Assembly (NCBI RefSeq): GCF_003944795.1
Contig: NZ_RWBG01000002.1
Span: 1 to 64,000 of the forward strand
Direction of reading: 5' to 3'
Origin: Mangrovimonas spongiae
GTDB lineage: Bacteria > Bacteroidota > Bacteroidia > Flavobacteriales > Flavobacteriaceae
Length of the DNA stretch: 64,000 nt
The notes beneath the pieces are model-generated. The model saw nothing but the letters and a program-made list of their open reading frames with translations, was not told where the DNA came from and did no database searches. The first letter of the stretch is position 1. Every line of letters starts with the position of its first letter. Position numbers and translations under genes: made by a program. Shown here in pieces: positions 1 to 64,000 of the stretch.

Positions 1-881
1 CGGAACCATCGTCTACTCCACCATCGGAAGTGATTGATCCGCCATCGGAACAGTTATCGCTCCAAGTGGTATCTAAACTTTCTGGCCATGCTGTGTTACA
101 GCCGTCTAACATATAGTCGTCTATATCGGCTATCGTTGGATCTGTCTCGTCGTACATTCTTGAGACACGTACCGTTTCTGTGGCATCGTTACCACAAGCA
201 TCAGTCACACTAAAGGTGTATAATCTATATTGGATACAACCGTCAGAACCATCGTCTACTCCGCCATCGGAAGTGATTGATCCGCCATCGGAACAGTTAT
301 CGCTCCAAGTGGTGTCTAAACTTTCTGGCCATGCTGTGTTACAGCCGTCTAACATATAGTCGTCTATATCAGCTATCGTTGGATCTGTCTCGTCGTACAT
401 TCTTGAGACACGTACCGTTTCTGTGGCATCGTTACCACAAGCATCAGTCACACTAAAGGTGTATAATCTATATTGGATACAACCGTCGGAACCATCGTCT
501 ACTCCGCCATCGGATGTGATTGATCCGCCATCGGAACAGTTATCGCTCCAAGTGGTATCTAAACTTTCTGGCCATGCTGTGTTACAGCCGTCTAACATAT
601 AGTCGTCTATATCAGCTATCGTTGGATCTGTCTCGTCGTACATTCTTGAGACACGTACCGTTTCTGTGGCATCGTTACCACAAGCATCAGTCACACTAAA
701 GGTGTATAATCTATATTGGATACAACCGTCAGAACCATCGTCTACTCCGCCATCGGAAGTGATTGATCCGCCATCGGAACAGTTATCGCTCCAAGTGGTG
801 TCTAAACTTTCTGGCCATGCTGTGTTACAGCCGTCTAACATATAGTCGTCTATATCAGCTATCGTTGGATCTGTCTCGTCG
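1..881 (-). repeat. Tandem 243-bp coding repeats (81 aa each), at least 3.6 copies
   Basis: Near-identical units start at 1, 244, 487 and 730. The last (most 5' in the gene) breaks off at about 881, where the array sequence after gtctcgtcg changes. Units differ at only a few bases. The spacing is a multiple of three, so the frame is kept. Each unit encodes an 81-aa HYR-like module with four cysteines. The array continues beyond position 1. Confidence 0.97.
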
Positions 882-2764
882 ACTGCAACAGTAAATGTAG
901 TTTCGCAAAATTCTTCTTGATCACATTCGTCTGATACAGTATACCTTATTTTAGCAACACCTCCATCACAAAAGTTAGGCGCAACAAAATTTTCTAACGC
1001 AACCTCTACATCATCTAAATAGTATGTATAAGCTTCGGTTACAACACCACCGCCTCCAGTATATGAAAATCCTGAATTATCCATCCATGCTGTAAAAGCT
1101 GTTGCGATATCATCCTCACAATCTACATTCACATTAGTAGGACATGAAGGTACTAATATTTCAGCTTGTGTTCCTTGAGTAACAGTTGCTGGATTACTTT
1201 CTGCTGTACAACCAGCTATACCATTTCTTATAATTGTAGCTTCTGCCATATAAGTTCCAACGGTCGCTTCATAAGTACTATTTACAGCACCTGGAATAAT
1301 ATCCCATGATTCCGTTGCTTCATTCCATTCATACCATTGATAATCATAAGAAACTCCTGGTGGACTTGAAGGAGGTACTGTTGTTACTGTTAGAGTAGCT
1401 GAAGTTTCAAAGCACTCATATTCGGCATCATCTACTTCTACAACAATTTCTGGTTGATCACCTAAATTAAATGGTCCTGCCATATCTTTTAATGATGATG
1501 TAAATGACGCTGAAGATCTTGATTTTACAATAACACTTCCTAATGGGTTTTCACAGGATCCGCTTTCTGATTGTGTGTCGAATCCTAATAATGTAGAGTT
1601 AATCGCGAATTCTACAAACGTATCTGTTGGATATTCAAATACTTGATCTCCTCCAGAGTCTATAGTTCCCCATGGTGGAGCTGCCGTAGGACCAGTATTG
1701 TTTAATTGCGAAAATACTGGTACTTGAGAAATTCCTTGTCTTAAGGTAATTCTTGCATAACCAAAGTTAGACTCGTCGCCTTCTATAGAATTGGTACAAG
1801 CAGCAAAAACATAGCCATTACCATCATCATAAAAATCAAAAGGTCTGTCTCCTAAGGTGTTGAAATTATCAAAATCTGCATCGGTAGGGAAGTCATTTTT
1901 ATCAATCCATACTAATAATGTTATATCTGCTTCTCTACCGCCTTGTTTATAATCTACTGAAAGTAAAATATCACCATGCTCTTCCACATTACCGGTGGCT
2001 CCAAATTTATATGTGGTATGTCCACAATCTAGTCCTTCTTCAGTAGGGTTTTCATAAACTATATTAAACCCATCTAATTGGATTCGTTTTCTAAAATATT
2101 CAAAATCTAAGTGATTACTACCATCTGCATCTGAGGTTGAGGCTGCAATATAAGCCCATTGAAATGTAATTGGAAAGTCTCTTCTTAAGTGGGCATAAAC
2201 ATCAATAATATCAGTTTTTGCAGGTACATCACCTACTTTTAACTCCCATGCTCTTGGATCATCAAAATTTTTATTGATGGATTGATCAAACACTGTTGCA
2301 TCTTGGTTACTTCCTGCCACGTATTGATCTCTATAAAACGCTGCATCAATCCATATACGACCATCGCCTTCGGGTGTTGAGTACAGTGGGGCTGATTGTC
2401 GTAGTTCAGCAAAGTTATTCTGACCAGAATTAATTCCAGAAATAGCAGATAACGCTTCTGGTGAAAAGATATCGATAATTCCAGCTCCAGTAGCTGTGTT
2501 ACCGTCTGGTTCTGTATCTAACCAATCATCAATTCCTAATGCTTGAGTAACATAAGGAGGCTCTATTAAAGGCCAATAAGATAATTGATCATCATACACA
2601 TCACCGTCGATACCAAAATCGGCATGAACGGACGTACCAGTATCAATAGTCTGGGATTGAAGTGTGTTAGTAAAACACATACAACAGACTATAACAAAAA
2701 AGATCATGAATTTTTTCCAGAGAACCTCCCTAAAAAAAAGCATTGTAATGTTGTTAGCATTCAT
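1..2764 (-). CDS. Large secreted adhesin-like protein with HYR-like repeats (partial, C-terminus outside window)
   Basis: The frame is open on the minus strand from an ATG at 2764 to the window edge, about 921 codons without a stop. An N-terminal hydrophobic stretch (FMIFFVIVCCMCF, about residues 19-31) looks like a signal peptide, ending near LQSQ. Roughly residues 40-450 form a beta-rich region with no family I can name, followed by an Ig-like segment (YDYQWYEWNEATESW) and a Cys-paired stretch (VPSCPTNVNVDCEDD). From about residue 628 the protein is tandem 81-aa units ending in VTDACGNDATETV, typical of HYR-like modules in surface proteins of gliding or attaching Flavobacteriia. The missing C-terminus probably carries a T9SS sorting domain, which is inference. 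In-frame Met codons at residues 8 and 19 are alternative starts. Function in adhesion or motility is inferred from architecture only. Confidence 0.8.
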   Translation of the reverse strand, partial: MNANNITMLFFREVLWKKFMIFFVIVCCMCFTNTLQSQTIDTGTSVHADFGIDGDVYDDQLSYWPLIEPPYVTQALGIDDWLDTEPDGNTATGAGIIDIFSPEALSAISGINSGQNNFAELRQSAPLYSTPEGDGRIWIDAAFYRDQYVAGSNQDATVFDQSINKNFDDPRAWELKVGDVPAKTDIIDVYAHLRRDFPITFQWAYIAASTSDADGSNHLDFEYFRKRIQLDGFNIVYENPTEEGLDCGHTTYKFGATGNVEEHGDILLSVDYKQGGREADITLLVWIDKNDFPTDADFDNFNTLGDRPFDFYDDGNGYVFAACTNSIEGDESNFGYARITLRQGISQVPVFSQLNNTGPTAAPPWGTIDSGGDQVFEYPTDTFVEFAINSTLLGFDTQSESGSCENPLGSVIVKSRSSASFTSSLKDMAGPFNLGDQPEIVVEVDDAEYECFETSATLTVTTVPPSSPPGVSYDYQWYEWNEATESWDIIPGAVNSTYEATVGTYMAEATIIRNGIAGCTAESNPATVTQGTQAEILVPSCPTNVNVDCEDDIATAFTAWMDNSGFSYTGGGGVVTEAYTYYLDDVEVALENFVAPNFCDGGVAKIRYTVSDECDQEEFCETTFTVAVDETDPTIADIDDYMLDGCNTAWPESLDTTWSDNCSDGGSITSDGGVDDGSDGCIQYRLYTFSVTDACGNDATETVRVSRMYDETDPTIADIDDYMLDGCNTAWPESLDTTWSDNCSDGGSITSDGGVDDGSDGCIQYRLYTFSVTDACGNDATETVRVSRMYDETDPTIADIDDYMLDGCNTAWPESLDTTWSDNCSDGGSITSDGGVDDGSDGCIQYRLYTFSVTDACGNDATETVRVSRMYDETDPTIADIDDYMLDGCNTAWPESLDTTWSDNCSDGGSITSDGGVDDGS

Positions 2765-3060
2765 GGTTAAATAGTTTTAAGATTAAACAATAACCATAAA
2801 CATTAGCTAACGCTAAGAACAAAAAGTAGCTTGAGCAAAAATCTAACTCTTTATATTACGAAGAGTTAAATACTGCTATTAATCATAATTTTATGCTATT
2901 ATATATTTAGTAAAGGTATGTAACAAATATATATATATTTTGAATTTAAAACTAAGAAAAACACAATAACTTTTTGATTTATAGGAATTTACGCACACTA
3001 TAAATGATTAAAAAAAACTCTAAAACCCTTATTTTAAAGTCGTTTTGCAATATTGACCTA
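2765..3060. promoter_or_regulatory. Gene-free leader region upstream of the adhesin gene; weak -7 candidate
   Basis: This stretch lies between the adhesin start and the dnaK terminator and is very AT-rich. The only signal I can point to is CAAATATA at 2924-2931, which reads TATATTTG on the minus strand and matches the Bacteroidota -7 consensus TAnnTTTG. No TTG lies at the expected -33 distance, and the leader to the ATG would be about 155 nt. No small gene is evident. Confidence 0.3.
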
Positions 3061-3063
3061 AAC

Positions 3064-3095
3064 AAAAAAGCGCAACCATAATGGTTGCGCTTTTT
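3064..3095 (-). terminator. Rho-independent terminator of dnaK
   Basis: GCGCAACC (3070-3077) pairs perfectly with GGTTGCGC (3083-3090) and is flanked by A and T runs, so it works on either strand. It lies 25 bp after the dnaK stop codon. Confidence 0.9.
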
Positions 3096-3119
3096 AAAAT
3101 AAATTTAGTATAAAAAACG

Positions 3120-5030
3120 TTATTTTACTTCTTCAAAGTCAACGTCTTCTACATCGCTACCTTCGTCGTTATTGTCACTACCAGCATTTCCTTCTGGTTG
3201 CGCTCCAGCGCCGTTGGCTTGTGCTTCTTGCTGTGCTTTATACATGTCTTCGCTAGCTACTTTCCAAGCTTCGTTGATTTTTTCTAAAGCTGGTTCGATA
3301 ACCGCAATATCTTTAGATTCGTATGCTTTTTTAAGCTCTTCTAAAGCCTCTTCGATTGGTTTTTTCTTATCATCAGATAATTTATCACCAAATTCTTTCA
3401 GCTGACTTTCTGTTTGGAAAATCATTGCATCGGCTTGATTTAACTTATCGGCAGTTTCTTTTGCTTTAGCATCGGCTTCAGCATTGGCTTCTGCTTCTTG
3501 TTTCATCTTTTCGATTTCTTCTTCAGTTAATCCAGAAGATGCTTCAATTCTAATATCTTGTTTTTTTCCTGTAGCTTTATCTTCAGCAGATACTTTAATA
3601 ATACCGTTGGCATCAATATCGAAGGTTACTTCAATTTGAGGGGTTCCTCGTTTTGCTGGTGGAATACCATCTAAATGGAAACGACCAATGGTTTTGTTAT
3701 CGGCTGCCATAGGACGTTCACCTTGCAATACGTGAATTTCTACTGAAGGCTGATTATCTGCAGCTGTTGAGAACACTTGCGATTTCTTTGTAGGAATCGT
3801 TGTGTTTGCCTCGATAAGCTTGGTCATAACATTACCCATGGTTTCGATTCCAAGTGATAATGGTGTTACGTCTAATAATAGTACATCTTTAACATCGCCT
3901 GTTAATACACCACCTTGAATTCCAGCTCCAATAGCAACAACCTCGTCTGGGTTAACCCCTTTACTTGGTTTTTTATTGAAGAATTTTTCTACAGCTTCCT
4001 GTACGGCAGGAATACGTGTAGAACCACCTACTAGAATAATCTCGTCGATATCGCTAGTTGATAATCCTGCTGCTTTAAGTGCAGATTCACAAGGCTCGAT
4101 AGTACGTTTTACTAAATCGGCAATTAATTGCTCGAATTTAGAACGTGTTAAAGTACGTACCAAGTGCTTTGGTCCACTAGCAGTTGCCGTGATATATGGT
4201 AAGTTAATTTCTGTTTGTGCAGAAGATGATAATTCAATCTTTGCTTTTTCGGCAGCCTCTTTTAAACGTTGTAATGCCATAGCATCTTTGCGTAAGTCCA
4301 TATCTTCTTCAGATTTGAACTCTTCGGCTAACCAATTAATAATTTTTTCATCTACATCATCACCACCTAAGTGTGTATCTCCATCGGTAGATAATACCTC
4401 AAAAACGCCATCTCCTAATTCTAGGATAGATACGTCATGTGTACCACCACCAAAATCGAATACTACAATTTTTTGGTCTGAATCTTTTTTATCTAAACCA
4501 TAAGCTAAAGCTGCAGCAGTAGGCTCGTTAATAATACGTTCTACTTTTAAACCTGCAATTTCTCCGGCTTCTTTAGTTGCTTGACGTTGTGAATCGTTAA
4601 AGTATGCTGGAACGGTAATTACAGCTCCTGTAACATCTTGGCCTAGATAATCTTCGGCAGTTTTCTTCATTTTTTGAAGAATCATAGCCGAAAGTTCTTG
4701 TGGTGTATATAAACGACCGTCGATATCTACTCTTGGTGTATCGTTATCGCCTTTTACCACTTTATATGGTACGCGTTCTGCTTCTCTTTGAGACTCAGAA
4801 TATTTGTTTCCCATAAAACGTTTAATAGAATAAACGGTTTTGTGTGGGTTTGTAACTGCTTGACGTTTTGCTGGGTCGCCTACTTTAATTTCGCCACCTT
4901 CAACAAAAGCAATTACAGATGGTGTAGTACGCTTACCTTCTGCATTTGGGATTACAACGGGTTCGTTACCTTCCATTACTGAAACGCACGAGTTGGTTGT
5001 ACCTAAATCAATTCCAATAATTTTACTCAT
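3120..5030 (-). CDS. dnaK: Hsp70 chaperone DnaK
   Basis: ATP-dependent cytoplasmic chaperone that folds and protects client proteins with DnaJ and GrpE. The 636-aa product has full DnaK length. The nucleotide-binding domain (about 1-380) opens with [14 protein letters not shown] and contains [11 protein letters not shown] and [10 protein letters not shown]. The substrate-binding beta domain follows (about 390-505), then the helical lid and an acidic tail ending in EEVK. The ATG at 5030 is the natural start, immediately before the family's conserved N-terminus. dnaJ and grpE are not adjacent, as is common in this phylum. The gene is divergent from the outer-membrane protein gene at 5253 and ends at a strong terminator. 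Confidence 0.99.
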
Positions 5031-5252
5031 AACTTTTTGTTTCTGTATTTTTGTTTCGTTCTTGTTTTCTAGTTACAAGAACATTTATTATTCATTTTAT
5101 ACTCATCAAGTATTTGTCAATCTTTATGCCAACATTTTCATACTGACAAGCTGTCACCTGTAAAAATTAAACTATTACCTTTTATGTATATTTTATTCAG
5201 AAAATTGAATATTTAGTTTTAACTTAGAGAAAATTATACCAACCAACTATTT
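5031..5252. promoter_or_regulatory. Divergent dnaK/outer-membrane protein promoter region with two inverted repeats
   Basis: Two dyads are visible: GTTCTTG/CAAGAAC with an 11-nt loop (5058-5082), and TGACA-AGC-TGTCA (5144-5156). Either could be a protein-binding site or, for the first, a hairpin in the dnaK leader. No clear TAnnTTTG was found for dnaK. A role in heat-shock control is only a guess from position. Confidence 0.35.
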
Positions 5253-6326
5253 ATGAAAAACGCTTTATTTGTTGCTCTTATACTCTTTTCTGTAGGACTA
5301 AGTTTTGGGCAATCTAATCAAACAGATAGTCTAACAACACCCCAAAAGAAAATTAAAAAAGTAGATTTTAGTGTGATGCCATTTGTAAGTTACAATCGTA
5401 ATTTAGAGTTTATGTTTGGGGCAATTCCTATGATGATGTATAAACTAAATAAAGAGGATAATACTTCTCCTAAATCCTTGACCGGTCTTTCCGCAGTTTA
5501 TACAACTAATAGTTCTTATTTTCTAGCCTTTTTTAATCAGTTTTATTTTAAAGAAGATACTTGGCGGGGTAAATTATTTGCTGTTCATGGCGATAATAAT
5601 TCACAATTTTACATGGAAGGCATTGAAGCTTCTGGATTTTATGATTATGGCACCTTGACAACTATTATAAGTGCAGGAATACAACGTAAAGTAATAGATA
5701 AGTTATATGTAGGGCTTACTTATACGTTTGCACATTATGATACGGAATACGAAAATGAGGTATTACCACAATCTACAACCCAAACAAATGCGTTAGAAAT
5801 TAATGCACTATACGATGGTAGAAATGCGGTTTATTACCCTACAAAAGGTGAAAAAGCTCAATTTAAATTTATTTCTTTCCCAACATGGTTTGGAAATGAT
5901 GTACAAGCCAATAAAATAGTAAGTGAATACAATAAATATTTTTCAATGAAAAATGAACGCGATGTTGTAGCTGCTAGATTTGCTGGAAAATTTGGGCTTG
6001 GTGATATTGCTTTTGAGCAACAACAAACCTTAGGCGGTAAAGATATTCGCGGTTACTCTGAAGGGAAATATCGTGGTGAGGGTTTAATGGCTATTCAAGG
6101 TGAATATCGCCTTAATTTTCATAAAAAAATGGGTATCGTAGGTTTTGCAGGCTTAGCCACCATTTACGGTTCTAGTAATGATGATTTTAATTGGAAAGCT
6201 TATCCAGGTATTGGTCTAGGATATCGCTACAAAGCATTTAAAACTGTAAACTTTAACATAGGGCTTGATGCTGCTGTTGGAAAGGATGATTGGGGTATTT
6301 ACTTTAGAATTGGTGAAGCCTTTTAA
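5253..6326 (+). CDS. BamA/TamA-like (surface antigen D15 family) outer-membrane beta-barrel protein
   Basis: The 357-aa product has a signal peptide (about residues 1-19, ending LSFG-Q) and then alternating hydrophobic/aromatic strands typical of an outer-membrane barrel. The segment TLGGKDIRGYSEGKYRGEG (about 262-280) followed by QGEYRLNF resembles the conserved D15/BamA barrel signature RGY...G and EyR. There are no N-terminal POTRA repeats, and the protein is far shorter than BamA (about 800 aa), so this is a barrel-only relative. Substrate is unknown. It stands alone on the plus strand, divergent from dnaK. Confidence 0.7.
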   Translation: MKNALFVALILFSVGLSFGQSNQTDSLTTPQKKIKKVDFSVMPFVSYNRNLEFMFGAIPMMMYKLNKEDNTSPKSLTGLSAVYTTNSSYFLAFFNQFYFKEDTWRGKLFAVHGDNNSQFYMEGIEASGFYDYGTLTTIISAGIQRKVIDKLYVGLTYTFAHYDTEYENEVLPQSTTQTNALEINALYDGRNAVYYPTKGEKAQFKFISFPTWFGNDVQANKIVSEYNKYFSMKNERDVVAARFAGKFGLGDIAFEQQQTLGGKDIRGYSEGKYRGEGLMAIQGEYRLNFHKKMGIVGFAGLATIYGSSNDDFNWKAYPGIGLGYRYKAFKTVNFNIGLDAAVGKDDWGIYFRIGEAF

Positions 6327-6425
6327 TACGCTGCTAACTTGAGCTTTTAATAACCTAAAGAAACTTTCATTTACACTCAAGCTGAATTTAACTGTACATT
6401 TCATGTGTTTGGAATGAAACTTACA

Positions 6426-6433
6426 TATATTTG
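6426..6433 (+). promoter_or_regulatory. -7 element TATATTTG for sdaA
   Basis: Exact match to TAnnTTTG, 25 bp before the sdaA ATG. A TTTG at 6408-6411 is only 14 bp upstream, shorter than the usual -33 spacing. Confidence 0.55.
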
Positions 6434-6458
6434 CCGAAAATATACAACGTTTTCGTAA

Positions 6459-7883
6459 ATGGAATGTATCTCGGTTTTTGATATGCTTAAAATTGGTGTA
6501 GGACCTTCAAGTTCGCACACCTTAGGTCCATGGCGCGCTGCCGAAAGATGGATTAAAGAGTTAAAAGACAAAAAACGCTTTGATAAAGTTGAAAAAATTT
6601 CAGTAGATCTTTATGGGTCACTATCGTTAACAGGCAAAGGACATGCCACAGATTATGCGGTTATGTTAGGCTTAAATGGCGCCGATCCAGAACGTATGCC
6701 AACCGAGAATATTGATATAATCATATCTAATATAAAAAATACAAATACACTTGTATTTAATAACGAAAAAACACTGCCATTTAGCATAGATACCGATATT
6801 CGTTTTAATAAAAAGTTCTTACCATTTCATGCCAATGCCTTAACATTTACAGCAACCATAAATGGCCGCAACTATAAATCTACCTTCTATTCTATTGGAG
6901 GCGGTTTTGTTGTAAAAGAAGAGCGAAAAAACGCTAAAGCAAATAAAATTATATTCTACTGTACATTTCCTTATCCTACTCAAAATGGGGTAGAATTATT
7001 AAAATACTGTAAAGATTTAAACCTTCCTATTTCTGGTGTTGTGTTGGAAAACGAAAAATCTATCAGAGATACAGAAACCATAGATGCTGAGCTAAAACGC
7101 ATTTGGGATACCATGCTAGAATGCATGTACCTTGGTTGCCATACCGAAGGCGAGCTTCCTGGCGGACTTAATGTTAGAAGACGAGCTTATGACATGCATC
7201 AAAAATTAAAAGGTGAACTAACTTATAATTCGCCTGAAGAATGGTTGCAAGTTATTAGACAAACGGAAGTTAAGTTTAGACAAATTTTAAAATGGGTAAG
7301 CTGTTTTGCTTTAGCTGTAAACGAAGTTAACGCCTCTTTAGGTCGTGTTGTAACTGCACCTACAAATGGTAGCGCTGGTGTAATTCCATCGGTACTTATG
7401 TATTATATGGTTATTGAAAATCATGAAGCAAATTTTAAACACATAAAACAATTTTTATTAGTAGCAGGTGAAATAGGTAGTATCTTTAAAAAAGGGGCCA
7501 CTATTAGTGCTGCAATGGGTGGTTGTCAAGCTGAAATAGGCGTATCATCGGCTATGGCTGCAGGAGCGCTTTGCGAATTACTGGGCGGCACACCAGAACA
7601 AGTCTTAATGGCTGCCGAAATTGCTATGGAGCATCACTTGGGCTTAACTTGTGATCCTATTGGAGGCTTGGTGCAAGTCCCGTGTATAGAACGCAATTCT
7701 ATGGGAGCTATAAAAGCTATTAATGCAGCTGAGTTAGCATTGGATAGCGACCCGACAAAAGCAAAAGTACCTTTAGATAAAGTTGTTAATACTATGTGGG
7801 AAACTGCCAAAGACATGAATTCTAAATACAAAGAAACTAGCGAAGGTGGTTTAGCTGTTGGAGTTAACTTAGTTGATTGCTAA
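6459..7883 (+). CDS. sdaA: L-serine ammonia-lyase (L-serine dehydratase), iron-sulfur type
   Basis: Converts L-serine to pyruvate and ammonia using a [4Fe-4S] cluster; cytoplasmic. The 474-aa single chain carries both the beta domain ([11 protein letters not shown] near residue 16) and the alpha domain. Three candidate cluster ligands, Cys356, Cys398 and Cys409, are spaced 42 and 11 residues apart, the spacing I recall for the E. coli enzyme. The C-terminal motif [18 protein letters not shown] is intact. The gene has its own -7 element at 6426 and overlaps the convergent NTF2-like gene by 4 bp. Confidence 0.97.
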
Positions 7884-8338
7884 TTTTGGCAGCCTTCTCG
7901 CCTTCTAGTATCAATAAGATAAATAATTTTCCAAGTTCCATTATCGTTAAATAACTGGAAAGAGTTTACACCACAATGACTAAAACTACCATTAAACCAA
8001 AATTCATAAGGTGTCCAGGCATTAGCCATATTACCATCTACTTGAATATTATAACTTAGTAGTTTTTCGTTCCATTTTTGCTCTTCAGGGCGGTTACCTA
8101 TTGCAGAAATTAACTTTGAAAGATCCTCTGATACTAATTGATCCTTACCTTCTTTATCCTTAAACGCCGTTTGCAACAATACTTTATCTGCCAAAACCGA
8201 TTTCATTAAAGTAGTATCCCCCTTATGAAACCCTTCAAAAAAAGTTTCAATAGTATGCTTAACCTTCATTTCGGAATTGGTTTGGCCAATGGCAGTAGTA
8301 ACTATCAAACAAGCTACAAATCGTAAAATTTTTATCAT
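7880..8338 (-). CDS. Secreted NTF2-like/SnoaL-like fold protein
   Basis: The 152-aa product has a short signal peptide (residues 1-18, ending AIG-Q) and then a typical NTF2-like layout: an N-terminal helix (VKHTIETFFEGFHKGDTTLM), a VLADKVLLQT segment and C-terminal strands ending in GTWKIIYLIDTRR. This resembles DUF4440/lumazine-binding-like proteins common in Flavobacteriia. No catalytic role can be assigned; the fold serves enzymes and binding proteins alike. It is convergent with sdaA, overlapping at the stop codons, and appears to be transcribed alone. Confidence 0.75.
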   Translation of the reverse strand: MIKILRFVACLIVTTAIGQTNSEMKVKHTIETFFEGFHKGDTTLMKSVLADKVLLQTAFKDKEGKDQLVSEDLSKLISAIGNRPEEQKWNEKLLSYNIQVDGNMANAWTPYEFWFNGSFSHCGVNSFQLFNDNGTWKIIYLIDTRRREGCQN

Positions 8339-8460
8339 AATAACAAACTTTAGGGTTACTAAAATAGAAGAAAGTTGTTTTTAAAATTATCAAATAAAGA
8401 AAAGTTTAACAGTTATACCATTGCATTTTGTTAATTTTACAATCCAATAAAAATAAAACT

Positions 8461-9279
8461 ATGTCAACAGCAAAAAAAGAATATAAACGGGTTACTGTAA
8501 AGTCGTTAATCGACATGAAACAATCTGGCGAGAAAATCTCCATGTTAACAGCTTACGATTATACTATGGCAAAAATTGTTGACGGCGCCGGGATTGATGT
8601 TATTTTAGTTGGCGACTCGGCTAGTAATGTTATGGCTGGACATGAAACCACACTGCCCATTACCTTAGATCAAATGATTTATCATGCCTCTTCGGTTATT
8701 CGAGCAATTGATAGATCTCTAGTTGTTGTTGATTTACCCTTTGGAACCTACCAAAGCGACCCTAAAGAAGCCCTCCGTTCTGCTATTAGAATCATGAAAG
8801 AAAGTGGCGGACATGCTGTAAAACTAGAAGGAGGAAAAGAAATTAAAGACTCTATAAAACGTATTCTAAATGCTGGTATTCCTGTTATGGGACATTTAGG
8901 ATTAACTCCTCAATCTATATATAAGTTTGGTACTTATACCGTAAGAGCCAAAGAGGAAGAGGAAGCTAAACAACTTATTTCTAATGCCAAAATGTTAGAA
9001 AAAATAGGCTGTTTTGCAGTTGTTCTTGAAAAAATTCCTGCAGAACTTGCCAAACAAGTAGCTGACGAATTAACTATTCCTGTTATTGGTATAGGTGCCG
9101 GAAATGGCGTTGATGGCCAAGTTTTAGTATTGCATGATATGATTGGTATGACTCATGAGTTCAACCCACGTTTTCTACGTCGTTATATGAATTTATATGA
9201 AGACATGACCACAGCTATTTCACAATATGTAGACGATGTGAAGTCTGTAAGTTTTCCTAATGAAAATGAGCAATATTAA
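8461..9279 (+). CDS. panB: 3-methyl-2-oxobutanoate hydroxymethyltransferase
   Basis: First committed step of pantothenate (coenzyme A) synthesis: transfers a hydroxymethyl group from methylene-tetrahydrofolate to 2-oxoisovalerate. The 272-aa product matches family size. Metal- and substrate-binding segments are visible: [34 protein letters not shown], the [10 protein letters not shown] segment with the expected catalytic Glu, and IGIGAG. I chose the ATG at 8461 ([11 protein letters not shown]) rather than an in-frame TTG at 8428, which would add 11 residues with no family support. The next gene follows after 2 bp and is probably co-transcribed. Confidence 0.97.
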
Positions 9280-9281
9280 TT

Positions 9282-9980
9282 GTGAGTAAAACTTTTTCAA
9301 ACAAATCCAACTTACAAGTACTCTATGAAGACAACCATATTATTGTGGTGAATAAACGTGCTGGCGATATTGTTCAAGGTGATAAAACAGGCGACAAACC
9401 TTTAAGCGATGTTGTAAAAAGCTATCTAAAAGATAAATACAAAAAGCCTGGAAATGTTTATTTAGGTGTCGTTCATAGATTAGACAGACCTACAACAGGT
9501 ATTGTTTTATTCTCTAAAACCAGTAAAGCATTACCACGTTTAAATAAGCTTTTCGCAGAAAAGAAAGCACAAAAAACATATTGGGCTTTAGTTAAAAATA
9601 CACCACCAAAACCTCAAGATACTTTGGTACATTGGTTACGAAAAAATCCTAAAAACAATAAATCAACAGCATTTATTAAGGAGACGAATAATAGTAAAAA
9701 AGCGATTCTTCACTATAAAATTCTAAAAAAATTAGACCATTATTTTCTATTAGAAATAGAATTAGAAACCGGTAGGCATCATCAAATAAGATGTCAGTTA
9801 GCGAGTATTGGTTGCCCTATAAAAGGTGATTTAAAATATGGTTTTAACCGAAGTAATCCAGACGCTAGTATTAGTTTACATGCCAGACAGCTAGAATTTA
9901 CACATCCAGTTAAAAAAGAACCTATACAAATTATAGCACCATTACCTAACGATGCGTTGTGGCAGGCTTGTAATAACTAA
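9282..9980 (+). CDS. RluA-family RNA pseudouridine synthase
   Basis: Isomerises uridine to pseudouridine in rRNA or tRNA. The 232-aa product shows the RluA motif HRLDRPTTG with catalytic Asp68, preceded by the conserved opening VLYEDNHIIVVNKRAG, and followed by the RHHQIRCQLA and HARQLEF segments. There is no N-terminal S4 domain, so it is a minimal single-domain enzyme. The start is GTG at 9282, 2 bp after panB, indicating translational coupling. The exact target base cannot be told from sequence. The stop overlaps the convergent histidine kinase gene by 4 bp. Confidence 0.93.
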   Translation: MSKTFSNKSNLQVLYEDNHIIVVNKRAGDIVQGDKTGDKPLSDVVKSYLKDKYKKPGNVYLGVVHRLDRPTTGIVLFSKTSKALPRLNKLFAEKKAQKTYWALVKNTPPKPQDTLVHWLRKNPKNNKSTAFIKETNNSKKAILHYKILKKLDHYFLLEIELETGRHHQIRCQLASIGCPIKGDLKYGFNRSNPDASISLHARQLEFTHPVKKEPIQIIAPLPNDALWQACNN

Positions 9981-10777
9981 ACTAATGGGTAATTTAGAAC
10001 TAGTTTAGTCCCTTCTCCTTGCTTAGATGTTAAATTAAAACTTGTTTTTATTAATTCGGCGCGACTTTTCATATTGATTAATCCAGAACCTTTTTCGGCT
10101 AGTGCAACATCAAAACCTTTACCGTTATCGGCTACTGTAATTTCTAATATGTTGGGTTGATAATTTAATTGAATAGAAAGTGTATCTGCTTCAGAGTATT
10201 TTATCGAGTTAGAAAAGAACTCTTGTAATATTCTAAATAAAATAACTTGATGCTTTTTATCTTGTAAGGGTTTTTCTTCTCCTACAATATTAAAATTAAC
10301 AGTTTCAAACTTTAAGCGCTCTAATCGTGTTACTTCATTTTTAATAGAATCAATTAGCCCCATATTTAACAATACATCGTTATTTAAGGATTTTGAAAGC
10401 GCTCTTACTTCCTGTAAACTTTGTTTAATGGTTTCGGAAGTGGCATTTAAAGTAGGCTTTACCTTCTCTTCTACTTGAGCATTTAGCATATTCATTTGCA
10501 TATTGGCATAGGCTAACAATTGTCCAACATTATCATGGAGTTCCCATCCAATATTTTTTAAGGTTTGTTCTTGTACTTCGGTTTGGGCGCGTTGCATTTC
10601 TTTATCAAATGCACGCTGTTGCTTTATTTTATCCATAAGCAACTTATTTTTTCGTTTTTGAAAAAACACAAAAAATACAATAACCAAAGCGGTAAGTATC
10701 ACCAAAACTGCTATCATATAGATAAGCAAGTAGCGTTGAGCATCTGTAGTGACTAATTGTTCTGTGGTTTGCACCAT
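9977..10777 (-). CDS. Membrane sensor histidine kinase (NarL/DesK-type, HisKA_3-like)
   Basis: The 266-aa protein has one transmembrane helix (about 17-40), a short coiled coil, then a dimerisation/phosphoacceptor segment NIGWELHDNVGQLLAYANM with His81, and a HATPase domain (N-box RILQEFFSNSIKYSEA; G-box VADNGKGFD; later EKGSGLINM). This layout is typical of kinases that partner LuxR/NarL-type response regulators. It lacks a periplasmic sensing domain; sensing may fall to the membrane protein encoded by the upstream overlapping gene (25-bp overlap). No response regulator gene is adjacent, so the partner is unknown. Confidence 0.9.
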   Translation of the reverse strand: MVQTTEQLVTTDAQRYLLIYMIAVLVILTALVIVFFVFFQKRKNKLLMDKIKQQRAFDKEMQRAQTEVQEQTLKNIGWELHDNVGQLLAYANMQMNMLNAQVEEKVKPTLNATSETIKQSLQEVRALSKSLNNDVLLNMGLIDSIKNEVTRLERLKFETVNFNIVGEEKPLQDKKHQVILFRILQEFFSNSIKYSEADTLSIQLNYQPNILEITVADNGKGFDVALAEKGSGLINMKSRAELIKTSFNLTSKQGEGTKLVLNYPLV

Positions 10778-11472
10778 AATAAAGCAAAACTAAAGGTTAA
10801 ATACATAAACATAATGGCTCCTAAATATATTTGCCATTTTAATACAACAAAGTTCCAATCGGCTGTGGTAAAATATACATTGTAAAATGACATAGGTGTT
10901 ATAATTAACTCCCAAATAAACAATACGGCAGCAATATAAAAATTAAGCGATTTGTAAAAGTTTAAAATTTTATCTGATAGCAACACCTCTATAAAATAAA
11001 ATATACAACACAAAAAGATGATTGCCGCTCCAAATATTTTTAAACTAATATGAGTAAAATATAAAAACAGACTTTCAAAATGTATTGCATAATAAGTTAA
11101 ATAAGTAATAACGTAACTTATTGTAAGTACTTTAATCACTTGTTTAAAGTACTTATTTTTAAGAATCTTTAAAAAGTATAGAATAAAAAACAAGCGTGCG
11201 AAAAAAAAGCTAAAAATAGAATACCACCAGTAATTTTTTTCAAACCAGGTACCTTCTATTTTAGGTTTTATAAAATGAAGCCACTTATAATTATTAATAT
11301 CAGTCATATAGCCACCTAAACGGTCTACCAATACCCAATAAATTACTATATAAATAAAGTACTTAGCTGTAGTATGTTTATATTTTTTTAGGCAAAACAC
11401 ACCAATGATAGCGGCCAGCATTTCTACTGACCGCACTAATAAAACATAATTCTGTCTTAAAAATTCTTCCAA
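10753..11472 (-). CDS. Polytopic membrane protein of unknown family, coupled to histidine kinase
   Basis: The 239-aa product is very hydrophobic, with about six or seven transmembrane helices (for example near 13-28, 36-50, 86-103, 114-131, 141-163, 174-194, 214-232) rich in Phe, Tyr and Ile. I do not recognise a family. Its 3' end overlaps the histidine kinase start by 25 bp, which implies translational coupling, so it may be the sensory or anchoring partner. The upstream gene ends only 6 bp before it. The role is inferred from context only. Confidence 0.75.
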   Translation of the reverse strand: MEEFLRQNYVLLVRSVEMLAAIIGVFCLKKYKHTTAKYFIYIVIYWVLVDRLGGYMTDINNYKWLHFIKPKIEGTWFEKNYWWYSIFSFFFARLFFILYFLKILKNKYFKQVIKVLTISYVITYLTYYAIHFESLFLYFTHISLKIFGAAIIFLCCIFYFIEVLLSDKILNFYKSLNFYIAAVLFIWELIITPMSFYNVYFTTADWNFVVLKWQIYLGAIMFMYLTFSFALLWCKPQNN

Positions 11473-11478
11473 AGAAAA

Positions 11479-11982
11479 TTATTGTGGGTAGTTAGCACTT
11501 GGCGGTTCGCCATTTTCTCCATTATTCAACCCATCGCCTTCAGAAATATCACCACTTCCTTTTAATGTAGGTAAAGGAGAACTGCTGCCTTCTTCTAGAT
11601 TTTTAGTTCCTGTAGGAATTAAAAACATGGTGGTATACCCTACTTGGTCGCCTTCGTTAGCATGGGCGCCTAAATAAATACGCACACCATCCATTGTATA
11701 ACCTAATTCTTTAGCTTGGTTTTCGGCATAATCTAAATAGTTACGCATATCTTCTAGCGAATACCAACTAGAGCGATTATCTGGTCGCTTTACAATAGAA
11801 TCGCTAATTAACTCATGTCTAGAGTTAAAAGCAGCATCTAAGGTTTTCGCTTCTTTTGATGTAATAACACCTTTTGGTTTAATAATTTCTGGTTCTTCTG
11901 CCATATTATCTGGTTTTAAATATAAATAACATAATAACATCCCTAACAGAACTCCTAAAATAAGTAAAGCAAGTTTTTTCAT
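11479..11982 (-). CDS. Conserved-looking hypothetical protein with single N-terminal membrane anchor
   Basis: The 167-aa product begins with a hydrophobic helix (LALLILGVLLGMLLCYLYL, about 3-21) that could be an uncleaved anchor or signal. The rest is soluble: a helical segment (SWYSLEDMRNYLDYAENQAKELGYTMDG), then GVRIYLGAHANEGDQVGYTTMF, and a low-complexity Gly/Ser/Asn-rich tail. I recognise no domain. It is first in a three-gene minus-strand unit with the membrane protein and histidine kinase, separated by only 6 bp, so it may belong to the same signalling system. Confidence 0.75.
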   Translation of the reverse strand: MKKLALLILGVLLGMLLCYLYLKPDNMAEEPEIIKPKGVITSKEAKTLDAAFNSRHELISDSIVKRPDNRSSWYSLEDMRNYLDYAENQAKELGYTMDGVRIYLGAHANEGDQVGYTTMFLIPTGTKNLEEGSSSPLPTLKGSGDISEGDGLNNGENGEPPSANYPQ

Positions 11983-12075
11983 AATGTGTTAGAATTGATT
12001 AATAACGGTTTTAAATGTATTAAAAAGTTAGAATATGAACAGCTTAATAAGAAAAATATTACAATATATTTTACA

Positions 12076-13614
12076 CTAGCCTAGCCAACCTTCTCGGTCT
12101 AAACTTCTATATTGAATAGCTTCTGTAATATGTTGTCCTTGAATAGTAGGTGATTCTTCTAAATCTGCAATGGTTCTTGCTACTTTTAAAATTCTATCAT
12201 AAGCTCTAGCTGAAAGATTTAAACGTTCCATAGCTGTTTTTAACAATTCTTTAGAGGGTTCGTCTAAAGCACAATATTGTCGAATTTGCTTGGTATTCAT
12301 TTGGGCATTATAGTGTATACTATCATTATCTTTAAATCGCTGTGTTTGGACATCTCTTGCTACTGTAACGCGTTTTCGTATATCTACTGAAGATTCTCCT
12401 CTTCTATCATCTGATAATTTTTCAAAAGGTACTGGAGTCACTTCTATATGAATATCAATTCTATCTAACAAAGGCCCTGATATTTTACTTAAATAGCGTT
12501 GCATTTCGGCAGGAGAAGACGTTACGGGAGCATCAGGGTCGTTAAAATAACCACTCGGACTTGGATTCATACTGGCCACCAACATAAAAGACGATGGATA
12601 AGTTACTGTAAACCTAGCTCTGGAAATGGTAACTTCTCTATCCTCTAACGGTTGTCTCATAACTTCTAAAACGGTTCGTTTAAACTCAGGAAGTTCATCT
12701 AAAAACAATACACCATTATGCGCTAATGAAATTTCGCCTGGTTGTGGATAAGTCCCACCACCAACTAATGCGACATCACTAATAGTATGATGTGGACTGC
12801 GAAAAGGACGCTGTGCCATAAGTCCAGTGTGAGCTTTTACTCTACCAACAACCGAATGTATTTTGGTGGTTTCTAAAGCTTCATGAAGTGTCATTGGGGG
12901 CAAAATACTAGGTAACCGTTTCGCTAACATGGTTTTTCCTGCTCCTGGTGGACCAATTAAAATAATATTATGACCGCCAGCTGCTGCAATTTCCATGCAT
13001 CGTTTTATAGACTCTTGCCCTTTAACATCGGCAAAGTCGAACTCTGGAAAATCTAAATTCTTATAAAACTCTTGTCGTGTATCGATAACCGTTTGCTCTA
13101 ACGTATCACCTTTATCAAAATGATTAATAACTTGTTTGATATTGTCAACACCAAATACATTTAAATCATTAACTATGGCTGCTTCTTTAGCATTCTGACT
13201 TGGCAAGATAAAGTTTTTAAAGCCTTCTTCTCTAGCTTTAACAGCTATGGGTAAAGCACCTTTTATGGGTTGCAAGTCACCATCAAGAGACAACTCGCCC
13301 ATGATTAAATAGTCTTCTAAATGGTCTGCTTTTATTTGTTTTGAAGCAGCTAAAATACCTATAGCCAATGTAACATCGTAAGCACTGCCTTCTTTACGTA
13401 AATCGGCAGGTGACATGTTAATGATAATTTTCTTCCCTGGAATTTTATACCCATTATTTTGAAGAGCTGCCGCAATACGGTAATTACTTTCTTTTATAGC
13501 ATTATCTGGCAAACCTACTAAATGATAGCCAATACCAGAATCAACATTAACCTCTACAATTATAGTTGTTGCTTCGACACCAAAAACGGCACTTCCAAAA
13601 ACTTTTTTGAGCAT
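12076..13614 (-). CDS. comM: YifB/ComM-family Mg-chelatase-like AAA+ ATPase
   Basis: The 512-aa product matches the YifB/ComM family: an N-terminal ChlI-like domain ([15 protein letters not shown]...), a Walker A motif GPPGAGKTM near residue 221, a Mg-chelatase AAA+ core with the Walker B-like LFLDELPEF, and a C-terminal domain ending [10 protein letters not shown]. ComM in other bacteria is a hexameric helicase that promotes branch migration during natural transformation; here that role is inferred from homology. It is the last of three same-strand genes (hydrolase, PAP2 phosphatase, comM), 47 bp after the PAP2 gene, but functional linkage is doubtful. Confidence 0.95.
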
Positions 13615-13661
13615 GAAAAAGACTTGTTTGCTCTTAAATGTAGGAAAAAAAATTAAATTAT

Positions 13662-14513
13662 CTAGAATGTACCTACAACGCCAAAAGTATTGTACCCTGC
13701 TTTAAATCGCCAAGAAATTTTATTTTTTGTAGCTTCTGGATAGCGGTTGGCTTTGTTTAAATAGTTATCTATACTATCAACAGTTAGAATACTTATTACT
13801 GTACCAAAAACAACATCGGTAGCCCAATGTGCACGATCCCACATTCTTGACAATGGTGTTATAGATCCTACAGCATAAATACCTGCTTTTAACCAAATAT
13901 TATCAAACTGTTTGGCAAGAGAATGTGCTAATGTCATACTTAACATGGCATGACCTGATGGAAATGAATGGTGACTTGCTTTACTACTAAACATTTCAAA
14001 ATCGTGTTTTCCTAAACCTGCTCCAGGTCTTGCACGGCCTACAACAGTTTTTATAACCGTTTGGAATACGCCCGTTGCTGTGGCAGAAGAAATCATTAAA
14101 ACGCCTGTTCGTCTTACTTTTTCATTTTTGGTTAATAAGCCTCCGGCATAAATACCTCCTATAATTAAGTAGTTGTATTGTGGTTTTCCTAAATACCATC
14201 CAAAGTCTTTTATACCTTGTGGTATATCTTTACCTTGATTTCCAAAATAAGTATCTAAATCTGTATCGACAGAATAAAACAGCGCTTCACCAGCGATAAT
14301 GGCTCCTGCAGTTAACCAATCGTCGCCTTCCCAATGAAATGGTCTTGAATACACGTGCGTGATGCCTTTAAAAGCCGATACGCCATCGTATTTTATTTTT
14401 TCCCATGTTGTTTGTTGATCTGGTAATGAGTCTGTTGGTTGCTCTATTGTATTTATTTGCGAAAACGCTAATCCACAACAAAGAAAAACACAACTTAAAA
14501 AGAATCGTTTCAT
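13662..14513 (-). CDS. PAP2-family phosphatase
   Basis: The 283-aa product has a signal peptide (1-18, ending LAFS-Q) and the three PAP2 phosphatase motifs in order: KTVVGRARP, then FPSGHAM, then [12 protein letters not shown]. All expected catalytic residues (Lys, Arg, His, Arg, His, Asp) are present. Such enzymes dephosphorylate lipid phosphates such as phosphatidic acid or undecaprenyl pyrophosphate at the membrane; the substrate is not evident. Hydrophobic segments lie between the motifs. It starts 7 bp after the stop of the CocE-type hydrolase gene, so the two are probably co-transcribed. Confidence 0.92.
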
Positions 14514-14520
14514 TTATATC

Positions 14521-16389
14521 TTATCTTAAAACTGTAAATTCTATCGAAGAATCGTTAAATACCTTATGCGTTTGCGCTTTAAAATCGGTTTCTTTAGCTT
14601 CAAAAATATTATCTACATAAGTTTGCGGATTAATATCTATATAAGGGAAAAACGTACTTTGAACCTGTATTTGTATTTTATGTCCTTTTTTAAAGGTATG
14701 AAAAATATCTTGTAGCTTGATATTTACATTGGTTTTCTCATTTGGCTTAAAAGGCTCTGGAGCGGACATACTGTTTCTAAACCTTCCACGCATCACTTCA
14801 CTTCTAACCATCATATGGTAATTGCTTAATTTTAAGTGATCCTGTACATCGTTAGTACTTTCGGTATTGTTAGGAAAAACATCTATAACCTTTACAATCC
14901 AATCGGCGGCAGTTCCCGTAGTCGCTACTTTTAGCTTTGCTAAAATATCTCCAGCCATCGTAATGTCACCTTTTAAAGGTTCTGTTTCAAATACTAAAAC
15001 ATCTGGGCGTCTAGCGGAAAAACGCTGGTCGTCTGTCATGAATTTTCGTGGTGTAAACACCACTTTAATATCTTCTGAATATGGTACAGGTTTCTTTGGG
15101 TCGCTAATAAATTCAGATGCACTAATCTCTTTGCTTGCTTTTTGAGTTAGCTTTTCATCTGTTTGCAAAAAGAAACTCATTTTACTGGTGCTTTCTGGTG
15201 GCCATGCGTTAAACGACGCCCATGTTTTGGTTCCTGTATTAAACATATGAGCTTCTGGTAATGCTGTTTTTCCATTAGCTTCACCTTTAAGGAAATGATT
15301 AAAAAACTTGGTTTCTATATTTTTTTGAAAATAATCTGAAATACTATCACCAAAATGAATGTTCCCTATCACTTGTCTATCATTAGATCTTGCCCAATCG
15401 CCATGACTCCATGGTCCAAAAACAATAGTGTTGTAATTATTTTCACTATGCTTTTCAATACTTTTATAGGTGTTAAATGGGCCATATAAATCTTCGGCAT
15501 CAAATAAGCCACCAACAACCATAGTTGCCGGTTTTATATTTTTTAAATGCTGAATAATGCCTCGTTTTTGCCAAAATTCGTCGTACGTATTGTGTTCTTT
15601 TAGTTGTTCCCAAAATACGTTATCCTTATCATAATAACTGTTTAAACTACTTAACGGACCAGCATCTAAAAAGAATTGATATTGATCTTCTGTACCTATA
15701 TCTGGAAACTCGTACCACGCTTCTGTCGTTGGTTGGTCTTTCATATAACCAAATACCGATGTCGCTCTCCAATAACTTAATAAATAGGCGCCATTGTGGT
15801 AAAAATCATCAAAAAAGAAATCACCGATACAAGCTTGCGGAGAAGCTGCTTTTAAGGCTGGATGTGCGTCTAACAATGAATATGTTGTGTAAAATCCAGG
15901 ATACGAAATACCGTAAGTTCCTACTTTTCCATTATTATTTGGCACATTATTTACCAACCAATCAATGGTGTCGTAAGTATCGCTAGATTCATCTACTTGA
16001 TTTTCTGTTTTATTGGGAATATAGGCACGCATATTATCGTAAACGCCTTCGCTGTTCCAGCGTCCACGCACATCTTGATATACCATAATATTGCCTTCTT
16101 CCATTAAATATTTGTTAGGACCAATTTGAGTAGGGAATTCGTTTTCACCATAAGGTCGGCAACTATATGGCGTACGCTTTAACAACATTGGATATGTTTT
16201 TGACGTATCTTTAGGAGAATAAATCGTGGTATGTAATTTTATACCATCACGCATGTCTATACTAACTTCTTTTTTTGTGTAATACTGCTCTACATAAGAT
16301 AAATCAGTATCTTCACTACTTTTTATTGTTGTTTTTTTACAAGCGATTAATGTTATGCTAAAGCATAATAACACAAGTGTTTTTTTCAT
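14521..16389 (-). CDS. CocE/NonD-family (X-Pro dipeptidyl-peptidase-like) lipoprotein hydrolase
   Basis: The 622-aa product has a lipoprotein signal with lipobox LIAC (Cys17). The alpha/beta-hydrolase domain carries the nucleophile elbow GTYGISYPGF (about 163), a likely acid Asp in GGLFDAEDLYG and the His in FGPWSHGDWAR. The C-terminal third (from about 400) is the jelly-roll domain of the family, ending in FFPYIDINPQTY. Members include cocaine esterase, glutaryl-7-ACA acylase and X-Pro peptidases; substrate cannot be assigned, though an amide or ester of a peptide-like compound is likely. It is probably anchored in the outer membrane or exported. It heads a unit with the PAP2 gene. Confidence 0.93.
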   Translation of the reverse strand: MKKTLVLLCFSITLIACKKTTIKSSEDTDLSYVEQYYTKKEVSIDMRDGIKLHTTIYSPKDTSKTYPMLLKRTPYSCRPYGENEFPTQIGPNKYLMEEGNIMVYQDVRGRWNSEGVYDNMRAYIPNKTENQVDESSDTYDTIDWLVNNVPNNNGKVGTYGISYPGFYTTYSLLDAHPALKAASPQACIGDFFFDDFYHNGAYLLSYWRATSVFGYMKDQPTTEAWYEFPDIGTEDQYQFFLDAGPLSSLNSYYDKDNVFWEQLKEHNTYDEFWQKRGIIQHLKNIKPATMVVGGLFDAEDLYGPFNTYKSIEKHSENNYNTIVFGPWSHGDWARSNDRQVIGNIHFGDSISDYFQKNIETKFFNHFLKGEANGKTALPEAHMFNTGTKTWASFNAWPPESTSKMSFFLQTDEKLTQKASKEISASEFISDPKKPVPYSEDIKVVFTPRKFMTDDQRFSARRPDVLVFETEPLKGDITMAGDILAKLKVATTGTAADWIVKVIDVFPNNTESTNDVQDHLKLSNYHMMVRSEVMRGRFRNSMSAPEPFKPNEKTNVNIKLQDIFHTFKKGHKIQIQVQSTFFPYIDINPQTYVDNIFEAKETDFKAQTHKVFNDSSIEFTVLR

Positions 16390-16444
16390 GACTGTTGTTA
16401 GTTTTTAGAGAGGTTAAAGATATTCAATAAAAGTCAAAAAAATG

Positions 16445-18067
16445 TTAATGGTTTTCTAAAGGCAAGAAATTAAAATTTGCGCCATCAAACAGCCCTTTAT
16501 CACTCAATTTTAACTCAGGAATAACCAGCAATGCCATAAAACTTAGCGTCATAAAAGGTGCTTTTAATTTGCTTCCTAAGGCTTTTGCTTGTTTATCTAA
16601 TTTTTCATATTGATTACCAACTGTTTCGGCATCTTGGTCACTCATAATTCCTGCCATTGGCAATGGCATACTATAATTCTTTTTATTAGATACCACAGAA
16701 ATTCCTCCTTTGCTTTCAATAATTAAATTAACGGCTTTACAAATAGCGTCATCACTTACACCAACAGCAACAATATTGTGCGAATCGTGTGCTACAGAGC
16801 TTGCAATAGCACCTTCTTTTAGTCCAAACCCTTTTATAAAAGCTATTGCTGGTTTGGTGTTATTGTACCTGTTTACAACCGCTATTTTTAAAATATCTTC
16901 TGAAGTATTTGATATTATATTTCCATTTTCAACATGAGCTTTGGCTTCTATTTTTTTGGTTATTAACTCTCCATCTAAAGCTTGGATAACATTTATTGTT
17001 GAACTTGTTGAACGTGTTTTAAAGTCTGATACTTGTTTTTTATCTGTATTAAATTTATTTAAATTTTTAAACGGAACATGCTTTACAATCGAGGTGTTAT
17101 TTTTAAATACACAAATACCATTTATGTATGTTTCAAGCACTTTAAAATGTTTTAAATCTTCTACTACAACTATATCGGCTTGATCGCCTTGTTTTAATAA
17201 TCCAACATCCAAATTATAATGCTTTACAGGATTTATACAAGCTACTTGAAGCACTTTAAAAACATCTATTCCTTTAGATACGGCACGTTTACAAAGTTGA
17301 TTAATGTGCCCTAACAATAAATCGTCTGGATGTTTGTCATCACTACAAAACATCATATTTTCAAAATGGTCTGGAAGCAAATCTATCAACGCTTCAAAGT
17401 TCTTAGCTGCGCTTCCTTCTCTAATAATGACTTTCATGCCCTTTTGAAGCTTTTCTAAACCTTCATTGTAAGTAAAACACTCATGATCTGTCGTAATTCC
17501 AGCAGAGATATAATTTTCTAAATTTTGCCCTGTAACTCCTGGCGCATGACCATCAATAGGTTTGTTGTAATGTTTTGCCCAGGCTATTTTTTTCATGACT
17601 TCTAAATCGCTATTTAACACACCTGGATAATTCATCATTTCGGCTAAATACTTAATGTCAGGATGCTGTAATAAGGTTTTAATATCTTCTGAATCGATTA
17701 CTGCTCCAGCCGTTTCAAAGGCTGTTGCAGGTACACAAGATGGTGCGCCAAAATTAAACTTAAACGGTGTTTGTTTGCCATTTTCAATCATAAACTCAAC
17801 GCCTTCAATTCCTAAAACATTTGCTATTTCATGTGGGTCGGAAACCGTTGCCACTGTGCCATGTTTTACTGCTATTTTAGCAAATTCACTTGGGACTAAC
17901 ATGGAGCTTTCTATATGAATATGTGCATCGACAAATCCTGGTAAAATATAGTTGTCAACCTGATGGTCTTTTTCTATGATAGACGTGATTTTCCCTGCGT
18001 CAATTGTGACTTCTCCTTTAAAAATCCTCTTATTTAAAATATCAACAATATTACCTTGTAATGTCAT
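16445..18067 (-). CDS. ade: Adenine deaminase
   Basis: Hydrolyses adenine to hypoxanthine and ammonia for purine salvage. The 540-aa product has the amidohydrolase metal site [14 protein letters not shown] (His49, His51) and later [18 protein letters not shown] and CSDDKHPDD, all diagnostic of the Ade family, then the C-terminal domain with [12 protein letters not shown]. Length matches the usual 540-600 aa. It stands between the dsbD terminator and the CocE gene (55-bp gap), so it probably has its own promoter. Confidence 0.95.
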
Positions 18068-18103
18068 TTTTGTTACTTTTAGTAAAGCTAAAACATTTCT
18101 TAT

Positions 18104-18130
18104 AAAAAAAGCGGGAAAAAATCCCGCTTT
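18104..18130 (-). terminator. Terminator of the pabB-tilS-dsbD operon
   Basis: GCGGGA (18111-18116) pairs with TCCCGC (18122-18127), followed on the minus strand by a run of seven T. It begins 20 bp after the dsbD stop and separates that operon from ade. Confidence 0.9.
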
Positions 18131-18150
18131 AATGTTTTGTATGTTTCTTT

Positions 18151-20154
18151 TTAATTGTCTTTAAACTTGGTTATACCACTCATCATCCATTCAAAATACT
18201 CGTTGGCATCTGGTGTATATCCTACGGTTTTTGTTAAATCGTTACCATTTGCATCTTGAATAACGTATAAGGGCTGCGCATTGGTATTATATCGTTTCTG
18301 TTGAAATTCTAACCACTTCTGTCCGTAAGTTCTAATTTTATTTCCAGAAAACTCCGATTCGTATTGTTCGTCTTTTGGTAATTTTTCTCTATCATCAACA
18401 TATAACGAAATAAGTACCAACTCGTTATTAAGTAACTTGAATATGCGATCGTTTATCCACACTTGCTCTTCCATTTTACGACAATTTACACAGGTAATTC
18501 CTGTAAAGTCAAGCATAACGGGCTTGTTCACCGATTTGGCATAGGCTAAACCAGTATCGTAATCGTGAAACGCTATAATATCGTGTGGCCCAAAATGTGC
18601 GCCTTCTGGTAGCTCGCGTACTTCTTGAGAAGTTGCTGTTGTTCCCACTTGTTTTTTCATATAACCAACGCCATAAGGCGATTCGCTATTGGTACTCATT
18701 GGTGGCGGGAACCCACTTATAAGCTTAAGTGGTGCGCCCCAAAGTCCAGGAATCATATATACGGTAAAGGCTAATGTTATAATAGCTAAACTTAATCGGC
18801 CAACCGAAATATGGTTTAATGGTGAATCGTGAGGTAATTTAATTTTTCCTAAAAGATAAAGTCCTAACGTTCCAAAAATAGCTATCCAAATAGCTATAAA
18901 TACTTCACGCTCTAAGAAGTGCCATTCTAATACCAAATCGACCATAGACAGGAACTTAAATGCAAAAGCTAATTCTAGGAACCCTAATACTACTTTTACC
19001 GTGTTTAACCAACCACCCGATTTTGGCATGGAGTTTAACCAACTTGGGAAAAAGGCAAACAACGCAAAAGGTAATGCTATTGCCGAAGAGAATCCTAACA
19101 TACTAATAATAGGAGCAATGCCACCTTTAGTTGCAGCATCTAACAAGGCTGTGCCAGCAATTGGAAATGTACATGAAAACGATACAACTGCCAAGGCTAA
19201 AGCCATAAAAAATATGCCTAAAATGCCTCCCTTATTAGCACCTTGATCGACTTTATTTACCCACGAGTTAGGTAACATAATTTCGAAAGCACCCAAAAAT
19301 GAAAAGGCAAAAATTACTAACGCAAAAAACATGATGGTATTAAACACCACTCCAGTAGAAAACTCATACATGGCATTACTACCAAACAAGGCTGAAACTG
19401 CTGTACCTAAAAGCGTATAAATTACAATAATAAAAACCCCATAAAGTAGCGCATTTTTAATACCTGACGCTCTGTTTTTACTCTGTTTGGTAAAGAAGCT
19501 TACCGTCATAGGAATCATTGGGAATACGCATGGTGTAAGTAATACTAAAAACCCTAGAAAAAAGGCCGTAAAGAATATTTTCAACAAGCCTTTAGACTCT
19601 TCTGTTTTATCTATAGTTTCTACTTCTAAAGCACTTTTATCTGTATCTGTTTTATTTGGTGAAACAGTTGTTTTTTCTTCTGTAGCTTTAGTACTATTAT
19701 TTAGATTAAAGTCTATGGTTTTAAACTTGTAAATACAACGTTCGTCATCACAAGCTTGATAAGCTATTTCGACAGAAACTGTTTTTAATGTGTTTTCTAA
19801 AACTTCTATTTTTTGCGCGAAAGTGGCTTCACCATCAAAAAAATTCAACTCCATATCAAACACCTTATCATACTCGGTAATAGATTCGCTTTCTGTTACT
19901 TTTCCTATAAGCTTAAAGCTTTTATCGACTTGTGTAGAATCAAAAAGAAATTCTGTTGGTAATGGTCCATCTTCTGGAAGATGTTGCGAATACAAATGCC
20001 AATGGTCTTCTATATCGGCTTTAAAAACAAGTTCGTATTCGTTTTCTGAAGTTTTCTTAACTTCATGAGTCCATGTTACGGGTTCTAAAATTTGGGATTG
20101 AACATTAAAAAAGGTAACCAAAGTTAAGATTAATGTTGCTAAAAATGACTTCAT
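18151..20154 (-). CDS. dsbD: Thiol:disulfide interchange protein DsbD
   Basis: Passes reducing power from cytoplasmic thioredoxin across the inner membrane to periplasmic thiols. The 667-aa product has a signal peptide (1-20), an N-terminal periplasmic immunoglobulin-like domain with the redox pair in [13 protein letters not shown] (about 130-142), a central block of about eight membrane helices beginning [17 protein letters not shown], and a C-terminal thioredoxin domain with CVNC in [14 protein letters not shown] (about 560). Domain order and length fit DsbD. It starts 2 bp after tilS, the last gene of a three-gene operon with a terminator after it. Confidence 0.97.
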
Positions 20155-20156
20155 AT

Positions 20157-21473
20157 TTATTGCAATTGAATTTTTATAACTTGTTTAGTTTGTTGTGTTA
20201 CTTTATATCTGTCGTCGGCACGTTGCCCCATTATCCAAACAATATCATCACCAGAACAAAGTACCAAAATACGTTCTTTTTCAAGTAAGGACACTTTCTC
20301 ATCTTTTAAATATTTGCTTACTTTTTTTTTACCACGCATTCCAAAGGGATAAAAATAGTCGCCTTTTTGCCATTGTCTTACACACAACGGGTATTTTAAC
20401 AAATCTTTATCAATGTAAATAATATTTGCTGTTGTTTTGGTAATATGTTCAACTTCTTGAAACGACAACTTTCCTGAGGGAGTTATCACGTTATTTTGGC
20501 CTTCCTTAATTTGAAGTTTTAGTTTCTCGTTACTTAGATTGCTGTTTTTTGACAAAATAAGATAATCTCGATTCTTTAATAACGTGTAATTTTTCGATAA
20601 AACTTGTTTACCTGATTGGGCTGTAAGTAAATTTATAACATCGTCCCACTCGGAAAACCCATAAGTGTTTAATAACTGATACAAATAAGCTTTAGGACTA
20701 GATAATGCTTGAATTTTTTCAATATTAAAGTAAATAGCATCCTCTGAAATCGTATCGACAACTTGATTGAACACCTCGTCTACCCTATCTTGAATTATGG
20801 TTTCACTTTCCTGTAAGTGTTTTTGCGTTTTTTGAAAGTTTTGTAAAAACGTTGTATGTAGTGCTTTTAATGTTGGAATAACCTCATGACGTAATTTGTT
20901 TCGTAAATATTTTGTAGAAGCATTACTACTATCTTCGCGCCAAGACAAGTTGTTTTCTTTAGCATACGCTTCAATTTCTGCTCTTGAAAATGGCAATAAA
21001 GGCCTAACGACATAGTCATTAATTTCTGGTATACCAGAAAGTCCTTCTATTCCTGTACCACGTGACAGGTTAATTAAAAACGTTTCCAAATCATCATCGG
21101 CATGATGCGCTGTAAGCACATAATCGAACTCAAGTTGTTTGGTTAGTTCTTGAAACCAATCGTAACGTAATGTTCTTGCGGCCATTTGTGTGGACACTTT
21201 TTGATTTTGTGCATAACTAGTCGTATCAAATTTTTGAACAAAAACTTCAACACCTAGGTTTTCTGCTAGATTAACTACAAACGTTTCATCGGCATCGCTT
21301 TCTTCTCCTCTAAGGTTAAAATTACAGTGTGCTAAGGTTATAGGGTAATTTAAAGCCTTCAAAACATGCGTTAACACCACACTATCAACACCTCCAGAAA
21401 TAGCAATAAGTAAGTTACTATCTTTAAGAAATGGTAATGTTGTGTTTAAATGTTGTTGTAAAGCTTTAATCAT
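20157..21473 (-). CDS. tilS: tRNA(Ile)-lysidine synthase
   Basis: Modifies C34 of the minor tRNA-Ile (CAU) to lysidine, changing its codon from AUG to AUA; essential in most bacteria. The 438-aa product has the PP-loop ATP-binding motif AISGGVDS (residues 24-31), the HHADDDLETFLINLSRGTG segment, and the C-terminal TilS domain (DYFYPFGMRGKKKVSKYLKD). Length fits. It lies 16 bp after pabB and 2 bp before dsbD. The gene order pabB-tilS-dsbD suggests an operon of convenience rather than one pathway. Confidence 0.97.
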   Translation of the reverse strand: MIKALQQHLNTTLPFLKDSNLLIAISGGVDSVVLTHVLKALNYPITLAHCNFNLRGEESDADETFVVNLAENLGVEVFVQKFDTTSYAQNQKVSTQMAARTLRYDWFQELTKQLEFDYVLTAHHADDDLETFLINLSRGTGIEGLSGIPEINDYVVRPLLPFSRAEIEAYAKENNLSWREDSSNASTKYLRNKLRHEVIPTLKALHTTFLQNFQKTQKHLQESETIIQDRVDEVFNQVVDTISEDAIYFNIEKIQALSSPKAYLYQLLNTYGFSEWDDVINLLTAQSGKQVLSKNYTLLKNRDYLILSKNSNLSNEKLKLQIKEGQNNVITPSGKLSFQEVEHITKTTANIIYIDKDLLKYPLCVRQWQKGDYFYPFGMRGKKKVSKYLKDEKVSLLEKERILVLCSGDDIVWIMGQRADDRYKVTQQTKQVIKIQLQ

Positions 21474-21489
21474 GCTTCAAAAATACTAT

Positions 21490-22785
21490 TTAATTTTCCA
21501 AAACCTCTCGCATAGCTTTAGCTTTAATTAAACATTCTTCATACTCTTTTACGGGGTCACTTTTTGCAGTTATGGCACCACCAACCGAGAATGAGACGTA
21601 TTGTTTGGTTTTATTGTATAAAATGCTTCTGATAATAACATTAAAATCGAAATCGCCAGCAGGTGAAATATATCCTACTGCACCAGAATATACACCGCGC
21701 TTTGTTTCTTCTAAAGCTTCAATAATTTTCATGGCAGATACTTTTGGTGCACCTGTCATGCTTCCCATTGGGAATGTGGTTTCTATAATATCGATAGGAT
21801 GCGTGTCTTTATTAACTATTGATGCAACTGTAGATATCATTTGGTGTACTTGAGGAAATGTATACACTTCGCACAATTCTTTAACAGTAACACTTCCTTT
21901 TGTAGCTGTTTTAGACAAATCGTTACGCACCAAATCTACAATCATAATATTTTCGCTACGTTCTTTTTCATCTATCTTTAAAGCTTCTTTTAGCTCTTTA
22001 TCTTCCTTTAAGTTGGCGGAGCGTTTTGCTGTTCCTTTTATAGGTTGTGAAATAATTGTATTGCCTTGTTTTTTTAAATAACGTTCTGGTGAAGCAGAAA
22101 GTATATACTTATCTTCAAATTTTAAAAACGTTGCAAATGGTGGCTTTGAAATGTGATTTAAGTTAGCGTAAATTGCTAATGGGTTTAATGTGACTTCTTC
22201 TGCATAAAACTCCTGGCAAAAATTGGCTTCATAAATGTCGCCTCTATGAATATGTTCGAGCATATTTTCTACCTTACTATAATACTCATCTTTATGAATA
22301 CGACGTTTTATTTTTAACTCTTTATTATTACTTGCTGTTTTTTCTGTTAGTTTATATGATATAATTGCATTTATGTCATCTTCTATTTCATCTTCAACCA
22401 TATTTAAATATTGTATAACAACATCTTCGCCTTTAATAAAGAAGAGTTTTTTTGGTTGAAAAAACATAAGCTCTGGAAATTGCAGTCCATCAAAATTATT
22501 TGAATACAGAGCTTCTACATCGTTTTTTAAATCGTAGGATAAGTAGCCAAAAATCCAATCGTTTGTATTGGTTTGGTATTCTTTTAAGTTTTGAAACCCC
22601 TCATGGTAATCGGTAGAAATTGAGGTTAGCGCATCTACAGCTAAAACAGCATCGAAGTTAGAATAAGCATTTTTAAAGTTATTGGAGTCTAACCAAACAA
22701 CTTCGTAAAATTGTTGCGCCCAAGCCAATAATTGCTCTTTAAAACTAGTTATATTGTTAGGATTATATGTGTACGTTTTTCGCAA
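21490..22785 (-). CDS. pabB: Aminodeoxychorismate synthase component I
   Basis: Makes 4-amino-4-deoxychorismate from chorismate on the way to p-aminobenzoate and folate. The 431-aa product has the chorismate-binding domain with IHRGDIYEANFCQEF, SASPERYL, SQPIKGTAKR, DLVRNDL and a C-terminal FNVIIRSI segment. The pattern favours PabB over anthranilate synthase TrpE, because no trp genes are adjacent and the length is short, but distinguishing the two without alignment carries some risk. The glutaminase partner PabA is not adjacent. It is first in the pabB-tilS-dsbD operon. Confidence 0.9.
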   Translation of the reverse strand: MRKTYTYNPNNITSFKEQLLAWAQQFYEVVWLDSNNFKNAYSNFDAVLAVDALTSISTDYHEGFQNLKEYQTNTNDWIFGYLSYDLKNDVEALYSNNFDGLQFPELMFFQPKKLFFIKGEDVVIQYLNMVEDEIEDDINAIISYKLTEKTASNNKELKIKRRIHKDEYYSKVENMLEHIHRGDIYEANFCQEFYAEEVTLNPLAIYANLNHISKPPFATFLKFEDKYILSASPERYLKKQGNTIISQPIKGTAKRSANLKEDKELKEALKIDEKERSENIMIVDLVRNDLSKTATKGSVTVKELCEVYTFPQVHQMISTVASIVNKDTHPIDIIETTFPMGSMTGAPKVSAMKIIEALEETKRGVYSGAVGYISPAGDFDFNVIIRSILYNKTKQYVSFSVGGAITAKSDPVKEYEECLIKAKAMREVLEN

Positions 22786-22850
22786 AGACTATCCTTTTTT
22801 GCAAAGTACCGAATAAATGCTCTAGCTTACAAATACACTTTAATGAAAAT

Positions 22851-22881
22851 AAAAAAAGCCCTTTTCAATTAAGAAAAGGGC
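22851..22881 (-). terminator. Terminator downstream of the mscS operon
   Basis: GCCCTTTTC (22858-22866) pairs perfectly with GAAAAGGGC (22873-22881); on the minus strand seven T follow the stem. It is 60 bp after the MscS stop codon. Confidence 0.88.
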
Positions 22882-22941
22882 AAGCAAGATAATCGCTGTT
22901 TCAAAAAAAAACTCCTAACAATTTATTAACCCTAAACAAAT

Positions 22942-23769
22942 TTAGCTTTTAATTTCAACTTGATTATCTACTATTTCCTTAATAGGCACTATGAGCTTTC
23001 CCTGCTCAGTTTTTAATGTTATTGTTATATCATTTACGGCTACTATTTCTCCAGTTACTCCATTAAACGATACAACTTGTCCTAATACAAATAAACGTCT
23101 TGTGTAATATGCTTTTAATAAACTATCTACCACATCTCTAGCTCCAAGACCAATAGCTAATGCTAATGCTAACAAGAAGCCTGCAAGAATCATGGTAATA
23201 TTGTTAGTAATTATACCGGTATCTATTCCGGCTTGATTTAAAGCTGTTATAGTAATGAATGTAAAAAGAATTAGAAAGACTATGCTACTTATTATTTTAC
23301 CGCCAGAAAACCCTACTTCTTTAAAGAATTTTTGTAGTGTATTTTTTACAAAACCAGCAATATAAAGTCCAATTAAAAACAATGCTATTGCACTGATTAG
23401 TTGCGGTAAGTAACGAAGTAGATTGCTTATTTCTTCTGAAATAATGGTCCACTCCATAATTTGAGTTGCTAAAATTAAAAATATTAAAAACAGTCCCCAT
23501 TTGGCGAATGCCGATACTATATTTATAATGTTGAAATTAAATTTTTTGTCTCCAAAAAACCTAATATCGTTAAGCTTATCATCTAATTTATCGGCTTTAA
23601 TAATTCCTAATGCCTTTTTGATAATTTTAACCACTATTTTTGTTAAAATCCACCCTATTAAAAGGACTACTAGGGCTCCTAGAATTTTAGGTACTACTGC
23701 TATAATATCATTCCATATTGCTGAGAGTGAGTTTAGAAGCATTTCCTTCCACTCATTAATTTTATTCAT
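22942..23769 (-). CDS. Small-conductance mechanosensitive channel family protein (MscS-like)
   Basis: The 275-aa product has an N-terminal amphipathic segment, about four membrane helices (about 18-42, 85-105, 121-143, 160-215) and a short C-terminal beta domain (LGQVVSFNGVTGEIVAVNDITITLKTEQGKLIVPIKEI) typical of the MscS middle domain. The pore-like helix AGFLLALALAIGLGARDVVDSLL is rich in Ala and Gly, as expected. It lacks the large cytoplasmic vestibule of E. coli MscS, so it belongs to the shorter group with conserved TM helices. It is third in an operon with an ECF sigma factor and a 58-aa protein, which points to envelope or osmotic stress. Confidence 0.88.
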   Translation of the reverse strand: MNKINEWKEMLLNSLSAIWNDIIAVVPKILGALVVLLIGWILTKIVVKIIKKALGIIKADKLDDKLNDIRFFGDKKFNFNIINIVSAFAKWGLFLIFLILATQIMEWTIISEEISNLLRYLPQLISAIALFLIGLYIAGFVKNTLQKFFKEVGFSGGKIISSIVFLILFTFITITALNQAGIDTGIITNNITMILAGFLLALALAIGLGARDVVDSLLKAYYTRRLFVLGQVVSFNGVTGEIVAVNDITITLKTEQGKLIVPIKEIVDNQVEIKS

Positions 23770-23781
23770 GTTGATTAGTTT

Positions 23782-23958
23782 TTATATACTCTTTCTTTTA
23801 CTTAATGTTCTTTCTATAACATCGCCTACGTTTACAGCAAATAGCCTTGATAAGTCCATCAAGAATTTGGCAAAAGCAATGTCTTTCATAACCTTACCTT
23901 TAAGCTCTTCTGGAGCTGCCCTTAAAGGTTTTTGCAATTCTTTAAACGGGTTTTCCAT
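23782..23958 (-). CDS. 58-aa conserved-looking hypothetical protein between sigma factor and MscS gene
   Basis: This reading frame starts with ATG at 23958, 2 bp after the sigma factor stop (23961), and ends 12 bp before the MscS start. It encodes 58 residues beginning MENPFKELQKPLRAAPEELK and ending VIERTLSKRKSI. The peptide is helical and amphipathic, with no signal peptide and no membrane segment. It has no Cys or zinc-binding anti-sigma motif. The tight spacing on both sides makes it a real gene in my judgment. Its position would suit a small modulator of the sigma factor or of the channel, but this is inference. Confidence 0.8.
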   Translation of the reverse strand: MENPFKELQKPLRAAPEELKGKVMKDIAFAKFLMDLSRLFAVNVGDVIERTLSKRKSI

Positions 23959-23960
23959 AA

Positions 23961-24500
23961 CTAAAGCGTATTATATGCGTTAATTAATTTATCCTTGGCT
24001 CGTTTTAACCTCATTTTCACAGCGCTTTCTCCTATGCCAAGTATGCCTTCCAATTCATTAATAGTCAAGTAGTCTTGATACTTAAGTAATATGATCATTT
24101 TATCGTTTGGGGGTATTTCTTCTAATGCTATTTTAAGCTTATCAACTTTCATTTGATATAAACTATAGTCTTCTTCCTCATAGCTTTCTTCTTTTATTTC
24201 TTTAGCTTCTACAGCATTTTTTTCAATCTTTTTAGCTGTATTTCTTGTCACATAATTAACACAGTGGTTATATGTAAATGCATACAACCATGTTGAAAAT
24301 TTTGATTTTCCTTTAAAAGACGATAACTTAACAAATAGTTTTAAAAATACATCCTGTGTTAAATCTTTGGCTTCGTCTGCACTTTTTGCAAAGCCATAAC
24401 ATTTGTTGTAAACCAAATCGGCATATCTATCGTACAGTATCTCAAAAAGAACAGTATTATTAGACTGTGTAATCTTGGCTACAAGCTCTTCATCTGTCAT
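23961..24500 (-). CDS. ECF-type RNA polymerase sigma factor
   Basis: Directs RNA polymerase to a specific promoter set. The 179-aa product (from ATG 24500, MTDEELVAKI) has sigma region 2 (FEILYDRYADLVYNKCYGFAKSADEAKDLTQDVFLKLF and KFSTWLYAFTYNHCVNY) and region 4 (YQDYLTINELEGILGIGESAVKMRLKRAKDKL). An in-frame TTG at 24527 would add 9 residues but lacks family support. Between the two regions lies an acidic Glu-rich linker. No typical FecR-like or zinc anti-sigma gene is adjacent; instead, a 58-aa protein and an MscS-like channel follow. Confidence 0.95.
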   Translation of the reverse strand: MTDEELVAKITQSNNTVLFEILYDRYADLVYNKCYGFAKSADEAKDLTQDVFLKLFVKLSSFKGKSKFSTWLYAFTYNHCVNYVTRNTAKKIEKNAVEAKEIKEESYEEEDYSLYQMKVDKLKIALEEIPPNDKMIILLKYQDYLTINELEGILGIGESAVKMRLKRAKDKLINAYNTL

Positions 24501-25060
24501 CTTTTTTGAAATACAATTCGGCCTCAATTATTACTATTCGTTTAGGTTATCTATTTTTTAGACACACTATTTTTATTGAAGTCACATTAAACTTAATTTT
24601 TTTATTTTTTTTAATCAAAAAACCATTAACACACTAAAATACAATGCGCTACTTGTAATAGTAATTATTATGGGGCGGGTTAAATCAAATAAAATATACC
24701 AAAAACAATACCAATTCTATATAGAATATTTATTACAAGGTACGTATTGGTAGTATTTTATATTATTTTTATGGTTTGGTGAGGTTTAAAAAAATAACTC
24801 ATTAACAATAATGAAGTTGTCATTTATAACCTGATCTATGGTGTTTTAGATTGTTTAGACGTAAGAAAGAAATAAAACATTACAAAATTTAGCTTTTAAA
24901 AGGCTAATAGCATGAAAAACACATTATTTTAAAATTGGTTCTTATAATATTACAGAGTAAAAAACATGCAGTCTACCAAAACTTTTATAACTTTTTATAC
25001 GATAATTATTAATCGCTGCGTTTTATAACCACTAAACATTTATTATATCTTAATTTATTT
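24501..25060. promoter_or_regulatory. 560-bp gene-free divergent regulatory region with nested palindromes
   Basis: No convincing gene is visible. The region carries a perfect 14-bp palindrome ATTCTATATAGAAT (24714-24727) nested between TACCAAT (24709-24715) and its inverted copy ATTGGTA (24746-24752). A short GC-rich island (tggggcgggt, 24671-24680) stands out from the AT-rich background. It lies between the sigma factor gene and the GYF-like gene and could control both. Confidence 0.4.
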
Positions 25061-25651
25061 GTGAAACACTTTTACAACAAAATTCTCCCAAAACTAAAAC
25101 CTTTTAATTTTGATAAGCATTTTAAATCGTACTTAAAAGATATTAAATGGGTACTTATTAATGGTATAGCAAACAAAAAAGTGGTTTATATTTTTAAAAA
25201 TGATACACTTTTAGAAATCATAGAAAACACAAAAACAATAAAAACATCATGGCAACATATTGCCGCGAATTTTATTTCTATAAAAACTGAAGATGGTGAA
25301 CAAATAGTCTCGTTACATTACAAAGATGATGACTTGCTAGTAATTAATAAAAAAGGTACCGAAGATTATGCTTTTTTTGTAGATGAAAGTAGTTATGAAA
25401 ATGACTTAAATACAGAAGAAGATTTAAAAAACTTTTTATTAAATAAGTATATAAATAAAGCTAAAAATCTTATTAAAGAGCATGAGTTTTATTACATAAA
25501 GAACTTTAAAGAATATGGCCCTTATAGTGTAACCGAACTTTTAGAGCGCGTTAAAAACAATTTAGCAGATGAACGCTGCTTTGTTCGTGATATAAACGAA
25601 CATGATTATAATAATCGTATTCGTATTTCAGATTTACTTCGAGAGTTATAA
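25061..25651 (+). CDS. Hypothetical protein with C-terminal GYF_2-like domain
   Basis: The 196-aa product starts at GTG 25061; I see no ATG nearby in frame. The N-terminal 130 residues are unfamiliar, with alternating strands (WVLINGIANKKVVYIFKNDTLLEI). The C-terminal part, HEFYYIKNFKEYGPYSVTELLERV, resembles the GYF_2 domain (a xxYYxxNGxxxGPfsxxEL pattern), usually a peptide-binding or membrane-associated module. It has no signal peptide. It is flanked by an empty 560-bp region upstream and a strong terminator downstream, so it is probably monocistronic. Function is unknown. Confidence 0.75.
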   Translation: MKHFYNKILPKLKPFNFDKHFKSYLKDIKWVLINGIANKKVVYIFKNDTLLEIIENTKTIKTSWQHIAANFISIKTEDGEQIVSLHYKDDDLLVINKKGTEDYAFFVDESSYENDLNTEEDLKNFLLNKYINKAKNLIKEHEFYYIKNFKEYGPYSVTELLERVKNNLADERCFVRDINEHDYNNRIRISDLLREL

Positions 25652-25687
25652 ACAAAAAGCGCAAACTAAGAGTTTGCGCTTTTTGTT
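25651..25687. terminator. Bidirectional terminator between the GYF-like gene and lpdA
   Basis: A perfect 17-bp inverted repeat (25651-25667 with 25671-25687; core GCGCAAACT/AGTTTGCGC) with a 3-nt loop and T runs on both sides serves the two convergent genes. Its first base is the last base of the plus-strand stop codon. The AAAAAGCGCAA start is shared with the dnaK terminator. Confidence 0.93.
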
Positions 25688-25705
25688 TATTGATAATATT
25701 ACTTT

Positions 25706-27106
25706 TTAAACATGCAAAGCACGATCATCGGTTGCAGCTAATGCCGCTTCTTTAATCGCTTCGGTAAAAGTTGGGTGTGCATGAGACATTCTGGCAACGT
25801 CTTCAGCTGAGGCTCTGTACTCCATAGCTACAACAGCTTCTGCTATCATATCGGCAGCACGAGCACCAATCATGTGTACACCTAAAATTTCATCGGTATT
25901 TTTATCGGCTAATACTTTTACAAAACCATCAATATCCATACTTGCTCTAGAGCGTCCTAAAGCACGCATTGGAAACTGACCTACTTTATAAGTTACACCT
26001 GCTTCTTTAAGCTGTTCTTCGGTTTTACCAACAGCAGCAACCTCTGGCCATGTATAAACTACGCCAGGAATTAAATTATAATCGATATGTGGTTTTTGCC
26101 CTGCTATAGTTTCGGCCACAAAAACACCTTCTTCTTCGGCTTTATGAGCTAACATAGCGCCTTTTACTACATCGCCAATTGCGTAAATATTACTTGCGGT
26201 GGTTTGTAAATGCTCGTTAACTTCTACTTGTCCTCTATCGTTAAGTTTTACGCCTGCAGCTTCAGCATTTAAGCCATCGGTATAAGGTTTACGCCCTACC
26301 GATACTAAACAGTAATCGCCTTTAAACTCTACTTCGTTTCCTTTTTTATCGTCTGCCTTCACAATAACATCATCTCCTACACGCTCAACAGATTTTACCT
26401 TGTGAGAGGTATTCATTTTAAACTTGGCTTTTTTAAAGACTTTATTAAGTTCTTTAGATAACCCAGCATCCATAGTAGGAATAATACGATCCATATATTC
26501 AACCACAGTCACTTCGGCTCCTAGACGTCTATAAACTTGACCTAATTCAAGACCAATAACACCGCCACCAATAATAATTAAATGTTTTGGTACTTCCTTT
26601 AATTTTAAAGCCTCTGTAGAGGTTATAATACGTTCTTTATCTATCTCTATAAATGGTAATGTTGATGGTTTAGATCCTGTAGCAATAATAGTATGCTTTG
26701 CTTCAATTTCTTCGTCTTTTTCACCTTTTATAGTAATATGCGTAGCATCTTTAAAACTTCCCACACCTTGGTAAACATCAACCTTATTTTTTTTCATCAA
26801 GAAATCGATTCCGCCAGTAGTTTGATCTACAACTGTTTGTTTACGGGCAATCATTTTTTCCAGATTAACTTTAACATCACCTGGTATTTCAATACCATGA
26901 TCTTCAAAGTGTTTTACAGCATCTTCGTAATGATGGGAAGAGTCTAAAAGTGCTTTACTAGGAATACAACCTACGTTTAAGCAGGTTCCACCAAGTACAG
27001 AATATTTTTCTATGATTGCAGTTTTCATTCCTAGTTGAGCGCAACGAATGGCAGCTACATATCCACCAGGACCAGAGCCAATAATGGCTACATCGTATGA
27101 GTTCAT
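25706..27106 (-). CDS. lpdA: Dihydrolipoyl dehydrogenase (E3)
   Basis: FAD enzyme that reoxidises lipoamide in pyruvate and 2-oxoglutarate dehydrogenase complexes, reducing NAD. The 466-aa product has the FAD motif GSGPGGYVAA, the redox-active disulfide GGTCLNVGCIPSKAL (Cys42, Cys47), the NAD motif IIGGGVIGLELG, a second FAD contact TTASNIYAIGDV and the C-terminal His-Glu pair in HAHPTFTEAIKEA. It stands alone, with its own promoter and a convergent terminator. Confidence 0.98.
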   Translation of the reverse strand: MNSYDVAIIGSGPGGYVAAIRCAQLGMKTAIIEKYSVLGGTCLNVGCIPSKALLDSSHHYEDAVKHFEDHGIEIPGDVKVNLEKMIARKQTVVDQTTGGIDFLMKKNKVDVYQGVGSFKDATHITIKGEKDEEIEAKHTIIATGSKPSTLPFIEIDKERIITSTEALKLKEVPKHLIIIGGGVIGLELGQVYRRLGAEVTVVEYMDRIIPTMDAGLSKELNKVFKKAKFKMNTSHKVKSVERVGDDVIVKADDKKGNEVEFKGDYCLVSVGRKPYTDGLNAEAAGVKLNDRGQVEVNEHLQTTASNIYAIGDVVKGAMLAHKAEEEGVFVAETIAGQKPHIDYNLIPGVVYTWPEVAAVGKTEEQLKEAGVTYKVGQFPMRALGRSRASMDIDGFVKVLADKNTDEILGVHMIGARAADMIAEAVVAMEYRASAEDVARMSHAHPTFTEAIKEAALAATDDRALHV

Positions 27107-27140
27107 AAGATTGTTTTTTTCGTATTTATTAAAACGATAA

Positions 27141-27167
27141 CAAAAATACGAATTTCCTTTTACTCAA
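27141..27167 (-). promoter_or_regulatory. Promoter of lpdA
   Basis: On the minus strand TTG (27167-27165) is followed 16 bp later by TATTTTTG (27148-27141), close to the Flavobacterium consensus TTG-N17ish-TAnnTTTG. It lies 34 bp before the lpdA ATG. Confidence 0.6.
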
Positions 27168-27198
27168 CACTGTTTTAAAAGCGCTTAATTTTAATTAA

Positions 27199-27657
27199 CT
27201 AAACTGTAACAGCTGTAGTGTATTTAACCTCATTAATCACAAACATACTATGCGTGCTTCCTATATGGTTTATAGAGGTTAATTTATTTACTAAAAACTC
27301 CCGAAAGGCTTCCATATCTTTTACCACAACTTGTATTAAATAGTCGTAATCGCCACTAATATGATAACAAGACATGACTTCTTCTAATTTGGTGACCTCT
27401 TTTTCAAACTGAACCACATAATCGTGCGTATGTTGTACCAACTTAATATGACAAAACACGACAAAAGATTTATTAACAGCTTCCTTTTTTATTAAAGCGA
27501 CATACTTATCGATTACACCTGATTTTTCAAGTTTTTTTATACGCTCGTAAACGGCAGTTACCGAAAGATTTAACTTTAATGATAATGCTTTGGTGGTTTG
27601 TTTACAATCGTCCTGTAATAAGGCGATTAACTTTTTATCTACCGAATCTAAAATCAT
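27199..27657 (-). CDS. Lrp/AsnC-family transcriptional regulator
   Basis: The 152-aa product has the family's N-terminal winged helix (LDSVDKKLIALLQDDCKQTTKALSLKLNLSVTAVYERIKKLEKSGVI) and the C-terminal ligand-binding RAM domain (YVVQFEKEVTKLEEVMSCYHISGDYDYLIQVVVKDMEAF). These regulators sense amino acids and often control the neighbouring gene. It is divergent from a methionine-lyase-like gene, with 167 bp between the starts, so it probably regulates that gene and perhaps the NhaC transporter in response to methionine or another amino acid. This is inference from context. Confidence 0.93.
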   Translation of the reverse strand: MILDSVDKKLIALLQDDCKQTTKALSLKLNLSVTAVYERIKKLEKSGVIDKYVALIKKEAVNKSFVVFCHIKLVQHTHDYVVQFEKEVTKLEEVMSCYHISGDYDYLIQVVVKDMEAFREFLVNKLTSINHIGSTHSMFVINEVKYTTAVTV

Positions 27658-27824
27658 CTTATTTGAAAATTATTCTAACATCATAATTAAAACACTAAAA
27701 TTACAATAAAAATAACTGAAATATAAACCATATATAGAATAAAAATCTATAATAATAAACTAACATTGATTTTTAACCTGTTTATTCCGAATTTTGAAGT
27801 ATTAACACCTAAAACAATAATATC

Positions 27825-29024
27825 ATGGCTTTTAAACCCGCAAATAATATACAAGATTTACAATACTTTGGAGAATTTGGAGGTGTGAACCCTTCTATTT
27901 CCGACTCATCTACCTATACATTTTTATCGGCAAAAACTATGTTCGACACTTTTGAAGGAAATGCCGATGGTTGCTACCTTTATTCACGTCATTCATCACC
28001 GTCAAATCTATATCTTGGTGAAGCTTTAGCAGCCATGGAAGGCACAGAAACCGCTACTGTAACTGCTTCAGGAATGGGCGCAATTACCCCTGTAATTATG
28101 CAGTTATGTCATGCTGGAGATCACGTAGTTTCTAGCCGCACTATTTATGGCGGCACCTATGCATTTTTAAAAAATTTCGCACCTAAACTTAGTATCAACA
28201 CTACATTTGTCGACATTACTAAATTAGATGCTGTTGAAGCTGCGATAACTAAAAACACAAAAGTATTATATTGCGAAACCGTAAGCAATCCATTGCTTGA
28301 AGTAGCTGATATTAGGGGGCTTTCTGAATTAGCCAAAAAATATAATTTACAATTAGTTGTAGACAACACCTTTTCACCACTATCAATTTCACCAGCAAAA
28401 TTAGGGGCCGATGTTGTAATACATAGTTTAACAAAATTTATTAATGGTTCATCTGATACTGTTGGTGGAGTTATTTGTGGTACACAAGAATTCATCGACA
28501 CTCTTAGAAACGTAAACGATGGTGCATGTATGCTTTTAGGAGCTACTATGGATAGCCTTCGAGCTGCTTCTATTTTAAAAAACCTACGCACTTTACATAT
28601 AAGAATGCAACAACATAGCAAAAATGCACAGTATTTAGCCGAAAAATTTGAAAACGATGGTTTAAAAACTGTTTATCCAGGATTGCAATCTCATCCTTCT
28701 CACAAGACTTTCAAAAATATGATGAATGATAAATATGGATATGGTGGTATGCTAACTATAGATGTTGGCTCTTTAGACAAAGCCAATACCTTAATGGAAA
28801 TGATGCAAGACAAAAACCTAGGATATCTAGCGGTTAGTTTAGGGTTTTACAAAACCTTATTCTCTGCACCAGGAACATCAACATCTTCCGAAATTCCCGA
28901 AGAAGAACAACAAGACATGGGACTAAGCGATGGGTTAATTCGTTTTTCTATTGGTCTTGATGCCGATATAGAACGCACCTATAATATGATGCACACATGT
29001 ATGAAAGTCTTACATATACTCTAA
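27825..29024 (+). CDS. Cys/Met-metabolism PLP enzyme, methionine gamma-lyase-like
   Basis: The 399-aa product is a clear member of the gamma-family PLP enzymes: YSRHSSPS (Tyr53, Arg55, phosphate contacts from the neighbouring subunit), TASGMGAI, the active-site tyrosine in TIYGGTYAF (Tyr108), VVDNTFSP and the PLP lysine in HSLTKFINGSSD (Lys204). Members include methionine gamma-lyase, cystathionine lyases and O-acetylhomoserine sulfhydrylase. In typical methionine gamma-lyase a cysteine follows the YG in that motif (YGCTFAF); here Gly110 replaces it, so the assignment is uncertain. Context (divergent Lrp, downstream NhaC transporter) favours sulfur amino acid catabolism. A terminator follows. 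Confidence 0.85.
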   Translation: MAFKPANNIQDLQYFGEFGGVNPSISDSSTYTFLSAKTMFDTFEGNADGCYLYSRHSSPSNLYLGEALAAMEGTETATVTASGMGAITPVIMQLCHAGDHVVSSRTIYGGTYAFLKNFAPKLSINTTFVDITKLDAVEAAITKNTKVLYCETVSNPLLEVADIRGLSELAKKYNLQLVVDNTFSPLSISPAKLGADVVIHSLTKFINGSSDTVGGVICGTQEFIDTLRNVNDGACMLLGATMDSLRAASILKNLRTLHIRMQQHSKNAQYLAEKFENDGLKTVYPGLQSHPSHKTFKNMMNDKYGYGGMLTIDVGSLDKANTLMEMMQDKNLGYLAVSLGFYKTLFSAPGTSTSSEIPEEEQQDMGLSDGLIRFSIGLDADIERTYNMMHTCMKVLHIL

Positions 29025-29049
29025 AGTCTTTTTTAAAAATAATTGTTTA

Positions 29050-29078
29050 AGCCCAACATATTTAATGTTGGGCTTTTT
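29050..29078 (+). terminator. Terminator after the methionine-lyase-like gene
   Basis: GCCCAACAT (29051-29059) pairs with ATGTTGGGC (29065-29073), followed by five T. It separates the lyase gene from the NhaC gene, so the latter may rely on its own promoter or on read-through. Confidence 0.9.
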
Positions 29079-29142
29079 GTTGTATTTGCAAAACTTCGGC
29101 TAATGTCGTAACATTACAATCCAAATTAACTAACTAATATAT

Positions 29143-30624
29143 ATGGAAAGCCAAGACATTAAGCCTAGACAACCACAAGACGAACATATTGTAAGTAATA
29201 AAGAATTAAATATTTGGGAAGCATTAATTCCTGTTTTTGCCTTGGTTGTCATGTTATTTTATAACGTGTTTTTTGTGTATGGCGATGATGCCTTAAGTGG
29301 AAGTAATCAATTTATTTTACTTTTAGGAGCTGCTGTAGCTGCCATAGTTGGCTTTTTTAACAAAGTATCTTTCGACCAAATGGTTGAAGAAGTTGCCGAG
29401 AATGTTAAATCAACCTCTGGAGCCATTATTATTTTGTTAATGGTTGGCGCCTTAGCTGGTACATGGTTAATTAGTGGTATTATTCCAACCATGATTTACT
29501 ACGGACTTCAAATTTTAAACCCTACTATTTTTTTAGCTGCTAGTGTTGTTATTTGCGCTATTATTTCTATAGCTACAGGTAGTAGTTGGACAACTTCGGC
29601 TACCGTTGGCATTGCTTTAATTGGTATTGGCGAAACACTTGGGATTTCATTAGGAATGACCGCTGGAGCCGTATTATCTGGCGCGTATTTTGGAGACAAA
29701 ATGTCTCCGTTAAGCGATACGACTAACTTAGCACCAGCCATGGCTGGAACCGATTTATTTACACATATTCGCTATATGGCTTTTACAACCGTACCCACAA
29801 TTACAGTAGCATTAATTGTATTCATTATTATAGGTCTTAATATTGATACTACAGGTACTCCAGATATATCAGATAAACTTGCAGCAATCGACGGCGCTTT
29901 CACTATTTCACCTTGGCTATTTTTAGTTCCTGCAGCTGTTATCTTTTTAATCGTAAAAAAAACGTCACCATTAATTGCCCTATTAATAGGAACACTTTTA
30001 GGTGGTGTTGCCGCCATAATTGCACAACCCGATATTGTAGCTAATATTGCTGGTAGCGATTCGCTAACTTTTAAAGCTGCTTATCGTGGTGTTATGGATG
30101 CCATTACTGTTGATGTTGCTGTAGAAACCTCTAGCGCTGAATTGAATGATTTATTTTCTTCTGGTGGTATGAGTGGTATGTTAGGAACCATCTGGCTTAT
30201 TGTTTGCGCTATGGTATTTGGTGGTATCATGGATGCTATTGGAGCATTAAGCAGAATTAGTAAAGCCTTATTAAGTTTAGCGTCTTCAACTTTTGGATTG
30301 TTTGCCAGTACAGTAGCAAGTTGTTTAGCTTTAAATGTTACGGCTTCCGATCAATATTTAGCATTAGTTGTACCAGGAAAAATGTTTAAAAAAGCTTATG
30401 AAGAAAAAGGACTTGCTCCAGAAAACTTAAGTCGTACACTTGAAGATTCTGGTACTGTCACTTCTGTATTAGTCCCTTGGAATACCTGTGGCGCCTACCA
30501 AAGTGGTGTTTTAGGTGTTTCGGTAGCCGATTATTTCTTCTATGCTATTTTTAATTGGTTAAGCCCGTTTATGACACTCCTTTTTGCGGCCTTTTCTATA
30601 AAAATAAAACAGCTAACAAAATAA
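29143..30624 (+). CDS. NhaC-family Na+/H+ antiporter or Na+-coupled transporter
   Basis: The 493-aa product is an integral membrane protein with about a dozen helices, and its conserved family segments are easily seen: ATGSSWTTSATVGIALIGIG, GAYFGDKMSPLSDTTNLAPA, and LVPWNTCGAYQSGVLG. NhaC relatives include Na+/H+ antiporters and, by published comparative genomics, candidate methionine (MetT) and other amino acid transporters. Its place 118 bp after a methionine-lyase-like gene and near an Lrp regulator suggests an amino acid substrate such as methionine. The sequence alone cannot decide. Confidence 0.88.
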   Translation: MESQDIKPRQPQDEHIVSNKELNIWEALIPVFALVVMLFYNVFFVYGDDALSGSNQFILLLGAAVAAIVGFFNKVSFDQMVEEVAENVKSTSGAIIILLMVGALAGTWLISGIIPTMIYYGLQILNPTIFLAASVVICAIISIATGSSWTTSATVGIALIGIGETLGISLGMTAGAVLSGAYFGDKMSPLSDTTNLAPAMAGTDLFTHIRYMAFTTVPTITVALIVFIIIGLNIDTTGTPDISDKLAAIDGAFTISPWLFLVPAAVIFLIVKKTSPLIALLIGTLLGGVAAIIAQPDIVANIAGSDSLTFKAAYRGVMDAITVDVAVETSSAELNDLFSSGGMSGMLGTIWLIVCAMVFGGIMDAIGALSRISKALLSLASSTFGLFASTVASCLALNVTASDQYLALVVPGKMFKKAYEEKGLAPENLSRTLEDSGTVTSVLVPWNTCGAYQSGVLGVSVADYFFYAIFNWLSPFMTLLFAAFSIKIKQLTK

Positions 30625-30783
30625 ACGTAACAAAACTACCTAAATACTATTAATTCTTCAAAAACACACTGTTTTTAATACTGATTTAATAAAACACCTG
30701 TCGTTTTTTTAACACAATTATCATTTTCTATTTAACAATAGTATTAAATAATTAAAATCAATTTTAAATCTAGATTTTGTGTG

Positions 30784-30791
30784 TAATTTTG
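30784..30791 (+). promoter_or_regulatory. -7 element TAATTTTG for the peroxiredoxin operon
   Basis: Matches TAnnTTTG 48 bp before the peroxiredoxin ATG. No -33 TTG at the standard distance was found, so an activator may be involved. Confidence 0.5.
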
Positions 30792-30839
30792 TACCTGATT
30801 CAAAACAGAAATAGTAACAATTAAATAAAAACATAAACT

Positions 30840-31484
30840 ATGGCATTCGTAGGAAAAAAATTCCCAAATCTAAATGTAGACGCAATGAACGATATGGGCG
30901 ATACATTTAAGCTTAACGTATTAGAAGAAGCAGTAAACAACAAGAAAAAAGTAGTTCTTTTTTGGTATCCAAAAGACTTTACTTTTGTTTGCCCAACAGA
31001 ATTACATGCATTTCAAGCTGCTATGGCAGAGTTTGAAAAAAGAAACACAATTGTAATTGGTGCTTCTTGTGATACTCCTGAAGTACACTTTGCTTGGTTA
31101 AACACACCAAAGGATAATGGTGGTATTGAAGGTGTAACATATCCAATTCTTGCCGATTCGAACAGAAACCTTGCTTCTACTCTAGGTATTTTAGATATCA
31201 CTAACGAGACTTACAACGAAGAAACAGGCGTTGTAACAGTAGATGGAGACAATGTAACTTACAGAGCCACTTATATTATCGATGAAGAAGGTATCGTGCA
31301 ACACGAAAGTGTTAACAATATGCCATTAGGTAGAAACGTAAACGAGTACTTACGTATTATTGATGCTTTAACTCACGTACAAGAAAAAGGTGAAGTTTGC
31401 CCAGCAAACTGGGAAGAAGGAAAAGATGCTATGAACGCCAATAGAGATGGTGTTGCAGATTACCTTAAAGCACACTTAAACTAA
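30840..31484 (+). CDS. Typical 2-Cys peroxiredoxin (AhpC/Prx1 type)
   Basis: Reduces hydrogen peroxide and organic peroxides. The 214-aa product has the peroxidatic Cys51 in KDFTFVCPTELHAF and the resolving Cys187 in GEVCPANW near the C-terminus, plus the usual SCDTPEVHFAWLNTP segment. The following gene encodes a thioredoxin-like protein, 5 bp downstream, which may be the electron donor in place of AhpF. The gene has its own -7 element, and the three-gene unit ends in a terminator at 32094. Confidence 0.96.
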   Translation: MAFVGKKFPNLNVDAMNDMGDTFKLNVLEEAVNNKKKVVLFWYPKDFTFVCPTELHAFQAAMAEFEKRNTIVIGASCDTPEVHFAWLNTPKDNGGIEGVTYPILADSNRNLASTLGILDITNETYNEETGVVTVDGDNVTYRATYIIDEEGIVQHESVNNMPLGRNVNEYLRIIDALTHVQEKGEVCPANWEEGKDAMNANRDGVADYLKAHLN

Positions 31485-31489
31485 TATAT

Positions 31490-31798
31490 ATGGTTAAGGA
31501 ATTAGATCAAGATAATTTAGCTGATTTAGTATCTAATAACGACACTGTAGTTGTGCAATTTTCTGCCGGATGGTGTGGGAATTGCCGAATCATGAAACCA
31601 AAATTTAAAAAACTGGCTTCAGAAAACGAGACTATGGCGTTTGTTATTGCTGATGCAGAAAAATTCCCAGAATCTAGAAAATTAGCAACAGTAGATAATT
31701 TACCTACGTTTGCTACATTTCAAAATGGAGAATTTAAAAGTCAAGTTCAAACCAATAAGTTTGATGTGTTAAAAGAATTGGTTAACGACGTTAAATAA
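31490..31798 (+). CDS. Thioredoxin-family protein
   Basis: The 102-aa product is a cytoplasmic thioredoxin fold with the motif WCGNC (Cys29, Cys32) in FSAGWCGNCRIMKPKF, where GN replaces the usual GP. The cis-proline segment is DNLPTFATFQNG. It has no signal peptide. Position 5 bp after a 2-Cys peroxiredoxin gene and 6 bp before a small DUF6952-like gene makes it the likely reductant of the peroxiredoxin. Confidence 0.92.
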   Translation: MVKELDQDNLADLVSNNDTVVVQFSAGWCGNCRIMKPKFKKLASENETMAFVIADAEKFPESRKLATVDNLPTFATFQNGEFKSQVQTNKFDVLKELVNDVK

Positions 31799-31804
31799 TT
31801 AATA

Positions 31805-32062
31805 ATGAAGTTACCTGTAATAAAACATTTAACACAATTTATAGAAGACAATGACGAAGATTTCGTGATTGAAACTATTGAAACCCTTGAAGCGTTAACA
31901 GAAGTTCCTTCGTTAAAAGATGAAGAACTAGATATTATTGGAGAGCTTATCTCCAACATGTATGGTGCCGTTGAAGTTAATAAAATGATTAAAGACGGAA
32001 CACCCAAAAAAGAAGCCTTAAACGGCTTTATGAAACGCGTTATGGGATCAATAGATACCTAA
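31805..32062 (+). CDS. Small DUF6952-like protein of the peroxiredoxin operon
   Basis: The 85-aa acidic, helical product (MKLPVIKHLTQFIEDNDEDF, ending MKRVMGSIDT) has no Cys and no signal peptide. I recall similar proteins named DUF6952 in Flavobacteriia, always after Prx and Trx genes, but I cannot verify this. It starts 6 bp after the thioredoxin gene and ends shortly before a terminator. Its role is unknown; adaptor or chaperone for the peroxiredoxin is a guess. Confidence 0.8.
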   Translation: MKLPVIKHLTQFIEDNDEDFVIETIETLEALTEVPSLKDEELDIIGELISNMYGAVEVNKMIKDGTPKKEALNGFMKRVMGSIDT

Positions 32063-32093
32063 GCAACTCCTTAAGTTGATTAATAGCACCCCT

Positions 32094-32130
32094 AAAAGCC
32101 TTTTGTTAATTTTAGCAAAAGGCTTTTTTT
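32094..32130 (+). terminator. Terminator of the prx-trx-DUF6952 operon
   Basis: AAAAGCCTTTTG (32094-32105) pairs with CAAAAGGCTTTT (32116-32127), with a 10-nt loop and seven or more T, 31 bp after the last stop codon. Confidence 0.9.
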
Positions 32131-32165
32131 ATGCTAAATTTACACTTACATAAAACACAACGCTC

Positions 32166-32534
32166 TTGAATAAAAAAGAATCCTTCTTAAAAAACAGACT
32201 AAAAAGTATTGGTTATGCTAGTAAAGGCGCTATAATACTTTTAAAAACAGAATCTAGTATACAAATACAATTTGTTATTGCTATTATTGTAACTATCTTA
32301 GGTTTTTATTTTAATATTTCTAATTCAGAATGGATGATGCAAATTTTTGCTATTGGTTTAATTATAACTGCTGAAGGGCTTAATACTGCTATAGAAAAAA
32401 TAGCCGACTTTATTCACCCAGAGCATCATAAAAAAATTGGTTTTATAAAAGATGTAGCTGCTGGGGCAGTATTTATAGCTGCTATAACCGCAATAATTAT
32501 TGGGCTCATTATTTACTTTCCTAAGATATTCTAA
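32166..32534 (+). CDS. dgkA: Diacylglycerol kinase family protein (DgkA type)
   Basis: Phosphorylates diacylglycerol or undecaprenol in the inner membrane. The 122-aa product has three membrane helices and the family motif EGLNTAIEKIADFI, then HKKIGFIKDVAAGAVFIAA. Length matches the 110-130 aa enzymes. The start is TTG at 32166 (MNKKESFLKNR); no in-frame ATG exists near it. A single-gene promoter probably precedes it; ftsK begins 63 bp downstream. Confidence 0.93.
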   Translation: MNKKESFLKNRLKSIGYASKGAIILLKTESSIQIQFVIAIIVTILGFYFNISNSEWMMQIFAIGLIITAEGLNTAIEKIADFIHPEHHKKIGFIKDVAAGAVFIAAITAIIIGLIIYFPKIF

Positions 32535-32597
32535 ATACAATTATATAATAGGATAAACGTTTGTAATTTGTATTTTTGCTAACCAAATACCGCATGA

Positions 32598-34991
32598 ATG
32601 GCGAAATCTAAAAAGAAAACTAAAACTTCAAAAAAACGACAATTAAAACGTCCAAGTTTAACACTATCCAATCAACAAAAACTCGTATTGGGTAGTTTTT
32701 TGGTTATTTTTGGAGTACTTCTTTTTATCTCGTTTATCTCCTATTTTTTTACAGGACGTGCAGACGAAAGTGTATTAACCCAGTTTTCATCTCGTCATAT
32801 AGAAGCTAAAAACTGGTTAAGTAAAACTGGAGCTTGGCTAAGCGATTTCTTTATAAAGAAAGGGTTTGGTGTCGCCTCGTTTATTTTTGCAGGTCTTATC
32901 ATGCTATCTGGCTTTTTTGTATTTTCTAATGCCAATAAAAATAAACTGAGAAAACATTGGATATGGGGAACCTTAATTGTTATATGGTTATCTGTAGCTT
33001 TAGGATTTTTCACTAGTAAAATTGACGTATTAGGGGGCACCATAGGTTTCGAAATCAATTCGTTTTTACAAGACTATCTTGGTAAAATTGGCACTATATT
33101 ACTCCTTCTATTTGGACTAATCACATACTTAGCTATTCGATTTAAAATGACGGCAGAGAACTTTAAAACGTTATTCAAATCTGCACAAAAAGATCTAAAA
33201 AGTGATTTTGAAAATAGTACAAATGATACCGATACAAAACCTATTATTGATAACGATCTTACAGCAGAAGCCGAAGACATAAAGTCAACTTTCGATCTTG
33301 ACTCAAAACAAGACACTTCAAATTCTAACAAAGAAAAAACAGAAGAAACCACAAAGAGTGATTTAGAAATTTCTACGCCTGTTGAAGAAGAAAAAGAAGA
33401 AGATATAGCTATTGAAGTAGAACAGGCACCTGAAGAAGAAGCTGAAAGCGATAATCTATCTAATAAACTAGTGGAAGATTTTGGTGAATTCGACCCTAAA
33501 TTAGAACTAAGTAAGTTTCAATTTCCACCACTAGATTTACTTAAAAAGTACGATAGCGAGGGCATTACCATAAATCAAGAAGAACTAGAAGAAAACAAAA
33601 ACAGAATTGTCGAAACCTTAAACAATTATAAAATTGGTATTTCTAGTATTAAAGCCACTATTGGTCCAACAGTAACGCTTTACGAAATTGTGCCCGAAGC
33701 AGGTATTCGAATTTCTAAAATTAAAAATCTAGAAGACGATATTGCACTGTCGCTTTCGGCATTGGGTATTCGTATTATTGCACCTATTCCAGGACGTGGT
33801 ACCATAGGTATAGAAGTTCCTAATAAAAACGCTACCATTGTTTCCATGCGTTCTGTAATAGCCTCTCAAAAGTTTCAAAAAGCAGACATGCACTTACCTA
33901 TCGCTTTAGGTAAAACTATTAGTAACGAAACCTTTGTTGTAGACTTAGCTAAAATGCCACATATGCTTATGGCTGGTGCTACTGGACAAGGTAAATCGGT
34001 TGGTTTAAATGCCGTATTAACATCCTTATTGTATAAAAAACATCCTGCAGAAGTTAAGTTTGTACTTGTAGACCCTAAAAAAGTAGAATTAACATTATAC
34101 AATAAAATTGAACGCCATTATTTAGCAAAGTTACCTGATAGTGAAGAAGCTATAATTACCGATAACACCAAGGTTATAAACACCTTAAATTCGCTTTGTA
34201 TTGAAATGGACGATCGTTACGAACTGCTAAAAAATGCTATGTGTCGTAACATTGCCGAATACAATGCTAAATTTAAAGCCAGAAAATTAAATCCCAATGA
34301 TGGACACCGCTTTTTACCTTACATTGTTTTAGTTGTTGATGAATTTGCCGATTTAATTATGACCGCTGGTAAAGAAGTAGAAACACCTATTGCTCGGTTA
34401 GCTCAGTTAGCACGTGCTATTGGTATTCATTTAATTATTGCCACGCAACGTCCATCGGTTAACGTAATTACAGGTATTATAAAAGCCAATTTCCCAGCGC
34501 GTATTGCTTTTAGGGTAACCTCTAAAATAGATTCCCGTACCATTTTAGATGGTGCCGGAGCCGATCAATTAATTGGTCGTGGTGATATGCTATACACACA
34601 AGGAAACGACATGATACGACTTCAATGTGCTTTTGTAGATACACCAGAAGTTGAAAAAATAACCGATTTTATTGGGTCGCAAAAAGCCTATCCAGATGCT
34701 TATCTTTTACCAGAGTACGTTGGTGAAGAAAGTGGCACAAGTCTTGATGTAGATATAGACGACAGAGATAAACTATTTAGAGATGCTGCCGAAATAATTG
34801 TTAACGCTCAACAAGGATCGGCTTCCCTACTCCAACGTAAACTAAAATTAGGATACAACAGAGCAGGTAGAATTATAGATCAATTAGAAGCCGCTGGCAT
34901 TGTTGGTGGTTTTGAAGGCAGTAAAGCACGACAAGTTTTAGTACCGGATCTTGCAGCTCTTAATCAGTTATTAGAAGAAGAAAAACAATAA
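32598..34991 (+). CDS. ftsK: DNA translocase FtsK/SpoIIIE
   Basis: Pumps chromosomal DNA through the closing septum. The 797-aa product has a Lys-rich N-terminus, four or so membrane helices (about 30-175), an acidic low-complexity linker (about 200-290), the RecA-like motor with Walker A GATGQGKSVG (about 458-467) and Walker B-like LVVDEFADL, and the C-terminal winged-helix gamma domain (ASLLQRKLKLGYNRAGRIIDQLEAAGIVG). A -7-like TATTTTTG sits at 32571. lolA and lptF follow closely, making a division/envelope unit. Confidence 0.98.
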   Translation: MAKSKKKTKTSKKRQLKRPSLTLSNQQKLVLGSFLVIFGVLLFISFISYFFTGRADESVLTQFSSRHIEAKNWLSKTGAWLSDFFIKKGFGVASFIFAGLIMLSGFFVFSNANKNKLRKHWIWGTLIVIWLSVALGFFTSKIDVLGGTIGFEINSFLQDYLGKIGTILLLLFGLITYLAIRFKMTAENFKTLFKSAQKDLKSDFENSTNDTDTKPIIDNDLTAEAEDIKSTFDLDSKQDTSNSNKEKTEETTKSDLEISTPVEEEKEEDIAIEVEQAPEEEAESDNLSNKLVEDFGEFDPKLELSKFQFPPLDLLKKYDSEGITINQEELEENKNRIVETLNNYKIGISSIKATIGPTVTLYEIVPEAGIRISKIKNLEDDIALSLSALGIRIIAPIPGRGTIGIEVPNKNATIVSMRSVIASQKFQKADMHLPIALGKTISNETFVVDLAKMPHMLMAGATGQGKSVGLNAVLTSLLYKKHPAEVKFVLVDPKKVELTLYNKIERHYLAKLPDSEEAIITDNTKVINTLNSLCIEMDDRYELLKNAMCRNIAEYNAKFKARKLNPNDGHRFLPYIVLVVDEFADLIMTAGKEVETPIARLAQLARAIGIHLIIATQRPSVNVITGIIKANFPARIAFRVTSKIDSRTILDGAGADQLIGRGDMLYTQGNDMIRLQCAFVDTPEVEKITDFIGSQKAYPDAYLLPEYVGEESGTSLDVDIDDRDKLFRDAAEIIVNAQQGSASLLQRKLKLGYNRAGRIIDQLEAAGIVGGFEGSKARQVLVPDLAALNQLLEEEKQ

Positions 34992-35011
34992 TTTTTTTGA
35001 ACCATAGTATA

Positions 35012-35650
35012 ATGAAGAATATATTTTTAATTGTAACACTAATAATTTCAACACTTAGTTTTTCACAAGATAAAAAAGCACAAACACTCCTAAATGAAGT
35101 CTCTAGTAAAGCAAAAGCCTATAACAATATATCTATAGACTTTAAATATACGTTAGAAAACCTTTCGGAAAACATTAAACAAGAAACCAGAGGCGATGTT
35201 GTTTTAGAAGGCGATAAATACCGCTTAAATATTTTAGGATCGACAAGAGTTTACGACGGAAAAACACTTTACAGTATTAGCCCAGACGATGAAGAAGTGA
35301 CTATTTCAACAGAAAATGCCGATGATGAAAATAGTATTACGCCAAGTAAAATGCTAACATTTTACGAAGATGGCTACACCTATAAAATGGATATTACACA
35401 AAATGTTAAAGGACGTAAAATTCAGTATGTTAAATTAACACCTATCGATTCTAATGCCGAGATAAAATATGTATTACTAGGTATCGATGCACAAACAAAA
35501 CACATTTATAACCTTATCGAGGTTGGAAACAACGGAACAAAAACCACATTAACTGTTAATTCTTTTAAAACAAATCAACCTATTTCAAAGTCCTTATTTA
35601 CCTTTGATGAAAATAAGTACAAAGATTACTACATTAATAAACTAGATTAG
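35012..35650 (+). CDS. lolA: Outer-membrane lipoprotein carrier LolA-like protein
   Basis: Periplasmic chaperone-like protein that ferries lipoproteins to the outer membrane. The 212-aa product (from ATG 35012; a TTG at 34997 is also possible) has a signal peptide (1-16, ending LSFS-Q) and LolA-like strands: ISIDFKYTLENLSENIKQETRGDVVLEGDKYRL, YDGKTLYSISPDDEEVTI, and a C-terminal LFTFDENKYKDYYINKLD. It begins 20 bp after ftsK and is 7 bp before lptF, giving a conserved envelope order. Confidence 0.9.
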   Translation: MKNIFLIVTLIISTLSFSQDKKAQTLLNEVSSKAKAYNNISIDFKYTLENLSENIKQETRGDVVLEGDKYRLNILGSTRVYDGKTLYSISPDDEEVTISTENADDENSITPSKMLTFYEDGYTYKMDITQNVKGRKIQYVKLTPIDSNAEIKYVLLGIDAQTKHIYNLIEVGNNGTKTTLTVNSFKTNQPISKSLFTFDENKYKDYYINKLD

Positions 35651-35657
35651 GTTTTAA

Positions 35658-37526
35658 TTGAAAATACTAGACCGTTACATACTCACCTCCTATCTTAAAA
35701 CGTTCATCAGTGTACTTGTCATACTACTGATGATCTTTGTTTTACAAGCCGTTTGGTTATACATCAAGGAACTTGCTGGAAAAGACCTAGATGTTATGGT
35801 AATTGCTAAATTTTTAATTTACGTAATACCAGAGCTTATGCCATTGGTTTTACCGCTTACCATTTTGCTTACCTCCATTATGGTATTTGGTAATTTTGCA
35901 GAAAACTATGAGTTTGCGGCTATGAAGTCTACTGGAATTTCTTTGCAACGCGCCATGAGAAGTTTGGGTGTTTTTATTGTACTCTTAGCTATCACAACGT
36001 TCTTTTTTAGTAATAATGTTATTCCTTGGGCAAAATATAATTCTTACAACCTTAGAAAAAATATTGCAAAACTTAAACCAGCTATGGTTATTGCCGAAGG
36101 TCAGTTTAACGAGGTTGGCGACCAATACAATATTAAGGTAGCCAAAAAATCTGGTGATCGCGGGCAATTTTTAGAAGAAGTCATTATTCATAAAAAAACG
36201 GGTAATAAAACAGGAAACTATACTACTATAATTGCAAAAAACGGAGAACTTAGCGGAAATGAAGAATCCGATGTATTAAAGCTTATTTTATTTGATGGGT
36301 ATTTTTACGACGACACACCACCTAAAGATTATAAAGACCGTCAAAAACGTCCTATGACAAAAAGTTACTTTGAAAAGTATACTATAAATGTCGACTTATC
36401 AAACTTAAATAACGTTGATTTAGATCAAAAAAACGTATCCGATAAGTATGATATGCAAAGCATAAAGGACTTAAACTACTCGATAGATTCCTTAAAAGTA
36501 GCTCAAACAAACGATTTTAAAAATCATGCTAAAAACCTCTACACCCGAACTAATTTCCCTATTATAAACGCCGGTGTTAACGTAAAAAAGAGAGACACTC
36601 TTTATAAAGATAACTTACTATCGCTTTTTAACACAAGACAAAAAGCACAATTGGTAAACCTGTCGTTAAACACCTTTAAAAGCACAAAACAAATTGTGCA
36701 ATCCAAAGAAAAAAACTTAAAAAACAATCAAATTTGGTTAAACAAACATATTATTGCCTTACATGAAAAACTTGCTTTAGGCTTTGCTTGTATTATCTTA
36801 TTTTTTGTTGGCGCACCTTTAGGCGCTTTAATTAGAAAAGGTGGCTTAGGATTACCTATGGTTATTGCCATATTATTATTTTTAACCTACCATTTTATAG
36901 GTATTTTTGCTAAAGAAAGCTCTGAAACTGGTAGCATTAACCCGGCATTATCTCCTTGGATATCTACATTAATTATGTTGCCGTTAAGTGTTTATCTTAC
37001 AAAACGTGCTACAGAAGACAGAGGTTTATTTGAATTTGACCACTTAATCGAACCCATTAAAAAATTACTTAAAATTAAACATAAAGATGATGAAGAGCGT
37101 AAAGAAATACCCGATGCTGTAGCAGATATTATTGAAGATAAAAAGCCTAAAACACCTCAATTAAGTGTAGAAAACAAACATACCGTTTTAAAGCTTCAAG
37201 AAGATTTTAACACCTATGCTAAATTTAGTTTAATATTCTGGATTTGTGGTGCTGTGTTTGTTCCTCTATTCTTTATCCTTAAAAACAATAAGCTACCAGA
37301 AATTGCTTTAATATGCATTCAATTAGGTATTATCTCTCTCTTTATCTATTTAATATACTACGTAATATCTTATATTAAACTCTTAAAACTCGATAGATTA
37401 GTTCCTAGTGAGTCTGGCCTTTCTAAAAATCTTATTCTTATTATTTTAGGAATAATACTCTACCCTCTCACCTACCTTCTAAGAAAAAACAAATTAAGCA
37501 ATGACATTTCTGATAGTTTAAAATAA
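35658..37526 (+). CDS. LptF/LptG family permease with long C-terminal extension
   Basis: Part of the LPS-export ABC system. The 622-aa product starts at TTG 35658 (MKILDRYILTSYLKTF). It has three N-terminal membrane helices (about 12-120) containing the YjgP/YjgQ pattern, a periplasmic region, and further helices (about 360-460) with LGFACIILFFVGAPLGALIRKGGLG. After about residue 470 there is a charged cytoplasmic linker and a second set of roughly three or four hydrophobic helices (about 528-605). Typical LptF/G proteins are about 360-400 aa, so the extension is unusual. It lies 7 bp after lolA. Confidence 0.9.
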   Translation: MKILDRYILTSYLKTFISVLVILLMIFVLQAVWLYIKELAGKDLDVMVIAKFLIYVIPELMPLVLPLTILLTSIMVFGNFAENYEFAAMKSTGISLQRAMRSLGVFIVLLAITTFFFSNNVIPWAKYNSYNLRKNIAKLKPAMVIAEGQFNEVGDQYNIKVAKKSGDRGQFLEEVIIHKKTGNKTGNYTTIIAKNGELSGNEESDVLKLILFDGYFYDDTPPKDYKDRQKRPMTKSYFEKYTINVDLSNLNNVDLDQKNVSDKYDMQSIKDLNYSIDSLKVAQTNDFKNHAKNLYTRTNFPIINAGVNVKKRDTLYKDNLLSLFNTRQKAQLVNLSLNTFKSTKQIVQSKEKNLKNNQIWLNKHIIALHEKLALGFACIILFFVGAPLGALIRKGGLGLPMVIAILLFLTYHFIGIFAKESSETGSINPALSPWISTLIMLPLSVYLTKRATEDRGLFEFDHLIEPIKKLLKIKHKDDEERKEIPDAVADIIEDKKPKTPQLSVENKHTVLKLQEDFNTYAKFSLIFWICGAVFVPLFFILKNNKLPEIALICIQLGIISLFIYLIYYVISYIKLLKLDRLVPSESGLSKNLILIILGIILYPLTYLLRKNKLSNDISDSLK

Positions 37527-37529
37527 CAC

Positions 37530-37537
37530 TATCTTTG
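37530..37537 (+). promoter_or_regulatory. -7 element TATCTTTG for ribB
   Basis: Exact TAnnTTTG match 28 bp upstream of the ribB ATG and immediately after the lptF stop. No good -33 TTG is visible. Confidence 0.55.
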
Positions 37538-37565
37538 CATCATAAAAAAACAAGTTACTCCTCTC

Positions 37566-38720
37566 ATGGCAACAGAAACTGCTAAAAATAAAACGACTAT
37601 TACATTAAATACAATAGAAGAAGCCATTAACGATATTAGGCAAGGAAAAGTCATTATTGTAGTTGATGATGAAGATCGTGAAAACGAAGGTGATTTCTTG
37701 GCAGCTGCCGAAAAAGTAACCCCAGAGATGATAAACTTTATGGCCACTCACGGTCGTGGGTTAATTTGTGCGCCATTAACCGAAAATCGTTGTAAGGAAT
37801 TAGACCTTCATATGATGGTAAATAACAATACCGATCCTATGGAAACGGCCTTTACAGTTTCGGTAGATTTACGTGGTAAAGGAGTAACAACAGGGATTTC
37901 GGCAAGCGATAGAGCTAAAACAGTAGAAGCTTTAATACATCCTGACACTAAACCATTTGAATTGGCTAGACCAGGACATATTTTTCCTCTTATAGCAAAA
38001 CAAGGCGGTGTTTTACGTAGAACAGGTCATACCGAAGCAGCCATAGATTTTGCTAGACTAGCAGGCTTAAAACCTGCTGGCGTAATTGTGGAAATAATGA
38101 ATGAAGATGGCTCAATGGCACGTTTACCACAACTTATGGAAGTGGCAAAACGTTTTGACCTTAAAATTGTGTCTATCGAAGATTTAGTTGCTTACCGTAT
38201 GCAACATGACTCCCTAATTGAAAAGAAAGAAGACTTTGATATTGTAACGCGTTTTGGCACTTATAGACTAAGAGCCTATCAACAAACCACCAACAATCAA
38301 GTACATATAGCGTTAACAAAAGGGAATTGGGCAGAAAATGAACCTGTGCTAACCAGAGTTAACTCTACATTAATTAATAACGACATTTTAGGAACCCTAA
38401 CCAATAACGCCGATAAAAAGTTAGACGACATGTTTAAAGTCGTTAATTCGGCAGGAAAAGGGGCTATCATTTTTATAAATCAGCAAAACCAATCAACCAA
38501 TCTACTTAACAGGCTTCACACTTTAAAAGCTACCCAGAATGCTAAAGATGTTGTTAAGGCTCCTAGCATTAAAATGGATAATAAAGATTTTGGTATTGGC
38601 GCTCAAATATTACACGACCTAAACATACACAAACTACGTTTAATCTCTAATAGCGAACAAACTAAACGTGTTGGTATGATTGGTTATGGGTTGGAAATTA
38701 TAGATTATGTTAATTATTAA
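37566..38720 (+). CDS. ribB: 3,4-dihydroxy-2-butanone-4-phosphate synthase with degenerate GTP cyclohydrolase II domain
   Basis: Makes the four-carbon precursor of riboflavin from ribulose 5-phosphate. The 384-aa product has an intact N-terminal RibB domain (about 12-215): [23 protein letters not shown], and [18 protein letters not shown]. The C-terminal half (about 220-384) is laid out like GTP cyclohydrolase II but the expected zinc ligands are missing: the segment [14 protein letters not shown] replaces the normal RVHSECLTGD motif and no Cys follow. GTP cyclohydrolase activity is therefore doubtful, and a separate RibA is expected elsewhere. Its stop overlaps the convergent lipoprotein gene by 4 bp. 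Confidence 0.93.
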
Positions 38721-39676
38721 TCTAACACCTCAAATTCCTTAAACAGTCCTTTTGCCTTAGCATTAGGAACTTCAGAAATAAAAGCATACTTGCCAGGTTT
38801 TAAATCGGCATAAAAATAGCCTGTGCTGCCTTGGAAGGCATCATTAAAACCTCCTAAAAACGTAATGCCATTAGGTACAGGAGTTATAAACCCTTTTGGA
38901 TCGTACCAAACCATCCAAGACTCTAATTCATCTTTGTTAGCATAATCCTCTAGCTTTACTAGATGCACATCGGTTGAAGCAAAGTTTTCATGTAGTTTTT
39001 GACTTTCAACATTAACTTGAAAAATATGTTTTCCTGTACGAATATCAGGGTTAAAGTGAAAACCATCTTCTCTTATATTTATTGTATCTGTTGCTTGTGG
39101 TGCTACATTACCGCTAGTTGTTTCACTTACAAAAACCTGCTTAACCATCCCCATAGTAGAGTGAAATTTACCGTTAGGCATTTTTACATAACACTCCATA
39201 CTATATAAACCTGGTTCCAACGAAAGTGCCGTATATGTTTTACTTTTAGGTGCGATTAATCCTGAACCTCCGGTAGGAATACATTTACTAAACCACTCTG
39301 GTAATTTACCAAAAGCAGCAAACCCTTCTTCTGCTTTACCTGCGTTAATAAGGTCCATGCCCTCTTCAAAAACAGGATCTGCTTCTTTTTTAAAATTTTC
39401 TGCGGTTATGCCTTCTGGCATTTTTGACAACCTAAAAAAATGTGTTTCGTTTGCTCTGTTATCATATTTAAAGGTATTCCAACCCGAAGCAATGGTGTCT
39501 GGCATTATAAATTCCATACTTTTGGTCAAGATATCTATGGTATTAGTTGGTATTTTCACCGTTTCCTCTACCACTTTTGTCTCAGTAATAGACTCAGCTT
39601 TTTTATCACTTTTACAGCTTAAGAGCATTGTAAACAAGCTTACAAGACATAGGAAGTTTTTAAAAATATTTTTCAT
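38717..39676 (-). CDS. Lipoprotein with two tandem cupredoxin-like modules
   Basis: The 319-aa product has a lipobox LLSC with Cys21. The mature part shows two beta-sandwich-like halves: about 50-190, with GLYSMECYVKMPNGKFHSTMGM, and about 195-319, with PGKYAFISEVPNAKAKGLF. The first module has a Cys, His and Met (C-Y-V-K-M, then H-S-T-M) in an order like a copper site, while the second lacks Cys. I cannot name a family. It is convergent with ribB. Function is unknown; metal binding is a hypothesis. Confidence 0.7.
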   Translation of the reverse strand: MKNIFKNFLCLVSLFTMLLSCKSDKKAESITETKVVEETVKIPTNTIDILTKSMEFIMPDTIASGWNTFKYDNRANETHFFRLSKMPEGITAENFKKEADPVFEEGMDLINAGKAEEGFAAFGKLPEWFSKCIPTGGSGLIAPKSKTYTALSLEPGLYSMECYVKMPNGKFHSTMGMVKQVFVSETTSGNVAPQATDTINIREDGFHFNPDIRTGKHIFQVNVESQKLHENFASTDVHLVKLEDYANKDELESWMVWYDPKGFITPVPNGITFLGGFNDAFQGSTGYFYADLKPGKYAFISEVPNAKAKGLFKEFEVLD

Positions 39677-39805
39677 AAGTAATTGATTATTTGTTTGTTG
39701 TTAAGTTACTACAAAAAAATGAATTGACTATTTTCACATTATAGTCTATACATTATTTGTAACGTATATTTTATCTAGGTTAAAGGTTAATTCTTAAAAA
39801 AAATC

Positions 39806-40219
39806 TTAATTATTTGTATCTCGATAAAATAATTCTGCCGAATAGTCTGTACCATTAATGGATTGTTGGACAGTTATTGTATGATTTTGAAGATTAGTAA
39901 TTTTTAACCAAATTGTATTAGAAACCTGTCCAGTACCTTCAAGATTATCTATTCTTATTATTCTTGAATCCTCATCTTCAAACACCCAATTTCCAGTTCC
40001 AGTATATTCTGTACCTTGTACTATCTTCTTCTGTTGATATTCTCCATTTGAATGAAAATATATATCAGCTGCAAAATCATTTGAGTCGTACCACCACTTA
40101 TCTAAAAGAGATGGCGTTTCAGAAGGATTTTGAGCATCATCATCGCTACTACAACTTGTTACTAGAGTAAGTAGTAATATAAAAGTGCCTACTAATCTTA
40201 AATAATGACCATTTTTCAT
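39806..40219 (-). CDS. Lipocalin-like lipoprotein
   Basis: The 137-aa product has a lipobox VTSC (Cys23) and a short Asp/Ser linker. The remaining roughly 100 residues are beta-rich, with LLDKWWYDS opening and regular strands (IYFHSNGEYQQKKIV, TGTGNWVFEDEDSRIIRI). That is the pattern of the small lipocalin-like lipoproteins abundant in Flavobacteriia. No ligand can be named. It lies 11 bp after the T9SS gene at 40231 on the same strand and is probably co-transcribed with it. Confidence 0.75.
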   Translation of the reverse strand: MKNGHYLRLVGTFILLLTLVTSCSSDDDAQNPSETPSLLDKWWYDSNDFAADIYFHSNGEYQQKKIVQGTEYTGTGNWVFEDEDSRIIRIDNLEGTGQVSNTIWLKITNLQNHTITVQQSINGTDYSAELFYRDTNN

Positions 40220-40230
40220 AAGTTTTATGT

Positions 40231-40695
40231 TTATTTTATAATAATTCGTTTGGTAACTTGCTTGTCACCTATTGTTATTTTTAACAGATACATCCCTGAA
40301 CTTAAGTTGTTCACATCGATTTTATTTTTATTTTCTACAGAAAGTTCTAATTTCCCTAGTATGTTGTATAAGTCAAGCTTATCAACCTCTGTATTTGAAG
40401 TGACCGTTAAGGTTTCAGAAACTGGATTAGGGTAGACTTTTATACTACTCAAAACTACTTCTTGATCAACATCTAAGGTTTGATCCTCCTGAAGTGGATT
40501 GATAAACCCCTCAGACACTAAAATACTTCCTCCACTAACTTCCTGAATATCAACCTCGCCAATAGTGTATATTAATTCAATATTACCATTAAATACACTA
40601 GTACCACCACTGTCTATACTGAATTTTTCTATGGTTTGGGCGGTGCCTGAAAACCACAGTAGAGAGATTATTAAAAAACTGGTTGTTAATTTCAT
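40231..40695 (-). CDS. Small T9SS type A sorting-domain protein
   Basis: The 154-aa product has a signal peptide (1-19, ending GTAQ) and a mature region of only about 60 residues (SGGTSVFNGNIELIYTIGEVD and ILVSEGFINPLQ). It then has a type A C-terminal T9SS sorting domain (about 83-154) with VYPNPVSETLTV, LYNILGKL, and a conserved end SSGMYLLKITIGDKQVTKRI. Such proteins are exported and their C-terminal domain is removed or anchored at the cell surface. The passenger is tiny, so it may serve as a component rather than an enzyme. It follows REP-like sequence and precedes the lipocalin-like gene by 11 bp. Confidence 0.88.
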   Translation of the reverse strand: MKLTTSFLIISLLWFSGTAQTIEKFSIDSGGTSVFNGNIELIYTIGEVDIQEVSGGSILVSEGFINPLQEDQTLDVDQEVVLSSIKVYPNPVSETLTVTSNTEVDKLDLYNILGKLELSVENKNKIDVNNLSSGMYLLKITIGDKQVTKRIIIK

Positions 40696-40710
40696 ACTTG
40701 TTTTTTTATT

Positions 40711-40962
40711 ATGAGATTGCCACGTCGCTACACTCCTCGCAATGACAAAGTTCTTTTGGTTTTACTTCTCGATACATCCAGAGCTTTCTGCCGAAAGCCT
40801 GTACACTCGAAGTGACGGTAGAGCGAAAATTATTAATTGATTTCATTTTTGCTTTTTTAATTGAGAGTCCTCCTCGTCCCTACGCTCCCGATGTTTTTAT
40901 TTGGACATCAATGCTCGTAATGACGCAGCGTCACTGCGAGGACGTAGGACACGGTAGTCTCT
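40711..40962. repeat. GC-rich REP-like intergenic palindromes
   Basis: The gap between the T9SS gene and the S74 gene is GC-rich and palindromic. GATTGC (from 40715) and GCAATGAC (from 40739) bracket a stretch resembling the repeat family GTCATTGCGAG...GCAATC found in many bacterial genomes. A perfect hairpin GCTTTC-TGCC-GAAAGC lies at 40783-40798. A long imperfect inverted repeat spans 40863-40961 and contains the 13-bp palindrome TGACGC-A-GCGTCA (40921-40933). The last may also act as a terminator for the S74 gene. Confidence 0.75.
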
Positions 40963-40963
40963 T

Positions 40964-43585
40964 TTATTGTTGAGATTGCTTCGTTGCACTTGCCATGACG
41001 GCCTTATCGTTATGCTTGTTTTTTTCTAGAGCTTCTACTCTTTTTAGGAGAGCCTCTAAGACTTGGCTTTGCTCTGCACTAGCCGTTTCCTGATTTTGGA
41101 TGGTTTGGGCTTGCTGATCTATAATAGCTTGCTGCTCTTGTATAGCCTTAATAAGTACTGGTATAAGCTCCGTATAGCTAACACTTAAGGTTTTGTCTTT
41201 ATCTCCTGCCTCGTGTACTATCTCGTTGATGATAGGCTGTACTTCTTGAGCGATAAGTCCTAAGGTTTTACGGGTTTGCACTCCGCGGTTTTTCCAGTAG
41301 TATTGCTTGGGTGCCAGTTGTAGCACTTCCTCTAAACCATAGGGCAAGGTTTCTATATTACGTTTTAACCGGCGATCGCTACTATGCACTACGGCACCAC
41401 CAGCATACACATCGCCACCACTTTGCTGTAAATACAGCCCAGAAGCGATCCCATTGTTACGTGCCAAAATCTCGTTACTATCTATCACAATATTGTCTCC
41501 CGTAACATCTCCCAACACCACAAACCCTGAAGTATCTGCATAGGTTGCATCTGTTCCTCCTGTAATATGCAGCTTACTGACTGGATTGGATGTTGTGATG
41601 CCTACATTACCACTCTGAACTACAGTAAAGGCATTACTTCTAGCTGTGCTATTAGTTCCATTACCTATTTGAAAAAGAGAAGTGGTTGTAGCAGATTCAT
41701 TATTAAAGTAACCTACAACAGTAGAAGAGAAGTCATCTGCTATAGTATTATATCCTATAGCTGTTGAATGAGTTCCTGAAGCAAGTGTACCACTACCCAT
41801 CGCTGTTGAAGTTTCTCCTGAAGCAATTGTACCACTCCCCATTGCTGTGGAGGTTAGTCCAGATGCTTCAGTTTCGTTACCCATTGCTGTTGAACTTATT
41901 GATGAAGCTATTGTTAGCGTCCCCATTGCTGTTGAGCCCATTCCTGAAGCTATTGTTTGCGCTCCCAATGAGGTTGCATAAATGTTATTAGCTTCAACTT
42001 GATAACCTAATGCTACCGAATAATCTCCAGATGCTACCGATTCATAGCCTCCAGCAAAAGCATTAGACCCTGAAGCACCTGACAAAGCACCAAAAGCAAA
42101 ACTCGAAACACCTGATGCTATGGTATTAATACCTAATGCAACAGAATTGGATGCATTTGCTGTGTTGCCATATCCTGCCGCTAAAGAATAATTACCTGTA
42201 GCATAAGTTCCTCGTCCAAAAGCCATTGATGAGATTCCAATTGCTTGAGTACCCTCTCCAATTGCAACTGAACTCTCTCCTTCTGCATTACTAAAATATC
42301 CAGAAGCAAAAGATCTATATCCGTAAGCAGATGCCGTATCTCCTAAAGCAATGGAATTAGAACCACTGGCATTTGAACTTACACCTATTGCTGTCGAAAA
42401 GTTACCTGAAGCTTTTGTTAAATAACCCGAAGCAAAAGAATGTGCTCCAGTAGCACCACGCGTATCGTCTGATGACAAGCTTACACTTAAATCCACAGCA
42501 TTCAACCCAATGTCACCAAAATTATTAGGATTACTACCAATCAATCTCCAACCCGTTCCGTTACCTTCATCCAAAGCTTCTAGACCTGTTGGTGAAGTTC
42601 CAGTACCTCCACCAGAATAATTGGCATCTGCATATTCTTTGGTAATGAGAGCTTTTGGGTCGGTAATTTGTTCTATTTCAAAGCTTGGGGCGGTAACGGT
42701 ACCGTTTCTCAACACGGTTAATGCATTACTACGAATATCATTGGTACCATCAATAAATTTACCGTTTCCTACTTCAAACAAAGGATCGTTTTCTGAAGCT
42801 AGTAATGGATCACCACCACCAACATTAAATAGACCTATGGCAGTAGTATTTGGTGCTTCTGCTATCGTACTTTGTCCTAGAGCTATTGAAGTATGTCCTG
42901 AGGCAATTGTACCTGACCCCAAAGCCGTAGCTTGTGTGCCAGATGCCATTGTAATGATGCCCGAAGCAAATGAACCATGACCTGAAGCCGTTGTTTGATA
43001 CCCTAAAGCAACGGCATAATTACCAGTAGCGCCACGAGTTGTAGAACTCGCGGGACTGTAGCTTAAATCAACTGCTCGATCACCAATTGTGCCATAAAAA
43101 TCTGGATTTCTACCTATAAAGCGATAGCCATTCCCGCTGCCTTCGTTAACAATCTCCAGTCCTGTATCATTAGTGTTTTCAGCATATAAAGCAAAGGGTA
43201 CTGCTTTAAATTCCGTGGTTCCCATATCGGTAAGTCCAGAACCTGTATCTATTTGAACTTTTAAAAAGTGTGAACCAAAATAGCTTCCCCAATTAATGGT
43301 TTCATAAACATCTTCATAGCCAGCCTCAGGGTTTCCTTCACCAATATTAGCTATAACAATGCCATTGGCATCGGTAGTTACTGTATGAGTTTCTATATAA
43401 ACTGGATTCAAAAAACCTATTTCAGGACCTTCTAAAATTGAAAACTCAATGGTAATATTTTGGTTGGCAACTACATTACCCGAATCGTCCTTAATCAAGG
43501 CTTTATAGTTGATACCTTTTTGGGCTGTTGCTGTGCCCGCTAGCATAAAAAATAAAGCTACAAGCGGTAATATTTTTGATTTCAT
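40964..43585 (-). CDS. Secreted YadA-head-like repeat protein with C-terminal peptidase S74 chaperone domain
   Basis: The 873-aa product starts at ATG 43585 (MKSKILPLVALFFM); an upstream ATG at 43636 would displace the signal peptide by 17 residues. After the signal peptide (1-22) come a beta-rich domain (about 25-150) and two copies of a module with TRGATG and DLSxSxxS, followed by long runs of about 14-residue YadA-head repeats (pattern SxALGxxxxASGxxS). The C-terminus has the intramolecular chaperone SDRRLKRNIETLPYGLEEVL, a likely self-cleaving Ser-Lys domain, then a trimeric coiled coil (AIIDQQAQTIQNQE). It is probably a trimeric surface fibre. The last dozen residues look repeat-derived. 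Confidence 0.9.
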   Translation of the reverse strand: MKSKILPLVALFFMLAGTATAQKGINYKALIKDDSGNVVANQNITIEFSILEGPEIGFLNPVYIETHTVTTDANGIVIANIGEGNPEAGYEDVYETINWGSYFGSHFLKVQIDTGSGLTDMGTTEFKAVPFALYAENTNDTGLEIVNEGSGNGYRFIGRNPDFYGTIGDRAVDLSYSPASSTTRGATGNYAVALGYQTTASGHGSFASGIITMASGTQATALGSGTIASGHTSIALGQSTIAEAPNTTAIGLFNVGGGDPLLASENDPLFEVGNGKFIDGTNDIRSNALTVLRNGTVTAPSFEIEQITDPKALITKEYADANYSGGGTGTSPTGLEALDEGNGTGWRLIGSNPNNFGDIGLNAVDLSVSLSSDDTRGATGAHSFASGYLTKASGNFSTAIGVSSNASGSNSIALGDTASAYGYRSFASGYFSNAEGESSVAIGEGTQAIGISSMAFGRGTYATGNYSLAAGYGNTANASNSVALGINTIASGVSSFAFGALSGASGSNAFAGGYESVASGDYSVALGYQVEANNIYATSLGAQTIASGMGSTAMGTLTIASSISSTAMGNETEASGLTSTAMGSGTIASGETSTAMGSGTLASGTHSTAIGYNTIADDFSSTVVGYFNNESATTTSLFQIGNGTNSTARSNAFTVVQSGNVGITTSNPVSKLHITGGTDATYADTSGFVVLGDVTGDNIVIDSNEILARNNGIASGLYLQQSGGDVYAGGAVVHSSDRRLKRNIETLPYGLEEVLQLAPKQYYWKNRGVQTRKTLGLIAQEVQPIINEIVHEAGDKDKTLSVSYTELIPVLIKAIQEQQAIIDQQAQTIQNQETASAEQSQVLEALLKRVEALEKNKHNDKAVMASATKQSQQ

Positions 43586-43632
43586 GGTTCTTAATTTTAA
43601 TGGAAGCGATGGTCTAAAAAGGTCTAGCTTTG

Positions 43633-43712
43633 TCAATCTGAACTCGGTTTAGGTTCTAACTTGTAAAATCGTTTGATTGAGATTCTGAAACAAGTTCAGA
43701 ATGACAGACTTT
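43633..43712. repeat. Inverted REP-like pair upstream of the S74 gene
   Basis: TGTCAATCTGAACT (from about 43633) and the inverted copy AGTTCAGAATGACA (to about 43712) bracket this stretch. The latter belongs to the GTCATTCTGAACTTGTTTCAG sequence family I recall in many Flavobacteriia intergenic regions. It sits upstream of the S74 gene and downstream of the MopE-like gene, so it could be a terminator or mRNA stabiliser. Confidence 0.65.
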
Positions 43713-43745
43713 TTATGATTTTTTTAGACCACCTCTTCTTTTCTA

Positions 43746-45470
43746 TTATTTTGCTATAATTATTCGTTTTGTAACGGTGGCATGTTCACTTGTAATACAT
43801 ACAAAGTAGATCCCGTTTCTTTTTAATTGGTTTTGTAAATTCAATTCAACCTGTTGTGCGCTTGAAAAACTACTCCTGTAGACTTCCAGTCCGTAGGTGT
43901 TTTTAACACTTATAGTTACCGTTTCGTTACTACGTGACCAGTTCTTGAAAGCTAGGGTAAACATTCCGTTATTAGGGTTTGGATAAAGTGCTATAGCTTC
44001 TGTATCCATAGCTTGTCTTGCTTGGGTATTGCAGCCTCCTATGGTATCGCCATGATCCAAGTGACGTTGTAATTGGTTTTCCCTAACACACATTTCTATA
44101 GTATCGCCATTATTTTTATAGTGGCAAATAAGGGTTTCACCTACAGCACATGGGTTTGAGTTACACAGGTCGTTTGGATCGTTAGGACACACATCTAAAC
44201 AATCTGGAACGGTATCGCCATCAGAATCCAAGGTATCGTCTTGACCATTACATATATCGTTACAATCGGCCACGCCATCGCCATCAGAATCTTGGTCTCC
44301 TATACAAGGATCTATACAATCTGGAATACCATCGTTATCTACATCTACAGTATCATCTTCCCTATCGCACACATCATTACAATCGGCGATACCATCATTG
44401 TCTTTATCTCTATCTACAGTACCACAACCACAGTCTCCTGGCTCTGTTTTCTTTCTATCGTTAGGACAGCCATCTTGACAATCTGGTGTGCCATCGTTAT
44501 CACTATCCAAAATACAGTCGTTAGTATCTGGTGTGTCCGGATTACAATCGTCGTCTATACCATTACCCACTATTTCTGTGGCTCCCGGGTTTACACTAGC
44601 ATCTTGATCGTCGCAATCCTCTGATTGTAGATAACCGTCACCATCTAAGTCATCATCTGGAGTACTTGCATCACAATCGTCATCAATGCCGTTATAAGGT
44701 ATTTCTGTATTTCCTGTGTAAATAGCTGCATTGGTATCGTCGCAATCACCTTCATTTTCTGTTTGGCCATCACCATCGTTGTCTATATCCAAAGAGCTGT
44801 CTGGTGTGTTCGGATTACAATCATCATCTATACCATTGTCCACTATTTCTGTGGCTCCTGGGTTTACATCTGGGTTAGTATCATCGCAATCTCCTGCAAT
44901 TTCTACATACCTTCCTCCTGGATGGCTGCATTTATCTTCTGATACTAAATCTGGGTTTCCATAGCCATCTAAATCGGCATCCCAATAATAGGTTGTTGTT
45001 GGTAAACCTTCGTCTGTATTGCCATCGCAATTATTATCTTTACCATCACAAATTTCTGGAGCTCCTGGATAGATATTGGCGTCTTGATCGTCACAGTCAA
45101 TATCTGCTGTCACGCCATCGCCATCGTCATCAAGTGAACTACAGCTTGGTAAAAAAGAAGTATATAATTGACTACATTGTGTACCATCAAGTTCACCCCC
45201 TACATAAACAGTTACAATAGATTGTTGCGGTTGTCCACATATAGAAAAAGTATACAGCCCAGAAGAAAAAATTGGATGTGCTTGGCTGTCTCCATTTTCA
45301 TATTCAAAAACCAGAAACTGGTTTTGAATCCCTTCAGTATATGCTACAACAGTTACACACAAGTCATTGCTTTCGCAATAGGGAGTCACACTTATAATTT
45401 CACAAGCGCCTTGGGCATTGGAGTAAGCTACTGTAAACAGTAAACAATAAAGTAATAGTAATTTTTTCAT
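43746..45470 (-). CDS. T9SS-secreted MopE/thrombospondin-type-3 calcium-binding repeat protein
   Basis: The 574-aa product has a signal peptide (1-19, ending YSNAQG). After a short N-terminal domain (about 20-110) it is dominated by Asp-rich repeats: MopE-like metal-binding motifs (DCDDQDANIYPGAPEICDG, and DCDDTNPDVNPGATEI repeated several times) to about residue 315, then thrombospondin type 3 repeats (DSDNDGTPDCQDGCPND and similar) to about 430. A T9SS type A sorting domain ends it (ALYPNPNNGMFTL, then NGIYFVCITSEHATVTKRI). It should be a secreted, calcium-stabilised rod. Its start ATG overlaps the stop of a 45-aa frame (ATGA), so it is probably coupled to that frame. Confidence 0.92.
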   Translation of the reverse strand: MKKLLLLYCLLFTVAYSNAQGACEIISVTPYCESNDLCVTVVAYTEGIQNQFLVFEYENGDSQAHPIFSSGLYTFSICGQPQQSIVTVYVGGELDGTQCSQLYTSFLPSCSSLDDDGDGVTADIDCDDQDANIYPGAPEICDGKDNNCDGNTDEGLPTTTYYWDADLDGYGNPDLVSEDKCSHPGGRYVEIAGDCDDTNPDVNPGATEIVDNGIDDDCNPNTPDSSLDIDNDGDGQTENEGDCDDTNAAIYTGNTEIPYNGIDDDCDASTPDDDLDGDGYLQSEDCDDQDASVNPGATEIVGNGIDDDCNPDTPDTNDCILDSDNDGTPDCQDGCPNDRKKTEPGDCGCGTVDRDKDNDGIADCNDVCDREDDTVDVDNDGIPDCIDPCIGDQDSDGDGVADCNDICNGQDDTLDSDGDTVPDCLDVCPNDPNDLCNSNPCAVGETLICHYKNNGDTIEMCVRENQLQRHLDHGDTIGGCNTQARQAMDTEAIALYPNPNNGMFTLAFKNWSRSNETVTISVKNTYGLEVYRSSFSSAQQVELNLQNQLKRNGIYFVCITSEHATVTKRIIIAK

Positions 45471-45604
45471 GATTTAGAGATTTTAATTGATTTAATAGGC
45501 TTTTTATTTTGCATGATATTAATTGTATAATCACCACGTTTTAAATGATCTATATAGATAAAGATGTTCTTATCATCTTTGATTACTTTATTTTTTTTAA
45601 ACAT
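45467..45604 (-). CDS. 45-aa microprotein (cassette 1), translationally coupled to the MopE-like gene
   Basis: The frame starts at ATG 45604 and ends at TGA 45469-45467, sharing ATGA with the next gene. The product begins MFKKNKVIKDDKNIF and contains IDHLKRGDYTINI. It aligns without gaps to the 45-aa frame of cassette 2 (18 of 45 identical, including IDHLK at residues 18-22). The pattern resembles the last strands of a T9SS sorting domain (compare LSSGMYLLKITIG in the 40231 protein), but there is no signal peptide. The reading frame is in phase with the HTCS gene upstream. Real translation is inferred from the conserved length and coupling. Confidence 0.6.
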   Translation of the reverse strand: MFKKNKVIKDDKNIFIYIDHLKRGDYTINIMQNKKPIKSIKISKS

Positions 45605-45661
45605 GCTATTAAATACTTTCTCGTAGGAATTGTTACTAAGAATAGGGAGTCCTTGTGTATG

Positions 45662-45727
45662 TAAAGCTAGAGTGAGATAAGAAAACGTGGTATGACTTAT
45701 GTAACAAAACGTTACACTTATGTAACA
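45662..45727 (-). promoter_or_regulatory. Predicted HTCS-dependent operator/promoter, cassette 1
   Basis: On the plus strand ACTTATGTAACA occurs at 45695-45706 and again at 45716-45727, a direct repeat with period 21 bp (two helical turns); similarity extends with a few mismatches through 45713 and 45734. The HTCS stop codon lies 15 bp away. On the minus strand the box TAGCTTTA (45669-45662) begins exactly 25 bp after the repeat, matching TAnnTTTG except for the last base. Architecture is identical in cassette 2. A site bound by the AraC domain of the HTCS is the natural reading. Confidence 0.7.
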
Positions 45728-45742
45728 ATTCGTTGAAACACC

Positions 45743-48700
45743 TTATTTTTCGGTGTTTTGAAGATGTTCTTTAGGCGTATAACGATATACTTCTTTAAAA
45801 CATTTAATAAAATAAGATGGTGAGTTAAAGCCTGTTTGGTAAGCGATTTCGGAAATGGTGTAATTAGAGTTTTCCAACAGCGACATAGCTAATTTTAAAC
45901 GCTCATTTCGGATAAATTGCGACGTAGTTAACCCTAAAAGCGCTTTTAGTTTTCTATGCAATTGCATACGACTCATATGCATAGATTTGCTTAAGGTTTC
46001 GGCTGTGAAGTCTGATTGTACAATATGCTCTTTAATGGCTTCTTGAAGCTGCTTAAAAAACTGTTCTTCGGTCTTAGAAGCTTTTATATTGTGAAAATCC
46101 AGAACGTTGTTCTTGCCATAAAACTCCTGAAGTTTTTTTCGAGTGGTTATAAGTTTTTCTACTCTTATCTTAAGCTTTTCACTGTTGAAGGGTTTGGTCA
46201 TATAAGCATCGGCACCTGTTCTTAGACCTTCTATTTCGTTATGATCGCCAGATTTTGCCGTAAGTAGAATAATAGGAATGTGACTAGTTTTGATGTCTTC
46301 TTTTAGGGTATTACAAAGTTGAATACCATCTACTTTGGGCATCATGACATCACTTATAATAATATCTGGAATATGCTTTACGGCCTTTTCAATACCTTTT
46401 TCACCATTACAAGCTTCTATTATTTTATATGTATCTTTTAAAATAGACTTTACAAAAGCTCTTATGTCTTCATCATCTTCCACAATAAGCAATAAAGGTT
46501 TTGTTTCTTTACCATTAAGTTGGATACTTGTTTCTTCTTTAGTATTCGGTTCGTTGGAATCTTCTTCATTTAATACAATAGCTGATATTTCGGTTGAATT
46601 AAAATAAGCTTTTTCTATAGGTAGCGTTACCACAAACTGGATATCATCCTGATTCATTGAGTGTGCTACTACACTCCCATGGGAAAGGACACTAAGTTCT
46701 TTTACTAAAGACAACCCAATACCTACACCTTCACTATGGGTATTGTTTTGGTAATACCGCTGAAATAATGCTGGAAGTTCTTCATCTTTTAAATTGTTTC
46801 CATTATTAAGGATTGTAAGTGTAACATAACCTTGATTAACAGAAGCATCAAATTTTACATAACCATTTTCTGGAGTATATTTTACCGCGTTGTTTAATAG
46901 ATTAGATACTATTTTTTCTACTAAATCCTTATCAAACCAAGCTGCTTCCATGTTTTCAATACTATAAGTAAACTCGATATTTTTCTGCTGGGCTTTAAAT
47001 GCAAAAGCGGTGGCTAATTGTTTTAATAACACCGACAAATTACCTTGTGTCACCAATAACTTAATATTACCTGTTTCTAATTTTGAAAGGTCTAGTAATT
47101 GATTTACTAAATTTAGTAAACGCTTGGAGCTTCTTTTAATAAGGTTGAGTTCCTGCTTATCATTTTTTGAAATATTGGGCTTACACAATTGATTTTCTAC
47201 TGGACCAGAAATAAGTGTTAGTGGCGTACGAAACTCATGAGAAATATTGTTATATAGTTTGGTTTTAAACTCGTCTAACTTCTTTAACCTGGCTGTTTCG
47301 CGAGACTCTAACTCCAATTTCATTTTCATTTGCCAGCGCCAACTAAAATATTTATAAATTCCATAAACCGCTAATAGAAAAAGCATTGTATAAACCGCCT
47401 TAGCCCAATTGCTTAAATACCAAGGCTGTAAAATGGTAAAGGAATAGGTGTCTGGAGTGTTGTTCCATAATCCATCATAGTTACTAGAAATAACTTCGAA
47501 GGTGTAATCGTTTGGTGGTAAATTAACATATCTAGCAACATTATTATTTCCCGATTCTATCCATTCGTTATCATGATTGATTAATCTGTATTTAAAATTA
47601 TTTCCTCTTGGTTTTGAAAAACTTAAACTTTTAAAATCAAATGATATAGAGTTCTTCTCACTATTAAAAGTATGCACGGATTTAAAATCAATTTCGTTAT
47701 TAAGCACCTTAATTTTAGAAATAATGGTTTTAGGACGATTAGGATTTTTAGTAATGGTTTCTGGTTTAAACCAATTTACCCCAGACAACCCTCCAAAGTA
47801 CATGACGCCGTTATCGTCTTTATAGTAGGCATTGGAATTAAACTCCAAAGATTGCAAACCATCATTAGTATTAAAGTTCTCTATTTGGACATTATCTTTA
47901 TCATGGTAGAAAAACTTAACTAGCCCTCTATTGGTACTCATCCAAAGGGTATTATGTTCATCAAAAAGAATTCCATAGATACAGTTATCTGGTAGTCCTT
48001 CCTCTGTTGAAAACAGCTCTTTTTTATTAGATATAATATCGTATCTAATAAGCCCCTTCCCGTTAGTTCCAATCCATAATATATTTTTATTAACTGGATC
48101 AAAAGCTATGCTTTTTATCTTCTTAGACTCTTTAAGTTTTTGCTCGATTTTACCCGAATTAAGATCTACTGTATAAATGCCATCGGAGTAGGTTGATACC
48201 CATAATGTTTTCTGATTGTCTTCGATAATACATGAAACTGCATTGATTGGTTCAGAATTAATATCATCTATTTGATAATGGTACTTTTCAATCACTCCTA
48301 AACTTCTATCAAATTTAACCAAACCATAATCACAGGCTAGCCACATTTGCCCATTTGAATCTTTAAAAATTTTATTGATATAGTTAATATCTAATGGTAC
48401 TTCAGAAAATTTATTGTACACCTCTGCCCCACCATCTTCTTTTAAAATTGTTAACCCTCCTTTTTTCTTTAACACAGTTCCATTTCCTATCCAAAGATCA
48501 CCATCTTCATAATACAAAGCATCAATAGCTGAGGTAAGTAAAGGTGAGTTTTTATCGGTTAGGGTTTTAAATTCATTTGTTAATTTATTACTAACTGTTA
48601 GACCGTTGGTTGTGCCCAAAAAAACACGTTGTTCATTATCTGATGTAATAGAAAGTACTACTTCTACATTTATATCTTTAGGAACCTGACCTGCGGTTAG

Positions 48701-49735
48701 CACATTGAATTTAGATAAATATTCATCGTAATACGCTAAACCTGATACATTGGTTCCTAACCAAATTACACCATTCGAATCTTCATACAAACTAAATATT
48801 TCATTATCGCTTAGAGCGTACAAATTCCCTTTTTGAAATTTTAGTTTTTCAATGGTATTCGTTCTTAAATCAAGTAGTAAAATTCCTTGTTTTAAAGTAC
48901 AAATCCAGAGTCTTTGGTATTTATCTTCATGTAAAGACAGAATATACAAATCCTTTGGAAGTTTAGGATTTATCACATTTGCCGATTGGAAGTCTTTATC
49001 TAACTTGGTTTTAAAATATAACCCATCTCCTAAAGTCCCCAACCAAATAGTACCATCTTTCGATTTTTCTAATACATGGTTTCTTTTAGAGTTTTGATTG
49101 TATATCGTGTTATATTCTTGAGTTTTTAAGTTATACTTATAAATATGTTTAAATGTTGTAAAGTATAAATCCTCTTCAACTTCTAGAAAATGATGAACAA
49201 CCAAGTCTTTTTTAGTTGGTTTAAATATGATGGTTGTATCTTTTGTTTTAGCATTTACCGATACAATATTACCGTTGTACATACTAAAATACATATTAGA
49301 ATAAGAGTCTTGAAAAAGATTTACTACAGAATCGTTTGGAAAAACCCTAGAAAATTTATCGGTCTTCTTTTGGTATTTTTCCAATTTACAACCAGAAGAT
49401 ATAATCCACAAATCATCTTGACGATCTACAAAGACTCTTCCTAAAATTTTACCCCTTCCTTTGGCAGTCGCATCAAATTGTTTGTTGTAAGCTTTAAAGG
49501 TATTTCCATCGTACCTATCTAAACTACTTCTTGTTGCTATCCATAAATACCCTGTACTGTCCTGCGCCATGCTAATAACACTGTTTTGCGACAGTCCATC
49601 TTCGTTGTTTAAGTACCTAAATGTAACTTGTTTAAGATTAGGGTTTGTTAATTTAATTTCTTGAGTTTGGCTAAATACCAACGATGAGTAAAATAAACTT
49701 ATAACAAGCGATATGTAGATATAACTCCTAGTCAT
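45743..49735 (-). CDS. Hybrid two-component system (HTCS) sensor/regulator 1
   Basis: A single 1330-aa protein combining all parts of a two-component system. It has a signal peptide (about 1-22), a periplasmic double propeller of repeats such as LWIGTNGKGL (about 30-690), a Y_Y_Y domain (NLPPNDYTFEVISSNYDG), one membrane helix (about 795-815) and a cytoplasmic kinase with HEFRTPLTLISGP. The HATPase (NLLNNAVKYTPENG), receiver (LLIVEDDEDIRAF, phosphoacceptor Asp in IIISDVMMPK) and AraC HTH (about 1230-1330, ending YTPKEHLQ) follow. Such proteins usually sense glycans beside SusCD genes, but none is nearby here. Its likely target is the promoter just past its own stop codon. Confidence 0.96.
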   Translation of the reverse strand: MTRSYIYISLVISLFYSSLVFSQTQEIKLTNPNLKQVTFRYLNNEDGLSQNSVISMAQDSTGYLWIATRSSLDRYDGNTFKAYNKQFDATAKGRGKILGRVFVDRQDDLWIISSGCKLEKYQKKTDKFSRVFPNDSVVNLFQDSYSNMYFSMYNGNIVSVNAKTKDTTIIFKPTKKDLVVHHFLEVEEDLYFTTFKHIYKYNLKTQEYNTIYNQNSKRNHVLEKSKDGTIWLGTLGDGLYFKTKLDKDFQSANVINPKLPKDLYILSLHEDKYQRLWICTLKQGILLLDLRTNTIEKLKFQKGNLYALSDNEIFSLYEDSNGVIWLGTNVSGLAYYDEYLSKFNVLTAGQVPKDINVEVVLSITSDNEQRVFLGTTNGLTVSNKLTNEFKTLTDKNSPLLTSAIDALYYEDGDLWIGNGTVLKKKGGLTILKEDGGAEVYNKFSEVPLDINYINKIFKDSNGQMWLACDYGLVKFDRSLGVIEKYHYQIDDINSEPINAVSCIIEDNQKTLWVSTYSDGIYTVDLNSGKIEQKLKESKKIKSIAFDPVNKNILWIGTNGKGLIRYDIISNKKELFSTEEGLPDNCIYGILFDEHNTLWMSTNRGLVKFFYHDKDNVQIENFNTNDGLQSLEFNSNAYYKDDNGVMYFGGLSGVNWFKPETITKNPNRPKTIISKIKVLNNEIDFKSVHTFNSEKNSISFDFKSLSFSKPRGNNFKYRLINHDNEWIESGNNNVARYVNLPPNDYTFEVISSNYDGLWNNTPDTYSFTILQPWYLSNWAKAVYTMLFLLAVYGIYKYFSWRWQMKMKLELESRETARLKKLDEFKTKLYNNISHEFRTPLTLISGPVENQLCKPNISKNDKQELNLIKRSSKRLLNLVNQLLDLSKLETGNIKLLVTQGNLSVLLKQLATAFAFKAQQKNIEFTYSIENMEAAWFDKDLVEKIVSNLLNNAVKYTPENGYVKFDASVNQGYVTLTILNNGNNLKDEELPALFQRYYQNNTHSEGVGIGLSLVKELSVLSHGSVVAHSMNQDDIQFVVTLPIEKAYFNSTEISAIVLNEEDSNEPNTKEETSIQLNGKETKPLLLIVEDDEDIRAFVKSILKDTYKIIEACNGEKGIEKAVKHIPDIIISDVMMPKVDGIQLCNTLKEDIKTSHIPIILLTAKSGDHNEIEGLRTGADAYMTKPFNSEKLKIRVEKLITTRKKLQEFYGKNNVLDFHNIKASKTEEQFFKQLQEAIKEHIVQSDFTAETLSKSMHMSRMQLHRKLKALLGLTTSQFIRNERLKLAMSLLENSNYTISEIAYQTGFNSPSYFIKCFKEVYRYTPKEHLQNTEK

Positions 49736-50114
49736 TCAGTATTTTATTAAAAATACACGAATTTAAAATAGAGAAGCCTCCTTTGTTATTTCAAAGGAGA
49801 ACCTGTTAGCTCTATCTAAATTTGATGGTTAATACTTATAAAGTTACTATTTTTTTAACATCATTCATACTGTATCCATATACTATCCATACTTAAACCA
49901 TAAGGAAACACGTTATACCTTTACTAATTCTTTACTGTTTTTTTAACGTACTCCCCTATGGTTATTTCTATCTTAAGTAAATAGATTCTACTTAAAAGTG
50001 AAGCCATATTTATTTGGTTGAGATTGTCATTTTTTACTTTTAACACCTATTTTCCTCATACATGCATCAAATAATCTAATCGTCAAAAACCTGTTATTTT
50101 ATAGCTTCATCTTA
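49736..50114. promoter_or_regulatory. 379-bp gene-free HTCS1 promoter/leader region
   Basis: A perfect 8-bp hairpin CTCCTTTG-TTATTT-CAAAGGAG lies at 49778-49799, about 43 nt before the HTCS1 start, so it would be in its leader. Further upstream, CAT triplets recur at 49866, 49877, 49888 and 49899 with exact 11-bp spacing; TATCCATA is duplicated at 49873 and 49884. No TAnnTTTG was found and no gene is visible. The phased copies suggest a protein-binding array. Confidence 0.4.
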
Positions 50115-50549
50115 TTATTGGCGTGTCCACTCTTGATAGTTACCAGCCCCAGAAGCATCTACTGATATCCAAATAACATCATCTGATTGAAAGTTTATAT
50201 TTGCACTGTAATAATTGTAATCGCTACCCAATTCTGAATGGGTAAAATCGTTAATATCATCAGCTTGTATATTCATCCATTTTACATCATCTATCTCAAA
50301 TCCAGAGGTAACAGGATCTACAATAACTCCATTTTCATCTATTATATTAATAATCATTCCTTCATTTCCTTCATGGTTTCCTCCTGTACGTAACCAAGTG
50401 CCTTGTAAATCATCAAGTGTATAAGAAGTTTCATTATCGGGGTTATTGTTATTGTTTTCATTAATAAATGGATTATCGTCTTGAGAGCAAGACATTATAG
50501 TAATAAGTAGTAAGGCGAATAAATAAATGATTTTAGAATTTGTTTTCAT
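50115..50549 (-). CDS. Lipocalin-like lipoprotein
   Basis: The 144-aa product, from ATG 50549 (MKTNSKIIYLFALL), has a lipobox IMSC (Cys21), then a low-complexity Asn/Asp linker (NENNNNNPDNE) and a roughly 100-residue beta-rich domain opening LDDLQGTWLRTGG and closing GNYQEWTRQ. The upstream ATG at 50591 would put a charged stretch before the signal and is less likely. This is the same general class as the 39806 protein. It follows the DUF4412 gene by 94 bp and may belong to cassette 2. Function is unknown. Confidence 0.75.
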   Translation of the reverse strand: MKTNSKIIYLFALLLITIMSCSQDDNPFINENNNNNPDNETSYTLDDLQGTWLRTGGNHEGNEGMIINIIDENGVIVDPVTSGFEIDDVKWMNIQADDINDFTHSELGSDYNYYSANINFQSDDVIWISVDASGAGNYQEWTRQ

Positions 50550-50643
50550 AATGTGATTTTTTAATGGTTTTTTGTTTTTAATTAAATACATATTGGTTAA
50601 ATAATTTTTGATAATGTTAAGATTGACACTTGCTATGATGCAT

Positions 50644-51483
50644 TTACATAAGTTTTTTATACTCTTTAGAGTTTATCGTTACATCTTGCTCTTCTAGTGC
50701 CACACAGCGCATGGTTATGGTTTCAGGTTTTCTTTTTGAAGTATCGGTAACCTGCATATCCAAAACAAGACCATTTACTTGAGTCATCCATTGCTGGTTA
50801 GTGGCTTGTTTTTTATTGCTTATATTGTAAAATTCATTTGGGAAACTAACATCTGCACTTTGGGTTACCCAAACATAGCCTTTCATGTCGCTAGATGTAA
50901 TAAGGTATTCTTCGCAAGGATACCCTAATATGGTTTTTGTTTTTCCAGATTTTTTAATACGTGCATCACTTTCGCTATCAGCTTTATCTAGTATTTGATT
51001 AAAGTTTAAGGATGTTGCCATTAACATTTTGCTATTACCAGCTTCGGTATACATAAACATGGTTTTTTTCTCGAAATCCATCACAGTGGTCATGGTGCTT
51101 GCAGACTCAATAGTACTTCCCAAATAAGATTCTCCTTTAGATAAATAATAATTTATAGTGGTATTATACTTCCCGCTTTGCAGTTGCATAACATATTTAT
51201 GGGTAAATTGGTAAACTGCTCTTGGCGATTTATTAGATTGAGCGCTTGAGGATTTCTTATCGCTTTTTTTCGATGTCTTTTTTCTGTTGAATGTCGAGTC
51301 GAAGGCTTTTTCGGTTTCTTTTCTACTTTTTTGTTCAACTTTTCTTTCAACGGTACGTTCTGCAGAATTAACAGCCTTGTCTGCCAAGCGCTCCAAAAAC
51401 TGGGCTTGTCCAGTAAATGAAAACAGTACGGCAAAACTTAATGTGCTAATACATTTTCTGATTTGTAGGTCTTGATGCTTCAT
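50644..51483 (-). CDS. Secreted DUF4412-like protein
   Basis: The 279-aa product has a hydrophobic N-terminal segment (about 10-27, ending TGQAQF) acting as a signal peptide, then a charged Lys/Ser-rich helical region (about 30-88) and a C-terminal domain of about 190 residues with the layout of DUF4412: YQFTHKYVMQLQSGKYNTTINYYLSKG, KTILGYPCEEYLITSSDMKGYVWVTQ and a closing LEEQDVTINSKEYKKL. Function is unknown. Its ATG overlaps the stop of a 45-aa frame (ATGA), exactly as the MopE-like gene does in cassette 1, so it is the presumed effector of HTCS2. Confidence 0.8.
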   Translation of the reverse strand: MKHQDLQIRKCISTLSFAVLFSFTGQAQFLERLADKAVNSAERTVERKVEQKSRKETEKAFDSTFNRKKTSKKSDKKSSSAQSNKSPRAVYQFTHKYVMQLQSGKYNTTINYYLSKGESYLGSTIESASTMTTVMDFEKKTMFMYTEAGNSKMLMATSLNFNQILDKADSESDARIKKSGKTKTILGYPCEEYLITSSDMKGYVWVTQSADVSFPNEFYNISNKKQATNQQWMTQVNGLVLDMQVTDTSKRKPETITMRCVALEEQDVTINSKEYKKLM

Positions 51484-51617
51484 TTTTTATTAATATTTAT
51501 TGTTTTAATTATTTCGTCTTTTAACAGAATATTGAGTTGATAAGATCCCGACTTTAAATGATCTATACTCAAATAAATGGTATTGTTATTAAGTAGTGTT
51601 TTATTTGGTGTATCCAC
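51480..51617 (-). CDS. 45-aa microprotein (cassette 2), translationally coupled to the DUF4412-like gene
   Basis: The frame starts at GTG 51617 (no ATG is available; an in-frame TAA lies just upstream) and ends at TGA 51482-51480, overlapping the next gene's ATG. The product begins MDTPNKTLLNNNTIY and contains IDHLKSGSYQLNI. Length and IDHLK position match the cassette 1 frame exactly, and a 15-mer of DNA (TTTAAATGATCTATA) is shared. Like its partner it has no signal peptide and resembles the end of a T9SS sorting domain. The GTG start and lack of ATG make it the weaker of the pair, but the conservation argues for function. Confidence 0.6.
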   Translation of the reverse strand: MDTPNKTLLNNNTIYLSIDHLKSGSYQLNILLKDEIIKTININKK

Positions 51618-51649
51618 TATTATTATAATTTAAACGTTAAAAGACAGGG

Positions 51650-51715
51650 TAAAGATAATTGTGAAGAATGCATGCGTATACGACATATGTTCCAAAGTAT
51701 AGAACATATGTTCCA
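51650..51715 (-). promoter_or_regulatory. Predicted HTCS-dependent operator/promoter, cassette 2
   Basis: On the plus strand ACATATGTTCCA occurs at 51683-51694 and 51704-51715, period 21 bp, spacer 9 bp, as in cassette 1; 9 of 12 core bases match the other cassette. The HTCS stop codon lies 19 bp away. The minus-strand box TATCTTTA (51657-51650) starts exactly 25 bp after the repeat. Confidence 0.7.
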
Positions 51716-51734
51716 TGTTATAAAACAGTAGGTT

Positions 51735-54700
51735 TTATACGTGTTTAGAAGCGTACTCGTTAGGCGTACAACCAAATATTTCTTTAAAACACTTATTAAA
51801 ATAAGATGGTGTATTGAACCCTACTTGATAGGCTATCTCTGCTATGGTAGCATCTGATTTTTGTAATAATTCCTGAGCTAGTTTTAAGCGTTGGGTTCTT
51901 ATAAATTCGGTAGCGCTAACGCCAAATATTGCTGTAAGTTTTCTATGCAGTTGTGTGCGGCTCATTTGCATATGTTTACAGAATTGTGTGTTATTGAACT
52001 CTTGATTTGTAATATGTTTGTCTAAAACTATTGTTAACCTTTTTAAAAACTGGTCATCGTTAGATATTATTTTTAAGTCGGGTGTAATACTTAATGTTTT
52101 TCCGTAATGTTGCTGTAAGCGTTTACGAAGTTCTAATTGTTTATTTACAATTAATTTTAGTTTTTTAGGGTTAAAAGGTTTTGTTATATAAGCATCTGCA
52201 CCTGTTTTAAAACCTTCTATTTCATTAGCCTCACCAGATTTTGCGGTTAACATAATAATGGGAATATGGCTAGTTTTAATATCCTGTTTTAATTCGTTGC
52301 ATAGTTGCACGCCATCTAGCTTAGGCATCATAATGTCTGTAATAATAACATCGGGAATATGTTTTAATGCAAATTGTTTACCTTCTTCCCCATTACTTAC
52401 TTGAATAACATTATAAGTATGTTTAAAAATAGTTGCTACAAAATCATTAATTTCTTTATTATCTTCAACAATTAACACCATAGGGTTCTTACTATTGTGT
52501 TTAGTTGTTGAGGTCGATGGTATATCTTCTAATTTCTCTCTAAAGTTGTTTTCTGAAATCTCATCACTAATTTCTGAAATTTGATAAAATGAACGCTCAA
52601 TAGGTAGTGTTACCGTAAATTGGATATTGTCTTCATTAATAGTATTTGCAACAATATTACCATGCGTTACAATAGCAAGTTCCTTTACAAGGGATAACCC
52701 AATGCCTACACCATCTGTACTCTTTTGGTTTTGATAATACCGTTGAAATAGTTTTCCTAATTGCTCATTAGGTATGGTGTTCCCATTATTAATAAAACTC
52801 ATTACAAGTTGGCCATTTTTTCGTGTAGTTTCAAAATATATCTGTCCATTTTTAGGCGCATATTTTACCGCATTAGATAATAGATTAGTAACTATTTTCT
52901 CTACAATATCACGGTCAAACCATACTTGTTTTAGCTCTGGTATAACATAGGTAAACTGAATATTCTTTTGTTGTGCTTTATATTGAAATGCTTCTGCTAT
53001 TTGTTTTAACAATACGTCTAAGTCTCCTTGTTGTATCGCTAGTTTAAAGTGACCTGTTTCTAATTTTGACAAATCTAACATCTGGTTTACCAAGTTTAAT
53101 AAACGCTTAGAATTGTCCTGAACCATTAATAACTCTTTTTTGTCTTGTTTAGTTAGTTTTGGTTTGGCTAATTGTTTTTCTATAGGCCCTGTAATTAAAG
53201 TTAGTGGCGTTCTAAATTCATGGGAAATATTAGTGTATAATTTGGTTTTAAATTCATCTAATTTCTTTAACCGTATGGTTTCTTTATGTTCAAACTCCAG
53301 TTTCATTTTCATATGCCAGCGCCATTTTAAATATTTATAGACCCATACACTAATTCCTAATAGTAATAAGGCATAACATATAATCGCTAGTGTGCTTAAA
53401 TACCATGGTTTATTTATAGTAAAAGTATAAGTAGCAGGAGTTTCGTTCCACACGCCATCATAATTACTAGAAATAACTTTAAACGTATAATCGTTTGGGG
53501 GTAAATTTGTATAGTGCGCTGTATTGTTATTTCCAGAAGAAATCCAATTAGGATCATGATTAACTAACTGGTACTTATATTGATTTCGGTCTGGCTGCGA
53601 ATAATGTAAACTTGAAAACGTAAATGTCATGGTGTTTTGCTTTGATGAAAACACATCGTTTTGGGTTATTTTATGCGGCTTGGCAAAAATGTCAAAACCA
53701 GAAATTATTGTTCTAGGCTTATCTGAATTATAGGATAATTGATTAGGGTTGAACCAGTTTAATCCTTCCAAACCACCAAAGTATAACATACCTTTTTCAT
53801 CTTTAAAATAAGCTCCAGTATTAAATTCATTGGTTTGTAAACCATCGTAATTACTAAAGTTTTCAATAGCAACAATCGTATCGTTATCAATTGTAGCTTT
53901 TGTTAACCCTTTATTAGAACTTAACCAAAGATTATCTTTTGAATCTGGTAAAATGGCATAAACTACATTATTTGCTAACCCTTGGTTTGTGGTAAAATGT
54001 TTTATGGTTTTAGATTGTGTATTATAAGCTTTTATACCGTTGCCATTAGTTCCTACCCATAATATATTATTATTGTAATAAAGTGATTTTATTCGGTCTT
54101 TAATCTCTTTAACATCCACAATAATTCCCGTTTTAGTATTTAAAACATATAAACCGCTGCCTTCTGTTCCAATCCAAAGTTGATTGTCGTTACCAGACTC
54201 AACTGTTCTTATAGCATTGGATGTTAATACAGAGTTTTTTGAATGATACGTTTTAACAACTCCTTGCTCCTCATCAAACAAGACCAAACCATTTAAGGTA
54301 CATAACCAAAGTCTATTATTTGCCGCTTGATAGATTTTCCATATAGACATTCCTTTAGTTACATCAAAAGATTTGAATGTCTCATTGGCAATCCACTTTT
54401 GAAGTCCGCTATTTTGATGTCCAATCCACAATGTACCTTGGCTATTAAACAAACTCATTACTCTATCACTCGATAAAGTTGAGTTTTTTGTAGTGTACAT
54501 CTTATAACTGTTGGTTTCAAAATCTATAGCCGTTAATCCTTTGTTTGAAGTCCCTAGCCAAACCTCGTTGTCCTTTTTAACAATAGCTCTTACAAAATCT
54601 ATACTTATATTGTCTGGCGCTTGTTTATTGGTTAACACATTAAATTTAACCAGATCTTCATCGTAATAACTCAATCCGGAACCATCGGTTCCTAACCAAA

Positions 54701-55640
54701 CAATTCCCGTAAAGTCTTCGTAAAGGCTTAACACATCATTATAGTGTAAGGCATAAGGGTCTGTTTTATTAGCCACAAAATGTTGTATGGTTTGCTTTTT
54801 AAAATCGATTAAATAAGCGCCGTCGCCATACGTTGCTACCCATAACTTCTCGCTACTATCAACCAACACATCTTGAATAATCAAATTGCTAGGTAATGTG
54901 GTCTTTTCAAAACCAGTAAAAGGTTTAAAATTCATTTCGTTACCATTTGAAACAAACAACCCTTTCCCATAACTCCCCAAGAACAATTTGTCGTTTTTTA
55001 AAGATTTTGTAAAGGCACTAAAGTTTGTGTTTTTAGCAATAGTAAGAAACCGATAGGTATTATTTGTGTCTATTTCAAGTATTCCGTTTAGTGTAGCAAC
55101 CAGAACCTTCTCGCCATCTTGAAATAAATCATAGGTAACTAAGTGTTTATCCTCAGCTTTAAGGATTTGAATGGTATCTTTAGTTTTGTGCTGTATTTTA
55201 TAAAGCCCAGAACCATACGTTCCTATAAAATAGTCGTTATTGGCAGCTTGCAAAACAGTACTTGCCTTTTTAATATTACTTACCAACTTAAAGGTTTCAG
55301 GCGTATTACCTTGCTTATGAAGCTTTCCTGAATTAGCTACAAACCAAACTTTATCATAATTATCTACATAAATCTTACCTAATTTACTAAAAGTATTTCT
55401 GGTAACATCTTCAAATTGATAAGGAAAATGCTTGAATTGTTTTCCGTCGTATTTGTTTAAGCCATCTTGTGTAGCAAACCACATAAAACCTGTTTGATCC
55501 TGAGCAATACTTACTACACTATTTTGGGATAATCCTTGCTCAACTGTTAATTCACGGAAAGCGACTTGTTTGTCGTCAGATTGTGAAAACATAAAAGCAG
55601 GTAACACTAAAAAAAGAAAGTGTAATTTTAAATGATTCAT
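51735..55640 (-). CDS. Hybrid two-component system (HTCS) sensor/regulator 2
   Basis: The 1301-aa product is a paralogue of HTCS1 with the same order: signal peptide (1-20, ending FMFSQ), periplasmic propeller repeats (for example LWVGTNGNGI), Y_Y_Y domain (NLPPNDYTFKVISSNYDG), one membrane helix (about 775-795), HisKA with HEFRTPLTLITGP, HATPase (NLLSNAVKYAPKNG), receiver (VLIVEDNKEINDF, Asp in VIITDIMMPK) and AraC HTH ending GCTPNEYASKHV. The cytoplasmic half is very close to HTCS1, while the propellers have diverged, pointing to different signals. It starts only 39 bp after the DegT gene stop, so the two may be co-transcribed. Confidence 0.96.
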   Translation of the reverse strand: MNHLKLHFLFLVLPAFMFSQSDDKQVAFRELTVEQGLSQNSVVSIAQDQTGFMWFATQDGLNKYDGKQFKHFPYQFEDVTRNTFSKLGKIYVDNYDKVWFVANSGKLHKQGNTPETFKLVSNIKKASTVLQAANNDYFIGTYGSGLYKIQHKTKDTIQILKAEDKHLVTYDLFQDGEKVLVATLNGILEIDTNNTYRFLTIAKNTNFSAFTKSLKNDKLFLGSYGKGLFVSNGNEMNFKPFTGFEKTTLPSNLIIQDVLVDSSEKLWVATYGDGAYLIDFKKQTIQHFVANKTDPYALHYNDVLSLYEDFTGIVWLGTDGSGLSYYDEDLVKFNVLTNKQAPDNISIDFVRAIVKKDNEVWLGTSNKGLTAIDFETNSYKMYTTKNSTLSSDRVMSLFNSQGTLWIGHQNSGLQKWIANETFKSFDVTKGMSIWKIYQAANNRLWLCTLNGLVLFDEEQGVVKTYHSKNSVLTSNAIRTVESGNDNQLWIGTEGSGLYVLNTKTGIIVDVKEIKDRIKSLYYNNNILWVGTNGNGIKAYNTQSKTIKHFTTNQGLANNVVYAILPDSKDNLWLSSNKGLTKATIDNDTIVAIENFSNYDGLQTNEFNTGAYFKDEKGMLYFGGLEGLNWFNPNQLSYNSDKPRTIISGFDIFAKPHKITQNDVFSSKQNTMTFTFSSLHYSQPDRNQYKYQLVNHDPNWISSGNNNTAHYTNLPPNDYTFKVISSNYDGVWNETPATYTFTINKPWYLSTLAIICYALLLLGISVWVYKYLKWRWHMKMKLEFEHKETIRLKKLDEFKTKLYTNISHEFRTPLTLITGPIEKQLAKPKLTKQDKKELLMVQDNSKRLLNLVNQMLDLSKLETGHFKLAIQQGDLDVLLKQIAEAFQYKAQQKNIQFTYVIPELKQVWFDRDIVEKIVTNLLSNAVKYAPKNGQIYFETTRKNGQLVMSFINNGNTIPNEQLGKLFQRYYQNQKSTDGVGIGLSLVKELAIVTHGNIVANTINEDNIQFTVTLPIERSFYQISEISDEISENNFREKLEDIPSTSTTKHNSKNPMVLIVEDNKEINDFVATIFKHTYNVIQVSNGEEGKQFALKHIPDVIITDIMMPKLDGVQLCNELKQDIKTSHIPIIMLTAKSGEANEIEGFKTGADAYITKPFNPKKLKLIVNKQLELRKRLQQHYGKTLSITPDLKIISNDDQFLKRLTIVLDKHITNQEFNNTQFCKHMQMSRTQLHRKLTAIFGVSATEFIRTQRLKLAQELLQKSDATIAEIAYQVGFNTPSYFNKCFKEIFGCTPNEYASKHV

Positions 55641-55679
55641 TAATAGCTAGTTTCAACTATTAAAGTTATCAAAAAATTC

Positions 55680-56873
55680 TTATAAAACAGAAGAAATTGC
55701 CTTAACCATATTTTGAGCTCTTTCCTTAACGTCCTGTTCTGTCCAAGAGAGTTTAATTAAACACGAAATATTTCTTCCTATGTAATGATCGGATTGTGTA
55801 AAGGTCTTTGTTTGTAGATACTTTAATCCTTCTTTGACTTCAGCTGAAATAGGGTACAATGATTTTAAATCTTTAAGGTGTTCCCACTTTCTCACATAAT
55901 GCCAATTGTTGTCGTAATAATGAAAACAACCATCCACTCCTGCTTCTTTTAATGCTGCTGAAGCTTTTTGTGCTGTTTCCAAATCGGGTAAAAAGAAACT
56001 TAAAAAGGCATAGCTTTCTTCACCTCCTTCAGGAATAGCTCTAAAACTTACTTGTGGTAATTCTGATAAAGCTTCACGAAGTATACTATAATGCTTTTTT
56101 TGAATATTAATAAACTCTGGCAAGCGTTTTACTTGTGCTAAACCAACTGCAGCATTTAATTCTGAAATTCTAAAATTATAACCTAAAATTGGATGAGATT
56201 CTGCCCCCCTATCATTACCAACATGATCGTGACCGTGATCGGAATAATGGTCGGCACTTAAAGCGTAGTCTTGATTGTTGGTTACTACTGCACCACCTTC
56301 GCCACAGGTAATTGTTTTTACAAAATCGAAAGAAAAACAACCAACATCGCCAATAGTTCCAAGCGCTTTTCCTTTATACGTTGCTCCAATAGCTTGGCAA
56401 GCATCTTCTATCAAAAGCAAATTATGCGTGTTACAAATACCTTGTAAAGCTTCTAAATTAGCCATACTACCACACATGTGTACAGGCATAATAGCTTTTG
56501 TTTTAGGAGTTATAGCGGCTTTTACAGCTTCGGGATCGATTGTTAAGGTATCGTCAATATCAACCAATACGGGAATTGCTCCTAGCATCATGATGGCTTC
56601 AAAGCTTGCTACAAACGTAAATGTTGGCATAATAACTTCGTCTCCAGCTCCTATACCAGCAATGGCTAAAGATACACTTACTGCTGCTGTTCCGCTAGAG
56701 ACTAATTGCGCATATTTTACGCCTAGTTTTTTTTGAAGTTCTATTTCTAATTCTTTGGCTTTCCAATGACCATTTCGCATGGCATCAAAACCATAACGCA
56801 TTAGTATTCCGCTATCTAACACATCTTGAACTTCTTGTCGTTCTAAGTCGCTAAAAAACTCAAATCCAGGCAT
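55680..56873 (-). CDS. DegT/DnrJ/EryC1/StrS-family PLP aminotransferase
   Basis: The 397-aa product has the hallmarks of sugar aminotransferases: SSGTAAVSVSLAIAGIGAGDEVIMPTFTF, IEDACQAIGA (Asp157) and the PLP lysine in SFDFVKTITCGEGG (Lys186). These enzymes aminate keto-sugars for surface polysaccharides. The VKTITCGEGG core recalls the Kdo8N aminotransferase KdnA, which would modify LPS, but I am not sure of that. No sugar nucleotide genes are adjacent; it stands upstream of HTCS2 on the same strand, with only 39 bp between. A -7 element lies just upstream. Confidence 0.93.
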   Translation of the reverse strand: MPGFEFFSDLERQEVQDVLDSGILMRYGFDAMRNGHWKAKELEIELQKKLGVKYAQLVSSGTAAVSVSLAIAGIGAGDEVIMPTFTFVASFEAIMMLGAIPVLVDIDDTLTIDPEAVKAAITPKTKAIMPVHMCGSMANLEALQGICNTHNLLLIEDACQAIGATYKGKALGTIGDVGCFSFDFVKTITCGEGGAVVTNNQDYALSADHYSDHGHDHVGNDRGAESHPILGYNFRISELNAAVGLAQVKRLPEFINIQKKHYSILREALSELPQVSFRAIPEGGEESYAFLSFFLPDLETAQKASAALKEAGVDGCFHYYDNNWHYVRKWEHLKDLKSLYPISAEVKEGLKYLQTKTFTQSDHYIGRNISCLIKLSWTEQDVKERAQNMVKAISSVL

Positions 56874-56896
56874 AATATTTTAATTTGATGTTATGT

Positions 56897-56904
56897 CAAA
56901 GCTA
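56897..56904 (-). promoter_or_regulatory. -7 element TAGCTTTG for the DegT gene
   Basis: CAAAGCTA on the plus strand reads TAGCTTTG on the minus strand, an exact TAnnTTTG match 23 bp before the ATG at 56873. No -33 TTG was found at the expected spacing. The matching base at the last position distinguishes it from the HTCS cassette boxes (TTTA). Confidence 0.5.
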
Positions 56905-56959
56905 CAATTAAATACGAGCTAAAAAAAGTAGCTTGATAAATTTTAAAATTTTAAAAAAA

Positions 56960-57589
56960 TCACCACTTAATAACGGCGTCTTCTATGTTTTTTCTCACTT
57001 TTTTAAAAGCTGCAAACTTATCGTCTTGTGCTCTATATCCTACAGGCATAAGCAAAACTGATTTTAACCCTTTTTCTCTTAGATTAAGGGCTTCATCGAT
57101 TTTATGAGGTAAAAAGCCTTCCATTGGGCAAGCATCTATATCTTCCATAGCACAAACAGTCATTAAATTCCCCATGGCTAAATAGGCTTGGTTAGTCGCC
57201 CAAATATCTATGTCTTTTTGCGATTTGTTTTCAAAATCATTGATTAAAAAGTCTTCAAAAGGCTGAAGAATCTCTTTGGGCGTCTTTCTAATGGTATGAA
57301 CTCTATTAAAATATTCGTTTACAAAATGTTTATCAATTGTGGTCTGGATACAAAATATAAACAGATGCGATGCTTGCTCTATTTGTTTTTGGTTCATAGC
57401 ATGCTGCATTAATTCATGCTGCAATGCTTTATTTTGAATAACAATAAGTTTTATAGGTTGTAACCCATAAGAAGTAGCTGTTAAGTTAAAGGCTTGGGTT
57501 AATGTATGTATTTTATCTTCTGTTAAAATAGCGTTCTCATCAAAAGATTTGGTAGCATAACGCCATTTTAGTTGCTCAATAATGTTCAT
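56960..57589 (-). CDS. NAD(P)H-dependent nitroreductase-family oxidoreductase
   Basis: Flavin (FMN) enzyme of the NfsB-like nitroreductase family that reduces nitro compounds, quinones or similar acceptors. The 209-aa product has the conserved opening WRYATKSFDENAIL, the FMN contact LTATSYGLQPIKLIVIQN, ATNQAYLAMGNLMTVCAMEDIDACPMEGF and C-terminal GLKSVLLMPVGYRAQDD. Length matches. The natural substrate is unknown. It has its own unit on the minus strand. Confidence 0.93.
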   Translation of the reverse strand: MNIIEQLKWRYATKSFDENAILTEDKIHTLTQAFNLTATSYGLQPIKLIVIQNKALQHELMQHAMNQKQIEQASHLFIFCIQTTIDKHFVNEYFNRVHTIRKTPKEILQPFEDFLINDFENKSQKDIDIWATNQAYLAMGNLMTVCAMEDIDACPMEGFLPHKIDEALNLREKGLKSVLLMPVGYRAQDDKFAAFKKVRKNIEDAVIKW

Positions 57590-57696
57590 TCTTATTAATA
57601 TTTGGTTGCAAAATTACATATACAAGCTTATAAAGCATTAATTAATAGCTACAAATAGTAAACTTTAAAATAAAATATTAAAAAGTTGTTTTTTTA

Positions 57697-57728
57697 TTTG
57701 AAGGAATTAAAAAAGGGTTATATATTTG
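57697..57728 (+). promoter_or_regulatory. Promoter of tRNA-Ser
   Basis: TTTG (57697-57700) is followed 20 bp later by TATATTTG (57721-57728), an excellent match to the Bacteroidota TTTG/TAnnTTTG promoter, 11 bp before the tRNA. Confidence 0.8.
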
Positions 57729-57739
57729 CACCCGCATTG

Positions 57740-57824
57740 GGAGAGATGGCAGAGTGGTCGAATGCGGCGGTCTTGAAAACCGTTGAGGGTCACACCTCCG
57801 GGGGTTCGAATCCCTCTCTCTCCG
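57740..57824 (+). tRNA. tRNA-Ser (UGA)
   Basis: The 85-nt sequence folds as a class II tRNA: acceptor GGAGAGA (57740-57746) pairs with TCTCTCC (57817-57823), discriminator G, anticodon TGA at 57774-57776 in loop CTTGAAA, a long variable arm (TGAGGGTCACACCTCC) and T arm GGGGG-TTCGAAT-CCCTC (one G-U pair). The CCA is not encoded. Confidence 0.97.
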
Positions 57825-57828
57825 CAAA

Positions 57829-57865
57829 AAAGCCTTGTATAGCCCATTATACAAGGCTTTATTTT
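57829..57865 (+). terminator. Terminator of tRNA-Ser
   Basis: AGCCTTGTATA (57831-57841) pairs with TATACAAGGCT (57848-57858), loop of 6 nt, followed by a T-rich tail. It starts right after the tRNA 3' end. Confidence 0.9.
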
Positions 57866-57873
57866 TATTTGAA

Positions 57874-58038
57874 TTATTGATACAAAACATACCTTGGCGG
57901 TGTTTCTCCAATTTTATCTATCATTTCTTTTTTCGATTTATTATCTACTTTAAGCTCTGTATCAGTATTCCAATCTCTAGCTTTGCGTTCTCCCATTAAC
58001 GATTGACTATGCCAATCCATTGCCCAAGCTATATGCAT
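57874..58038 (-). pseudogene. Possible C-terminal gene remnant (54 codons)
   Basis: An open minus-strand frame from ATG 58038 to TAA 57874 encodes MHIAWAMDWHSQSLMGERKA and ends IGETPPRYVLYQ. The composition (Trp, Pro and charged residues) looks like a genuine protein end rather than noise. The frame can be extended 5' by only seven codons (KFFAKNL) before a TGA, so there is no room for an N-terminal domain. A decayed gene is therefore more likely than an intact small gene. The family was not recognised. Confidence 0.4.
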
Positions 58039-58229
58039 TAAATTTTTAGCAAAGAACTTCTGTCATACAATACTATTTTACCAGAATTTACCCAATAAGT
58101 AATTTAAAACGTCTTTAAGTTGTACACCTTAATTTTACACAAAAATTTAGATTCCTATAATTATGTATTGTATTTTCGGCATAATAAATGCTAATAAAAT
58201 CGTTAATAGAATACATTAACATTTTTAAT

Positions 58230-59012
58230 ATGAAAAAAATTGTTTTCCTTTTAACTTTAGGTATCTGTTTTACAACCGCTAAAGCACAAAATACTGCTGT
58301 AGGCAATTCTGAAAAGTTAGTTTATACAGCCACCTATAACATGTCTGGTATATTAAACGACCTAGCTCAGGTAACCATGGAAACCAGCAAAGTTAGAACC
58401 TCTAAAGCAACTTTACTTAGACTTAAATGTACTGCAACTACGTACAGTAAATGGGACAGTTTTTTTAAAATAAGAGATTTATACGAAAGCTATGTAAGTC
58501 CAACATCTTTAAAGCCATACCTTTACAAACGAGAAATTAACGAAGGAGGGTATTATAAATACATGAAATACACCTTCAAGCATAGTTCTGGGTATGTAAA
58601 AAGTTTAAAAAAGAAAAAACGTAGCGATGGTACTATATGGGAAGAAAACAAAAAAGTACTTATTAACCATAATACAAACGATCTTGTTACCACATTATAT
58701 AAACTTAGAACGATAGATTTTTCTAATATGTCTAGCGGACAATCTAAATCCTTTAAAGTTATTTTTGATAATGAAGAGCACACCGTAAACTTTAAATATT
58801 TAGGAACAGAAACCATTGCATCTGCCATAGGAACTAAAAATTGTTACAAGTTAGCTATTTCAATCAGTGATAATAATGTTTTAAAAGGTGCTAACGAAAA
58901 CCTACTTTGGTTATCTGCCGATGCTAATAAAATCCCAATTTATGCTAAATTTAAAATTGCCGTTGGAAATGGCGAGTTAAAAATTAAATCTGCTAGCGGA
59001 CTAAAAAACTAA
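58230..59012 (+). CDS. DUF3108-like secreted protein
   Basis: The 260-aa product, from ATG 58230 (MKKIVFLLTLGICFTTAKAQ), has a signal peptide (1-20) and a beta-rich body. KLVYTATYNMSGILNDLAQVTMETSK opens it, followed by SYVSPTSLKPYLYKREINEG, LYKLRTIDFSNMSSGQSKSF, and LLWLSADANKIPIYAKFKIAVGNGELKI, the DUF3108 pattern. I rejected the upstream ATG at 58188 because it precedes the signal peptide by 14 charged or polar residues. The function of DUF3108 is unknown. The next gene begins 4 bp after its stop, so the two form an operon. Confidence 0.85.
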   Translation: MKKIVFLLTLGICFTTAKAQNTAVGNSEKLVYTATYNMSGILNDLAQVTMETSKVRTSKATLLRLKCTATTYSKWDSFFKIRDLYESYVSPTSLKPYLYKREINEGGYYKYMKYTFKHSSGYVKSLKKKKRSDGTIWEENKKVLINHNTNDLVTTLYKLRTIDFSNMSSGQSKSFKVIFDNEEHTVNFKYLGTETIASAIGTKNCYKLAISISDNNVLKGANENLLWLSADANKIPIYAKFKIAVGNGELKIKSASGLKN

Positions 59013-59016
59013 AAAC

Positions 59017-59454
59017 ATGAGAAAAATTTCTATTATAATCGGGTTAATTTCTGCTATACTTGCGGTAATTTTATCTGTATTACCGCTTTCCAATCTAGCT
59101 TATATTCCAGCTATAATCGCTTTAATTTTAGGGGTTTTAAGCATTTACCTATCTAATAAAGAAGGAAAAAGTAAAAAAACTATTCAAATTGTATTTTTAC
59201 TATCAATAATTGCTTTATCATTAGCTATTTACAAATCCATATTTACCACTGTAGAAGTTGGTAACACCGAAGAACTTGAAAAGCGAGAACAACAATCGGA
59301 GCAAGAAGCTATCGAGGAACTTGAAGAATTAGATATAGATGAAGAAGACCTTGAAGACATAAATAATGAACTTGAAAGTCTGGATAATGAAGACTTAAAT
59401 GCTATTGAAAATGAACTTGAAGAGATAGACACAGAGGATTTAGAAATAGAATAA
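59017..59454 (+). CDS. Small membrane protein with a highly acidic C-terminal tail
   Basis: The 145-aa product has three hydrophobic helices (about 4-24, 28-46, 55-74), and then a tail of about 60 residues in which Glu, Asp and Leu dominate (for example ELEELDIDEEDLEDINNELE). The tail is predicted helical and coiled-coil-like. I recognise no family. It begins 4 bp after the DUF3108-like gene and ends before a terminator. A metal or calcium buffer, or a partner of the neighbour, are only guesses. Confidence 0.75.
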   Translation: MRKISIIIGLISAILAVILSVLPLSNLAYIPAIIALILGVLSIYLSNKEGKSKKTIQIVFLLSIIALSLAIYKSIFTTVEVGNTEELEKREQQSEQEAIEELEELDIDEEDLEDINNELESLDNEDLNAIENELEEIDTEDLEIE

Positions 59455-59472
59455 CGTCCTAAATCCTGATGT

Positions 59473-59510
59473 AAAAAAAAGATAATGCTTCGGTATTATC
59501 TTTTTTTTTT
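59473..59510 (+). terminator. Terminator with UUCG tetraloop
   Basis: GATAATGC (59481-59488) pairs with GGTATTATC (one G-T pair) around a C-TTCG-G loop, the unusually stable cUUCGg tetraloop, flanked by A and T runs (ten T). It closes the DUF3108 operon. Confidence 0.9.
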
Positions 59511-59542
59511 ATTTTATTTGAAGTAACAAGCTGCTAATCACT

Positions 59543-60586
59543 ATGAAATCATTTCTTGTTGCCACCGTTTTAACGTTAATAGGTTCTTGTGCTACCACAA
59601 AGTATAGTACTAAAATAAGCCACCTAAAAAAAAACATTACGCTTAAGGATTCTGCTCTGGTTTTAAAATACGCAAATACCATAACATCTCAAGAGCTTGA
59701 AGAACTCTTATACGAGTATACTAACAAAGAATTTCAAGGTAGAAAAACAGGAGAAATAGGCCAAAAAAAAGCCGCTCATTATTTAAAAGATTATTATAGT
59801 AACCATAATATAACATCACCATTAAAAAGCAACACCTACTTTCAATCTATTCCAGAAGGCTTTCTACCTGAAGGCATAAAATCTTCCGAAAATGTTCTTG
59901 CTTTTATCAAAGGATGTGAAAAACCTAACGAAGTTTTAATTATTTCTGCACATTACGATCACTTAGGCTTAGAAGATGGCAATATTTATTACGGAGCCGA
60001 TGATGATGGCTCTGGAACGGTCGCTATTTTAGAAATAGCCGAAGCTTTTAAGGAAGCGCAAAACAATGGATTTCCCCCTAAACGAAGTATTTTATTTATA
60101 CATTTTACTGCCGAAGAAATTGGACTTCATGGCTCAAGATTTTATACAGAAGAGTCACCTATTTTTCCATTAAATAAAACCTTCGCCAATCTTAATATTG
60201 ATATGATTGGAAGACAAGATTACGCCTATCAAAACACAAATAAAGATTATATATACCTTATTGGCTCAGATAGACTTAGTAAAGAACTACACTACATTTC
60301 AGAGAAAGTAAACACCACACACTTTAACCTAGAACTGGACTATAAATACAATTTAGAAAGCGATCCGAATAAATACTATTATCGTTCCGACCACTACAAC
60401 TTTGCCAAAAACAATATTCCTGTTATTTTTTATTTTAATGGTGTTCATGACGATTATCATAAACCAACCGATACGCCAGACAAAATTAATTATAGCTTAT
60501 TAGAAAAAAGAACCAAACTTATTTTTGCTACAGCATGGCAACTAGCAAATCAAGATAAACAACTAACCATGAATGTTGATTTGTAA
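59543..60586 (+). CDS. M28-family zinc aminopeptidase lipoprotein (short form, no PA domain)
   Basis: The 347-aa product has a lipobox IGSC (Cys16) and a peptidase M28 domain with metal ligands in ISAHYDHLG, GADDDGSGT, the catalytic pair FTAEEIG, NIDMIGR and the last ligand in NGVHDDYHKPTDT. It lacks the roughly 160-residue insertion seen in the neighbour, so it has no PA domain. The enzyme cleaves N-terminal residues from peptides and probably sits at the outer membrane. It precedes a paralogue by 97 bp; that paralogue has its own promoter. Confidence 0.92.
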   Translation: MKSFLVATVLTLIGSCATTKYSTKISHLKKNITLKDSALVLKYANTITSQELEELLYEYTNKEFQGRKTGEIGQKKAAHYLKDYYSNHNITSPLKSNTYFQSIPEGFLPEGIKSSENVLAFIKGCEKPNEVLIISAHYDHLGLEDGNIYYGADDDGSGTVAILEIAEAFKEAQNNGFPPKRSILFIHFTAEEIGLHGSRFYTEESPIFPLNKTFANLNIDMIGRQDYAYQNTNKDYIYLIGSDRLSKELHYISEKVNTTHFNLELDYKYNLESDPNKYYYRSDHYNFAKNNIPVIFYFNGVHDDYHKPTDTPDKINYSLLEKRTKLIFATAWQLANQDKQLTMNVDL

Positions 60587-60649
60587 TTTGTAACAAAACA
60601 TCTTGTTAAAATTAACAAAAACCAACTCTTTTCACATTCTCTTTATCCT

Positions 60650-60657
60650 TACATTTG
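60650..60657 (+). promoter_or_regulatory. -7 element TACATTTG for the second M28 gene
   Basis: Exact TAnnTTTG match 26 bp before the ATG at 60684. No -33 TTG at the normal distance. Confidence 0.5.
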
Positions 60658-60683
60658 TAAGACAAATTAAAAAATAACTAGTA

Positions 60684-62246
60684 ATGAAGAAAGCATTATT
60701 TCTCGCATTAGGTGTATTGGTATTTTCTTGTGGTACACAAAAAACTAAAAATACCAATAACTCTAAATCACAAAACGAAACAGCCAATGCAACCACATTT
60801 GCAGAAACAATAACATCTAAAGAACTAAAAGACCTTTTATACGTCTATGCTTCAGACGAATTTGCTGGTAGAGAAACTGGTAAACCAGGGCAAAAAAAAG
60901 CGGTTGACTTCTTAAAAAATCAGTATATAAAAATGGGGATTTCTTCTGGGTTACCTAACAATAATTACTTTCAAGAAGTTCCTCTTGAAATAGCTCAAAA
61001 ACCAGATGCTTCTATAACAGTAAACGGTACAAATTTTTCATATATAGATAACTTTGTATCTGTTTTATCTAGCAAAAGTGGAGACATTAACGCTAACAAT
61101 ATAGTTTTTGCTGGATATGGCATTGAAGACGATACTTACTCCAATTATACCAATATTGATGTTGAAGGAAAAATTGTTTTAATTAAATCTGGCGAACCCA
61201 AAACAGAGGATGGTAACTACGTTATTAGTGGCAACAAAGAAACCTCTAAGTGGTCCAATTTAAGACAAGAATTTGCTTTAAAAAGAGACCTTGCTAAAGA
61301 GAAAGGCGCTAAAGCACTATTCTTTTACAACCCAGAAATATACCAAATGGCAGCGGCTCGCTTTGGGAAAGCCTCTGGTAGAATGAGCCTTAAAGGTAAT
61401 GCCGAAAATATGTATTATTTTTTAATAAATACAGATTTAGCTAAAGCGCTTTATCCAGAGATTAGCAACGCCACAACATCTAAAACTATTAAAAATGTTG
61501 TAAACATTTCATATAAAAATAATTCTGAAGAGATTCTTTCAGAAAATGTTTTAGCTTATATTAAAGGAAGCGAAAAACCTAACGAATTGGTTGTTATTTC
61601 GGCACACTTAGACCACGAAGGTATTAAAGATGGTGAAATATATAATGGTGCCGATGATGATGGTTCTGGAACAGTCTCCATTTTAGAAATAGCCGAGGCT
61701 TTTAAAACAGCCTCTAAAAATGGTATAGCCCCAAAACGCTCAATTTTATTTCTTCATGTAACAGGTGAAGAAAAAGGGTTGTTAGGCTCACGTTATTATA
61801 CCGATTTCGATCCTGTTTTTCCTTTAGAAAATACAGTTGCCAACCTTAATATTGATATGATTGGTCGTGTAGATCCAAAGCATGAAGAAGCTGGCGTTGA
61901 CAATTATTTATATTTAATAGGAAGTGATAAATTGAGTACAGAACTTCATCAAATTTCTGAAAACGTTAACAATAAATATATTGGGATGACTTTTGATTAT
62001 ACTTATAATGATAATAACGATCCTAATAGATTTTACTACAGAAGCGATCATTACAACTTTGCCAAAAACAACATTCCTGTTATTTTTTACTTTAATGGCA
62101 CCCATGCCGATTATCACAAACCTAGCGATACAGTAGAAAAAATACGTTTCGATTTATTAGAACAACGCACAAAATTAATCTATTATACTGCTTGGGAGTT
62201 AGTTAACCGTGATGATAGAATTATTGTTGATAAAGCCTTTAAGTAA
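60684..62246 (+). CDS. M28-family zinc aminopeptidase lipoprotein with PA domain (long form)
   Basis: The 520-aa product has a lipobox VFSC (Cys16). Its N-terminal region (about 35-110) matches the 59543 protein, then a PA-like insertion (about 110-275; GDINANNIVFAGYGIEDDTYSNY and GKIVLIKSGEP are typical) and the M28 catalytic domain follow. Metal ligands are in ISAHLDHEG, GADDDGSGT, the pair VTGEEKG, NIDMIGR and NGTHADYHKPSDT. Length fits the PA-containing subfamily. It is a tandem duplicate of the previous gene. A terminator follows. Confidence 0.94.
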   Translation: MKKALFLALGVLVFSCGTQKTKNTNNSKSQNETANATTFAETITSKELKDLLYVYASDEFAGRETGKPGQKKAVDFLKNQYIKMGISSGLPNNNYFQEVPLEIAQKPDASITVNGTNFSYIDNFVSVLSSKSGDINANNIVFAGYGIEDDTYSNYTNIDVEGKIVLIKSGEPKTEDGNYVISGNKETSKWSNLRQEFALKRDLAKEKGAKALFFYNPEIYQMAAARFGKASGRMSLKGNAENMYYFLINTDLAKALYPEISNATTSKTIKNVVNISYKNNSEEILSENVLAYIKGSEKPNELVVISAHLDHEGIKDGEIYNGADDDGSGTVSILEIAEAFKTASKNGIAPKRSILFLHVTGEEKGLLGSRYYTDFDPVFPLENTVANLNIDMIGRVDPKHEEAGVDNYLYLIGSDKLSTELHQISENVNNKYIGMTFDYTYNDNNDPNRFYYRSDHYNFAKNNIPVIFYFNGTHADYHKPSDTVEKIRFDLLEQRTKLIYYTAWELVNRDDRIIVDKAFK

Positions 62247-62269
62247 ATCATATCATACAATTATAATTA

Positions 62270-62300
62270 AAAAGCTTTCCCAATAAGGAAAGCTTTTTTA
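62270..62300 (+). terminator. Terminator of the second M28 gene
   Basis: GCTTTCC (62275-62281) pairs with GGAAAGC (62288-62294), with A and T flanks and six T after the stem. Confidence 0.9.
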
Positions 62301-62329
62301 ATTTAGAACCCAACAACTGTAACCAAGTC

Positions 62330-63037
62330 ATGTCTTACGCCAAACTAACCAGAGAAAACAAGTCTAAAATTAGAAAATACTCACATCAAAAGCGACTTGA
62401 TATGGCTGTAAAACTGATTGATTTAAAACAGGACGAAAGCTTAATAGACTATGGCACTGGCGACGGCTATTTACTTAAACTTATTTATACAAAACTAAAA
62501 AACAAACAACTCTATGGTTTTGATCCTGTAGATGACATGTTTGAAGAATTAAAACAAACCATAGCGACTTATAGCTTACAAGATGTTAGCATAACGAAAA
62601 ACTTAAATACGTTAGAAAACAAAAAATTTGATGTCGTATCTTGCCAAGAGGTTTTAGAGCATTTTTCTGCCACTAAGCAACAAGAACATCTAAAAAACAT
62701 ATCAAATCTTTTAAAAGATAATGGTCGTGTAGTTATCTCTGTACCTTTAGAGATTGGTTTCCCATCTTTAGTTAAAAACAGTATTCGGTTTTTAGTTGGA
62801 CAAAGTAAAGCTGAAGCCACGTTTAAAAATATCGTAAAATCGTTTTTAGGTTTAGAAATAAATAGACCTAAGGATGATTATATTTACACACATATAGGCT
62901 TTAACCACAAACACTTAGAAAAAGTATTTGAAGACGTTGGTTTTATTATTGAAACAAAACAATACTCGCCTTTTAAGTATTTATATAACTTTGTAAACTC
63001 TCAAGTATTTTATATTCTAAAGAAACAACATGTATAA
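62330..63037 (+). CDS. Class I SAM-dependent methyltransferase
   Basis: The 235-aa product has the SAM-binding motif SLIDYGTGDGYLLKLIY (motif I, about 38-54), the acidic residue of motif II in LYGFDPVDDMF, and the post-motif FDVVSCQEVLEHFS and DNGRVVISVP. The C-terminal part (GLEINRPKDDYIYTHIGFNHKHLEKVFEDVGF) is typical of UbiE-like or sugar/lipid methyltransferases. Target unknown. It stands alone on the plus strand with terminators on both sides. Confidence 0.9.
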   Translation: MSYAKLTRENKSKIRKYSHQKRLDMAVKLIDLKQDESLIDYGTGDGYLLKLIYTKLKNKQLYGFDPVDDMFEELKQTIATYSLQDVSITKNLNTLENKKFDVVSCQEVLEHFSATKQQEHLKNISNLLKDNGRVVISVPLEIGFPSLVKNSIRFLVGQSKAEATFKNIVKSFLGLEINRPKDDYIYTHIGFNHKHLEKVFEDVGFIIETKQYSPFKYLYNFVNSQVFYILKKQHV

Positions 63038-63043
63038 AACAAA

Positions 63044-63071
63044 AAAAGCTTCACAAATTTGTGAAGCTTTT
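63044..63071. terminator. Bidirectional terminator between the methyltransferase and tRNA-His
   Basis: Perfect palindrome AAAAGCTTCACAAA/TTTGTGAAGCTTTT (63044-63071); core stem GCTTCAC/GTGAAGC. It ends the methyltransferase gene on the plus strand and tRNA-His on the minus strand. Confidence 0.9.
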
Positions 63072-63078
63072 ACTTTTG

Positions 63079-63153
63079 GGTGGAAGATCGGTCTCGAACC
63101 GACGACCTCCTGAACCACAATCAGGCGCTCTAACCAACTGAGCTACAACCACC
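63079..63153 (-). tRNA. tRNA-His (GUG)
   Basis: On the minus strand the sequence opens with the extra G(-1), then GTGGTTG, D arm, anticodon stem CCTGA/TCAGG with loop TTGTGGT (anticodon GTG), T arm GTCGG-TTCGAGA-CCGAT and CTTCCAC plus C73. The G-1:C73 pair is diagnostic of tRNA-His. The acceptor stem reads GTGGTTG against CTTCCAC, leaving T-T oppositions at positions 5-68 and 6-67. Confidence 0.95.
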
Positions 63154-63211
63154 GTTTAAATAGGTTTGCAAATTTAAGCGATTTCCTTATTTCTACAAAC
63201 CTTTTTTTAAA

Positions 63212-63934
63212 TTATTTTAAATCAAAAATGCTATCAACTGCCGGATAGCGTTCTACAGTAAATCCTTCGGCATGTTCAACACCTATTAATCGCCCTAAAT
63301 CGCGGGCTCTATAAATAACACTATCGGTAAAGTTCTTACTAGATATAGGCGTTTGTGGCGCTTTGCTATCAGGGTTAAAAAACTGCGTTTTATAAGCTAG
63401 TACGGCATCCATTTTTTTATCGATAAATCCTGAAACATCAACTACAAAGTCTGGTTCAATATTTTTCCATTGAATATAGTGATATACCTGTTTAGGTCGC
63501 CATGGTTCTTGCCACATCTCACTTTCTTCGCATTTGGTATCAATTTTTAATAAACCACTTAAAAAACAAGCATCACTGACCAACTTACTGCCTTTTCCAT
63601 GATCTATATGTCTATCATCTATGGCATTGCACAATACTATATCTGGCTGATATTTTCTAATCATTTTTATAAGTTCCAGCTGGTGTACTTTATCATTTAC
63701 AAAAAAGCCATCGGCAAATTCCATGTTCGTTCTCATAACAACCCCTAAAATATCTGCAGCATCTTGCGACTCGATATCTCTTGTTTCGGCTGTACCACGA
63801 GTTCCTAATTCACCTCTGGTTAAATCTATAATTCCGACTTTTTTTCCATTTGAAATTTCTTTTGCCAATGTAGCTCCGCATCCTAACTCCACATCGTCTG
63901 GATGCGCGCCAATAGCAAGTATATCTAATTTCAT
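63212..63934 (-). CDS. bshB1: Bacillithiol biosynthesis deacetylase BshB1
   Basis: Removes the acetyl group from N-acetylglucosaminyl-malate to make the precursor of bacillithiol, a low-molecular-weight thiol. The 240-aa product has the LmbE-like zinc site IGAHPDDVELGCG (His11, Asp14), RGELGTRGTAETR, CNAIDDRHIDHGKG (third ligand His) and the C-terminal YRARDLGRLIGVEHAEGF that distinguishes BshB1 from MshB. Length matches. Transcribed from near the window's right end; the first 66 bp past 63934 are AT-rich with no clear signal. Confidence 0.96.
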   Translation of the reverse strand: MKLDILAIGAHPDDVELGCGATLAKEISNGKKVGIIDLTRGELGTRGTAETRDIESQDAADILGVVMRTNMEFADGFFVNDKVHQLELIKMIRKYQPDIVLCNAIDDRHIDHGKGSKLVSDACFLSGLLKIDTKCEESEMWQEPWRPKQVYHYIQWKNIEPDFVVDVSGFIDKKMDAVLAYKTQFFNPDSKAPQTPISSKNFTDSVIYRARDLGRLIGVEHAEGFTVERYPAVDSIFDLK

Positions 63935-64000
63935 TTAATAATTTTTAGTGTTATTCTATTCAATTATAAGAGGTAAGCTAATAGTTTAGTACTAAATTAT

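Follow-up and report, generated by a model that had tools for sequence, protein, structure and literature searches.

A 45-codon reading frame in the window, the whole stretch of 64,000 nucleotides of Mangrovimonas spongiae DNA that was analysed, is almost certainly a conserved small gene and the first in an operon dedicated to one HTCS. Genome searches placed its product, microprotein 1, in an unannotated small-protein family of marine Flavobacteriaceae with the core I-Y-x-x-I-[DN]-H-L-x-x-G-x-Y.

The microprotein genes and their family

The gene for microprotein 1 lies on the minus strand at positions 45467-45604. The original prediction of 45 codons from ATG 45604 to TGA 45467 was borne out on this strand, and the translation is MFKKNKVIKDDKNIFIYIDHLKRGDYTINIMQNKKPIKSIKISKS. 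The overlap claimed between its TGA and the ATG of a MopE-like gene was also found; the ATGA at 45470-45467 (minus strand) contains the stop of microprotein 1 as well as the start codon of the 574-aa MopE/T9SS gene. A paralogue, microprotein 2 (51480-51617, minus strand; 45 aa, GTG start), is 40% identical to microprotein 1 and is likewise ATGA-coupled, in its case to a DUF4412 gene. Neither microprotein gave a Pfam or NCBIfam match above cut-off. PDB relatives were found neither by sequence at E 1 nor by fold, a result of little weight for a 45-residue hairpin of so small a size. Microprotein 1 had no match to plasmids, and four PHROGs families each showed one weak match to a member of the family, two of these matches being to microprotein 1 (best E 9.7e-4). 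Nothing between 38000 and 57000 exceeded the Rfam gathering scores, and the region resembled shuffled sequences in its number of consensus matches, both for sigma-70 promoters (76 vs 74.6) and for terminators (8 vs 9.5).

A microprotein match at E 0.001 was obtained in 77 of the 397 sampled Flavobacteriaceae genomes, and the other 320 were without one at this threshold. A genome of the same genus (G001) yielded no microprotein match and no full-length HTCS match. Family members are free-standing proteins of 40-55 aa with the conserved residues H20, K38 and K44. The claimed absence of a signal peptide extended to the family, since 0/132 members passed a crude signal-peptide rule; sequences outside 40-56 aa, containing X or starting with a residue other than M, V or L had been left out of this 132-member set.

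The microprotein family is under purifying selection. A comparison of nonsynonymous with synonymous change had been proposed as a check on the frame, and changes proved to be mostly synonymous, with a pooled pS of 0.75 and a pN of 0.17 over 307 non-independent pairs. In the same-genus pair L001/L004, dS of the microprotein gene was 1.18 and dN 0.09. L113 and L114, which had no motif match, and pairs below 68% identity were left out of the calculation. Broken copies also occur, with one in-frame stop each in L103 (genome G362) and L031 (genome G013), and these count against conservation. That the frame is a real small gene is strongly supported by the family matches, the synonymous bias and the conserved upstream repeat and promoter-like box described below. 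A chance ORF is ruled out by the conservation and purifying selection of the frame.

Association with one HTCS clade and a predicted operator

Most of what is known about HTCS concerns their control of polysaccharide loci. Both microproteins of the window sit directly behind an HTCS gene, microprotein 1 behind HTCS1 (45743-49735, minus strand; 1330 aa, with a propeller/Y_Y_Y sensor, histidine kinase, receiver and AraC-type regulator) and microprotein 2 behind HTCS2 (51735-55640, minus strand; 1301 aa). Other genomes were compared in two locus sets, with genomes partly common to both: set A with 95 loci and set B with 83 hits. Left out of set A were L103, long frames, duplicate proteins and hits less than 300 bases from a locus end; in 4 of its 95 loci the frame start taken by the script was not a start codon. 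The search for the same frame beside HTCS genes elsewhere, also suggested with the original prediction, was positive. An HTCS was found upstream in 91/95 loci of set A, in 86 of these within 600 nt and in the other five at a distance of 1.25-5.1 kb; in 2 loci the predicted frame overlapped the HTCS, and L014, L050, L105 and L107 had no HTCS in the fetched stretch. In set B, 80/83 hits had an HTCS within 600 nt and the remaining 3 had one further off.

All 49 microprotein-bearing rows of an HTCS tree (45 distinct genes, 4 of them fetched twice) fell into a single clade of 61 rows with an SH-aLRT of 99. The microprotein label changed 7 times on the tree, compared with 34.8 times when shuffled, and 0/500 shuffles were as low. 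The tree was obtained by a quick search and 32/99 of its inner branches were below 80. Matches of less than 33% identity or 300 aa had been left out, and L171, with its microprotein approximately 1.25 kb downstream, was labelled as microprotein-bearing by hand. Percentages taken from the tree are no census, because its rows were picked by similarity to HTCS1 together with a chosen group-2 set. Twelve distinct HTCS of the clade had no microprotein within 900 nt; the direct repeat described below was still present in 8 of them, indicating that the circuit can exist without the microprotein.

Microprotein identity correlated with HTCS identity (Spearman 0.67), an agreement which linkage and shared descent alone would produce. 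Where HTCS identity was 60-70%, only 7% of pairs had similar first cargos, the genes following the microprotein; the comparison used BLAST at 1e-6 on proteins trimmed of their first 22 residues, and remote homologues were therefore scored as different. Judged by these comparisons, the cargo changes family while HTCS and microprotein stay together, and in evolution the microprotein follows the HTCS rather than the cargo.

A predicted HTCS1 operator with two GTTACA half-sites 21 bp apart lies at 45700-45726 (minus strand), and a predicted -7 promoter box, TAGCTTTA, follows 30 nt after it (45662-45669, minus strand). The predicted HTCS2 operator (51688-51714, minus strand) has two GGAACA half-sites, again 21 bp apart, with a predicted -7 box, TATCTTTA, also 30 nt on (51650-51657, minus strand). 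No other site with up to 3 mismatches to the HTCS1 pattern TTGTTACATAA-N10-TTGTTACATAA exists in the genome, and each window HTCS has one close predicted operator genome-wide, in front of its own microprotein. Within set A, 80/95 upstream regions contained a direct repeat with a period of 21 bp, as against 0.5% of shuffles. The operator pattern was composed after the sequences had been seen; the less biased test is the histogram of spacings, in which 21 was found 78 times and the next spacing 18 times. A TAnnTTTR -7 box followed 25-60 nt on in 72 of the 80 repeat-bearing regions, at exactly 30 nt in 71 of the 72. Outside the clade, the repeat was observed behind only 2/42 HTCS rows; the 42 include three partial matches (L134, L139 and L141), the last without downstream sequence to test. 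The operators of HTCS in Bacteroides consist of direct repeats, on average 21 bp apart, according to the available part of PMC3878776; the repeat of about 21 bp beside the HTCS gene agrees with an HTCS operon, and binding of the HTCS there is predicted. Another candidate element, an inverted repeat flanking the microprotein (AATAGC / GCTATTA), was dropped, both halves being present in only 6/95 loci.

Cargo genes and the resemblance to a sorting domain

The first cargo of cassette 1 is the MopE-like secreted protein of 574 aa, which carries a T9SS CTD (43746-45470, minus strand) and has no homologue among the first cargos of other cassettes. It is followed by a YadA-head / endosialidase-chaperone protein (40964-43636, minus strand; the true start is likely the ATG at 43585), similar to 18 first cargos elsewhere, and by a small T9SS protein (40231-40695, minus strand) similar to 4, part of this likeness being perhaps through the sorting domain only. 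A putative lipoprotein at 39806-40219 (minus strand) has no Pfam match and no homologue among first cargos, and was counted as part of the cassette by its position and strand only. The putative lipoprotein at the far end (38717-39676, minus strand) is similar to 7 first cargos elsewhere. Cassette 2 contains an exported DUF4412 protein as first cargo (50644-51483, minus strand), which is the gene coupled to microprotein 2 and is similar to 23 first cargos elsewhere, and a putative lipoprotein (50115-50591, minus strand) similar to 3. SusC/D genes were not present among the genes read in the two cassettes. By a crude rule, 114/130 first cargos look exported, and some cargos showed a sub-threshold resemblance to DUF4870 membrane proteins. 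A T9SS CTD was detected in 6/109 complete first cargos; this count left out the 21/130 cut by the locus end, including the MopE gene of the window, which has a CTD.

The original prediction had also likened microprotein 1 to the end of a T9SS sorting domain. This resemblance is real at the level of the family, and is limited to the domain's C-terminal half; the two window copies themselves had no match to PF18962 or TIGR04183 at E 1. At least 5 bits were scored by 129/132 members against an HMM of the T9SS CTDs of the window genome, and by 1-8/132 of the shuffled or reversed controls. Of the 69 CTD positions, 36-66 and 36-60 are covered by the alignments of the two window copies, and at least 130/132 members begin at position 25 or later. 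Comparison of the microprotein and CTD profiles gave a probability of 72%, column-shuffled or reversed CTDs at most 1.1% and the Y_Y_Y domain of the HTCS, a less favoured candidate relative, 13%. Ten members picked as likely to be the strongest, and thus not a fair sample, all matched Pfam Por_Secre_tail (PF18962), the best with 25.7 bits where the cut-off is 27; the best score of selected members against TIGR04183 was 22.2 bits against a cut-off of 23. Matches to Por_Secre_tail at E 0.1 were seen in 22/51 unselected members. The remaining members, read by E-value only, reached 8e-4 for Por_Secre_tail and 1e-4 for TIGR04183.

Membership in the T9SS CTD family is ruled out by cut-off, coverage and the missing signal peptide, some members being near the cut-off. 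Sorting domains form the C-terminal part of a Sec-exported protein, whereas the microprotein is free-standing without a signal peptide by the crude rule; it has the sequence pattern of the C-terminal half and lacks the N-terminal YPNP half. DUF3244 (PF11589) was matched below threshold by 32/51 members (best E 5.5e-4), with the scores seen, 13.9-19.2 bits, below the cut-off of 25 and, in the members shown, over the late part of the domain. Similarly weak scores were obtained with the LIC_12238 family, which bears an unrelated name; part of the CTD signal is therefore a general strand pattern.

One possible origin of the microprotein is a T9SS CTD, of which it would be the C-terminal half, or some other Ig-like domain; its role would lie in export, for example as a strand-donating chaperone of the cargo or through contact with the export machinery. 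The HMM and profile matches would agree with this, as would the mostly exported first cargos and the mapping of the T9SS signal of HBP35 to the last 22 CTD residues in the available part of PMC11285876. We nevertheless consider it unlikely, as CTDs are rare among first cargos, some cargos are DUF4870-like, the signal peptide and the N-terminal CTD half are missing, the scores reflect in part a general strand pattern, H20, K38 and K44 look like a signature of the microprotein's own and it is the HTCS, not the cargo, that the microprotein follows.

Downstream genes were looked for within 350 nt of the microprotein only. Among loci with such a gene, the ATGA overlap was the exception (9/88 in set A and 13/76 in set B), where a leader ORF would show a conserved overlap with the downstream start. 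The gap between microprotein and cargo was 30 nt or less in 50/88 set A loci and reached 333 nt in others, and a terminator-like hairpin often lay between the two, covarying in 23 aligned loci with two-sided changes in 9/12 pairs. Translation of the microprotein could set translation or transcription of the cargo, through re-initiation at the ATGA or attenuation at the hairpin, and its place as first ORF after the promoter-like box, the coupling in both window cassettes and the covarying hairpin would suit such a leader. This is distinctly unlikely in view of the exceptional coupling, the conservation of the amino-acid sequence and not of position alone, and the persistence of the peptide while the cargo changes. 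The functions first envisaged were imitation of a sorting domain inside the cell or translational control of the secreted protein. As CTD-bearing cargos are few and the ATGA overlap is exceptional, neither a decoy or other role with T9SS cargo nor such translational control is general.

Proposed function and comparison with known systems

We propose that the triggered sensor would cause the HTCS to bind the direct repeat and to transcribe microprotein and cargo, and that the microprotein would stay in the cytoplasm and act back on its own HTCS. Damping would be the most likely effect, with the predicted beta-hairpin docking on the kinase, receiver or AraC part, akin to the small connector proteins which tune two-component systems and of which Sda is one. 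Feedback as the main function is put forward tentatively and rated below an even chance; the explanation as a whole, an HTCS-dedicated operon with a microprotein acting back on the HTCS, is given a chance only a little short of even. The likeness to half a secretion signal would not be expected of a kinase inhibitor and counts against the feedback reading. HTCS, private operator and a microprotein built on half of a secretion-signal fold might instead form a modular sensor unit ahead of interchangeable surface-protein genes, with the microprotein taking the place of export cargo in the cytosol and reporting export load to the sensor in a loop from secretion back to transcription; we regard this as improbable.

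Covariation of microprotein and HTCS gave a top-20 mean of 0.195, above 60/60 partner-swapped nulls (maximum 0.1885), a small excess over an imperfect null. The top microprotein column was residue 19, which also splits the subfamilies (D or N). The top HTCS column (residue 1305) lies in the AraC domain and, together with a median pI of 9.7 and a median net charge of +5, would fit a basic peptide binding the operator or mRNA as a local co-activator or autoregulator; with net charges from -1 to +13, no fold match and weak covariation, this is quite improbable. The tight pairing with one sensor clade might also suggest a leaderless exported peptide read by the periplasmic HTCS sensor in an autoinducing loop, which is very improbable for a family with no export signal by the crude rule and with no exporter gene noticed in passing beside the window copies.

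One clade of HTCS is accompanied by a conserved microprotein of its own and by swappable surface cargo, and the window genome has just one private predicted operator for each window HTCS. One regulator, one operator and one 45-aa gene offer a compact test system for small-protein tuning of a one-piece two-component regulator, and for the way in which half a secretion-signal fold became an independent protein of the cytoplasm. No publication evidently describing a small gene next to HTCS turned up in a literature search.

The microprotein is far shorter than DUF3244 (PF11589), which it matches below threshold. With the T9SS type A sorting domain (PF18962/TIGR04183) it shares the L-x-x-G-x-Y and terminal K pattern and the alignment to the C-terminal half, but it is free-standing, has its conserved H20, K38 and K44 and scored below the cut-offs in every member with a score seen. 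The HTCS operons of Bacteroides, as far as the available part of PMC3878776 describes them, likewise have an AraC-type HTCS, a direct-repeat operator of about 21 bp and targets beside the HTCS gene. Here, in contrast, the targets begin with a conserved microprotein, the surface cargo is variable, no SusC/D was among the genes read and the window genome has one close predicted operator per HTCS. Like the connector protein MgrB in the available parts of PMC8404706 and PMC10576120, the microprotein is smaller than about 60 aa, co-occurs with its system and belongs to the regulon, as predicted from the operator only. It differs from MgrB in being a predicted soluble beta-hairpin and not a membrane peptide, and its proposed partner is a one-piece HTCS.

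The two microprotein genes and their family

The original prediction described a real small gene of 45 codons, and its frame at 45604-45467 (minus strand) was confirmed exactly, with an ATG start and a TGA overlapping the ATG of the next gene, which is MopE-like; the 574-aa product of that gene carries four Cu-binding_MopE stretches along with a Por_Secre_tail domain. The paralogous gene at 51617-51480 (minus strand) has a GTG start; its product, microprotein 2, also comprises 45 aa, is 40% identical to microprotein 1 and has IDHLK-x-G-x-Y in common with it. An HTCS gene, i.e. a large one-piece sensor-regulator gene, lies upstream of this copy, and an ATGA overlap links it to the downstream DUF4412 gene. 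Between the cargo of cassette 2 and HTCS1, a short frame at 49924-50046 (minus strand) gave a Por_Secre_tail match under the cut-off (E 0.013) and is similar to the final half of a T9SS sorting domain; it may be what is left of a T9SS gene since lost.

Of the 149 relatives searched with a profile from both window copies, 34 had a match at E 0.01; a 31-residue consensus gave matches in 77 of 397 Flavobacteriaceae genomes at E 0.001, covering 61 of 237 genera. The stronger matches were short open frames; among eight weaker long-frame matches of the profile search that were read, six were protein tails with a PNP motif, similar to T9SS sorting domains, and two (L026 and L032) were part of another protein. 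A second genome scan yielded 79 microprotein loci, by record titles from Flavobacteriaceae and from MAGs labelled Bacteroidetes or Bacteroidia only; the genera included Mangrovimonas, Winogradskyella, Psychroserpens, Aequorivita, Allomuricauda/Flagellimonas, Maribacter, Xanthomarina, Bizionia and Algibacter. Wider samples, which overlap in genomes and include the window genome, gave matches at E 1e-4 in 10/296 genomes of the order and 6/395 of the phylum; beyond the family only two weak matches were found in them, in G108 (a PNP tail) and G481. In another genome, three microprotein matches share a strand in a stretch of about 16 kb (G459:C11:27455-43660), probably as a tandem array of cassettes.

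Among 132 members the N-terminus was variable, and the most conserved residues were Y26 (100%), L21 and G24 (98%), K44 (96%), I14 (92%), K38 (89%) and H20 (88%). Pooled pS was 0.75 versus a pN of 0.17 (307 non-independent pairs with a nucleotide identity of 68% or more), pS exceeded pN in all 45 pairs listed, and comparison of microprotein 1 with locus L004 of the same genus gave a dS of 1.18 and a dN of 0.09. Two copies (L103 in G362 and L031 in G013) were broken by an in-frame stop, indicating that microprotein copies also decay. Neither window copy matched a curated family above its cut-off, and no description of a small gene beside an HTCS gene was found in the literature listings searched. 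The microprotein family looks new, and its arrangement adds a further variant to the HTCS-controlled operons already described.

Association with HTCS genes and predicted operators

The search for the same frame beside HTCS genes of other genomes, proposed with the original prediction, gave a positive answer. Within the fetched stretches, an HTCS C-terminus was located upstream on the same strand in 91 of 95 distinct loci, within 600 nt in 86/95 and with a gap of 85-220 nt in 78/95. In the 79-locus scan, which overlaps this set in genomes, all 83 short hits were accompanied by an HTCS, 80 of them within 600 nt.

Two [GT][TAG][TA]ACA half-sites 21 bp apart were present in 80 of the 95 regions between HTCS stop and microprotein start (0.5% in shuffles); when the spacing was left free, 21 was the commonest value, with 78 occurrences versus 18 for the runner-up. 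At 25-60 nt past the repeat, 72/80 regions had a TAnnTTTR-like box, which in 71 of the 72 stood at exactly 30 nt. In Bacteroides, HTCS motifs are described as direct repeats whose distance averages 21 bp (PMC3878776), and TAnnTTTG is given as the -7 element for the main sigma factor of Bacteroidetes (PMC6847099, PMC9723704). On the minus strand of the window, the predicted HTCS1 operator (45726-45700, GTTACA half-sites) is followed by a predicted -7 box at 45669-45662, and the predicted HTCS2 operator (51714-51688, GGAACA half-sites) by one at 51657-51650, both boxes being TAnnTTTR-like. With up to three mismatches, the HTCS1 pattern occurred at one site in the 2.77-Mb genome, and the HTCS2 pattern at one exact site and one with three mismatches. 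As the operators differ, each HTCS, which would bind its predicted operator, looks private to its own cassette. The three-mismatch site (G000:C2:231421-231453, L358), outside the window and upstream of a gene whose product has a secreted-like start, possibly marks a second HTCS2 target. In Mangrovimonas yunxiaonensis (L196:4490-5140), an HTCS gene is followed by an operator, a -7 box and, with no microprotein in between, a GCTATTAATC hairpin; next come another operator, a microprotein gene and DUF4412, so that the locus resembles two cassettes collapsed into one.

In a quick HTCS tree of 104 rows, all 49 microprotein-bearing rows (45 distinct genes) fell within one 61-row clade (SH-aLRT 99), and the microprotein label needed 7 changes versus 34.8 when shuffled. 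Outside this clade and its nearest relative L255 are 42 rows, two of which had the direct repeat; a microprotein within 900 nt was absent from all 41 of them that have downstream sequence. Of the HTCS genes inside the clade or adjoining it, 12 distinct ones lacked a microprotein over the same distance, and eight of the 12 had the 21-bp repeat (L150, L160, L162, L164, L165, L167, L253 and L255); in six of the eight loci the first longer frame begins like an exported protein.

Cargo exchange and sorting-domain resemblance

Microprotein identity tracked HTCS identity in pairs of 117 loci (Spearman 0.67). The share of pairs with similar first cargos, i.e. the genes after the microprotein (BLAST at 1e-6), was 8% for an HTCS identity of 50-60%, 7% for 60-70%, 19% for 70-80%, 38% for 80-90% and 8/8 above 90%. 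The first cargos formed 31 clusters, and 114/130 had a signal peptide or lipobox by a crude rule, versus 13/120 shuffled sequences. Cargo families included YadA-head and endosialidase-chaperone proteins, DUF4412, a lipocalin-like lipoprotein, metallopeptidase, kelch and FGE-sulfatase-like; several of the 20 cargo proteins scanned had no family match. Five of seven window cargo genes resembled first cargos of other cassettes. Since the microprotein tracks the HTCS while the cargo varies, the HTCS, its operator and the microprotein make up a constant head, to which exchangeable cargo is attached.

The predicted likeness to a sorting domain was borne out by HMM search. With an HMM built from 30 T9SS CTDs (type A sorting domains) of the window genome, 129/132 microproteins scored at least 5 bits, versus 1-8/132 shuffled or reversed, and the alignment lay on the C-terminal half in at least 130/132. 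Profile comparison gave 72% with the CTD, versus at most 1.1% for controls (eight column-shuffled, one reversed), and 13% with the HTCS Y_Y_Y domain. Weak matches among 51 members were to DUF3244 (32, best E 5.5e-4) and Por_Secre_tail (22, best E 8e-4) in Pfam, and to LIC_12238 (22) and TIGR04183 (8) in NCBIfam. Ten members chosen as likely strongest all matched Por_Secre_tail (best 25.7 bits, E 1.4e-5, cut-off 27) and TIGR04183 (best 22.2, cut-off 23). Judged by sequence, the microprotein likely descends from the C-terminal half of a sorting-type domain; convergence on Ig-like end strands could also account for the resemblance. A sorting domain as defined is ruled out, as the microprotein lacks a signal peptide and the N-terminal half, no score was seen above cut-off and first cargos rarely have a CTD (6/109). 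The near-cut-off scores raise the likelihood of such descent and say little on function, so that the odds for the functions are unchanged and a role in export stays unlikely.

Terminator-like hairpin, structure and possible function

Just past the microprotein stop, 23 aligned loci showed GCTATTAAT (GCTATTAGT in one row) and then a terminator-like hairpin. Its stem covaried, with two-sided changes in 9/12 pairs, and 93% of cells were paired versus 85% when shuffled and 55-69% when slid. Loci with this word and hairpin include L008, L009, L010, L013 and L016, and GCTATTA occurred within 60 nt of the stop in 25/95 loci. By eye, GCTATTAAT was also seen ahead of a few other terminator-like hairpins of these genomes, so the word is not special to the microprotein gene. 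In the window, the ATGA overlap replaces the hairpin between microprotein and cargo. The hairpin suggests that species bearing it make the peptide in excess over cargo; that the frame serves as a leader is rather improbable.

In the AlphaFold2 model (51 sequences; pTM 0.49), confidence was low at the N-terminus and high in a C-terminal hairpin, whose strands span residues 24-32 and 35-44 (pLDDT 91-95 as block means), and a second start sequence led to the same result. As the modelled hairpin is open and stands alone, the peptide may have a partner or form a homo-oligomer. Binding of nucleic acid by the peptide (median pI 9.7 among 132 members) seems a poor prospect, and a signal function can be largely set aside. 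In the covariation analysis, the real microprotein-HTCS pairing scored above 60/60 partner-swapped controls, with a small margin and an imperfect null. Feedback of the microprotein on the HTCS is the likeliest of the readings weighed here, at somewhat less than even odds. The cassette joins a regulator gene and its apparently private operator to a first target that is a conserved peptide, seemingly cytosolic and moving with the regulator. Its topology matches that of feedback or tuning proteins such as MgrB, described as a 47-aa PhoQ inhibitor within its own regulon (PMC8404706).
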